A stretch of 36,297 bases of DNA from Acidimicrobiaceae bacterium (GTDB lineage: Bacteria; Actinomycetota; Acidimicrobiia; Acidimicrobiales; Aldehydirespiratoraceae). Below, in pieces: positions 1 to 36,297 of the stretch. The position numbers and the translations under genes are program-made. The stretch lies in NCBI GenBank assembly GCA_009835735.1, contig VXWX01000087.1:1-36297 (forward strand), given 5' to 3'. The notes beneath the pieces were generated by a model. It was not told the DNA's origin. It made no database searches and saw only the letters and a list, made by a program, of their open reading frames with translations. Position 1 is the stretch's first letter, and every line of letters begins with the position of its first letter.

Positions 1-2
1 AG

Positions 3-329
3 TTCCCTGTGGCCGACGCGCTGGAGGCCGTCGGCTACGACACCTCGCATGCGGCCGCCTTCGATGATGACTCCTGGGATCCCGAGATCCGCAAGCGCAT
101 GGACGAGGGTCTGGCTCTGTGCGGCGACCAGGTGGGCACCCCGATGATCGCGCTCAAGGACCGCAACGGCGACAAGCAGGGCTACTTCGGGCCAGTGATC
201 ACCCGGGTGCCGCCCCCCGAGGACTCCCTGGCCATGTGGGACGCCCTAGTAGCCATGATGAACGTGTCCGGCTTCTGGGAGCTCAAGCGCACCAGAACCG
301 AGCGCCCCGAGTTCGGCCCCCGCCCCTGA
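3..329 (+). CDS. DsbA-like mycothiol-dependent reductase, C-terminal part (5' truncated)
   Basis: The reading frame is open from the first bases of the window, so only the last 108 residues are present. The tail carries the signature of the actinobacterial Rv2466c-type family (DsbA-fold, mycothiol-dependent nitroreductase/disulfide reductase): a stretch around GTPMIAL (the cis-Pro loop of thioredoxin folds), then GYFGPVITRVP, and the closing ELKRTRTERPEF that is characteristic of the family's C-terminus. The active-site CPWC motif would lie upstream of the window and cannot be checked. Family members are cytosolic and use mycothiol as reductant; that role is inferred from family membership. 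A GTG at position 9 is an internal codon here, not a believable start. The gene converges on the nuclease lipoprotein with 14 bases between stops. Confidence 0.8.
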   Translation, partial: FPVADALEAVGYDTSHAAAFDDDSWDPEIRKRMDEGLALCGDQVGTPMIALKDRNGDKQGYFGPVITRVPPPEDSLAMWDALVAMMNVSGFWELKRTRTERPEFGPRP

Positions 330-343
330 AGGAGCTGCCGGGG

Positions 344-1498
344 CTACGGGCCGCAGAAGTGTGACCATACGGCGTCGGACCGGGCCGGGCCGATGCCTCT
401 GACCGCTTCGAGTTCCGCGCTGCTGGAGAAGGGCTGGGCCGCGACCAACCGAGTTGAGAGCACCTCTCCTATGCCGGATACCGCGTCGTACTGCGCCGCG
501 GTCTTGCCCGCGATCACACACTCGTCAGGTGGAGCAACGGTGGTCGTCGGCGGAACGGTCGTCGTCGGCGAGGAGGTCGTCGTCGTTGCCGGCCGTTCGG
601 TCAAGAACTCAGGCGCCTCATCGCGGCATCCGGCCAGGGTTGCGGCCAGTGCGTCCGCTTCGGCCTGGTCCACGGTGAGGCCCCACTCCGACTTGACCGC
701 CACCGTGGTCACCGCTAGGAAGCAGCGTCCCGCAGCCGTGACCGTGTACCCGCCGCCACATGCCGAGGACGAGGCGATGTCGGCGTCGGACCACTCGAAG
801 ATGTCGTCGGCGCCCTTCGACTGGTTCACGCAAGCCCGCGACGCCACATGGTTGGCCGGGTCCTGGCTGAACTGCCGCTTTGTGCTTGCGAGCCAGCCCC
901 AGCCGCCCGACTCGTGGGCCTCGTGCAGGGCCACTACATGGTCGACGTTGCAAGTGTCGATGGGAGTGCCGGTGTAGGGATCCGGCGAGCCGACCGCCTC
1001 GCGGCAGATACCACTGTTGTGTGGCCCCCAGTCGTCTCGGTCGTAGCCCGACCCGTACTCACCCACCACTGGCAGCACCACCTCAGGGACGGATGCCGTC
1101 GGAGCTGATGTCGTCGGAACCGATACCTCAGGCGCAGACGTCGTCGGCGCAGATGCCTCCGGCACAGACGCCGTGCCTGCTGTACCGGCAACGGTTGTCG
1201 TCGGAACCGACGCCTCAGGCGCAGACACCTCCGACACAGACGTCGTTGGAACCAACACCTCAGGCAAAGACGTAGTGGCGACCGAGACCTCAAGCGACGA
1301 GGTCGCCGGGGCAGATGCCTCAGGTGCAGGAGCAGCGTCGTCAACTTGGGCGACGGTTGCTGATGTTGACGGCGCGGGAGTCGCGGCCGGTTCACCTATG
1401 TCGGGCGACCCGCAGGCCGCTGCCCCGGCCAGCACGAGTGCAACGACAACTGGAGTGAACCAACCGAGCCGGGATGGGTACCGGCCCTCGCTGTTCAT
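344..1498 (-). CDS. Secreted lipoprotein with HNH/DUF1524-like nuclease domain and C-terminal helix-hairpin-helix
   Basis: This is a 384-residue exported protein. A signal peptide ends in a lipobox (AGAAAC, Cys29), so it should be anchored outside the membrane. Residues about 36-140 are a Ser/Thr/Pro/Glu-rich linker built from degenerate repeats of the type APEVSVPTTS. Residues about 148-240 match the GmrSD C-terminal/DUF1524 HNH-like family: YDRDDWG, then CNVDHVVALHEA (D186-H187, the likely metal/base His), then RQFSQDPANHV and ACVNQSKGADD (N225, K228). Six or more cysteines in the domain suggest disulfides. After a second Thr/Pro linker (302-325), residues 340-380 form a ComEA-like helix-hairpin-helix with two G-I-G hairpins (SGIGEVL, RGIGPAR). 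Family knowledge suggests a DNase with DNA-binding module; an extracellular nuclease for nutrient DNA or DNA uptake is inference. It lies 22 bases after the SerA-like gene. Confidence 0.72.
   Translation of the reverse strand: MNSEGRYPSRLGWFTPVVVALVLAGAAACGSPDIGEPAATPAPSTSATVAQVDDAAPAPEASAPATSSLEVSVATTSLPEVLVPTTSVSEVSAPEASVPTTTVAGTAGTASVPEASAPTTSAPEVSVPTTSAPTASVPEVVLPVVGEYGSGYDRDDWGPHNSGICREAVGSPDPYTGTPIDTCNVDHVVALHEAHESGGWGWLASTKRQFSQDPANHVASRACVNQSKGADDIFEWSDADIASSSACGGGYTVTAAGRCFLAVTTVAVKSEWGLTVDQAEADALAATLAGCRDEAPEFLTERPATTTTSSPTTTVPPTTTVAPPDECVIAGKTAAQYDAVSGIGEVLSTRLVAAQPFSSSAELEAVRGIGPARSDAVWSHFCGP
1079..1327 (-). repeat. Degenerate tandem repeats encoding Ser/Thr/Pro-rich linker
   Basis: On the minus strand this part of the nuclease lipoprotein repeats roughly 10-12-codon units of the form (A/V)PE(V/A)S(V/A)PTTS, at least seven times with imperfect copies. 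The DNA echoes this with recurring strings such as GCCTCAGGC and GACGTCGTCGG on the plus strand. The encoded segment looks like a flexible, possibly glycosylated spacer that holds the nuclease domain away from the membrane. Confidence 0.7.
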
Positions 1499-1520
1499 CG
1501 CTCGGCCTTGACCTTCGCGG

Positions 1521-2480
1521 CTACGGAGCGGGCTGGACCGTCTCCACTGGTTCGCCCTTGAGGGCGGCGAGGACTTTGGCGACTACCTGGACCGAGACAT
1601 CGCGCTGGGCTGCGCCGGTACTCGCGCCGAGATGGGGGGTGTGGACGACCCTGGGGTGGCCGATCAGGGGGTGATCGGGCGGTGGAGGCTCCTGGTCGTA
1701 CACGTCGAGACCCAACCCTCCTAGGCGACCCTCGTCTAGGGCGGCACGGGCCGCGGCTGAGTCGATCAGGCTGCCGCGGGCCGCGTTGACCACGATGGCG
1801 CCCGGCTTGATTATCGCGAAGGCGGCCTCGTCCAGAAGAGCGGAGCCGTCCTCCTGGGCCACCGCATGGAGGCTCACGAAGTCAGACGCGGCCAGCAGTT
1901 CGGGCAGCTCCACCATCCTGGCCCCGTGCTCGGTGGCCACCTCGGCCGGGATGTACGGATCGGTGGTCAGAACGGCCATCTCGAAGGCCAGCGCCCGGTG
2001 GCCCACAGCCCGCCCGATGCGGCCGAAGCCGACCAGGCCGAGCGTGGCGCCGGCCAGTTGCATGCCGACGTACTGCTTGCGATCCCAGCTTCCGGACGCC
2101 AGCGAGTTGTGGGCGTCGGTGATGCGCCGGGCCGTCGCCAGCATTAGCGCGAAGGCGTGCTCGGCCGCAGCCAGGGTGTTGGCCTCCGGAGTGTTGACCA
2201 CCGCGATGCCCTGGGTGGCCGCCGCGGCCAGGTCGATGTTGTCGACGCCCACACCGGCCCGCCCGATGACCCGCAGGCTCCTCCCTGCCGCCATCAGCGC
2301 GGCGTCGGCCTGGGTGCCGCTGCGAACGATCAGGGCGTCGGCGCCGCGCACCGACTCCAGCAGCTCGACCCGGCTCTGGGTGTCCGCGAAGACAGCCTCA
2401 ACGCCGGGAGCGGCCCGCAGGCGGTCCGCGCCGGCTGCCCCCAGCGGATCGGCCACCAGCACCTTGTGTCGCTCAGGCAT
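1521..2480 (-). CDS. serA: D-2-hydroxyacid dehydrogenase, phosphoglycerate dehydrogenase-like (no ACT domain)
   Basis: A 319-residue cytosolic NAD-dependent dehydrogenase. The N-terminal part has the SerA-like RAGVGVDNID; the Rossmann dinucleotide site is GLVGFGRIGRAVG (residues 148-160); the catalytic triad of the family is visible as Arg235 (NAARGSLID), Glu264 (DQEPP) and His283 (HTPHLGAST). It resembles the catalytic half of D-3-phosphoglycerate dehydrogenase, the first step of serine synthesis, but stops before the regulatory ASB and ACT domains found in the about 530-residue actinobacterial SerA. It may therefore be a short SerA or a related hydroxyacid dehydrogenase. The start is ATG with GAGGGG seven bases upstream. 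It lies downstream of the amidohydrolase, separated by a hairpin, and is followed by the nuclease lipoprotein. Confidence 0.82.
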   Translation of the reverse strand: MPERHKVLVADPLGAAGADRLRAAPGVEAVFADTQSRVELLESVRGADALIVRSGTQADAALMAAGRSLRVIGRAGVGVDNIDLAAAATQGIAVVNTPEANTLAAAEHAFALMLATARRITDAHNSLASGSWDRKQYVGMQLAGATLGLVGFGRIGRAVGHRALAFEMAVLTTDPYIPAEVATEHGARMVELPELLAASDFVSLHAVAQEDGSALLDEAAFAIIKPGAIVVNAARGSLIDSAAARAALDEGRLGGLGLDVYDQEPPPPDHPLIGHPRVVHTPHLGASTGAAQRDVSVQVVAKVLAALKGEPVETVQPAP

Positions 2481-2505
2481 CGGTCATCCCCTCAGTTGTT
2501 CCGGC

Positions 2506-2543
2506 GTGCCGCGCTTCTCCCGCCTCTCGTTCGAGCGCGGCAC
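2506..2543 (-). terminator. Hairpin after amidohydrolase gene
   Basis: GTGCCGCGCT at 2506-2515 is the perfect reverse complement of the arm at 2534-2543, giving a 10-bp GC-rich stem with an 18-base loop, about 30 bases past the amidohydrolase stop and before the SerA-like start. No U-run follows, as is usual in high-GC actinobacteria, so it may be a weak terminator or an RNA-stabilising structure. Confidence 0.45.
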
Positions 2544-2572
2544 TCCCCCGCAGTCTCGCGGCGGCGAGTCCG

Positions 2573-3796
2573 CTACTCGTGGATACCGAAACGGTGCAGC
2601 CCGTAGGCGTTGATGGCGTTGCCCCGCAGCACCTTGTAGCACTCGCCGGCGTCCATGCCGACCGCGGCGAACATCGAGTGGGCCACCTTGCGGGAGTGCG
2701 GGAAGGTGCCGTCGGAATGGGGATAGTCGGTCTCGAACAGGATCTGGTCGATGCCCACGTCGTGGCGCTGCTTGAGCCCGACGAGGTCGTCGAAGATGCA
2801 GCCGAAGACCCGGCCCTGGACGATCTCGCTGGGAAGCGGACCGTCGCCGCCCACGCCGCCCCGCCCCTCCTTGAACACCGAATCCATCCGCTCCACCTGG
2901 AACGGCATCCAGCCCACCTGGCTCTCGGCGTAGGTGATCTTGATCTCGGAGAACCGCTGCAGCGTGCCCGAGAACACCCAGTCGACCATCGACCCCTCGG
3001 CGTTCTGGGCGTACAGCGACATGGAGGTGGCCAGCGGCGCGTCGGCGGAGGTGGACGGCATCGACGACGACGAGCCGATGTGCATCGACACCGTGGTATC
3101 GGACTCCTCGCAGGCCTGCCACACCGGATCCCACTCGCCGGTGTACATCGAGGGCAGGCCCAGCTTGGACGGGTTCTCGGAGAAGGCCACCGCGAAGCAG
3201 CCCTTGGCCGCGCAGCGCCGCACCTCGGCCGCGGCCATCTCGGTGTCCCACAGCGGCAGCAGCGCCAGCGGAATCAGCCGGCCCCTCCCCGCGCCCCCGC
3301 CCCAATCGTCGATCATCCAGTCGTTGTAGATGCGCAGGCACTCGGCCGCGAGCTCCTTGTCGTCGCGCTCGAGGAAGCCCTGGCCGCAGAACCGGGGGAA
3401 GATGTTGGGGAAGTTGATGGCCGCCTCAACGTGGTTGAGGTCCATGTCGGCGAGCCGGGCGGTCTGCTCGTAGGTGCCGGGACGCAGGTCCTCGTAGCGG
3501 GCGGCCACGTTGCGCTGTTCCTCCCGGGGCATGCCCGCGGGACCGTGCAGCAGGCCGGTGGGGGTGACGCTGTCCTCGAACAGCCACACATCGCACCACT
3601 GGCCGTCGGGGTCGTTGCGCTCGAAGCCGTAGTGGCCGCCGGTGAAGTGCAGCCTCACCTTCTCCTGCACGACGCGAGGGCCCCGGTCGCGCATGGACGG
3701 CGGCAACTGCTGCTGCCACAGGTCCTTCGGCTCCATGACGTGGTCGTCGACGGAGATGATTGGCGGCAGTTCGGTGATGGCGGGAGTGGGCGTCAC
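2573..3796 (-). CDS. Amidohydrolase family 2 protein (COG2159)
   Basis: A 407-residue metal-dependent hydrolase/decarboxylase of the TIM-barrel amidohydrolase superfamily. The N-terminus carries IISVDDHVMEP, the family's D-x-H metal motif. Later markers are the strand with SMHIGS (candidate metal His) and FETDYPHSDGTFPHS near residue 355, where the Asp and His form the typical C-terminal metal site. Members act on many substrates, including aromatic carboxylates and salicylates; the substrate here is not readable from sequence. The start is taken as GTG at 3796, the first start in the frame; the conserved D-x-H motif begins about 15 residues in, which fits. It lies 40 bases downstream of the small lipoprotein gene, on the same strand, with no obvious functional link to it. 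Confidence 0.8.
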   Translation of the reverse strand: MTPTPAITELPPIISVDDHVMEPKDLWQQQLPPSMRDRGPRVVQEKVRLHFTGGHYGFERNDPDGQWCDVWLFEDSVTPTGLLHGPAGMPREEQRNVAARYEDLRPGTYEQTARLADMDLNHVEAAINFPNIFPRFCGQGFLERDDKELAAECLRIYNDWMIDDWGGGAGRGRLIPLALLPLWDTEMAAAEVRRCAAKGCFAVAFSENPSKLGLPSMYTGEWDPVWQACEESDTTVSMHIGSSSSMPSTSADAPLATSMSLYAQNAEGSMVDWVFSGTLQRFSEIKITYAESQVGWMPFQVERMDSVFKEGRGGVGGDGPLPSEIVQGRVFGCIFDDLVGLKQRHDVGIDQILFETDYPHSDGTFPHSRKVAHSMFAAVGMDAGECYKVLRGNAINAYGLHRFGIHE

Positions 3797-3836
3797 GGCC
3801 TGGGCCTCCGGCTCGGCGACCTGCCCGCTCCGTTGC

Positions 3837-4238
3837 CTAGGCGTCGACCCTGCGGGCGCATGACCTGAAGATATCTTCCGCGATGTCGTCCCACAGGTCC
3901 TCGATCTCGCCGTCCAGGTCGCTCGGGTTGGGAGTGGAGCGCAGGGCCTTGTCGAGGGAGCGGAACTCCTCCAGCGTCAGGCTCTGGCGCAGCCCATCGA
4001 AGGAGCACCCGCACAGCACTCTGGCCTCGGCTTCGGTGAGGTTCGCTGTGTTGGCCTCCATGCACGAGGCCAGGAAGTTGTGCTCGACCGCGGACTCGGC
4101 CCCGAACTCCTCGTCCTCGAAGCGTTCGTCCTGCTCGGCCTCGGCCCAGGTCTCCGGGTCGGCGCTGTTGCCGCATCCTGCCACCACCAGCACGACGGCC
4201 GCGGCAAGAACCCAGACAGGACGGAGGCGTGCGCGCAT
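3837..4238 (-). CDS. Small acidic lipoprotein of unknown function
   Basis: A 133-residue protein starting at ATG 4238 (upstream in-frame codons encode a non-conserved-looking Arg/His-rich stretch that overlaps the glycosylase gene). The signal peptide has a basic start (MRARLR), a hydrophobic core and a lipobox ending at Cys22 (VVAGC). The mature part is acidic and helical, with four further cysteines, including a CGC pair, that may form disulfides. I do not recognise the family. It begins 26 bases after the glycosylase stop and has a -10-like TAGCCT ten bases before its ATG, so it may have its own promoter. Confidence 0.65.
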   Translation of the reverse strand: MRARLRPVWVLAAAVVLVVAGCGNSADPETWAEAEQDERFEDEEFGAESAVEHNFLASCMEANTANLTEAEARVLCGCSFDGLRQSLTLEEFRSLDKALRSTPNPSDLDGEIEDLWDDIAEDIFRSCARRVDA

Positions 4239-4248
4239 AGCGGGTCCG

Positions 4249-4254
4249 AGGCTA
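4249..4254 (-). promoter_or_regulatory. Candidate -10 element for the small lipoprotein
   Basis: TAGCCT (minus strand) fits the actinobacterial TAnnnT -10 pattern and lies 10 bases before the ATG at 4238, implying a transcript that starts close to the start codon. No convincing -35 is seen. The same hexamer precedes the uracil-DNA glycosylase and Mrp genes. Confidence 0.35.
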
Positions 4255-4264
4255 CCGGGTGAGG

Positions 4265-4945
4265 TCAGGCACTCAGTTCCCGCGCTCTGGTGAACACGGC
4301 GTCGAGCATGGGCTCGGTGAGGCGTCCGGTGAAGGTGTTCTGCTGGCTGGGGTGGTAGCTGCACAGCAGGGTGCGGCCGTCCGGAAGCGGCGCCTCAGCA
4401 CCATGGCCGAAGCGAGGCCGCGGACCCGACCCGAGTTCGCGCCACACCACCTGGTGGGCGAAGCCGCCCAGCACGACCACCACCTTCAGCGAGCCGAGCG
4501 CGGCCAGCTCGCGCCTCATGAACGGCATGCAGGCGTCGCGTTCGGCGGGGGTGGGCTTGTTGTCGGGCGGCGCGCACTTCACCGGCGCAGTGATCCATGC
4601 TCCGGTGAGGGCCAGCCCGTCGTCGAGACGGGTCGACTGGGCCTGGTTGGCGTAGCCGGCGCGGTGCAGGGCCCGGTACAGCCAGTCCCCGGAGCGGTCG
4701 CCGGTGAACATCCGGCCGGTGCGGTTGGCCCCGTGGGCCGCGGGCGCCAGGCCGACCACCAGCAGGCGGGCGTCGGGGTCGCCGAACCCGGGCACGCCGC
4801 GGGCCCAGTACTCGTCGTCGCGGTAGGCGGCCCGCTTGGTGCGCCCGACCTGCTCGCGCCACTCCACCAGCCGGGGGCACACCCGGCATGCGGTCACCTC
4901 CGAGGCCACCTCGGCAAGGACACGGCGCGAGCCGGGGGACTCCAC
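4265..4945 (-). CDS. udgB: Uracil-DNA glycosylase family 5 (UDGb)
   Basis: A 226-residue base-excision-repair enzyme that removes uracil (and in this family also other deaminated bases) from DNA. Four cysteines at residues 20, 23, 124 and 139 are placed as the ligands of the 4Fe-4S cluster of families 4 and 5. Motif 1 is GLAPAAHGANRTGRMFTGD (65-83), the family 5 form with Ala in place of the catalytic Asp/Glu of other families. Motif 2 is HPSQQNTFTGRLT (from His198), also typical of UDGb. The length fits the family. The start is GTG at 4945, immediately before conserved sequence. It is divergent from the phosphomutase gene across only 28 bases; TAGCCT lies 8 bases upstream of its start, consistent with a nearly leaderless message. 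Confidence 0.92.
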   Translation of the reverse strand: MESPGSRRVLAEVASEVTACRVCPRLVEWREQVGRTKRAAYRDDEYWARGVPGFGDPDARLLVVGLAPAAHGANRTGRMFTGDRSGDWLYRALHRAGYANQAQSTRLDDGLALTGAWITAPVKCAPPDNKPTPAERDACMPFMRRELAALGSLKVVVVLGGFAHQVVWRELGSGPRPRFGHGAEAPLPDGRTLLCSYHPSQQNTFTGRLTEPMLDAVFTRARELSA

Positions 4946-4973
4946 GGACGATCAGGCTACGTTGACACCCGTC
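4946..4973. promoter_or_regulatory. Compact divergent promoter region
   Basis: These 28 bases separate two divergent starts. Reading left, TAGCCT (4954-4959) is 8 bases from the glycosylase GTG. Reading right, TACGTT (4958-4963) is 10 bases from the phosphomutase ATG. Both fit TAnnnT and overlap by two bases, so the two polymerase sites would compete. Any -35 sequence would have to lie inside the opposite gene; I see no good match. Confidence 0.4.
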
Positions 4974-5654
4974 ATGGCCACGAGTTCTGCCCGCGCTTCG
5001 GCCAAGCCCGCTTCCAAGGCCGGTACTGAAGCCGCGGCCGTCGTGCTGTTCGTGCGCCACGGGCAGACGCCCACGACTGGATCGGTGCTGCCGGGCCGGG
5101 CGCCGGGTCTCCATCTGTCGTCCGAGGGTGTGGACCAGGCTCAGCGGGTGGCCGAGCGGCTGGCCGGGCTGGGCCGGATCAAGGCGGTCTATGCCTCGCC
5201 CATGGAGCGCACCGTTGAGACGGCCGGACCCATCGCCCGGGCCTGCAAGCTGCGGGTGCGGCGGAGCCCCGGTCTCATCGAGTGCGACTTCGGCCGGTGG
5301 ACGGGACGCAAGCTTCAGAGCCTGCGCAGGCGCAAGGATTGGACCACTGTGCAGCGCCACCCGAGCGGGTTCCGCTTTCCCGGCGGGGAGTCGTTCGCCG
5401 AGATGCAGGCCCGGGCCCTCGACGCGGTGGCCGCCATCTGTGCCCGCCACGCCGGCGAGACCGTGGTGGCCGTGTCCCATGCCGATGTGATCAAGGCGGT
5501 GGCTGCGTCCGCGGCCGGCACACCGCTGGACCTGTTCCAGCGGATCGTGATCTCGCCGTGCTCGGTCACCGCCATCGCCTACCACCCCTCCGGTCCGATC
5601 CTCCTGACCGTGAACAACACCGGCGACGACCTGGCGTCGCTGCGCCCGTCGTGA
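4974..5654 (+). CDS. Histidine phosphatase, MSMEG_4193 family phosphomutase
   Basis: A 226-residue histidine phosphatase superfamily member. The catalytic RHG is at residues 28-30 (FVRHGQT); the second active-site His lies in VVAVSHADVIK; YASPMERTVETA supplies the phosphate-binding Arg, and ECDFGRWTG is typical of broad phosphoglycerate mutase-like enzymes. The order of this gene, a DUF3090 gene and a SCO1664-family gene is a conserved actinobacterial set, which identifies it as the MSMEG_4193-type phosphomutase; its substrate is not established to my knowledge. The ATG at 4974 was chosen because upstream in-frame codons overlap the divergent glycosylase gene. The next start is 16 bases after its stop. 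Confidence 0.87.
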   Translation: MATSSARASAKPASKAGTEAAAVVLFVRHGQTPTTGSVLPGRAPGLHLSSEGVDQAQRVAERLAGLGRIKAVYASPMERTVETAGPIARACKLRVRRSPGLIECDFGRWTGRKLQSLRRRKDWTTVQRHPSGFRFPGGESFAEMQARALDAVAAICARHAGETVVAVSHADVIKAVAASAAGTPLDLFQRIVISPCSVTAIAYHPSGPILLTVNNTGDDLASLRPS

Positions 5655-5670
5655 GCAGGCACCCGCAGCC

Positions 5671-6159
5671 GTGAGCGAGTCGTTCCACTTCGAGGCGGTC
5701 GACATGCTCACCGTGGGCACGCTCGGGCCCAAGGGCGAGCGCGTCTTCTACCTGCAGTGCATGGCTGAGGGCGAGCTGGTGTCGCTCAAGTTCGAGAAGC
5801 GCCAGGCGGCCGCCCTGGCCGAGTACCTGGAACGGGTGCTGGGCGAGCTGCCCGACGCCGAGGAAACAGACCCGCCCGACGACCTCGACATGCGCGAACC
5901 GGTGGTGGAGGCCTGGACGATCGGCGCCCTGGGGATCGCCTACGACCAGGAGGAGGGCCGGGTGATCCTCGTGGCCGAGGAGTTGGTCGAGGACCCCGAC
6001 GACACCGGAGCGTCGGCTCGGTTCACGCTGACCCGCCCCCAGGTCAGGGCGCTGGTGACCCGGGCCCGGGCCGTGGTTGCCGCCGGCCGTCCGCCGTGCC
6101 CGTTCTGCCTACGGCCCCTGGAACCGTCCAACCGAGACTGGTGCCCGTGCCACAACTGA
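5671..6159 (+). CDS. DUF3090 family protein
   Basis: A 162-residue conserved actinobacterial protein of unknown biochemical function. It begins at GTG 5671 and has the family's opening (VDMLTVGTLGPKGERVFYLQ) and a C-terminal cysteine cluster CPFC followed by CPCHN that looks like a small zinc-binding site. The body is acidic. The gene sits between the phosphomutase and the SCO1664-type gene, as in many actinobacteria, which argues that the three products work together. No signal peptide is visible, so it is probably cytosolic. The stop is followed by the nested palindrome rather than by tight coupling to the next gene. Confidence 0.88.
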   Translation: MSESFHFEAVDMLTVGTLGPKGERVFYLQCMAEGELVSLKFEKRQAAALAEYLERVLGELPDAEETDPPDDLDMREPVVEAWTIGALGIAYDQEEGRVILVAEELVEDPDDTGASARFTLTRPQVRALVTRARAVVAAGRPPCPFCLRPLEPSNRDWCPCHN

Positions 6160-6180
6160 CGCTTCCAACAGGCCGCACCC

Positions 6181-6228
6181 GAATTGGCAGCAATGCACCC
6201 CCTATAGGGGCCAAAACGCTGCCAATTC
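6181..6228. repeat. Nested 48-bp palindromic element between DUF3090 and SCO1664 genes
   Basis: GAATTGGCAGC (6181-6191) and GCTGCCAATTC (6218-6228) are perfect 11-bp inverted repeats. The 26-base space between them holds a second perfect palindrome, CCCCTATAGGGG (6199-6210). The element fills most of the 79-base gap and lies just before the next start codon. It could be a cruciform, an RNA cloverleaf-like structure, a REP/MITE-type insertion or a regulator site. It is more AT-rich than its surroundings. Confidence 0.75.
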
Positions 6229-6238
6229 CCGGCTAGCC

Positions 6239-7000
6239 ATGGCGGCCGGCACCGGCGACACGCCCGGCCAGTCCCCCATCCGGGACCGCCCCCCGATCGA
6301 GACTGCCCGTGCCCTAGCCCTGCTGTCCAGCGGCGAAGTGGACCTGCGCGGAAGGATGCCTTACAGCTCCAACGCGACTTTCTTGGTGGACGTGACCCAT
6401 GAGGGACTCGACGCCCAAGCCATCTACAAGCCGGTGCGGGGTGAGCGGCCGCTGTGGGACTTCCCTTCCGGCCTGGCCCACCGCGAGGCCGGCGCGTTCT
6501 GGATGGACGCCGCGCTCGGGTGGGACGTGGTTCCCCCCACCGTGGTGCGCGACGACCTGCCCTTCGACGAGGGATCGCTCCAGCTGTTCATGCCCGCCGA
6601 TTTCGAGGAGCACTACTTCACACTGGTGGAACAGGAGCGGCTCAGGCCCGAACTGGAGCGCATCTGCGCGCTCGACATCGTGATCAACAACACCGACCGC
6701 AAGTCGGGCCACTGCCTGCTCGGCACCGACGGCACCATATGGGCCATCGACAACGGGCTGTCGTTCCACTCCCAGTTCAAGCTGCGCACCGTGATCTGGG
6801 ATTTCGCCGGCGAGCCGCTGCCCGACGACGTGGGCCGGGACCTGCGCTCACTGCTGGACGCCGGCCTTCCCGAGCCCCTGGCCGCGGCGCTCACGGCCCA
6901 GGAGCAGGACGCCACCCTGGCCCGCACCGAGGCCCTGCTGGCTTCGGGCCGGTTCCCGTCCGACGGCCACGGCCACCGCTGGCCCTGGCCGCTGGTCTAG
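6239..7000 (+). CDS. SCO1664 family protein (kinase-like fold)
   Basis: A 253-residue actinobacterial protein related by fold to HipA/phosphatidylinositol kinase-like phosphotransferases. Motifs that support this are an early GRMPYSSNATFLV and AIYKPVRGERPLWDFP (Lys equivalent to the ATP-binding lysine), then LDIVINNTDRKSGH (catalytic-loop-like D-x-x-x-N-N-x-D-R) and IWAIDNGLSFH (metal-binding D-N). The true substrate is unknown. The start is ATG 6239; there is no clear Shine-Dalgarno sequence because the palindrome lies immediately upstream. In many actinobacteria mshC follows this trio; here the next gene is convergent and unrelated, so the mycothiol link is missing locally. Confidence 0.85.
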   Translation: MAAGTGDTPGQSPIRDRPPIETARALALLSSGEVDLRGRMPYSSNATFLVDVTHEGLDAQAIYKPVRGERPLWDFPSGLAHREAGAFWMDAALGWDVVPPTVVRDDLPFDEGSLQLFMPADFEEHYFTLVEQERLRPELERICALDIVINNTDRKSGHCLLGTDGTIWAIDNGLSFHSQFKLRTVIWDFAGEPLPDDVGRDLRSLLDAGLPEPLAAALTAQEQDATLARTEALLASGRFPSDGHGHRWPWPLV

Positions 7001-7024
7001 TTGGGGGCAAGTCCCGCCTCGTGG

Positions 7025-8092
7025 TCAGTTCCGCAGGCGCGAGGCGCTGACTTCGCGCATGCGGGCCAGCACGTCCACACCCAACTGGTGCCACACGTGC
7101 AGCAGGTCCACCAGCACCCAGTTCTCCCGGATCAGCAGACGGTCCTCGCCGGCGGGGTCCGGGGACCGCTCCACCCGCCAGAAGTCGAGGCTGCGCATGT
7201 CGAGCCGCCGGCCGGCGGGAGCGATGCCGAGCCACCCGTCGCCGGTGAGGGTCATGTGCATGCCCGGCCATGCGGTCACCGCCACGTAGTCACCGTCGGC
7301 GAAGTAGCTGTGCTCGCCGTGGTAGCCCCCGCCGCGGTCGGGCATGGCTGCAAGGAACGGGATCTGGTGCCAGCGGCGGAAACCGTCGACGCCGCGGGCG
7401 GTCCCGATGCCAGCCGGCCCGTACCAGCTGAACTTCGGGTGCCACCAGTGCTCGAGGTTCATCGCCTCGACGGGTTCCGCCGGGTGCTTGACCATGTCGC
7501 TGAGCATCCCGACGACATGGCGCAGGCTCGCCTCTGATCGGGCGGGATCACGGGGCCCCGGCGCGAGGCCGTCACCGGGTGCGGGGCCGGGAACGTGCCA
7601 CTCGCGGCCGAGCGACGGACCCATGGGCCACGTCCCCGACTGGATCATCAGCTCGGGCAGGTCCCAGAGAGCCTGCATCTCGACCACCCGGCCATCGGCT
7701 ACCCGGTAGTACTCGTGGAACCTCATGGCGGCCTGCTGGCCCGACGGCGGGATGCCGCAGAACGGCCCGACCCAGGTCCCCGTGTAGTGCCCGCAGCACC
7801 CCACCCAGCCGTTGTCGTAGGGGTCCGGGCCGGCCATGACGATCGTGTCGCGCCGCTCGAGGTCGGGCATGGCCCTCTGCAGCGGGGCCAGCGCCTCGCC
7901 CAGCAGGCCGGAGGGACCGTCGAGATCCTCGAAGGGGTGGGCCAGGTGGACCTCGGCGTCCGGCGCGAACACTGCGTCCAGCGCCGCTCCGACCCGGTCG
8001 CCGTCGTAGTCGTAGAGGGCGGCGCGCAGCGGACTGAGCATCGCCTTGTTGGCGTCATGGGCGTCGCTCATGGCCCGCAGTCCCGAGATCAC
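7025..8092 (-). CDS. Tandem SnoaL/NTF2-like domain protein (copy 1)
   Basis: A 355-residue soluble protein with two NTF2-fold domains, about residues 15-150 and 195-345. The first has the pattern CGIPPSGQQAAMRFHEY and YRVADGRVVEMQ; the second has WHPKFSWYGPAGIGT followed by RRWHQIPFLAAMPDR. Both patterns recur in copy 2 (10415-11467), so the two are paralogues. NTF2/SnoaL folds serve as cyclases, hydrolases, isomerases or ligand binders; the exact reaction is unknown. The GTG at 8092 overlaps the stop of the MetE-like gene (GTGA), suggesting translational coupling; an ATG at 8071 is an alternative. It is the last gene of the minus-strand transport and catabolic locus and converges on the SCO1664 gene. 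Confidence 0.8.
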   Translation of the reverse strand: MISGLRAMSDAHDANKAMLSPLRAALYDYDGDRVGAALDAVFAPDAEVHLAHPFEDLDGPSGLLGEALAPLQRAMPDLERRDTIVMAGPDPYDNGWVGCCGHYTGTWVGPFCGIPPSGQQAAMRFHEYYRVADGRVVEMQALWDLPELMIQSGTWPMGPSLGREWHVPGPAPGDGLAPGPRDPARSEASLRHVVGMLSDMVKHPAEPVEAMNLEHWWHPKFSWYGPAGIGTARGVDGFRRWHQIPFLAAMPDRGGGYHGEHSYFADGDYVAVTAWPGMHMTLTGDGWLGIAPAGRRLDMRSLDFWRVERSPDPAGEDRLLIRENWVLVDLLHVWHQLGVDVLARMREVSASRLRN

Positions 8093-9240
8093 CAGAGCCG
8101 GCTGCTGGCCAGCTCGGCTCCCTCGGCCAGGGCGGCCAGCTTGGCGTAGGCGATCTCCGGGTCGATGCCCGCGTAGCCGGCGAAGGTGGAGAACCCACAG
8201 TCGGTCCCCGCTATCACCCGCTCACGCCCCACGATCGCCGCGAACCGCTCGATCCTCTGCGCAATCAACTCGGGATGCTCCACGAAGTGGGTGGTGGTGT
8301 CGATCACGCCCGGCGCCAGCACCAGGTCGTCATCGAGGTCCGCCTCCGCGAAGACCGTCCACTCGTGGGCGTGCCGGGGGTTGGCCGTCTCGAACAGCAG
8401 CGTCCGGGGCTTGGCGGCCAGCGCGATGGGCAGCACCTGCTCCATGGGCGCGTCTTGCGTGTGGGGTCCCTCGTAGTTTCCCCAGCACACGTGCAGGCGG
8501 ATCCGGTCGGCGTCGATGTTCCGCACCGACCAGTTGAGGGCCTCCACTGCCATTCGGGCGGCCCGCTCGTAGGCCTCGTCGGGCTGGCCCTTGAACATCA
8601 TGTGCCGGCCCAGCCCGAGGTCGGGTGAGTCGAGCTGGAGCAGGAATCCCGCCGCCACGATGGCCTCGTACTCCGGACGCATCGCCTCGGCCAGGGCGTA
8701 GAGGTACTCCTCGTGGTCGCCGTAGTAGTCGTCAGGCTGGAACAGCGCGATCACACCCGGAGAGGCCGCGTTCATGAATCCGCCCTCGGGCCGGTGACGC
8801 TCGAGCGCGGCGGCGAAATTGGCGATGTCGCGCCGGCAGGGCTCGCTGTCGGTGGGCGCCACGGGACCCACGCAGCGGGGCCGCGTGTAGGTGGGGGTGC
8901 CGCCGCTGGCGGCTTGGCGCTGGAGGAACGACGGGTACTCCTCGAGGTCGGCGGGCGCCCGTCTGGGGCTGTCGCCGGCGAAGCCGCTGATCCGGTACTT
9001 GATGTAGGTGGCGTAGCTGAGCTTGCTCATCTCGCCGTCACTCACCAGGTCCACACCCGAGGCGACCTGGCGGGCAACCACCTCGTCCACCGCGGCAGCC
9101 ACCGTCGCGTGGTGCTCGTCGATGTCGACGTCGTCCTCGTTCTCGATCGCGAACACACCCGCGGTCACCGCCTCCGAGCGCGGCAGGCTGCCGACGTGGG
9201 TGGTGAGGATCCGTCCCGCACCCTCCGTCCGAGCGCTCAT
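8089..9240 (-). CDS. MetE-like zinc-dependent alkyl/methyltransferase (cobalamin-independent methionine synthase II family)
   Basis: A 383-residue protein corresponding to the C-terminal catalytic barrel of cobalamin-independent methionine synthase, without the N-terminal half. Zinc ligands are present: His250-x-Cys252 (LHVCWGN), Glu284 (LLFETANP) and Cys348 (GTDCGFST). ILTTHVGSLPR at the start and DLVSDGEMSK near residue 65 are family marks. Proteins of this length include epoxyalkane:coenzyme M transferase and other enzymes that move an alkyl group to a zinc-bound thiol, as well as short methionine synthases. Here, within a catabolic transport locus, dealkylation or demethylation of an imported solute is a plausible inference, not shown. 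The ATG at 9240 overlaps the ATPase stop (ATGA), and its own stop overlaps the next start. Confidence 0.83.
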   Translation of the reverse strand: MSARTEGAGRILTTHVGSLPRSEAVTAGVFAIENEDDVDIDEHHATVAAAVDEVVARQVASGVDLVSDGEMSKLSYATYIKYRISGFAGDSPRRAPADLEEYPSFLQRQAASGGTPTYTRPRCVGPVAPTDSEPCRRDIANFAAALERHRPEGGFMNAASPGVIALFQPDDYYGDHEEYLYALAEAMRPEYEAIVAAGFLLQLDSPDLGLGRHMMFKGQPDEAYERAARMAVEALNWSVRNIDADRIRLHVCWGNYEGPHTQDAPMEQVLPIALAAKPRTLLFETANPRHAHEWTVFAEADLDDDLVLAPGVIDTTTHFVEHPELIAQRIERFAAIVGRERVIAGTDCGFSTFAGYAGIDPEIAYAKLAALAEGAELASSRLW

Positions 9241-10415
9241 GATCTGATGGCGAGATGGGTCTGGCGGTCGAAGAAGTGCAGGTGCCGCGCATCCACGTTC
9301 ACTCTGGCCCGGTCGCCGACCCTCGCAGTGGACGAGGCCGAGAAGCGGGCGGTGCAACGTCCGCTGTCGCGCAGCTCGTCGAGGGCGTCGGGGTCGCCAC
9401 TGTCGACGCTCGGGGCGCTGAGATTGAAGTGGACCAGCGTCTCGGCCCCCAGCGCCTCCCGGACGTCCACCGTGGCGTCGAGTCGCTGGTCATCGGGGTG
9501 GTCAGCCACGACCGCGGCGTCCTCGAGGTGCTCGGGGCGGATACCGACGACAACCGGGCGGTTCAGGTGTTCGGTGAGCGCGGGACGCTCGGCGACCACC
9601 TCGGACGGAACCGCCAGGCGCTGGTCGCCGAGGACCACCGAGTAGCGGTCACCGCCGGCCTCCTCGTGCCGCTCGAGGGTGGCCTCGTAGAGGTTCATCG
9701 AGGGAGACCCGATGAAGGCGGCGACGAACACGTTGTCGGGACTGCCATAGATGCCCTCGGGGGTGTCGACCTGCTGCAGGATGCCGTCCTTGATCACGGC
9801 CACCCTGTCGCCCATGGTCATGGCCTCAACCTGATCGTGGGTCACGTAGAACGTCGTGACTCCCAGCTCGCGCTGGATCCCGGCTATGTCGGCTCGCATC
9901 TGCACTCGCAGCTTGGCGTCCAGATTCGACAGCGGCTCGTCCATGAGGAAGAGCGCGGGGTGGCGCACAATGGCCCGCCCCATAGCGACCCGCTGCCGCT
10001 GGCCACCGGACAGGTGCGCGGGCTTCTTCTCGAGCTGCTCGGTCAGTTCCAGGATCTCGGCTGCCTGGCGCACCTGTGCCTCGCGTTCGGCCCTGGGCAC
10101 GCGTCGCAGCTTCAGCGGGAAGGCGATGTTCTCGGCCACCGTCATCTGCGGGTACAGGGCGTAGTTCTGGAACACCATGGCCATGTCGCGATCCTTGGGG
10201 GCGACGTCGTTGAGGCGGCGGTCGCCGACATAGATGTCGCCGCTGGTGATGTCCTCGAGCCCGGCGATCATCCGCAGAGCAGTCGACTTGCCGCACCCGG
10301 AGGGACCGACGAGCACCAGGAACTCGCCGTCATCGAGGTGCAGGCTGAGGTCCGTGATGGCACGGAAGCCGTTGGGGTAGTCCTTGATGAGGTTCTTGAG
10401 GGTGACGGTGGACAT
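9237..10415 (-). CDS. ABC transporter ATP-binding protein, UgpC/MalK type
   Basis: A 392-residue ATPase of a carbohydrate-type (CUT1) importer. Walker A is GPSGCGKST (37-45), the Q-loop VFQNYALYP (81-89), the ABC signature LSGGQRQR (135-142), Walker B ALFLMDEPLSNLD (154-166) and the switch His in YVTHDQ. After residue about 240 the C-terminal OB-fold (TOBE/MOBA-like) regulatory domain of the MalK/UgpC group is present (VVGIRPEHL). It should energise the two permeases encoded upstream. Its ATG overlaps the stop of the SnoaL copy 2 gene (TGATG), so transporter and SnoaL genes are probably co-translated. Confidence 0.93.
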   Translation of the reverse strand: MSTVTLKNLIKDYPNGFRAITDLSLHLDDGEFLVLVGPSGCGKSTALRMIAGLEDITSGDIYVGDRRLNDVAPKDRDMAMVFQNYALYPQMTVAENIAFPLKLRRVPRAEREAQVRQAAEILELTEQLEKKPAHLSGGQRQRVAMGRAIVRHPALFLMDEPLSNLDAKLRVQMRADIAGIQRELGVTTFYVTHDQVEAMTMGDRVAVIKDGILQQVDTPEGIYGSPDNVFVAAFIGSPSMNLYEATLERHEEAGGDRYSVVLGDQRLAVPSEVVAERPALTEHLNRPVVVGIRPEHLEDAAVVADHPDDQRLDATVDVREALGAETLVHFNLSAPSVDSGDPDALDELRDSGRCTARFSASSTARVGDRARVNVDARHLHFFDRQTHLAIRS

Positions 10416-11467
10416 CAGAACTCCTTGATCCCGAGCAGGTGACGCATGCGATCCAACGGCTCCAGTCCCTGCTGGGACAGCCAGTGGAGCAGATCGATGA
10501 ACACCCAGTTGTCAGCGAGCTTGTCGCCTTCGCGGCGGTACACATCCACGACCCGCATCTCTGCGGGACCGCTGGCCGGCAGCCCGAGGAAGCCGCCACG
10601 GGGCCGGTGGGACACGTTGGCCCACCCGAACCACGCCGCGTAGCGGCCCTCGGCCAGCCGGGCCACATGGCCGTGGAACTCCTTGTCGGTCAGGCCGAAA
10701 CGGAACGGGAGCGAGTGCTGCTGCCGGTAGCGCTCGATCGTGTAGCTGGCGCCGATGCCGTCGGGGCCGACCCAGAGCATGTCGTCGTGCCAGCAGCGGG
10801 CCAGAACCTCGTGGGGCAGCCGGTCGTCACCCGACTCGCGGGCGATGCGGTTGGCCTCGCTGAGGTCTTCCGCCATGCGCCGGGCCACGGCCAGGGTGGC
10901 CTTGCCCTCGGCCGGGTCCTGCTCGTCGTAGAGCAGACCATCACCCGTACGGGGGCCGACGTAGAAGCCGGGCTGGCCGGTGGGGGGCGGTAACGGGAAC
11001 TGGCCGGCCTGGCGCATGACGCTCAGCAGGTCACAGAACATGGCCGTCTCGGCGATGCGGCCGTCGGCGACCCGGCTGAACTCGGCGTAGCGCAGCAGCG
11101 CCACCCGCCGGGTCGGGGGTATGTCGAGCCATGGCCCGTCGAACAGGCCCATCAGGTGGCCCATGGAGCACACCCAAGTCGTGGCGCCGTCATCGGCGTC
11201 GTTGTCTCCGGCGAAGAACACGTCGCAGCGGCGCTGCAGCGGGGCCATGGCGCGCACCAGCGGCTGCCAGAAGACCTCGGCCACAGCATGGGCGCCCCGC
11301 TGCTCGTAGAAGGGGTGCATTCCCCGCCACAGGTAGTCCTCGGACACTCCGGCCCCCAGCGCCTCGGCGATGTCGCCGGTCGTGGCGTCCCTTGCCCGGC
11401 ACGCCGCGCCCAGCGCCTCGTGATAGTCCAGCACCACCCTCTTGGCTTCCTGAAGGTGCGCGGCCAC
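10415..11467 (-). CDS. Tandem SnoaL/NTF2-like domain protein (copy 2)
   Basis: A 350-residue soluble protein with two NTF2-fold domains. Domain 1 ends with WLDIPPTRRVALLRYAEF and SRVADGRIAET; domain 2 contains CWHDDMLWVGPDGIGASY and QQHSLPFRFG. These line up position by position with copy 1, showing a shared origin. The gene is inserted between permease and ATPase genes of the importer, six bases after the permease stop and overlapping the ATPase start. That placement argues that its product is needed together with uptake, for example acting on the imported compound. No catalytic residues can be assigned with confidence. The start is GTG 11467, the only good start after the permease. Confidence 0.8.
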   Translation of the reverse strand: MAAHLQEAKRVVLDYHEALGAACRARDATTGDIAEALGAGVSEDYLWRGMHPFYEQRGAHAVAEVFWQPLVRAMAPLQRRCDVFFAGDNDADDGATTWVCSMGHLMGLFDGPWLDIPPTRRVALLRYAEFSRVADGRIAETAMFCDLLSVMRQAGQFPLPPPTGQPGFYVGPRTGDGLLYDEQDPAEGKATLAVARRMAEDLSEANRIARESGDDRLPHEVLARCWHDDMLWVGPDGIGASYTIERYRQQHSLPFRFGLTDKEFHGHVARLAEGRYAAWFGWANVSHRPRGGFLGLPASGPAEMRVVDVYRREGDKLADNWVFIDLLHWLSQQGLEPLDRMRHLLGIKEF

Positions 11468-11473
11468 GGCTTC

Positions 11474-12559
11474 TCAGCCCTTGACTGCGCCGGCGCCGAG
11501 ACCCCGGACGAGGTGCTTCTGGAACAGGATGATCACGATCACGATGGGAAGGGTGATCGACACCGACGCAGCCGCCGCCTCGGTGATCGTGCGCGAGCTC
11601 TCGCCGCCGGTCAGCGACACGATCGCCACCGGCAGCGTCCACTCCGTGGGGGCCAGCACCCTCACGAACAGGTACTCGTTGTAGGCCAGCAGCATCGTGA
11701 ACAGGCCCGTCGCGATGATGGCGGGCCACATGATGGGGATGATCACCTTGCGGAAGGCCTGCAGCCGGGTGGCGCCGTCCATCATGGCGGCCTCCTCCAT
11801 CTCCTTGGGCACCTCGATGAAGAAGCTGCGGAGCATCCAGATGGTGAACGGCTGGTTCACGGCCACCAGGGCGAGCACGATGGCCAGCCGGGTGTCCAGG
11901 ACTTGAAGGGTGTCGATCCCGGGGAAGTCGATCAGAGGGAAGTTCCAGGAGCCGACGCCGGTGCTGGTGAGCCACTCGTCGATCTCCTTGGCGCCGAAGA
12001 AGTACGGGAGCACGAACGCCGTCCGGGGCAGCGCCCGGAATCCCAGTGCGACGATCAGGATGACCGCGCCGGAGATGCCGGTGTAGCGGGCGAGGCCGTA
12101 TCCGGCCAACAGCCCGATGGACAGCGAGATGAGCATGGTCAGAAGCGTGACGACGACGCTGTTAACCAGGAAGTCGTACTCGTCGTTGGCCTCCCAGAAC
12201 CGGGGGAAGCGCCACAGCGCCACGCAGATCACCGCGGTGGCTCCCAGGAACCACGGCCAGCCATGGCGGGCACGGCGCCCGATCAGGCCCAGCGCAGCGG
12301 CGATGGCGGCGACCACCAGTACGAACGCCAGCACTCCCCACATGTTCACGTCGTCGGAGTCGAGCCAGAAGTTGCGGTAGGCGTTGGCCGTGGTCTCGTA
12401 CCCCCACAGCACGGGGGTCTTCGAGGCGACGTCCCGGGTGAATTTGATCGACGTCTGGGCGGTCCACACGAACGGTGTGACGCTCCACACCACCAGCAGG
12501 ATCATTACGGCGTGAAGGGCGATCCGGGAGGGCCGGATGGAGGGCCGCGAGAGCTTCAC
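11474..12559 (-). CDS. Carbohydrate-type ABC permease (MalG-like) with extra membrane hairpin
   Basis: A 361-residue inner-membrane permease. The EAA loop that docks on the ATPase is MEEAAMMDGATRLQAFRKV (254-272), and the C-terminal ATPase-contact helix ends in QKHLVRGLGAGAVKG, typical of MalG-type subunits. The usual family length is 270-300 residues; this one carries about 60 extra residues (roughly 70-128) between the first helix and the conserved N-S-V-V-V-T core, containing two additional hydrophobic helices (73-93 and 102-118). A second enlargement (about 187-222) lengthens an external loop. The gene lies 3 bases after the first permease gene and 6 before SnoaL copy 2. Confidence 0.9.
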   Translation of the reverse strand: MKLSRPSIRPSRIALHAVMILLVVWSVTPFVWTAQTSIKFTRDVASKTPVLWGYETTANAYRNFWLDSDDVNMWGVLAFVLVVAAIAAALGLIGRRARHGWPWFLGATAVICVALWRFPRFWEANDEYDFLVNSVVVTLLTMLISLSIGLLAGYGLARYTGISGAVILIVALGFRALPRTAFVLPYFFGAKEIDEWLTSTGVGSWNFPLIDFPGIDTLQVLDTRLAIVLALVAVNQPFTIWMLRSFFIEVPKEMEEAAMMDGATRLQAFRKVIIPIMWPAIIATGLFTMLLAYNEYLFVRVLAPTEWTLPVAIVSLTGGESSRTITEAAAASVSITLPIVIVIILFQKHLVRGLGAGAVKG

Positions 12560-12562
12560 GGG

Positions 12563-13429
12563 TCAGGTCCTCTCCGCGATCTGGTCGCGGTAGCTGCGCC
12601 ACAGGAACGGTATGAGCACGACGAAGATGCCGATGACGGTGAGGACCGCGATGGCGTTGCCCTTGCCCAGCCGGCCGATGTCGAAGGCGGTGGCGATCCT
12701 GACGTTGTAGACCGCCAGGGTGTGGGCCTCGGTGAACCGGTTGCCGGTCCACACGAACACGCTGTCGTAGACGCGGTAGGCGTCCATGACCGAGATCAGG
12801 CCCACGAACACCACCAGCAGCCGCAGGTGCGGCAGGGTGACGTGCCAGAGGTTGCGCCAGAAGCCGGCCCCGTCGAGGGCCGCAGCCTCGACCCGCTCCT
12901 CGGGAAGCGTCTGCAGCCCCGCGAAGAAGGTGATCATGGCGAAGGGCATGACGTACCAGATGTACTGGACCACGATCAACACCTTGACGTTTGAGGCGCT
13001 GACCGCGAAGGCGTCGTCGGTGAACACCTCCCACAGCCAGGACACCAGTCCGCCCCGCTCGAACAGGTCCTCGTAGATGAGCGTCCCCACCACGGGGGTG
13101 ACGATGAACGGGAGCAGCAGCGCAGCCATGTAGATGGCACGCCCTCGCCCGATCCGGTCGAGCAGCAGCGCGACGGCGAGGCCGAAGATCATCGACGCCG
13201 GCACGGTCACCACGACGAACACCAGCGTGAACTGCACCGCGGCCCAGAACTCCGGGTCCGACAGCACGTCGCGGTAGTTGTCCCAGCCCACCCATTCGGG
13301 GTTGTTGAGGTCTCGGAGGAGCAGCTTCTGGAAGCCCAGCCAGACCGTGGTTATCAGCGGGAACACCATCAGGGCCAGCATGACGATCACGCTCGGGATG
13401 GTGAACCACCAGAACGTTCGTCGATTCAC
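12563..13429 (-). CDS. Carbohydrate-type ABC permease (MalF/UgpA-like)
   Basis: A 288-residue membrane protein with six predicted helices and the standard length. The EAA loop is EERVEAAALDGAGFWRNLW followed by HVTLP. It forms the heterodimeric pore with the MalG-like subunit encoded next. The ATG is at 13429. It is separated from the upstream binding-protein gene by 92 bases holding a strong hairpin, so its message probably comes from partial read-through of that structure. Confidence 0.92.
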   Translation of the reverse strand: MNRRTFWWFTIPSVIVMLALMVFPLITTVWLGFQKLLLRDLNNPEWVGWDNYRDVLSDPEFWAAVQFTLVFVVVTVPASMIFGLAVALLLDRIGRGRAIYMAALLLPFIVTPVVGTLIYEDLFERGGLVSWLWEVFTDDAFAVSASNVKVLIVVQYIWYVMPFAMITFFAGLQTLPEERVEAAALDGAGFWRNLWHVTLPHLRLLVVFVGLISVMDAYRVYDSVFVWTGNRFTEAHTLAVYNVRIATAFDIGRLGKGNAIAVLTVIGIFVVLIPFLWRSYRDQIAERT

Positions 13430-13464
13430 GGCCGTGTCCTCCCGCTTGGGAACCCTACGCGTTG

Positions 13465-13516
13465 GGGGGACTGGGGGTAGGCGGGGTCGGAACCCATCGC
13501 CTACCCCCAGTCATCC
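13465..13516 (-). terminator. Strong hairpin between binding-protein and permease genes (attenuator or stabiliser)
   Basis: GACTGGGGGTAGGCG (13469-13483) and its exact reverse complement (13498-13512) form a 15-bp stem. The loop contains a further GGGT/ACCC pairing, and two or three more outer pairs are possible. It lies six bases from the end hairpin to the binding-protein stop. There is no U-run. In binding-protein transporter operons such intergenic stems commonly keep the binding-protein mRNA more abundant than the permease part. Confidence 0.7.
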
Positions 13517-13521
13517 AAGTG

Positions 13522-15021
13522 CTAGAGCAGTCCCTGCTCGGACGCCTCGGCCAGGTAGGCGGCCTCGGCGGCGGCCAGGGCGTCGGCGACCGGCGTGCCG
13601 TCGAGGATCGTCACGAGCGCCTCGCCGAGCTTGGCCCGGGCCAGGCCGGCGGCCGGATGGGTGAGGTCGGCTCCGCGACCCCGCACCAGGCTCGCCTCGG
13701 CCGCAGCCGCGTCGCGCGGGCCGTTGGGATGGGACACGCCTGTGCGAGTCACCAGGCCGAACTCGGCCGCAGCCTCCTGGCTCTCGAGGTCGGTGGCGGC
13801 CAGCATCACCAGGAAGATGTGCTCGACCATGTCCTCTGGGGTGCCGACCGGGATCATCCAGCCGTCGATGTAGGCCGGCGCGGCCACGGTGTCGCCACCG
13901 GTGCCGAGCGCGGGCGCGAACTGGATCTCGCCCACCACGGTCGAGGCCTCGGGGTCGTCCATGGCCCCGGCCCGGGACGCCCAGGTGTGGCCGAGGATCG
14001 CCTCTCCAGTCTGGAAGGCGGCCTGCACGTCATCGGTGCTGTACGACCCGGCCGCGTCGGGCGCGCAGGTCTGCCACATGTCGCGCAGCAGCGTCGCGGC
14101 CTGGACTCCCTCAGGGCTGTTGAAGTTCGGCTGCCCGCTGACGGGATCGATCGGGGTGACCCCCAGGGATCCGAGCACGCTGTCGAACTCGATCTGCCAT
14201 GCCCATCCGGCGGAGAGCATGTACAGGAATCCGATGTCGTAGCCGCTCGCGATGATCTGCTGGCACGTGTCGAACGCTTCCGCGAACGTTGTCGGCACCG
14301 ACATGCCCAGTTCCGCCATCGCAGGCTCGTTGTAGAAGACGTGCATGGTGTTGGAGATCATGGGGATCGAGTAGATGTTGCCGTCGATGGAGGCCATGTC
14401 CCAGAACGCAGCATCGATCTGGTCGAGATTGAACTCGTCCCGGTACTTGTCGATCAGGTCGTTGAGGGGCAGCACGAAACCCTGGTTGGCCAGCTCACCG
14501 ATGAACGCGTTCGAGCCCTGGTAGACCTCGAAGGTCGGAGCACCCGTGGAGGCGTCCAGCGTCATGGCGTTGCGGGCCTCGACCGAGTCGAGGAATTGGT
14601 AGTTGAAGGAGTAGTTCCCCTCCTCGCAGTCCGCCACTTCCTCGGCGTACTGCGACACGATCGGGAACTCCCAACCCATCAGGTCGATCTCGATGTTCTC
14701 ACTGGGGTTCGGGATCGGACACTCATCGGAGATGAGGTTCATGGCCATCTCCTCTTCGGGCTCGGCCATCTCCTCTTCCGGCTCGGCCATCTCCTCTTCA
14801 GCCATCTCCTCTTCAGCCATCTCGGCCTCGGGCTCGGCCATCTCCTCTTCGGCCATCTCGGCTTCGTCGGTGGCGGCCTCCGTCTCCGCAGCTGTGGACG
14901 TGTCGGCGTCGGCCGCCGGGGCCGGCGCTTCGTCGTCGTCATCCCCGCACGCGGCAGCGATGAGGGTCAGGGCACAGAAGGCGGCGAGGATTCGCCACCA
15001 ACGGCGCGATGTTGCTTTCAT
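13522..15021 (-). CDS. Extracellular solute-binding lipoprotein (family 1, CUT1 type) with acidic repeat linker
   Basis: A 499-residue lipoprotein. The signal peptide ends in a lipobox with Cys25 (IAAAC) followed by GDDDD. Residues about 41-93 are an extremely acidic Met/Ala/Glu repeat segment (units MAEEE and MAEPEEE), then the solute-binding fold follows: FEVYQGSNAFIGELA, a hinge region IYSIPMISNTMHVFYN, and YIDGWMIPVG are typical of sugar-type binding proteins. It captures the substrate and delivers it to the permeases. The ATG at 15021 is fixed by AGGAGG eight bases upstream (15030-15035); an in-frame ATG at 15105 overlaps the bicupin stop and lacks a signal peptide. The substrate is unknown; aromatic residues near the hinge are compatible with a small polar ligand. 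Confidence 0.92.
   Translation of the reverse strand: MKATSRRWWRILAAFCALTLIAAACGDDDDEAPAPAADADTSTAAETEAATDEAEMAEEEMAEPEAEMAEEEMAEEEMAEPEEEMAEPEEEMAMNLISDECPIPNPSENIEIDLMGWEFPIVSQYAEEVADCEEGNYSFNYQFLDSVEARNAMTLDASTGAPTFEVYQGSNAFIGELANQGFVLPLNDLIDKYRDEFNLDQIDAAFWDMASIDGNIYSIPMISNTMHVFYNEPAMAELGMSVPTTFAEAFDTCQQIIASGYDIGFLYMLSAGWAWQIEFDSVLGSLGVTPIDPVSGQPNFNSPEGVQAATLLRDMWQTCAPDAAGSYSTDDVQAAFQTGEAILGHTWASRAGAMDDPEASTVVGEIQFAPALGTGGDTVAAPAYIDGWMIPVGTPEDMVEHIFLVMLAATDLESQEAAAEFGLVTRTGVSHPNGPRDAAAAEASLVRGRGADLTHPAAGLARAKLGEALVTILDGTPVADALAAAEAAYLAEASEQGLL
14743..14868 (-). repeat. Short tandem repeats encoding Met-Ala-Glu-rich linker
   Basis: Units of 15 or 21 bases based on CATCTCCTCTTC plus (G/C)GGCTCGGC on the plus strand recur about six times and encode MAEEE, MAEPEAE, MAEEE, MAEEE, MAEPEEE, MAEPEEE. 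Unit length is a multiple of three, so copy-number change by slippage would keep the frame. The encoded linker joins the lipid anchor to the ligand-binding domain. Confidence 0.85.
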
Positions 15022-15062
15022 GTCTCTTCCCTCCTCTAGGGATTGTTGTAGGGACACTCTCT

Positions 15063-15077
15063 GCGCCTTTCGGGCGC
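15063..15077 (-). promoter_or_regulatory. Small hairpin in the leader of the binding-protein gene
   Basis: GCGCC, a 5-base loop and GGCGC form a short stem 41-56 bases before the binding-protein ATG, in the 80-base gap after the bicupin gene. It may mark the end of the bicupin message or a leader structure. No convincing promoter is visible in this gap. Confidence 0.3.
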
Positions 15078-15101
15078 GGGAGATCATTAGGGGCCGGGCG
15101 C

Positions 15102-16250
15102 TCATGGCGCGGTGCCCGCTATCAGCGAGGTGGGGGCGAGGTAGCCCGACGCGTCGTGGGTCCAGCCGCCGGCGGCAGCCGACCGCACCAGTTCCTCGTC
15201 CCAGAGCACCTGCGGGCGCTGCTGGGCATTGCAGACGATCAGAGCACGGGCCTCGGAGTCACCGACATTGCGTAAGTCCCGCCACACGCCGGGAGGAACC
15301 GAGACCACCGAGCCCTCCCCGGGCCGGGCCGTCAGCGTCTCGGGGCCGCGGTTGACGGAGACCTCCCACTGCCCCCCGGTCAGGATCGCGGCCTGGTGCA
15401 GGGCTAGCCGGTGCAGGCCGAAACTCACGCCGGGCGCGACGCGCAGCCATTCGACGCTGAACCCGTGCGGGACCGTGATGGGCGGCCTGTGGTGGCGGTC
15501 CTCGGTCACGCCGTAGCCGATCACGGGCGCCAGTTCCGCTGGCGGCGATTCGCCGTTGCCCGAGACGCTCGACAGCAGGGCATGATGCGACCAGGCGAGG
15601 TCGTCGAACGTCACGACCCGTGCCGCCAGGTCGGTGTCGCTGTAGCTGTCAAGGGCGGACAGTTGCGATGGGCTCAGCGGTGCGACGCAATCGGTGGGGA
15701 CCTGGCCGTCGGTGGCTTCGATGACGGCGCCGTCGGGCATGAGGAACAGACCGGTCTCGGCGGCGGCTGTCAGCACGTCGGGCGCCCAGACGATCCCGCC
15801 TGTCTCGTCGCCGCCGAGCACCGCGTACAGCCAGCCGTCGTCCGGGCCGATGTTCTCGAATCCCCGGAACACCCAGGTCGGAACGGAGAACACTGTCCCC
15901 GCCGAGATGTCGAGGGTCTGCTGGCCGTGCTCACCGATCCGCATGCGCCACGAGCCGCGGGTGCAGATGAACACTTCCGCCGTGAAGTGCATGTGCTGGT
16001 TGTTGACGACTCCGTGGCCCATGGAGGCCGCACCGACATGGAACCCGTGTGCTTCGGGGAGGTTCACCACCTGGTCGGGGTTCTGCGACACGCCCGGCCC
16101 TATGAGCGAGTAGCTCGCCTTGCCCGCTGAGCGAGGCAGGCGCACATCCACGAAGGCCGACCGGTCCGCGACGAATGCGCCGGGCTCGATGATGCGGCGC
16201 GCGAATTCTGCGGCATCCAGCGTCGGCACACCGTCGGAGGAGTGGGTCAT
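15102..16250 (-). CDS. Bicupin protein
   Basis: A 382-residue protein with two cupin barrels. The first (about residues 65-150) contains NNQHMHFTAEVFICTRGSW, with His86, His88 and Glu92 in the usual metal-ligand arrangement. The second (about 265-345) contains GVSFGLHRLALHQAAILTGG and PGEGSVVSVPPGVWRDL, with histidines in similar positions. Bicupins include dioxygenases, isomerases and sugar-modifying enzymes; the reaction is not readable here. The ATG at 16250 overlaps the LacI gene's stop (ATGA), so regulator and bicupin are co-translated. It is upstream of the importer genes and is likely part of the same pathway. Confidence 0.8.
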   Translation of the reverse strand: MTHSSDGVPTLDAAEFARRIIEPGAFVADRSAFVDVRLPRSAGKASYSLIGPGVSQNPDQVVNLPEAHGFHVGAASMGHGVVNNQHMHFTAEVFICTRGSWRMRIGEHGQQTLDISAGTVFSVPTWVFRGFENIGPDDGWLYAVLGGDETGGIVWAPDVLTAAAETGLFLMPDGAVIEATDGQVPTDCVAPLSPSQLSALDSYSDTDLAARVVTFDDLAWSHHALLSSVSGNGESPPAELAPVIGYGVTEDRHHRPPITVPHGFSVEWLRVAPGVSFGLHRLALHQAAILTGGQWEVSVNRGPETLTARPGEGSVVSVPPGVWRDLRNVGDSEARALIVCNAQQRPQVLWDEELVRSAAAGGWTHDASGYLAPTSLIAGTAP

Positions 16251-17329
16251 TGGCCTGCGCGCCGCTCGGTGCTGCCGTTGTGACTCGGCAACGACCCCGG
16301 CCCGCCCTGTTCGGTGTCACCCTTGCGGGTGGTCAGGCCGCGGCGGAGTGTGCCCGCCACCACCACCGACGGCGGCTGGGCGTCGGAGGGATCGGCGGTG
16401 TCGCCCGCGGCGAGTTCCACGGCGTGCTCCGCGAGCCGGTCGGCGGGCTGGACCAGAGTGGTCAGGTCGTAGCCCGCCCAGCCTGCCTGCGGGAGCCCGT
16501 CGAAGCCGGTCACGAGCACGTCGCCCGGCGCGGTCAGCCCGTAGCGTCGCAGGCCGTCGAGCATTCCGAAGGCAACTTCGTCGCTGCCGACCATGATCGC
16601 GTCGGGCAGCGAGTCGAGGGATCCCACCCTTTCGGCGGCCCGGTAGCCGGCCTCGTAGGTGAAGGCGCCCGCCTCCATGTAGTTGCATCTCACGCCGGTG
16701 GAGGCCAGCGTGCGAGCGGCGCCGCGGAAGCGAGCCCGATCGGTCGAGGCCGCCGCCACTCCCCCGAGGTAGAGGACTCTGGTGCATCCGAGGTCGGCGA
16801 GGTGGCGGGCCAGCTCTGAGGCGCCGGCCTCGTTGTCCACCGTCACCGACGGCACGATGCCGGCGGCGTCGGGATGGTTGAAGGCCACCAGCGACAGCCC
16901 GGTCTGTCTCATCCGGGCCAACTGGGCCTCGGCGATGGTCGCGGAGGCAAGGATCAGCCCGTCGAGTCGGTACTGCATGACCGCTTCGAGGGTCTCGTTC
17001 ACCTCTTCTTGGTCGAGGAAGCTGAACAGCAGCAGTTGGCGGCCGCGGGCGGTGAGGCGGCGCGAGAAGTAGGTCACCACGTTCTGCCAGTACTCGCCGA
17101 CGGCAGGAACGACGGCGCCCACGATGTTGGTGCGCTGGGACTTCAGGCTGCGGGCGATGGCGTTGGGGACGTACCCGAGCCGGTCCGCGGCGGCTTCGAT
17201 CTTGAGCCGGGTGTCGGGCGCTACCACTTCAGGGGTTGTGAAGCACCTGGCGACGGTGGCCTGCGAGACGCCCGCCGCTGCGGCGACATCTACTGAGGTG
17301 ACTGCGCGCTTGCGGTCCGATCGGACCAT
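16247..17329 (-). CDS. LacI-family transcriptional regulator
   Basis: A 360-residue repressor-type protein. The N-terminal helix-turn-helix is TSVDVAAAAGVSQATVARCF (11-30) followed by the hinge-helix region GYVPNAIARSLKSQRT. The C-terminal periplasmic-binding-protein-like domain (about 65-340) has the family's MVGSDEVAFGMLDGLR and VLVTGFDGLPQAG. It presumably senses the imported solute or a product and controls this locus. The ATG is only six bases from a candidate -10, with a palindromic, CG-centred operator inside the promoter, indicating self-control and a leaderless transcript. It is co-translated with the bicupin. Confidence 0.93.
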   Translation of the reverse strand: MVRSDRKRAVTSVDVAAAAGVSQATVARCFTTPEVVAPDTRLKIEAAADRLGYVPNAIARSLKSQRTNIVGAVVPAVGEYWQNVVTYFSRRLTARGRQLLLFSFLDQEEVNETLEAVMQYRLDGLILASATIAEAQLARMRQTGLSLVAFNHPDAAGIVPSVTVDNEAGASELARHLADLGCTRVLYLGGVAAASTDRARFRGAARTLASTGVRCNYMEAGAFTYEAGYRAAERVGSLDSLPDAIMVGSDEVAFGMLDGLRRYGLTAPGDVLVTGFDGLPQAGWAGYDLTTLVQPADRLAEHAVELAAGDTADPSDAQPPSVVVAGTLRRGLTTRKGDTEQGGPGSLPSHNGSTERRAGQ

Positions 17330-17335
17330 CCGACG

Positions 17336-17364
17336 ATCTTATGTATACGTATTCATCCTTGCAA
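17336..17364 (-). promoter_or_regulatory. Promoter with embedded LacI-type operator upstream of the regulator
   Basis: On the minus strand TTGCAA (17359-17364, -35, 4 of 6 matches) and TAAGAT (17336-17341, -10, 4 of 6) are spaced by 17 bases. The spacer is filled by ATGAATACGTATACAT (17341-17356), a 16-bp palindrome with one mismatched pair centred on CG, the form typical of LacI-family operators. The ATG begins six bases after the -10, so the transcript would be leaderless. Confidence 0.65.
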
Positions 17365-17416
17365 CCACAGGCCTTTCGAGACTTGCCGTTTCCGAGGAGC
17401 AGCCGGCGCCTGAAGG

Positions 17417-18385
17417 TCAGCCGGTGTGCAGGATGATCTGCTTCCAGATGGCTGTCTCGTCGATGAGCACCCACTCGCGGCGCAGCCCGCGAGGGCCGAA
17501 CTCGGCGTGGCTTATCCCCATGACATGGACATCCGCGCCGCTGGGCCGGCCGAATGCCCCCCAGCCGTCGTGGGCACCGGTCAATGACCAGCGCAGCGCG
17601 GCCCGGGGACCCAGGCTGTCGTCGTCGCGTCCTATGCGGTGGTGGATCTCGAAGCGGGCCTCGGGAAAGGAGCTGCGCAGACCCAGCCAGAAGCGGTCGG
17701 CCTCGGTCCGCCCGTAACCAGTGCGGCCACCGGGCAGCTCGAGGTGGACGGCCCTGTCGTAGTGCTCGGTGACCACGTCCAAGCCACCACCCATTAGTCG
17801 CTCCAGCACTTCCCCGTAGCGTTGCCCCGTCCTGTGGTCGTTGCCCGAGCCGGTGTAGGCAGGGGTGGCATCGAGTGACGGGTGGAAGGGGGCGCTGCAC
17901 GCCTCGGGCCCGCCCTCGGCCTCAATCTGTTCGGTGGCGTACCGCCTGGGGTCGATGCCGAGCTGGCGCACGATCGCACCCTGGTCCCGTACCAGCCACT
18001 CGTCGTAGATCTGGTTCTGGCGAGCTGCGCAGTCGGCGATGATGCGGTAGCGCAACTGCGTGCCGGTCGGGGGCCCGTAGGCACCGTCGCCGCTGTGGGT
18101 GGCCAGCGACATGATCCGGTGCGACGACAGGAAGCCGGCCTCGTCGTCGCCGCTCCAGATCACGTCCTCGCCCAGAAGCTGGCGGTCGCCGAATGTGGCC
18201 AGGGTCGCAAGGGTGGCGGCAATCACGCTCTGATTGCCCCTCGCTATCCCCTCCGGCGACCGCACGACGATGTCGGGCGCGTAGAGCTCCTCGAGGGCGT
18301 CGACCTCGCGGCCCTCCCATATCCGGTAAGTGATGCCCAGGATGTAGTCAGGCAGGTCCCGGTAGCGGGGGTCGAAGCCCTTCAC
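17417..18385 (-). CDS. Tandem SnoaL/NTF2-like domain protein (copy 3)
   Basis: A 322-residue soluble protein with two SnoaL-like domains. The second (about 185-320) is the more canonical one, with YDRAVHLELPGGRTGYGRTE and FWLGLRSSFPEARFEIHH. Domain 1 has IVVRSPEGIARGNQSVIAA and YDEWLVRDQGAIVRQLG. It is more distant from copies 1 and 2 than those are from each other, but has the same two-domain plan and size class. The start is GTG 18385. It lies 17 bases after etfA on the same strand, so it may be transcribed with the electron-transfer flavoprotein genes, and just upstream of the LacI promoter. Confidence 0.78.
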   Translation of the reverse strand: MKGFDPRYRDLPDYILGITYRIWEGREVDALEELYAPDIVVRSPEGIARGNQSVIAATLATLATFGDRQLLGEDVIWSGDDEAGFLSSHRIMSLATHSGDGAYGPPTGTQLRYRIIADCAARQNQIYDEWLVRDQGAIVRQLGIDPRRYATEQIEAEGGPEACSAPFHPSLDATPAYTGSGNDHRTGQRYGEVLERLMGGGLDVVTEHYDRAVHLELPGGRTGYGRTEADRFWLGLRSSFPEARFEIHHRIGRDDDSLGPRAALRWSLTGAHDGWGAFGRPSGADVHVMGISHAEFGPRGLRREWVLIDETAIWKQIILHTG

Positions 18386-18402
18386 GCTCGCCCGCCGCCG
18401 CG

Positions 18403-19374
18403 CTAGCGACTCTCGAGTGCCTCGGTGAGCTTGGGCAGCACCTTGTGAACGTCGCCCACGATGCCAAGGTCGGCCACCGCGAAGATGGGGGCCTCGGAGT
18501 CCTTGTTGATGGCGATGATGTTCTTGGAGCCCTTCATGCCCACCAGGTGCTGGGTGGCGCCCGAGATGCCGCAGGCGATGTACACCGTGGGCTTGACCAC
18601 CTTGCCGGTCTGGCCGACCTGGTAGCTGTAGGGCACCCAGCCCGCGTCCACGATGGCCCGGCTCGCCCCGGGCGCGGCGCCCAGCTGCTTGGCCAGGCCC
18701 TCGATCATCGCGTAGGCGTCGGCGGCGCCCAGTCCCCGCCCGCCGGAGACGACGATGGCGGCCTCGTCGAGCTTGGGGCCCTCGGACTCCTCGGTGAAGC
18801 GGTCGCGGACCACTGCGCCGCCGGTCGAGCCGAGGTCGGGAACGGGAAGGTCCACAACCTCCGCCGGTGAACCGCCGACAGCCTCGGGCTCGAAGGACTT
18901 CGGACGGACCAGCCAGATGTCGGGCCCGCCGCTGGTGAACCGGGAAGTCACGTTGAGGGTTCCGCCGAACACCGGCTCCACGCCCACCAGACGGTCGCCG
19001 TCGAGGCGGAGGTCGACCACATTCGACAGCACGCTGACGTCCAGCTTCACCGACAGCCGGGCCGCAACATCGCGGCCGTCGTAGGTGGTGCCCAGCAGGA
19101 AGGCGTCAGGCGCGGCCACACTGCCGTCCGAGATGGCGGCGGCCACCGCCGAGGCGACCGACACGCCCTTCATGCGTCCGTCGAGATCGCCGGTGGCGTA
19201 CACCGCGGTGACACCATGGTCACCGAGCTCGGCCGCGCAGGCCGCGCCGTCTCCGCCGCAGAACACTTCGACGGTGCCGGCAACCTCTCGAGCCTTGGCC
19301 AGCATCTCAAGCGTGATCGTGGCCACGCCGTCGTCGCCGGCCTCACAGAACACCCAGATCTTGTCCAATGTCAT
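18403..19374 (-). CDS. etfA: Electron transfer flavoprotein alpha subunit
   Basis: A 323-residue FAD-binding subunit of the cytosolic ETF heterodimer, which takes electrons from acyl-CoA and other flavin dehydrogenases and passes them to ETF:quinone oxidoreductase. The C-terminal FAD domain is clear: [56 protein letters not shown] and [17 protein letters not shown]. Length is normal. The ATG at 19374 has AGGAGG seven bases upstream and lies 11 bases after the etfB stop. An upstream Arg/Gly-rich in-frame extension is antisense-type shadow sequence over etfB. Confidence 0.96.
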
Positions 19375-19385
19375 GGCTGGGCCTC

Positions 19386-20165
19386 CTATATCACCTTGAG
19401 TTCGTCGAGAAAGGCCACGATGCGCTCGTGGGCGTCGCCCTCGTCCACCACCACCTCGCCCGCGGCCCGCTCGGGAGCCTCGGCAACGTCGGTGATCTCC
19501 TGGCCCGCACCAGCCCAGCCGACCCGCTCGGCGGCGATGCCGAGATCGGCGATCTTCAGCTGGTCGACCGGCTTGTTCTTGGCCTGCATGATCCCCCGGA
19601 ACGACGGGTATCGGGGCTCGACCACTCCGGCCGTCACCGACACCACCGCGGGCAGCGGGCACTCGACTAGGTCGGCACCGGCCTCGGTCTGGCGGCGCAC
19701 GGTGGCCGTGGAGCCCTCGACCGCGATCTCCTTGGCGAACGTCACCGAGGGCAAGCCGAGCAGTTCGGCCACCTGGGCAGGCACCACGCCGGTGTAGCCG
19801 TCGCTGGACTCGGTGGCGGCCAGCACCAGGTCGGGCTCGGCCCGCTCGATGGCTGCGGCGAGCACGCGGGACGTGCCCAGCGCGTCGGAGCCGGCAAGTG
19901 CCTCGTCACTAATGAGCGTGGCCGAGTCGGCCCCCATGGCCAGGGCGGTGCGCAGGCCGCTCACCTCGTCGTTGGGCACCATCGAGACCAGGTGCACAGA
20001 ACCCTCACCAGCGGCGTCCACCAGCTGCAGGGCCATCTCCACCCCGTAGGAGTCGGACTCGTCGAGGATGAGCTTCACGTTTCGCCGCAGCGTCTTGGTC
20101 TCGGGGTCAAGCGCGCCGGGATCGGCGGGATCGGGAATCTGCTTCACGCAGACGACAACCTTCAT
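19386..20165 (-). CDS. etfB: Electron transfer flavoprotein beta subunit
   Basis: A 259-residue AMP-binding partner of EtfA. Family marks are the opening VVVCVKQIPDP, ALAMGADSATLISD and LVLAATESSDGYTGVVPAQV, the segment that binds the adenine nucleotide, plus FRGIMQAKNKPV near the recognition-loop region used for dehydrogenase docking. The ATG at 20165 is chosen since upstream codons lack family sequence. It is first in a likely etfB-etfA operon that may continue into SnoaL copy 3. Confidence 0.96.
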   Translation of the reverse strand: MKVVVCVKQIPDPADPGALDPETKTLRRNVKLILDESDSYGVEMALQLVDAAGEGSVHLVSMVPNDEVSGLRTALAMGADSATLISDEALAGSDALGTSRVLAAAIERAEPDLVLAATESSDGYTGVVPAQVAELLGLPSVTFAKEIAVEGSTATVRRQTEAGADLVECPLPAVVSVTAGVVEPRYPSFRGIMQAKNKPVDQLKIADLGIAAERVGWAGAGQEITDVAEAPERAAGEVVVDEGDAHERIVAFLDELKVI

Positions 20166-20220
20166 GGGCGCCAAGTGTGCCAGCGCACAGCCAGAAACGA
20201 ACCTCGCCCACCGAAGTTGT

Positions 20221-20264
20221 TCCCGCTCATGTTCGCTCCGCTCACGGGCCGCTCGGGCCACGGC
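20221..20264. repeat. Dispersed intergenic repeat, copy A
   Basis: TCCCGCTCATG, then TCGCT, CG and GGGCCGCTCGGGCC occur here in the 226-base gap between etfB and the lipid kinase gene. About 36 of 45 aligned positions match copy B at 28501-28545. The rest of the gap shows no gene or promoter that I can support. Confidence 0.5.
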
Positions 20265-20391
20265 CTCGCTCAACATCCGCCAAGTTCTTCATTCGACGCG
20301 GCCTATCCGCTCGGCCTCTGGATCATCGCCTCTTGCTCGCATGCCCCGCCCTGTTCAGCGCGCCTGGCCCGCGAGCGGACAGACTGGGTAG

Positions 20392-21303
20392 ATGCGGGTG
20401 CTGCTGCTGGTGAACTCGGCCGCCTCGTCGGTGACCGGACGGCGCCGGGTGGTGATCCAGAAGGCGCTGTCGGCCGACCATGAGGTGACCCTGTCCGAGA
20501 CCGTCCGGCGCGGCCACGCCACCCGGCTGGCCCGCTCGGCCGCCTCCGACGGCATCGACGTGGTGGTGGTGCTGGGCGGGGACGGCACGCTCAACGAGGC
20601 CGCCAACGGCCTGGCCGGCACCGACACCGCCCTGGCGGCGCTGCCGGGAGGAAGCACCAACGTGTTCGCCCGCATCATCGGTCTGCCCGACGACCCGATC
20701 GAGGCCGCCGGCCAGCTCCTCGACGCCCTCGACCGGGGCGCCGTCGCCAGGATCGGACTCGGGGTCGTTGACGGGCGATACTTCCTGTTCCACTGCGGCA
20801 TCGGGTTCGACGCGGCCGTGGTTGAACTGGTCGAGAGCCGCGGCCCGTTGAAGCGCTGGGCCGGGCACCCCCTGTTCATCTACGCGGCGGTGACCACCTG
20901 GTTGCAGCGGGCCAACCGGCGACGTCCTCCCATGCGGGTGCTCGACGCCGGCAGTGAAGCGCTGGCCGAGGGCCTGTTGACGATCGTGCTCAACCTCAAC
21001 CCCTACACCTACCTGGGCAGCCGCAGCTTCGACCTCGTGCCGGGCCTCGGCCTGGACGAGCCCCTGGTCACCGTGACCCTGCCGAGCCTCTCACTCCACC
21101 GGATGCTGCCGGTGGCCCTGAAGGCCCTGCGCTCAGGAGACGTGCGAGGCCTGCCAGGGGCGACGGTTCACGAGGGCCTGAGGGACCTGACCGTGCACGC
21201 GGAGCCGGCCGTTCCATACCAGGCCGACGGCGACCACCTCGGCGCGGCGCCCCGCCTGCGGATCCGCTGGGCGCCCGAAGCCCTGCGGCTGGTCCTGCCC
21301 TGA
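20392..21303 (+). CDS. Diacylglycerol kinase-family lipid kinase
   Basis: A 303-residue kinase of the DAGK/YegS/sphingosine-kinase family, which phosphorylates a lipid hydroxyl with ATP. The nucleotide motif VLGGDGTLNEAANGL (60-74) and PGGSTNVFARIIGLP (85-99) are diagnostic; ending ADGDHLG is the usual C-terminal motif. Actinobacterial members phosphorylate diacylglycerol or similar lipids at the membrane; the acceptor here is unknown. The ATG is at 20392, right before conserved sequence. It converges on a glycerophosphodiesterase gene, which also acts on phospholipid metabolites. Confidence 0.9.
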   Translation: MRVLLLVNSAASSVTGRRRVVIQKALSADHEVTLSETVRRGHATRLARSAASDGIDVVVVLGGDGTLNEAANGLAGTDTALAALPGGSTNVFARIIGLPDDPIEAAGQLLDALDRGAVARIGLGVVDGRYFLFHCGIGFDAAVVELVESRGPLKRWAGHPLFIYAAVTTWLQRANRRRPPMRVLDAGSEALAEGLLTIVLNLNPYTYLGSRSFDLVPGLGLDEPLVTVTLPSLSLHRMLPVALKALRSGDVRGLPGATVHEGLRDLTVHAEPAVPYQADGDHLGAAPRLRIRWAPEALRLVLP

Positions 21304-21305
21304 GC

Positions 21306-21324
21306 GGTCCTCTCGCGGAGGGCC
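21306..21324 (+). terminator. Terminator-like hairpin after lipid kinase
   Basis: GGTCCTC (21306-21312), a 5-base loop and GAGGGCC (21318-21324) pair over 7 bases with one G-U pair when transcribed from the plus strand, two bases past the stop. On the minus strand the G-U becomes a mismatch, so it mainly serves the plus-strand gene. Confidence 0.5.
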
Positions 21325-21330
21325 TCTGGC

Positions 21331-22014
21331 TCAGGCTGCGTCGACCAGGGCCCGGGCCACGTCGGGCACGTCGGTGATAAGGCCGTCCACGCCCATCGCC
21401 AGCAACTCCGACATGCGCTCCCGGACGTTGATGGTCCACACGTTCACGGCCAGCCCGGCGTCGTGGGCCCGGCGCACGAATGCAGCGTCGCACATGGCGT
21501 CGAAGGCGTGCACAGCCACCATGCTGTGGGCGGTGGCCCGGGCCACGGCCTGCGCCGGCGCCACGATCCCACAGATCAGTGCGGTGCGAATGGTCGGATC
21601 GACAGTCCGCACCGCATCCGCCGCGTCGACGTTGAACGACGACACCACGGCCCGCTCCGGGCCCAGGTAGGCCGCGATAAGGCCGGCCACGGCGTCGGCG
21701 ACGAGGTTCTCGCTGTCGTAGTCGGGGTCGTCGGGCAGGTTCTTGATCTCGAGGTGCACTCCCATGCCTTCGCAAGCCTCCAGGGCCTCGGCCAGGCTGG
21801 GCACGTAGTCGGGCAGTTCGTCGGCGTGGAGGTGGCCGATCCGCCGGCCGTCGGCCAGGTGGGCGTCATGATGGACCACGGCCACGCCGTCAGTGGTGCG
21901 GCGCACATCGAGCTCGACCCAGTCGGCACCGAATTCTCGGGCCAGCCGGAAGGCTTCCAGCGTGTTCTCGGGCGCGGCCTGGCTGGCGCCCCGATGCGCG
22001 ATCACCGCTGCCAC
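21331..22014 (-). CDS. ugpQ: Glycerophosphodiester phosphodiesterase
   Basis: A 227-residue cytosolic-type enzyme that splits glycerophosphodiesters into sn-glycerol 3-phosphate and an alcohol. Motifs: AHRGASQAAPENTLEAF (catalytic His7-Arg8 and Glu16), WVELDVRRTTDGVAVVHHD (metal ligands Glu34 and Asp36, second catalytic His49), and HLEIK (Glu89). The C-terminal NVWTI and GVDGLITDVPDVAR are also typical. No signal peptide, so intracellular, like UgpQ. It is divergent from the serine hydrolase gene. Confidence 0.93.
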   Translation of the reverse strand: MAAVIAHRGASQAAPENTLEAFRLAREFGADWVELDVRRTTDGVAVVHHDAHLADGRRIGHLHADELPDYVPSLAEALEACEGMGVHLEIKNLPDDPDYDSENLVADAVAGLIAAYLGPERAVVSSFNVDAADAVRTVDPTIRTALICGIVAPAQAVARATAHSMVAVHAFDAMCDAAFVRRAHDAGLAVNVWTINVRERMSELLAMGVDGLITDVPDVARALVDAA

Positions 22015-22050
22015 CCCGGCAGTCTCGCACAGACTCCTTGCAAGCAGGAA

Positions 22051-22079
22051 TCGACAGGCACGCGCGACTGGCGTCTACT
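22051..22079 (+). promoter_or_regulatory. Candidate promoter of the secreted serine hydrolase
   Basis: TCGACA (22051-22056, 5 of 6 matches to the -35 consensus) and TCTACT (22074-22079, 4 of 6 to -10) are separated by 17 bases, about 22 bases before the ATG at 22102. No strong Shine-Dalgarno sequence follows. Confidence 0.35.
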
Positions 22080-22101
22080 ACCGTGGCCAGCCCGCCCTGC
22101 G

Positions 22102-23208
22102 ATGAACATTCCCGGTACCTCACCAGAGTCCGACGCGAGGTGGATTCCGACGCTGCGGGCGATCGGCGCGGTCCTGATCGCGCTGGCGTTGACATGGGCC
22201 GGGGCACCCGCTGCTGCCGGCGCGCCCGCTGCGCCCGCCAGCCGCCCCGAGCCCGGGGGCCAACTCAGCATGCCGGACCTTCGTAGCGGCCTGGAGTTTC
22301 GCTACGCGCCGATCATCCGCTGCAGCCGCCTGTTCGATGAGACGTTCATCGATCAGCTCCAGGTCGCCCACCCCGACGCCCGGTTCACGGCCGCCGTCCA
22401 TGACCACCGCACGGGTTGCCGGTACGAACTCAACGGCGGCCTGGAGATCACCACCGCGAGCGTCATCAAGGCGCAGGTCCTGGCGGGCGTGCTGCTGGCC
22501 GCCCAGGAAGCGGGCCGCCAGCTCAGCGAGGCGGAGACGGCCGACGTCGAGTTGATGATGCACTACAGCCACAACCGCCCGCCCACCTCCAGGCTGTACG
22601 TGCAGCTCGGCAGCGCGGCCGGCATGGAAGGGCTGGACGAGCGCTTCGGGATCGTCGGCACGAGCCACACCCCGTGGTACGGCCGGACGCTGTCCACCGC
22701 GGAGGACCGGACGCGGCTGGTGGAGCAGCTTCTCATCGGCGGAGGGCCCCTGAGCCCTGAGTCGGTGGAGGCGGCATGGGAGTGGATGTCCGGCGTGAGC
22801 GCGGCGCAGAGCTGGGGGATCACCGCCGGCCTCCCGGCCGGATACGAGGCTGCGCTGAAGAACGGCTTCTTCCCGATGTCGGGCGCCGGGTGGCGGCTGG
22901 GCACCACCGGGGTGGTACGCGACCCGGACGGCGGCTCCTACGCCATGACGGTGATGACGGACAACAACCCGAGCGAGTCGGCCGGCATCAGGCTCGTGGA
23001 GAAGATCGCCCGCCACATCAACTCCGCGCTCACCACCGGCACGCCTGCCGAGCGCGCCGTCGACCTGGTGGAGTGCGTCGAACCGCCCACAGGATCGTCA
23101 TGGTCCTCGGTCGCCGCGATGCTCGGCGGAGTCGATGCCGTCGAGCTGAGGCGTCTCAACGGCGGCGAGCCAAGACCGCTGACCGGTCAGCGAGTCTGCT
23201 GGGGTTAG
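22102..23208 (+). CDS. Exported beta-lactamase/penicillin-binding-like serine hydrolase
   Basis: A 368-residue protein with a signal peptide (residues 1-40) and Ala/Pro-rich cleavage region. The class A beta-lactamase/PBP-like fold is suggested by a S-x-x-K active site at Ser120-Lys123 (TTASVIKAQ), a S-x-N motif at Ser156-Asn158 (YSHNR) and K-N-G at 253-255 in place of K-T-G. It resembles mycobacterial LppW-type proteins more than true resistance enzymes, so a role in envelope metabolism is more likely than antibiotic destruction; that is inference. Cysteines at 74 and 106, and a pair near the C-terminus, could form disulfides. The start is the first ATG leading directly into the signal peptide; longer in-frame sequence upstream overlaps the divergent gene. 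Confidence 0.78.
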
Positions 23209-23264
23209 CCCGACCGCGTAGCTTTGGGGAAGCGGAGGGACGAACTAGCGCAAGGAGGCCACCA

Positions 23265-24902
23265 ATGACGCTGTCAGCCGCCGAAGGGCCGACTTCGGTG
23301 CCGCTCCTGGAGGAGACGATCCCGCAGAATCTGGCCCGCACGGTCGCCGACCACGCCGACCGCGATGCGTTGGTGTCGGTGGAGCAGGGTCTGCGTTACA
23401 CGTATGCCGAGTTCGCCGGCGAGGTCGACCGGGTGGCCCGGGGGCTCATGGGGATCGGGGTGGCCAAGGGCGACCGCGTCGGAATCTGGAGCCCGAACTA
23501 CGCCGAATGGGCGCTGGTGCAGTACGCCACGGCCCGCATCGGCGCGATCTTGGTAACTATCAATCCGGCCTACCGGTCCTCGGAACTCGAGTACGTGCTG
23601 AACCAGTCACATATCTCCGTGCTAGTGGCGGTGGAGTCGTTCCTCACCAGCGACTACCGCTCGATGATCACCGAGGTGTGGGACCGGGTGCCGGCCGAGC
23701 GGGTCATCTACCTGCACACTGCGGATTGGGACACGCTGCTGGAAGCGGCCGGAACGGTGTCCGCGGACCAGCTCGATGAGCGCAGCGCGCAGCTCGAGCC
23801 CGATGACGCCATCAATATCCAGTACACCAGCGGCACCACCGGCTTCCCCAAGGGCGCCACGCTGAGCCATCGCAACATCCTGAACAACGGGCTGTTCATC
23901 GGCGAGGCCTGCAAGTACACAGCCGAGGACCGGGTGTGCATCCCGGTGCCGTTCTACCACTGCTTCGGGATGGTGCTGGGCAACCTGGCCTGCACCACCC
24001 ACGGCTCCGCCATGGTGATCCCCGCGGCCGGGTTCGACGCCGCGGCCACCCTGCATGCGTGCGCCCGTGAGCGCTGCACCAGCCTCTACGGGGTGCCGAC
24101 GATGTTCATCGCCGAACTCGGTGAGCCCGACTTGGCCAGCTATGACCTGTCGTCGCTGCGCACCGGGATCATGGCGGGATCGCCGTGCCCGATTGAGGTG
24201 ATGCGCCAAGTTGTGGAGCGCATGAACATGAGCGAGGTCACCATCGCCTACGGCATGACCGAGACCTCACCGGTGTCCACCCAGACATCGGCCGACGACC
24301 CCCTCGAGAAGCGGGTGACCACAGTGGGGCGGGTCCATCCCCACGTCGAGATCCGCATCGTCGACCCCGCCACCGGTGAGGTTGTTCCTCGCGGCACCAG
24401 CGGCGAGTTCCAGACCCGGGGCTACTCGGTGATGCTGGGCTACTGGAACGAGCCCGAGCGCACCGCGGAGGCCATCGACGCCGACGGATGGATGCACACC
24501 GGCGATCTCGCGGTCATGGACGACGAGGGCTACGTGAACATCGTCGGGCGCATCAAGGACATGATCATCCGCGGCGGCGAGAACGTGTACCCCCGCGAGG
24601 TCGAGGAGTTCCTCTACACCCACCCCGACATCGTCGACGTGCAGGTCATCGGGGTGCCCGACATCCGCTACGGCGAGGAGATCATGGCCTGGGTCCAGCT
24701 ACGCGACGGGGCCGGCACCACTACCGACGACATCAAGGACTTCTGCCGCGGCACCATCGCCCACTACAAGGTGCCCCGCTACATCAAGATCACCGACACC
24801 TTCCCGATGACCATCACCGGCAAGGTCCAGAAGTTCAAGATGCGCGAGCAGTCCATCGAAGAGCTCAGCCTCGACGCGGCCGCCCAAGTCCAGAACGCCT
24901 AA
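23265..24902 (+). CDS. Fatty acyl-CoA synthetase (AMP-forming)
   Basis: A 545-residue adenylate-forming ligase that activates a carboxylic acid to acyl-AMP and then acyl-CoA. Core motifs: [18 protein letters not shown] (P-loop, about 185-202), [10 protein letters not shown] (adenine site), [37 protein letters not shown] (hinge and A8) and [14 protein letters not shown] with the catalytic C-terminal Lys. The pattern fits medium/long-chain acyl-CoA synthetases of the FadD group. The ATG at 23265 is fixed by AAGGAGG six bases upstream (23252-23258). It could feed acyl-CoA dehydrogenases that donate electrons to the ETF encoded nearby. Confidence 0.93.
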
Positions 24903-24916
24903 CCCATGCGCTGGGT
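24902..24916. terminator. Bidirectional terminator-like stem between convergent genes
   Basis: ACCCA, a 5-base loop TGCGC and TGGGT form a 5-bp stem that reads equally on both strands in the 19-base gap between the acyl-CoA synthetase and sensor kinase stops. Short and without a U-run, hence modest confidence. Confidence 0.35.
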
Positions 24917-24921
24917 AGGCG

Positions 24922-26520
24922 CTAGCCGACTGGCGACGGGACCGATCGGCGGGGGACGGTCACCTCGATCACGGTGCCGCGGGGCGGGTCCGCCGAAACG
25001 GCCTTGATGGCGATCGAGCCGCCGAGGTCGTGGACCACGAAGGTGCGAACGATGGTTAGGCCGAGTCCGGCGTCGCGGTCCAAGGAGAAGCCCTCACCAA
25101 CACCGGGTCCGTCATCGGCGATGCGCATGGTCAATGTGCTGGCGGTGCGGGCCAGGCGCACCTCGACAAGCTCCCCCGCGCCCGCGGGCGGTGCGGCGTG
25201 CTGGAAGGCGTTCTGCACCAGCTCCACCAGCACCACCGCCAGCGGCATCGCCGTCTCGCCGTCGATCTCGCCCACGGCCCCCTCCACCTGGATCTTGAGA
25301 GGCCGCTCCACCGGGGCGAGACCGTCCTCCACCAGGCGCACAAGCGGGCCCACGATCTCATCGAAGTCGAGCTCGGAGGTGGTGTCGAGAGCCAGATGCT
25401 CATGCACCATGGCGATCGACGAAACCCGCCGGACCGAGGACTCGACGGCCGTCTTCGCCTCCGCGCTGCCGAGGCGGCGAGCCTGGAGCTGCAGGAGCGA
25501 ACTCACCGTCTGCAGGTTGTTCTTGACCCGATGGTGGATCTCGCGGATCGTCGCGTCCTTGGACAGGAGAAGGCGGTCGTGGTGGCGTAACTCGGACACA
25601 TCTCGGAGCATCGCCACCGCTCCGGTGATCCGGTCCTCAGCGACCATGGGGTAGACCCGCAGCACGACGACGATCATCGATCCCGCGGTGAACTCGGCCA
25701 CCGTGGAACGCCGGCGCCAGAACGAGCGTCGTATCTCCGTGTCGTCCAGTCCGAGGTCGCTGAGACGGCTGCCCGGCACCGAGCGCGTCACCCCCAAGCG
25801 GTGCAGGGCGCTGCGGGCGTTGGGCGAGGCGTAGCTGATCCGGCCCTCCCGGTCCAGCACCAGAACCCCATCGCCGACCCGGGGCTCGCGGAACTCGCCA
25901 ACCCGCTCCATGCGCTCGTAGGGAAACGCACCCTCCGCGATCATCCGCGCGAAACGGTTGTACAGACCGCGGTAGACGGTCTCCAGCGGATTCTCGTGGC
26001 GGATGGGGGCCGGCGCCGCCTCGCGCGAGAGGACCGCCACCGGCGAGTCGTCGCAACGGACGGGCACATAGTCCACGACGCGGCGACGGTCGCGTAGCGG
26101 CAGGCTGTCGGCCTCCTCCATGACCGTGTCATCGCCCACGACAGGCCCCGAACCGGCCTCTGCCACCTCCGCCTCGCCCGCCTCACCGGTATCCATCGCG
26201 GCCCGCAGCCACGCCAAGGCAGGCCCATGAACGATGGTGCCCACCGGGTCGACCACATGAACGGTGGGGCCGGTGTTGGCCCGGGCGTGGGCCAACACCA
26301 CGAAGCCACCGTCGGCGCTGCCGGTCTCGTTGTCAGCCAGATCGGAGGCGCCCGCAATCGCCGCCGGATCGAATCCGTCGACGCAGGGGGCGTACAGCAG
26401 CAGATCCCCGAAGGAGAGATCGGCCAGCGGCGCCCACGAGCCCACCAGCCGGTGCAGATGATCGATGGAGCGCTCGTCGAGCGCGGTGCCGGCCCGGGCC
26501 AACTCCGCGAGACCGACCAC
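24922..26520 (-). CDS. pdtaS: PdtaS-type sensor histidine kinase
   Basis: A 532-residue cytosolic histidine kinase. The N-terminal GAF-like domain matches PdtaS (IDHLHRLVGSWAPLADLSFG, 19-38), with an acidic insertion around 110-135; a PAS domain spans about 215-310 (DREGRISYASPNARSAL); the HisKA_2 dimerisation box is REIHHRVKNNLQTVSSLLQL (326-345, phospho-acceptor His329 or 330); ATPase boxes are VELVQNAFQHA, DDGPGVGEGF and GLGLTIVR. In mycobacteria PdtaS phosphorylates PdtaR, an ANTAR RNA-binding antiterminator; no pdtaR gene is in this window. It has no membrane segments. GTG 26520 is the only start after the in-frame DUF3107 stop 24 bases upstream. Confidence 0.92.
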   Translation of the reverse strand: MVGLAELARAGTALDERSIDHLHRLVGSWAPLADLSFGDLLLYAPCVDGFDPAAIAGASDLADNETGSADGGFVVLAHARANTGPTVHVVDPVGTIVHGPALAWLRAAMDTGEAGEAEVAEAGSGPVVGDDTVMEEADSLPLRDRRRVVDYVPVRCDDSPVAVLSREAAPAPIRHENPLETVYRGLYNRFARMIAEGAFPYERMERVGEFREPRVGDGVLVLDREGRISYASPNARSALHRLGVTRSVPGSRLSDLGLDDTEIRRSFWRRRSTVAEFTAGSMIVVVLRVYPMVAEDRITGAVAMLRDVSELRHHDRLLLSKDATIREIHHRVKNNLQTVSSLLQLQARRLGSAEAKTAVESSVRRVSSIAMVHEHLALDTTSELDFDEIVGPLVRLVEDGLAPVERPLKIQVEGAVGEIDGETAMPLAVVLVELVQNAFQHAAPPAGAGELVEVRLARTASTLTMRIADDGPGVGEGFSLDRDAGLGLTIVRTFVVHDLGGSIAIKAVSADPPRGTVIEVTVPRRSVPSPVG

Positions 26521-26544
26521 CGCTGCGGTTCTCCGCTCGGCCTC

Positions 26545-26772
26545 TCAGCCGAATCCGATGGGATGGGAGCCTGGCGGGCCCATCTCCACATGGGTGACGT
26601 GCGATGCGGCCACCGCAATCTCCCGGCCCTTGTCATCGGTCAGCCACAGCACCGGGACCTTGCCCTCCAGAGCGGCCTCGACGGACGCCTTGATGTTCTC
26701 GCGGTCGGCGTCGTCGGGGAGGTTGACGGTGATGGGTTGGGGGTTGTCGGCGATGCCGATGCGAAGCTCCAC
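26545..26772 (-). CDS. DUF3107 family protein
   Basis: A 75-residue actinobacterial protein of unknown function. The GTG at 26772 is preferred: GGAG lies six bases upstream and the family sequence starts there (VELRIGIADNPQPITV). The middle IKASVEAALEG and the ending AVAASHVTHVEMG fit the family. It lies 11 bases after the mrp stop and 24 before pdtaS, and the three are likely co-transcribed. Its small size and conserved pairing suggest a regulatory or adaptor role, but nothing in the sequence shows it. Confidence 0.88.
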   Translation of the reverse strand: MELRIGIADNPQPITVNLPDDADRENIKASVEAALEGKVPVLWLTDDKGREIAVAASHVTHVEMGPPGSHPIGFG

Positions 26773-26783
26773 TCTGCTCTCCT

Positions 26784-27923
26784 TCAGACGATCTTCAACT
26801 CGGGATGGGTTCGTTTGGTGGGGCCGTGGGCTTCGATCCACGACGCCATCGCGGCGAAGACCGACGACGCTTCAGAACCGGGGTCCACCGCCATTATGGG
26901 CCGACCGTGATCGCTGCCCTCCCGCAGCGGGATGGTCATGGGAACCTGGCCCATGAGCTCCACGTCGAGTATGCGGGCCAGCTCGGCTCCGCCGCCTGAA
27001 CCGAAGAGCTGGTAGCGCTTGCCGTCGTCACCGGTGAACCACGACATGTTCTCGATCACGCCCCGCACGGCGATGTTCACCTTGGAGAACATGAACGCCG
27101 AGCGCTGGGCCACCTTCTGGGCCGCGGGGTTGGGCGTGGTCACCACGTAGGCCTCGGCCCGGGGCAGGAACTGCGCCAGCGACAGCGATATGTCGCCGGT
27201 GCCGGGCGGGAGGTCCACTAGCAGGAAGTCGGGATCGTCCCAGAACACGTCGGTGAGGAACTGCTCGAGAGCCTTGTGCAGCATCGGCCCCCGCCAGATC
27301 ACCGGCTGGTCCTCCTGGGCGAAGAAGCCCATCGAGATGCAGCGAACGCCGTGCACCTCCGGCGGAACGATCATGTCGTCGATCACCACCGGGGCCCGGT
27401 CCACTCCCAGCATCCTCGGTATCGAGAAGCCCCACACATCGGCGTCCACGACCGCCGTCGAGCGGCCCCGTGCCGCCAGGGCGATGGCCAGGTTGGCGGT
27501 GACCGACGACTTGCCCACGCCGCCCTTGCCCGAGGCGATCAGGAGCGTGCGGGTGGCGTTGCCGGGCTCTGCGAACGGGATGGCCCGGCCCTCGGCGTGG
27601 CCGTGGGCGGGCGCGGATCCGGCGGTGGCGGCCGGGTTGCCGTGCAGCTTCGTGCGCAACTCGGCCCGCTCGGCGTCGCTCATCACGGTGAAGTCCAGGG
27701 TGACCGCGGCCACGCCGTCGAGTTCGAGCAGCGCGTCGGTCACCCGGCGCTGGATCTCGCTGCGCAGCGGGCAGCCGGCCACCGTGAGCGCGATGCGCAC
27801 ATCGGCATGGCCCCCGTCGATGGTGAAACCCCTGTACATGCCGAGATCGACGATGCTGCGGTGCAGTTCAGGGTCCTCCACCGGTCGGAGGGCCTCGATC
27901 ACCTCCGCTTCCGTGACGGCCAC
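26784..27923 (-). CDS. mrp: Mrp/ApbC-family iron-sulfur cluster carrier ATPase
   Basis: A 379-residue protein with an N-terminal MIP18/DUF59 domain (1-80; DLGMYRG and AGCPLRSEI) and a deviant-Walker P-loop ATPase (SGKGGVGKSS at 131-140; LLVDLPPGTGDISLSL). Family members bind and hand over Fe-S clusters in the cytosol. The C-terminal CxxC that bridges the cluster in E. coli ApbC is absent: the segment reads ENMSWFTGDDGKRYQLFGSGGG-like without cysteine, a variant I recall from other actinobacterial Mrp proteins. The only notable Cys is in the MIP18 domain (Cys51) and one at ISMG-region Cys. Start GTG 27923; TAGCCT lies six bases upstream. Confidence 0.92.
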   Translation of the reverse strand: MAVTEAEVIEALRPVEDPELHRSIVDLGMYRGFTIDGGHADVRIALTVAGCPLRSEIQRRVTDALLELDGVAAVTLDFTVMSDAERAELRTKLHGNPAATAGSAPAHGHAEGRAIPFAEPGNATRTLLIASGKGGVGKSSVTANLAIALAARGRSTAVVDADVWGFSIPRMLGVDRAPVVIDDMIVPPEVHGVRCISMGFFAQEDQPVIWRGPMLHKALEQFLTDVFWDDPDFLLVDLPPGTGDISLSLAQFLPRAEAYVVTTPNPAAQKVAQRSAFMFSKVNIAVRGVIENMSWFTGDDGKRYQLFGSGGGAELARILDVELMGQVPMTIPLREGSDHGRPIMAVDPGSEASSVFAAMASWIEAHGPTKRTHPELKIV

Positions 27924-27929
27924 GGGCTT

Positions 27930-27935
27930 AGGCTA
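27930..27935 (-). promoter_or_regulatory. Candidate -10 element of the mrp operon
   Basis: TAGCCT (minus strand) lies six bases before the mrp GTG, the same hexamer seen before the glycosylase and lipoprotein genes. Transcription would start at or near the start codon. No good -35 is seen. The remaining bases up to the divergent phosphatase gene hold its GGGGAGAGG ribosome site. Confidence 0.35.
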
Positions 27936-28022
27936 ACGGCGTGTCCATAACGGCCCTCAGCGCGACACCGGGCAGCGACAGGGCGGCGCGCACCGTCGCA
28001 GACCTGTAGGGGAGAGGGGTCG

Positions 28023-28499
28023 ATGCTGCACCTTGTGCGCCATGCCGACGCGGGAAGCCGGATGACCTGGGTCGGCAACGACTTCGAGCGACCGCTGGAC
28101 GAGTTCGGACAGATGCAGGCCGAGGCCATCGGCGCCGCGCTGGCCTCGCGCCCGGTCACGCGGATCCTGTCAAGCGCCGCGGTGCGCTGCGTTGACACCG
28201 TGGTGCCGCTGGGTCGGATGCTGGGGCTGCCCGTGGAGGCCGCCGACGAGCTGGCCGAGGGATCATTCGTCGGCGATGCCTTCGAACTGCTGCGATCGCT
28301 GGCTGCCGCCGAGGGTGACTCGGTGCTGTGCAGTCACGGCGACGTCATTCCCGGGCTGCTGTGGGTGCTGGCCCAGTACGGGCTGGACATCCCTGATCTG
28401 GGAAGGTGCAAGAAGGGGTCGATCTGGGAGCTGGACGTGAGCGATGGTCGAATCGTGGGCGCCGCCTACCGGCACCCCCGCACCTTCGGCGCAGCCTGA
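28023..28499 (+). CDS. SixA-like histidine phosphatase
   Basis: A 158-residue compact histidine phosphatase. The catalytic motif is LVRHADAG (Arg6-His7) and the second active-site His is His105 in LCSHGDVIP; the size and RHADAG form match the SixA branch, whose E. coli member removes phosphate from histidine phosphotransfer domains. Here the substrate is unknown. ATG 28023 follows GGGGAGAGG at good distance. It is divergent from mrp and convergent with the HD-domain gene. Confidence 0.85.
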   Translation: MLHLVRHADAGSRMTWVGNDFERPLDEFGQMQAEAIGAALASRPVTRILSSAAVRCVDTVVPLGRMLGLPVEAADELAEGSFVGDAFELLRSLAAAEGDSVLCSHGDVIPGLLWVLAQYGLDIPDLGRCKKGSIWELDVSDGRIVGAAYRHPRTFGAA

Positions 28500-28553
28500 C
28501 TCCCGCTCATGATCGCTGCGACCTGAGGGCCGCTCGGGCCCCGGCTGAGTCAG
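28496..28553. terminator. Two-level hairpin between convergent genes, containing repeat copy B
   Basis: CTGACTC (28496-28502, overlapping the phosphatase stop) pairs with GAGTCAG (28547-28553). Inside lies GGGCC (28527-28531), loop GCTCG, GGCCC (28537-28541). Both stems read on either strand, so the structure can end both convergent transcripts. Confidence 0.5.
28501..28545. repeat. Dispersed intergenic repeat, copy B
   Basis: Begins TCCCGCTCATG and ends GGGCCGCTCGGGCCCCGGC, matching copy A at 20221-20264 at roughly 36 of 45 positions. Both copies lie between genes, and the GGGCC-containing end can form a small hairpin. Confidence 0.5.
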
Positions 28554-28557
28554 CCTG

Positions 28558-29139
28558 TCAGGCCGTGTACTGAGGCGGCCCGGCGAAGACCTCCTCCAGC
28601 AGCGGTACGAAGTCCTCCATCGCAAGGTCGTCGTAGTTGGGGTCGAAGCAGTTCTGGTCGTATGAGGCGCAGAAGTCGACACAACGGTCGTAGTGCGGCG
28701 ACTGCTCGTAGCGCTCTCTGGCGTGGCGGTCGCCACCGAGGTGATGGAAGTAGTAGTAGCCCTGGAACAGCCCGTGGTGGCGCACCACCCACTCCGTCTC
28801 CTCGCTGACATAGGGCGCGAGGATGGCGGCAGCCGCTGCGCTGTGGTTGTCGGGTGCCAGCACGTCGCCGATGTCGTGCAGCAGCGCGGCCGCCACGAAC
28901 TCCGAGGACTCGCCGTTGCGCAGCGCCCGAGTGGCCGACTGCCGGCAGTGCCGGGCCCGGTCGATCTGGTAGCCGAGGGTTGGCCCCTCGAGCAGCCGCA
29001 TGACCGACAGCAGATGGGGGACGAGCGTCTCGCGGGCGTGGCCCTCGAAAATGCTGGAGAGCTGTTCGTAGTCCTCACGGGTGCCGTCGGCCATGGCCGT
29101 CCAGCCCACTGTGAAGGTGTCGGCGAGCGTGTCAGACAT
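28558..29139 (-). CDS. HD-domain metalloprotein (possible diiron oxygenase or phosphohydrolase)
   Basis: A 193-residue protein with an HD-type metal site: His64 (RARHCRQSA), His88-Asp89 (AALLHDIGD), His99 (DNHSAAAA), His121/122 (VVRHHGLF) and a candidate final Asp161. The order of ligands and the AALLHDIG context resemble PhnZ/MIOX-like mixed-valent diiron oxygenases as well as HD phosphohydrolases; spacing of the later histidines differs from PhnZ, so the reaction is open. ATG 29139 is fixed by a strong purine-rich site (GGAGGAGGG, 29147-29155). It lies 49 bases downstream of the DUF3179 lipoprotein gene, same strand. Confidence 0.72.
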   Translation of the reverse strand: MSDTLADTFTVGWTAMADGTREDYEQLSSIFEGHARETLVPHLLSVMRLLEGPTLGYQIDRARHCRQSATRALRNGESSEFVAAALLHDIGDVLAPDNHSAAAAAILAPYVSEETEWVVRHHGLFQGYYYFHHLGGDRHARERYEQSPHYDRCVDFCASYDQNCFDPNYDDLAMEDFVPLLEEVFAGPPQYTA

Positions 29140-29188
29140 GAGTTCACCCTCCTCCCCCGCGACCGGCGCCGCGGAGTCACACCGCAAT

Positions 29189-30559
29189 CTACTGCCCGAT
29201 GATCTCGGCGTCGGGGTAGAACGCGGCCGCCGCGAACCAGAACGTGTCGAGGTGCTCGACCGGCTCCAGCGCGGTACCGCCAGGGTCCGACGGACGGCCC
29301 AGGATGTCGTAGACCACGCCGGTGGACGCGTCCACGAATCCGCCCCCGGCACTTACGGACAGATCCAGCGGCTGCCCGTCGACCGAGCGCACGAACACGC
29401 CGGTTGCGCCCACGTCGCGGCCCTCGGCGATGTTGGGGCTGTCGAGCGCGCTGGCCGTGCCCGGCTCGAACAGGGCCACCAGCTCACGTCCGGCGAAGGA
29501 GAACGGCACGACATGGCGCTCAGACAGGACGTCTAGCGGGATCACCGCGCCCTCGCCTTCAGCACGGAGCGCCAGCACACGCGTCAGGGGTTCGAGGCGG
29601 CTGTCGAAGGGGCCGCTGAAGAGGAAGGGCCGGCTGCTGGAGTCGTAGAACTCGTAGGGGTTCTGCCCGTAGCTGCGGCCGTAGCCGGTTGAGAGGCTCA
29701 ACACGTGGCCCTGCGGGTACGACGACAGGAAGTCCTCGAACGAAACCGTCTGTACCGGGATTAAGTCGAGTTCGGTGCCGGTGAGGTGTCCGACCACTGC
29801 CTGGCCGGTGTAGTGCGACCACAGGCTCTCGGTCTGACGGTCGTACATCACCAGCGAGGAGTTGAAGAGCTCGCCCGACGTGCCGAAGTCAAGGATGCGA
29901 TCCCCCACCCGCCGGTCGTAGGCGACCGCGGAGTTGCAGAGCGGGCAGTACGACACGGTGACCGGCGTGCCGCCGACGGTGCCGTTCACGAGCTCGTGCC
30001 AGGTCATGATCCGCAGCGGGTAGGCCCGGGCGTCGCCGTTGATCTCCAGCGCGAGTACCGGCTCCACCTCCGGCAGCCAGTCCACTTCGCCGGCCGGCTC
30101 GAAGACGGGGTTCTCGAGCGGCGGGATCCCATCGGGCGGCGGCCCCCCGGAACGAATCTCCGAGAGGTCGATGAGCGGCTCGGGATGGTCGGGGTGACGG
30201 CGGTCGCGCAGCCCGCTGGGCACGTCCTCACGGGGCGTGGACGCGATCGGCTCGAAGTCGATGACCGCCGGCGACGAGTCGCCCCGCGTGCCGGCCGCCA
30301 TAGTGGTCGTCTCTGGGGCCGGCTCGGGCTGTTCGTCCCCGCCGTCGCCTGGCGCGGCTACCACGTCCCGGTCGGACTCACCGGGCTCGGTCTGCTCCGC
30401 GCCGGCTTCCTCGGCGGAGGGCGGCGGCTGAGAACCTGTGGCGGGCGCCTCGCCGCTTGTGGACGCGGATTCGGAGCAGCCGACGACCGCGATGACGAGG
30501 GCGGCAGCCGCCATCCCGATCATGGCTTTGGCTGAAACAAGACGCATCTTGCAGGTCAT
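29189..30559 (-). CDS. DUF3179-domain lipoprotein
   Basis: A 456-residue exported protein. A lipobox ends at Cys28 (IAVVGC), followed by an acidic/Pro-rich low-complexity linker to about residue 100. The DUF3179 domain follows, marked by ARAYPLRIMTWHELVNG, VSYCPLCNSAVAYDR (CPLC, a likely redox or metal pair), LFNSSLVMYDRQTESLWSH and LSLSTGYGRSYGQNPY. The family function is unknown; the CxxC and conserved His/Trp suggest metal binding at the cell surface. ATG 30559 precedes a plausible signal peptide; ATG 30547 is an alternative. A TAGGTT -10-like hexamer is nine bases upstream, and no ribosome site is seen. Confidence 0.85.
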   Translation of the reverse strand: MTCKMRLVSAKAMIGMAAAALVIAVVGCSESASTSGEAPATGSQPPPSAEEAGAEQTEPGESDRDVVAAPGDGGDEQPEPAPETTTMAAGTRGDSSPAVIDFEPIASTPREDVPSGLRDRRHPDHPEPLIDLSEIRSGGPPPDGIPPLENPVFEPAGEVDWLPEVEPVLALEINGDARAYPLRIMTWHELVNGTVGGTPVTVSYCPLCNSAVAYDRRVGDRILDFGTSGELFNSSLVMYDRQTESLWSHYTGQAVVGHLTGTELDLIPVQTVSFEDFLSSYPQGHVLSLSTGYGRSYGQNPYEFYDSSSRPFLFSGPFDSRLEPLTRVLALRAEGEGAVIPLDVLSERHVVPFSFAGRELVALFEPGTASALDSPNIAEGRDVGATGVFVRSVDGQPLDLSVSAGGGFVDASTGVVYDILGRPSDPGGTALEPVEHLDTFWFAAAAFYPDAEIIGQ

Positions 30560-30568
30560 ATCGGGGCA

Positions 30569-30574
30569 AACCTA
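30569..30574 (-). promoter_or_regulatory. Candidate -10 of the DUF3179 gene
   Basis: TAGGTT (minus strand) lies nine bases from the ATG at 30559 and fits TAnnnT; absence of a Shine-Dalgarno sequence supports a nearly leaderless message. In the same divergent gap CCTCTT (30591-30596) and AAGAGG (30600-30605) form a small stem that includes the ribosome site of the plus-strand gene. Confidence 0.35.
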
Positions 30575-30612
30575 ACGTCCCACACACTCTCCTCTTACCA
30601 AGAGGCCGAACC

Positions 30613-31587
30613 ATGATCGATCACGCGGTTGCTCACGATCCCGCCGCCGAGGCGGCTGCCGCCGTCGGCGATGGATACGACGTGCGGGTGCTCGAGCCGA
30701 GCCCGCCGGCGGTCGGCGAGAGCCCGTTCTGGGCCGACGACCCCGCCCATCCCAGCGGCCGGGGCACCGGTCCCGTGGTTGCGCCTCACTCAGGCGCCGA
30801 CCTCACCTGGGACGACCTCATCTCCGCCCGTCCGGATCTGGCCGACTTCGCGGCCGACCGCTGGCTGGGGGCTCGACGCCGACTCCCAGTCCTGCCCCCG
30901 AACTACCCGTCAGCGCTGTTCGACTTCCACCGGTTGGCCTATTCGGTGGTGGCTGAGGCCCGATACCAATGCAACGGCAAGTTCGGTCTGCGGTACGTGC
31001 GGGGTGGCTTCGGTACCCCGTTCTTCGGCGACGACGTCCAGGTGCGGGTGGCCGGCGACCGGATGGTGGTCCAGGAGGCCGGCCAGGCCCGCACGGCGGC
31101 CATTACAACGCTGCGCGAGGCCGGCGAGTTCGTGGGTGTGGATCCGGGCACCACCGCTCGAGAGCACGACAGCCCCGAACTGGGCGACATCGACCGCCGT
31201 CTCGACGTGCGGGCCGACGTCGGCGAGTTCCTGGGAGCCTGGTTCGGGCTGGCCACCGCCGCGCTCGAGGAACTGCGCTTCACGCCCGAGGTGATCGGTC
31301 CCGAGCGGGTACAGCTGTGGCCCGGACACTTCGATCCCGCCATCGCCGCGGGTGACGCGGAGTCAGGCCACCGGGCCACCTATGGCTTCTCCCCCGGCGA
31401 CCATGCCCACGATGAGCCCTACATCTACGTGGCCGCTTGGGGTGATGTCGACCGGTCCGACCCGTTCTGGAACGAGCAGGACTTCAACGGCGCTTCGCTG
31501 TCCTACAGCGCGCTGTGCGCCGCCGAGAACCATTACAGCGCCGCCGTCGATTTTCTCAGAGACGGCTACGCGCGGCTCAGCCGCTGA
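30613..31587 (+). CDS. Conserved-looking protein of unknown function
   Basis: A 324-residue soluble protein that I do not recognise. It has no signal peptide or membrane segment. Visible traits are an early acidic/Pro region with SPFWADDPAHP, a central FDFHRLAYSVVAEARYQ and KFGLRYVRGGFGTPFFGDD, and a C-terminal VQLWPGHFDPAIAAG followed by YGFSPGDHAHDEPYIYVAAW, where His and Asp residues could bind metal. The WPGHFD and EPYIYVAAWG strings loosely recall DUF5996-type proteins, but I would not assign it. Start ATG 30613 with AAGAGG seven bases upstream. Codon use is ordinary for the window. Its stop overlaps the ccmH stop on the other strand by 11 bases. Confidence 0.75.
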   Translation: MIDHAVAHDPAAEAAAAVGDGYDVRVLEPSPPAVGESPFWADDPAHPSGRGTGPVVAPHSGADLTWDDLISARPDLADFAADRWLGARRRLPVLPPNYPSALFDFHRLAYSVVAEARYQCNGKFGLRYVRGGFGTPFFGDDVQVRVAGDRMVVQEAGQARTAAITTLREAGEFVGVDPGTTAREHDSPELGDIDRRLDVRADVGEFLGAWFGLATAALEELRFTPEVIGPERVQLWPGHFDPAIAAGDAESGHRATYGFSPGDHAHDEPYIYVAAWGDVDRSDPFWNEQDFNGASLSYSALCAAENHYSAAVDFLRDGYARLSR

Positions 31588-32953
31588 TCGCGTCCCGCAG
31601 ACCCTGAGCCTCGATGAGGCGCACCAGATCGGGGGGCTGGTGCTGCAGAGCGTCGAACGCGTTTAGATCGGTGCTGGCGCCGTCGATATCGCCCTGCTGC
31701 CACCGGGCGAAGGCCCGGTAGACAAGTCCCGCGGGGCTGGCCGGGTCGGCATCAAGCGCGGCATCCAGGTATTCGACGCCTACCGCCAGCAGTTCCGGAT
31801 CACCGCTGCGAACCAGCAGCCAGCCCCGACCGGCCAATACGTCGGGGTCGTTGGGGCGGGACTCGAGGACCCAGTCGAGGAATTGCACGGCGTCGAGCAG
31901 ATCGCCCCGAGCCGCCAGAGCCTCCGCGGCGACCAGAGCGTCGTCCACGCCGAGCGCAGTCTCTCCGAAAGCGGGTCGCTCCTCGATGGGTGCCAGACCG
32001 TCAACGACCTGCAGCACGGCCGCGTGGCGAGCCTCGGTCACCCGCGCGCGCACTTGTGCCTGGGCCAGCAGTTCCTCGGCGTAGGGGGGCGGGTCCAGAG
32101 AATCGAACACGGCCAGTTCCGACGCCGCGCCGGATCCGTCCCCCTGGTCCAGGGCCACGATGGCCCGGAACAGCCGGGCGTCGGGGTAGGCGGGGTCCAC
32201 CGCAATCGCGTCGTCGAGATACTCCACCGCCGTGTCCAGATCGCCGCGGCGGGATGTGAGCCAGCCCCGGTAGGTGAGGGCCTCCGCGCTGGACGGCTGG
32301 ATCTCGAGCGCCTCGTCGTAGGCGGCTATGGCTCCCTCCATGTCGCCTTCGCCCAACCGCCGCTGGGCCTCGAAGATCAGCTCACGGGTAGTGACCCGTA
32401 TCTCGCCGGTGATGGAGCCGTCGGTGCCGCGGCTGCCCGACGAACGGGCCACGAGCAGGCCCGCCGCGCCGGCCACGACCACCACGGCGACCGTCCACAC
32501 CGCCGCGTTGCGCCAGCGCCGCCGCCGCACCGCGATCGGCGGCCGGGGCGTGTCCTGGACCGAACGCCGGTCTGATCGCAGCATTCCCACCACCACGGCC
32601 GCGATGCCACCGCCGGCGAGCACCGGAAGGATCCACACCAGGCTGGTGATGCCCGATCCCGACGGGTTGTAGTCGATGTCGACGTCGTAGGCCGCTACCA
32701 GCTGGTCCCGGATGTAGGAGTCACTGCGGCCCTCATCCACCCATACCGCGATCTGTCGCCGGATCTCACGGGCCACCGGCACGTCGCTCTCGGCCACCGA
32801 CTGGCCTGCACACACGGGACAGGCGAAGTCCTCGGCCAGAACTCGGACCCGGTCGGCGTTGGTCTTGGGAGGGCCCTCGTCCAGCGCTCCGTACAGGAAC
32901 ACCGCCGCGGCAACAACCACGGCCGCGATCCAGCTTGCGGTTCGCCAACTCAT
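31577..32953 (-). CDS. ccmH: Fused CcmH (CcmL)-CcmI cytochrome c maturation protein
   Basis: A 458-residue membrane protein. An N-terminal helix (8-22) precedes the CcmH domain with its redox pair FACPVCAGQSVAESDV (Cys45, Cys48), which keeps apocytochrome haem-binding cysteines reduced. A second helix lies at about 104-122 and a third at about 155-172, followed by TPR-like repeats (185-458; for example AIAAYDEALEIQPSSAEAL and AVEYLDDAIAVDPAYPDA) that in CcmI hold the apocytochrome. A CcmL-CcmI fusion is also found in E. coli CcmH. Its ATG overlaps the ccmG stop (ATGA). It is the last gene of the ccm operon. Confidence 0.9.
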   Translation of the reverse strand: MSWRTASWIAAVVVAAAVFLYGALDEGPPKTNADRVRVLAEDFACPVCAGQSVAESDVPVAREIRRQIAVWVDEGRSDSYIRDQLVAAYDVDIDYNPSGSGITSLVWILPVLAGGGIAAVVVGMLRSDRRSVQDTPRPPIAVRRRRWRNAAVWTVAVVVVAGAAGLLVARSSGSRGTDGSITGEIRVTTRELIFEAQRRLGEGDMEGAIAAYDEALEIQPSSAEALTYRGWLTSRRGDLDTAVEYLDDAIAVDPAYPDARLFRAIVALDQGDGSGAASELAVFDSLDPPPYAEELLAQAQVRARVTEARHAAVLQVVDGLAPIEERPAFGETALGVDDALVAAEALAARGDLLDAVQFLDWVLESRPNDPDVLAGRGWLLVRSGDPELLAVGVEYLDAALDADPASPAGLVYRAFARWQQGDIDGASTDLNAFDALQHQPPDLVRLIEAQGLRDAISG

Positions 32954-33501
32954 GGTGCCGCGGAGAGCCGAGCGATCACGTCATCGATGCCGTCAGCGGT
33001 GACCCCGCCCAACTGCTTCCACACCACCACCCCCGAGGGAGCCACGAGGTAGGACTCGGGCACACCGGTCACGCCGTAGGCGACGGCCGCCTCGCGCGCG
33101 CCGGTGGCCACCACGGGCCAGTCGCCGCCATGTACCGCGAAGAACTCCCGCACGTTCTCGATGGTGTCGTCGAACACCACCGACACGATCCGGGCGTCGC
33201 CGGCCGCCGAGTGGCGCTCGTCGAATTCGACGAGCTCGGGGTGCTCCATGATGCAAGGCACGCAAGTGCTCTGGAAGAAGTTGACGACAACCCACCGTCC
33301 ACGCCAGTCGTCGAGATCGAAGGTCTCGCCCGCCACCGTCATCCCGACGACGGGGGGCGCCAGTCCTCCCAGGATGGGGCTGGAGGCCCTGCGCTCGAAG
33401 GCAGAGTCCCGGGTGGCCAGCACCACTACGAGCAGGGCGGCGACGACGGCCACCGGCAGCGCGATCCACAGCGACCGTCGGCGCCGGCCACCGCTGTTCA
33501 T
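32950..33501 (-). CDS. ccmG: CcmG/DsbE-like membrane-anchored thioredoxin
   Basis: A 183-residue thiol reductase with a single N-terminal membrane anchor (about 11-29) and an outward thioredoxin domain. The active site is FFQSTCVPCIMEHPEL (Cys80, Cys83) and the cis-Pro loop is GVTGVPESYLV. It would reduce CcmH or apocytochrome. The ATG at 33501 overlaps the ccmF stop (ATGA) and directly precedes the anchor; upstream in-frame sequence overlaps ccmF and is discarded. Confidence 0.9.
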   Translation of the reverse strand: MNSGGRRRRSLWIALPVAVVAALLVVVLATRDSAFERRASSPILGGLAPPVVGMTVAGETFDLDDWRGRWVVVNFFQSTCVPCIMEHPELVEFDERHSAAGDARIVSVVFDDTIENVREFFAVHGGDWPVVATGAREAAVAYGVTGVPESYLVAPSGVVVWKQLGGVTADGIDDVIARLSAAP

Positions 33502-35462
33502 GCCGGCGCCTCCACCGCAGCGGCCTCGGTGGGTTGGCGCCGCCCCGATCGCGAGGGCACGAGCGACAGGGCCGTCCCGAGAGCCATCACGATTCCACCC
33601 AGCCACAGCCACACCACCAGCGGCTGCACCGTCACCCGCAGGATCACCCGGTCCGCGCCCGCCTCCTCAGGGAACTGCAGCACGGCCAGGGCCACGTCGT
33701 CGCGCAGGGTGGACCGCACCGACGGGATCCCGATGGTCTGGGACGCGAACGGGTAGGTGGCGATGGCCGGCCCGTACGTCTTGGCGTCGTCGACGCGCAC
33801 GAAGGCCACCCGCTCGGTGCGGTTCTCATGGGCCACGACCGCCGATCCCACGTAGACCACCTCGTGTCCCGCGAACGATGCCGGCTGACCGGCCTCGAGG
33901 TCGAACTCCGCCTGGCGCACATAGGACTGGCTGGCCGCGAAGGCCACCGCCACCAGCACTACGCCCAGGTGCACGATCATGCCGCCGTTGGTGCGCCCCA
34001 CCAGGCCGCGCCAGCGGTGGCGGCGCACGGCCAGAAGGATCTGGCGCAGCGCGGCGCCGCCTGCGAAGCCGCCCAGGCCGAACGCCAGCAGAGCGGCCCA
34101 CCCCCGGGCACCCGCCACCACCGAGAACACCAGTGCCGCCGCCGCGATCCACATCGGCACCATCAGCCTCCGGCTCAACAGTTCCGCCGGCGGGCGTCGC
34201 CCCTCTCCGCCCCAGGGCAGCATCGGCGCCACCGCCATGAGGAACAACAGCGCGAAGCCGATGGGCCGGGTCATCCGGTCGAAGTAGGGGTTGCCCACCG
34301 AGATGGTGCGACCGTCGAAGGCCTCCACCAGTAGCGGGAACACCGTGCCGAGCAGCACTACGAAGGCGAACGCGGCGAACAGGGCGTTGTTGGCCAGGAA
34401 CGCTCCCTCGCGCGATACCGGCGTCGCGATCCGGCCCGGTGTGCGCAGTTGGTCGCCCCGCCAGGCGATAAGGGCCAGCGAAACGGCCACGATGACCGCG
34501 AAGAAGCCGAGGATGGCCGGACCGATGCCCGACTCGGTGAAGGAGTGAACCGAGGCGATCACCCCCGAGCGGGTGAGGAAGGTCCCGAGGATCGTGAGCG
34601 AGAAGGTGGCGATCACCAGCGACAGGTTCCAGACCCGCAGCATCCCCCGCCGCTCCTGAACCATCACCGAGTGCAGGTACGCGGTGCCGGTCAGCCAGGG
34701 CAGGAACGAGGCGTTCTCCACCGGATCCCAGGCCCAGTACCCGCCCCAGCCCAGGGTCTCGTAGCTCCACCAGGCGCCGAGCACGATGCCGAATGTCAGG
34801 AAACCCCAGGCGGCCACGGTCCAGCGCCGGGTGGCGGCCAGCCATCCCTCCCCTAGCCGCCCGGTGGCCAGCGCGGCCACTGCGAAGGCGAAGGGCACAG
34901 TGAAGCCGACATAGCCGAGGTACAGGATCGGCGGGTGGAACGCCATCAGGATGTGGTTCTGAAGCAGCGGGTTGGGGCCGGGGCCGTCGTAGCCGGGCGG
35001 TACTTCGACGGCGATGAAGGGATCGGCCGGGCCGACCATGAGCGCGTAGAAGAAAGCGCTGACCGCGAACATCACCAGCATCGCCCACGCCAGCATCGGA
35101 TCGTCGCCTCGGGTGCGGAACTTCACCGCGACTGCCACCGCGTAGCCGCACAGCACCAGCGCCCACAGCAGAATCGACCCCTCCAGCGCCGACCACAGGG
35201 TGGCCACGTTGAACACCGGCGGCGTGGTGGACGAGCCGTTGTCGGCCACGAACTTCACCGTGAAGTCCCGGGTGATGAGGGCCCTTTCCATCACCACCAC
35301 CGCGGCGACCGCGGCGACGGCCATACCGAAAGTGAGCTGGCGGGCGTATCGGCCCCAGGACCGCAGGTGCCCGGTGAGGCCCAGCCCGGTGACGCCCAGG
35401 CCCATCAGGGCCGCGCCCAGCCCCGCGGCGACGGCCGCCGAGCCGAGCGCCACGTTGCTCAC
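33498..35462 (-). CDS. ccmF: Cytochrome c haem lyase subunit CcmF
   Basis: A 654-residue multi-pass membrane protein that ligates haem to apocytochrome c. The haem-handling WWD motif is GWGGYWAWDPVENASFLPWL, with family histidines around it (ILMAFHPPILYLGYVG and YLHSVMVQERRG) and FLTRSGVIASVHSF downstream. The C-terminal external domain (about 505-625) follows. The length is normal. Start GTG 35462, with AGGAG eleven bases upstream; 25 bases separate it from ccmE. Confidence 0.96.
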   Translation of the reverse strand: MSNVALGSAAVAAGLGAALMGLGVTGLGLTGHLRSWGRYARQLTFGMAVAAVAAVVVMERALITRDFTVKFVADNGSSTTPPVFNVATLWSALEGSILLWALVLCGYAVAVAVKFRTRGDDPMLAWAMLVMFAVSAFFYALMVGPADPFIAVEVPPGYDGPGPNPLLQNHILMAFHPPILYLGYVGFTVPFAFAVAALATGRLGEGWLAATRRWTVAAWGFLTFGIVLGAWWSYETLGWGGYWAWDPVENASFLPWLTGTAYLHSVMVQERRGMLRVWNLSLVIATFSLTILGTFLTRSGVIASVHSFTESGIGPAILGFFAVIVAVSLALIAWRGDQLRTPGRIATPVSREGAFLANNALFAAFAFVVLLGTVFPLLVEAFDGRTISVGNPYFDRMTRPIGFALLFLMAVAPMLPWGGEGRRPPAELLSRRLMVPMWIAAAALVFSVVAGARGWAALLAFGLGGFAGGAALRQILLAVRRHRWRGLVGRTNGGMIVHLGVVLVAVAFAASQSYVRQAEFDLEAGQPASFAGHEVVYVGSAVVAHENRTERVAFVRVDDAKTYGPAIATYPFASQTIGIPSVRSTLRDDVALAVLQFPEEAGADRVILRVTVQPLVVWLWLGGIVMALGTALSLVPSRSGRRQPTEAAAVEAPA

Positions 35463-35487
35463 GGCCCGGAGAACTCCTGGAGCGGGA

Positions 35488-36045
35488 TCACGGGAGCGCT
35501 CCGCCCTGGTCGGCGTCGGTGATGCGCTCGTCGTAGTCGTCGCGGCTGCGGTAGTCGTTGTCGTGCTTCACCAGCATCCGGTCCGAAGCGAAGTGCCAGC
35601 CGTCTCCGGCGACCACCGGGCCAGGACCGGGACCCTGCCGCCAGACGCCCTCAAGGACCACCGGCACACCGGGCTGGAACAGTTCGGGCGGGTCGCCGGT
35701 GTGGACGACATCCACCACCGCCCCGTCGAAACCGACAGGAAAGGCCAGCACCGGCTGATCTAGGTAGAAGGTGTTCTCCGGCTCCGAGAGGGGCGTCCCT
35801 TGGAGGCGGAAGCGCTGCGAGGCCAGCTCGTCACGCCGTTCCACCGCTTCGTCGGCGTTGTAGAAGAACAATGCCGCATCGCCGAGCAGGTTCGACACCA
35901 GCAGCGCCACTCCTGCGGCGACGGCCACCGTCACCAGTGCCGCGATCCAGCGCCTGGCCCTGGCGGAGCGTCGGGCGGGCCGCGGGGTTAGCGGCGAGAG
36001 TTCCGTGTCGGCGGCGTCCGTCAACGTGTCATCCATTGAGTTCAC
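35488..36045 (-). CDS. ccmE: Haem chaperone CcmE
   Basis: A 185-residue protein with a cytosolic N-terminus, one membrane helix (33-53) and an external OB-fold. The haem-attachment motif H-x-x-x-Y is present as His161-Tyr165 (MLVKHDNDY), the classic proteobacterial-type histidine form rather than a cysteine variant. It takes haem from CcmC and delivers it to CcmF. Start GTG 36045 overlaps the ccmD stop (GTGA); ATG 36036, three codons in, is an alternative. Confidence 0.93.
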   Translation of the reverse strand: MNSMDDTLTDAADTELSPLTPRPARRSARARRWIAALVTVAVAAGVALLVSNLLGDAALFFYNADEAVERRDELASQRFRLQGTPLSEPENTFYLDQPVLAFPVGFDGAVVDVVHTGDPPELFQPGVPVVLEGVWRQGPGPGPVVAGDGWHFASDRMLVKHDNDYRSRDDYDERITDADQGGALP

Positions 36046-36170
36046 TCGGTCTTCTCAGTGCGCGCCCGCCGCAGCAGCCGCCGGCCGCGCACCATCAGGC
36101 TGGCCGCGTAGATGCCGACAGCGGCGAGCGTGACGCCCCAGGCGCCGAACACGTAACCCGCCTGGCTCAT
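36042..36170 (-). CDS. ccmD: Small haem-exporter subunit CcmD
   Basis: A 42-residue protein (MSQAGYVFGAWGVTLAAVGI at its start) with one membrane helix followed by a strongly basic tail (RGRRLLRRARTEK), the exact plan of CcmD, which helps release holo-CcmE from CcmABC. Position between ccmC and ccmE supports this. ATG 36170 overlaps the ccmC stop (ATGA), and GAGG lies seven bases upstream. Too short for usual ORF thresholds. Confidence 0.85.
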   Translation of the reverse strand: MSQAGYVFGAWGVTLAAVGIYAASLMVRGRRLLRRARTEKTE

Positions 36171-36297
36171 CGGCCGGCCTCGGCTCGCCGGGCCGCCAGA
36201 GCATCGTGGAGGTCGCGGGCCTGGATCTGCCGCTCCAGCCAGCCGATGCGGAAGCGGTGCACCATCATCCAGCAGATGGCCATGGCGGCCACGACGA
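36167..36297 (-). CDS. ccmC: CcmC C-terminal end (5' part outside window)
   Basis: An open frame enters from the window edge and ends in TGA at 36167-36169. The 42 visible residues form the tail of a membrane helix (VVAAMAICWMMV) and then a basic/acidic cytosolic end (HRFRIGWLERQIQARD). The WWD motif lies outside. Identity as CcmC is inferred from its place before ccmD and its tail shape. Confidence 0.68.
   Translation of the reverse strand, partial: VVAAMAICWMMVHRFRIGWLERQIQARDLHDALAARRAEAGR

Follow-up and report, generated by a model that had tools for sequence, protein, structure and literature searches.

Closest described systems

The non-phosphorylative routes for L-fucose and L-rhamnose combine an SDR, a cog3618-type lactonase, an HpaI-type aldolase, a LacI regulator and a CUT1 importer. 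The end steps of protocatechuate 4,5-cleavage (LigI/LigJ/LigK) employ Amidohydro_2 and RraA-family aldolase types, and the NTF2-fold formaldehyde lyases of sphingomonads (LdpA, PcfL) are single-domain, cofactor-free enzymes acting on aromatic substrates.

The locus described here, part of a window of 36,297 nucleotides from an Acidimicrobiaceae bacterium, resembles each of these in part. The wider cluster to which it belongs has all five components of the L-fucose and L-rhamnose routes in common with them, but differs in its tandem SnoaL, MetE-like, bicupin and HpsN-like enzymes. It likewise shares the Amidohydro_2 and RraA-family types with the LigI/LigJ/LigK steps, whereas the clusters do not contain the ring-cleaving LigAB. 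Its SnoaL proteins can be likened to LdpA and PcfL, by description rather than by sequence, as NTF2-fold catabolic enzymes without a cofactor, yet they are tandem instead of single-domain, and LdpA and PcfL act on aromatic substrates. No description of the cluster was found in the literature searched.

Organization of the operon

The ORF list and a domain search of the window confirm ten minus-strand open reading frames at their earlier coordinates (Table 1), in the families that a sequence-only reading had named: three SnoaL proteins, a LacI regulator, a bicupin, an SBP_bac_1 binding protein, two BPD permeases, a UgpC/MalK-type ATPase and a Meth_synt_2 protein. LacI, the binding protein, both permeases and the ATPase in one run constitute a LacI and CUT1 import operon.

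Table 1. Features of the locus, with positions in the window
Feature	Position	Strand	Basis
SnoA, tandem SnoaL protein, 322 aa	17417..18385	-	PF07366 at 63 bits, PF12680 at 60 bits; each matches two stretches
Operator-like palindrome ATGAATACGTATACAT	17341..17356		12 bases ahead of lacI start
LacI-family regulator, 360 aa	16247..17329	-	PF00356, PF13377
Bicupin, 382 aa	15102..16250	-	Cupin_2, two stretches
Solute-binding lipoprotein	13522..15021	-	SBP_bac_1 96 bits; signal read from translation
Near-perfect hairpin (candidate), between binding-protein and permease 1 genes	13470..13511	-	read from sequence
Permease 1	12563..13429	-	BPD_transp_1; best NCBIfam match UgpA, under its cut-off
Permease 2	11474..12559	-	BPD_transp_1
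SnoB, tandem SnoaL protein, 350 aa	10415..11467	-	PF07366, two stretches
ABC ATPase, UgpC/MalK type	9237..10415	-	ABC_tran, OB_MalK; NF008653 447.6 bits against a cut-off of 432
Putative MetE-like zinc alkyltransferase	8089..9240	-	Meth_synt_2
SnoC, tandem SnoaL protein, 355 aa	7025..8092	-	PF07366 78 bits

The coordinates give overlaps of 4 bases at the lacI/cupin, ATPase/metE-like and metE-like/snoC junctions and of 1 base at snoB/ATPase; 3 bases separate the two permease genes and 6 bases separate permease 2 from snoB. The other three junctions are wider, at 87 bases (snoA-lacI), 92 bases (binding protein-permease 1) and, upstream of the binding-protein gene, 80 bases if translation starts at 15021, where the signal and lipobox are read, and not at 15105, where the longest ORF begins. 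Two SnoaL genes had earlier been placed within the transporter run; just one, snoB, lies there, with snoC beyond the ATPase and MetE-like genes and snoA ahead of lacI. An Rfam search of the window gave no match.

The palindrome ATGAATACGTATACAT adjoins lacI and is the sole match at up to one mismatch in the 3.29 Mb assembly of its own genome; shuffled controls contained no match at 0 or 1 mismatch, and each of the 13 related genomes has a similar palindrome on the contig that carries its cluster. It is a predicted operator-like site, through which lacI would regulate itself. Three operator-like sites are present in Vibrio europaeus (L115), at the region of its SSF, SnoB and L-serine ammonia-lyase genes. 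Sites with two mismatches in L044, L075, L076, L116 and L177 are taken as chance.

A conserved cluster, also found on plasmids

One scan recovered the SnoB family at 80 loci, with 44-97% identity to the window's SnoB, which record titles assign to Acidimicrobiia, Rhodobacteraceae, Gammaproteobacteria, Bacteroidetes and Anaerolineales. Another cluster family accompanies SnoB in 62 of them (SnoA in 42, SnoC in 41), and plasmid-borne clusters occur in Roseobacteraceae, in Vibrio (four of its six plasmid records were read) and in one haloarchaeon. These 80 loci rule out a chance grouping, and it is well supported that the ten genes form one conserved catabolic cluster; the proposal of a single uptake-and-catabolism unit is supported by genes kept together in relatives and across phyla. 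Many marine bacteria have related gene sets. Record annotations for the proteins offer only names such as ester cyclase or methionine synthase.

The expected retention of SnoaL and MetE-like genes alongside the importer is seen within Acidimicrobiia, but outside this class the importer type changes. Indeed, CUT1, SSF and polar-amino-acid ABC importers interchange among clusters: CUT1 is found in 47/80 SnoB loci and SSF in 11/80, never both, and a polar-amino-acid importer (SBP_bac_3) adjoins SnoB or lies within 4 kb of it in L012, L037 and L048. The solved relatives of the window's binding protein are distant and sugar-type.

Kinases, aldolases and sugar dehydrogenases had been described as absent. 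For dehydrogenases this is true of this stretch only, as the wider cluster includes a HisD-like dehydrogenase (43/80 loci) and an SDR (36/80), along with HpaI (9/80) and RraA (2/80) aldolases and an Amidohydro_2 lactonase (9/80). In other Acidimicrobiia, the HpsN/HisD-like dehydrogenase and SDR genes sit within the operon; in the window's genus they are mostly at a second locus, where no operator-like site was found in L136, L150, L151 or L155. The window's own genome carries its HisD-like gene, a truncated copy, on another contig. Proteobacterial clusters have pyruvate aldolases and the lactonase as additions, and three of five further gammaproteobacterial genomes with SnoB hold MetE-like, HisD-like, SDR, LacI, SnoA, bicupin and aldolase genes together.

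With the L013 protein as the query in place of the truncated copy, the nearest solved relatives of the HisD-like enzyme are HpsN, the sulfopropanediol (DHPS) 3-dehydrogenases (344-354 bits, best 353.7), as against 246 for histidinol dehydrogenase. This proximity fits oxidation of a C(OH)-CH2OH group. The linked enzymes nevertheless differ from HpsN in lying in another operon with no sulfonate genes seen, and in an identity of at most about 45%, as judged by eye.

Enzymes of the cluster

Each of the three SnoaL proteins has two NTF2-type domains, and E140, D146, N320, W321 and D325 of SnoB are invariant in 22 sequences. Profile searches of PDB sequences with SnoB and with the bicupin returned generic relatives only.

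In line with the zinc-thiol alkyltransferase that had been proposed, alignment and a structural model give the MetE-like protein a zinc-thiol transferase fold. Its zinc ligands H251, C253, E285 and C349 (numbering of that alignment) are invariant in 15 sequences and recur in 13 rows from wider groups (13 of 14 rows used, one dropped because of stop codons in its stretch). The zinc-site region aligns to plant MetE, the homocysteine-site motif positions are conserved, and the AF2 model (pLDDT 86.0) finds MetE as its best PDB folds. With MetE and short MetE (3rpd, 1ypx) it shares the fold, the four zinc ligands, the GS and GE motifs and the active-site Asp. It differs from solved MetE in being a single C-terminal-type barrel of 14-18% identity, with its own invariant motif, CWGNYEGPH/NPRHxHEW, and in being kept with SnoaL and importer genes. 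Because its best NCBIfam match scores 101.7 bits against a methionine-synthase cut-off of 406, it is not filed as a methionine synthase.

The cluster could still be catabolic with the MetE-like protein acting as a plain short methionine synthase, using 5-methyl-THF from released C1 units instead of demethylating the substrate. The conserved homocysteine site and MetE folds agree with such a role, as do a 51-53% identical protein near GcvT-like, MTHFR and purU genes in Sphingobium and Novosphingobium and the failure to find a MetH activation domain in the window's own genome, which is 84% complete. However, the window cluster has no GcvT-like demethylase, and among 100 relatives (not independent of one another) the gene is confined to 12 genomes, all 12 with SnoB, which itself occurs in 13. 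It is therefore not the usual methionine synthase of the lineage, and we regard this alternative as rather doubtful.

In the bicupin, H86, H88, E92 and R129 are invariant in 11 sequences, R129 occupying the position where cupin dioxygenases usually have a third His. Its AF2 model (pLDDT 84.1) has oxalate decarboxylase OxdC as best PDB folds. The cluster might instead catabolise methoxylated aromatics of the lignin or phlorotannin type, with ring cleavage by the bicupin. In Novosphingobium, a MetE-like gene with an overlapping NTF2 gene has ligAB and GcvT-like genes nearby; in Sphingobium, such a pair adjoins a p-hydroxycinnamoyl-CoA hydratase gene; RraA and a PcaD-like hydrolase occur in other loci. 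Such substrates would have no need for CUT1 or SSF importers, an HpsN-like diol dehydrogenase or three tandem SnoaL enzymes, and we consider them very improbable.

Candidate substrate and pathway

While the cluster itself is well supported, the identity of its substrate is something we infer, at somewhat less than even confidence. The earlier suggestion of a methylated or cyclic small solute fits the cluster in the form of a solute that is both. Tentatively, the LacI-controlled operon may import and catabolise an O-methylated, ring-type solute carrying amino acids, the best candidates being mycosporine-like amino acids, the algal sunscreen compounds, such as shinorine, porphyra-334 and mycosporine-glycine. 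According to passages in an earlier report (PMC3083659), hydrolysis of shinorine and porphyra-334 by Vibrio harveyi, with mycosporine-glycine as the product, has been suggested, as has bacterial formation of 4-deoxygadusol.

In the proposed sequence, the ABC importer would take up the solute and the tandem SnoaL enzymes, through NTF2-fold acid-base chemistry, would release serine and glycine by hydrolysing its C-N bonds. With homocysteine as the probable thiol acceptor, the MetE-like enzyme would then remove the enol O-methyl group, leaving a reductone that the bicupin might cleave in the manner of acireductone dioxygenase or quercetinase. The HpsN/HisD-like enzyme, encoded on another contig in the window's genome, would form an acid by oxidising the C(OH)-CH2OH group, and an RraA or HpaI aldolase, where present, could release pyruvate from the resulting 4-hydroxy-2-oxo acid.

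The main rival is a methylated sugar or cyclitol degraded non-phosphorylatively, with oxidation by the SDR and HisD-like enzymes, opening by the lactonase, dehydration or isomerisation by the SnoaL proteins, formation of pyruvate by HpaI or RraA, and removal of the O-methyl by the MetE-like protein. The lactonase, HpaI aldolase, CUT1 importer and LacI are compatible with a sugar too, which counts against mycosporines. So do the Arg at the usual third-His position of the bicupin, the want of an operator-like site at the second HisD locus and the absence of serine or glycine genes from the window cluster. The SSF proteins are nearest sugar-type symporters and the Amidohydro_2 protein is nearest L-fucono-lactonase, under the model's cut-off; an SMP-30 gluconolactonase in L033, an IlvD/EDD dehydratase near SnoB in L064 and a SusD-like gene in L024 point the same way. 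A sugar would, however, leave unexplained the polar-amino-acid importers adjoining SnoB and the serine and glycine genes of some clusters, and the annotated stretches showed neither a glycosidase nor a sugar kinase; we consider it unlikely, if a serious contender. A plain sugar route without other chemistry was considered and rejected, as were betaine or DMSP use, for which the cluster has no matching genes, and the epoxyalkane-CoM route, for which no carboxylase or CoM genes were seen.

If the mycosporine reading is true, the cluster supplies genes with which the fate of these compounds in bacteria can be tested; the literature searched showed no genes for their catabolism. The tandem SnoaL and MetE-like families would then gain new chemistry as well. 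The fullest form of this reading is less probable: marine bacteria and some haloarchaea would feed on mycosporine-like amino acids through a pathway that is widespread and moves horizontally, with tandem SnoaL proteins as new C-N hydrolases, the MetE-like protein as a zinc/homocysteine O-demethylase making methionine, and the bicupin opening the demethylated ring. Even with another solute, the cluster is conserved over several phyla and on plasmids.

Serine and glycine genes near the cluster

Serine and glycine catabolic genes, which would favour a solute carrying amino acids, adjoin only a few clusters, and the window cluster has none. An L-serine ammonia-lyase gene adjoins SnoB in L033 and L081, and in V. 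europaeus L115 it is co-directional with the SSF gene adjoining SnoB; in Vibrio THAF191d no SdaA gene adjoins SSF. The Kineobactrum cluster contains glyA-sdaA-gcvT-gcvP. Among 37 genomes, that of Kineobactrum alone has two complete copies of gcvP. These 37 were chosen by the author from the 80 loci, the 43 left out being mostly Acidimicrobiia and near-duplicate Rhodobacteraceae.

SdaA and a SnoB-family gene are at most 15 kb apart in 3 of 33 cases against 0.32 expected, a post hoc comparison, as L033 and L081 were noticed first and are among the 37 genomes. GcvP showed no enrichment near SnoB (1/34, p 0.29; 34 of the 35 listed rows, with a second fragment row of G121 omitted). None of the five further gammaproteobacterial genomes has SdaA near SnoB, and one of them (G430) carries gcvT-gcvP about 8 kb away. 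In V. pelagius, sdaA comes after a sarcosine-oxidase operon and is absent there in strain ATCC 25916. Genes for 2-oxoacid dehydrogenases lie near SnoB in L021, L172, L046/L160 and L165; they were set aside as a link to pyruvate and probably reflect local synteny in part of those loci.

Organization of the cluster

All ten minus-strand genes of the cluster exist, and profile searches place them in the families given in the sequence-only reading; they run in the order snoA, lacI, bicupin, binding protein, permease 1, permease 2, snoB, ATPase, metE-like and snoC. That reading had placed two SnoaL (NTF2-fold) genes inside the transporter run; snoB does lie there, between permease 2 and the ATPase gene, and it is the only one to do so. 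The window is the entire contig C117 of a 3.29 Mb genome that is 84% complete, and 97% near-identical loci occur in MAGs titled Acidimicrobiaceae. The hairpin listed in the table looks as if it would give its flanking genes different expression levels.

Coordinates of features in the window and in related loci
Feature	Location	Strand	Remark
tRNA-Val(cac)	window 5610-5685	minus	1.3 kb past cluster end
Hairpin	window 13470-13511		binding-protein/permease intergenic; 14 paired bases per arm and four more in the loop, by eye
Acidic repeat linker (MAEEEMAEPE...)	window 14740-14919		binding protein, downstream of lipobox
Operator-like site	window 17341-17356		
Electron transfer flavoprotein alpha and beta genes	window 18403-20276	same as snoA	directly upstream of snoA
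MetE-like gene (53% identical)	L117 11995-13520		Novosphingobium plasmid; overlaps single-domain NTF2 gene, then IclR
MetE-like gene (51% identical)	L116 17995-19508		Sphingobium plasmid; same arrangement
Five ester-cyclase genes, then MetE-like	L114 11760-18153		Halobellus limi (haloarchaeal) plasmid; downstream of ABC importer
AprA MT2-like methyltransferase protein	L033 6525-8171		Bacteroidetes; between SdaA and second SnoaL gene
Photolyase gene	L156 8796-10307		Vibrio sp. THAF191d; adjoins SSF gene of SnoB locus

Conservation and regulation

Scanning one genome per species for SnoB confirmed 85 loci, 80 of which were kept, and families were counted in them by set score limits. As lower bounds, because many loci end about 10 kb from SnoB or at contig ends, and with LacI, ATPase and SDR being large families, SnoA occurs in 42 of the 80, SnoC in 41, LacI in 40, the bicupin and the MetE-like protein in 21 each, an HpsN/HisD-like dehydrogenase in 43, an SDR in 36, a CUT1-type permease pair in 47, an SSF symporter in 11, Amidohydro_2 and HpaI in 9 each and RraA in 2. 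CUT1 and SSF never share a locus (0/80). SnoB is accompanied by one or more of SnoA, SnoC, the bicupin, MetE-like and HisD-like in 62 loci and by none of these five in 18.

Among 100 relatives, which are kin and not independent samples, the MetE-like gene (at least 77% identity, or a 73% partial match in G044) is present in 12 genomes including the window's own, all of which belong to the 13 with SnoB; the thirteenth, G003, has SnoB but not this gene. MetE-like matches without SnoB reach 45-51% identity in four genomes; G047 has just a 59-residue piece, and other genomes have weaker matches. SnoB was also found in 7 of 369 gammaproteobacterial genomes, two of them already in the set. In three of the five further ones (G275, G325, G183) MetE-like, HisD-like, SDR, bicupin, LacI, SnoA and an aldolase are clustered together; the fetched stretches of the other two (G489, G430) contain none of these seven.

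The two dehydrogenases sit between lacI and bicupin in L154 (G016), L152 (G045), L013 and L153, the last from G003, of the window's genus. Six genomes of that genus (G006, G008, G009, G010, G014, G015) carry SnoB on one contig and the HisD-like gene of the cluster type on another. This gene shares 75-80% identity with its L013 counterpart and, at the three of these second loci that were opened (L150, L151, L155), has an SDR as its neighbour. The window's own genome has its HisD-like gene at the edge of contig C59, truncated by the contig end. Since G001 carries HisD-like without SnoB, the gene is not strictly tied to SnoB.

That these genes form a catabolic regulon is held with much higher confidence than the substrate reading below. 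Palindromes resembling ATGANTACGTANTCAT lie upstream of lacI and, in L013 and L152, of snoA too. Allowing at most one mismatch to ATGANTACGTANNCAT, the window's genome has a single operator-like site, and such a site is on the cluster contig in 13 of 13 genomes, five of which have one or two extra sites elsewhere; sequence shuffled in two-base blocks contained none with 0 or 1 mismatch, and two-mismatch sites arose there at 0.6 per Mb. A search of the second HisD loci found none. Two-mismatch sites number three in Vibrio europaeus (L115), close to where the SSF and MFS genes start and upstream of lacI, two in L156 and one each in L124 and L157.

Enzymes and candidate substrate

The MetE-like model (pLDDT 86.0) best matches MetE barrels, with 14-18% identity and, for the highest-ranked hits, TM scores of 0.69-0.75 normalised to query length. 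The protein keeps the zinc ligands and also V17-G18-S19, E71 and D205, which align with MetE's homocysteine site. The protein passes no methionine-synthase model cut-off; no MetH domain was found in its 84% complete genome, so a housekeeping methionine-synthase role is possible. SnoB and SnoC keep E/D pairs in both domains, at the position of the usual SnoaL acid-base residues. The bicupin model (pLDDT 84.1) is closest to oxalate decarboxylase OxdC (12-17% identity), keeping His-His-Glu with Arg in the third-His place. The closest solved relatives of HisD-like are DHPS dehydrogenases.

Mycosporine-like amino acids are our tentative choice of substrate. Shinorine is a six-membered ring bearing glycine, serine, a tertiary C(OH)-CH2OH and an enol O-methyl group. 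Once stripped of its amino acids and methyl group it would be a reductone; ring cleavage and CH2OH oxidation would then yield 4-carboxy-4-hydroxy-2-oxoadipate, a known kind of RraA-family aldolase substrate. Every step has a fitting candidate gene. Polar-amino-acid importers at SnoB (L012, L037, L048), L-serine ammonia-lyase there (L033, L081, V. europaeus) and glyA-sdaA-gcvT-gcvP in the Kineobactrum cluster point to an amino-acid-bearing ring over a bare sugar. Across a selection of 37 genomes drawn from the 80 loci, 3 of 33 SdaA genes had a SnoB-family gene at most 15 kb away (0.32 expected, Poisson p 0.0044) and 2 had one at most 2 kb away (0.07 expected, p 0.0025), a test that is not independent because two of its cases prompted it; at the 15 kb limit the same held for 1 of 34 GcvP genes (0.34 expected, p 0.29), and the five further gammaproteobacterial genomes had no SdaA near SnoB. 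Other loci hold genes that suit a sugar acid route: lactonases, HpaI aldolase, SusD-like and IlvD/EDD. Because of these sugar-type genes, the lack of an amino-acid gene in the window cluster, the incomplete bicupin triad and the possible methionine-synthase role, the mycosporine reading stays somewhat short of probable.

Literature coverage, with subscription journals and preprints largely outside it, yielded no paper on the cluster or on mycosporine-breakdown genes; one review (PMC3083659) cites a proposal that shinorine and porphyra-334 are hydrolysed by Vibrio harveyi.

GcvT-like and folate genes lie near the MetE-like/NTF2 pair on the Novosphingobium and Sphingobium plasmids.
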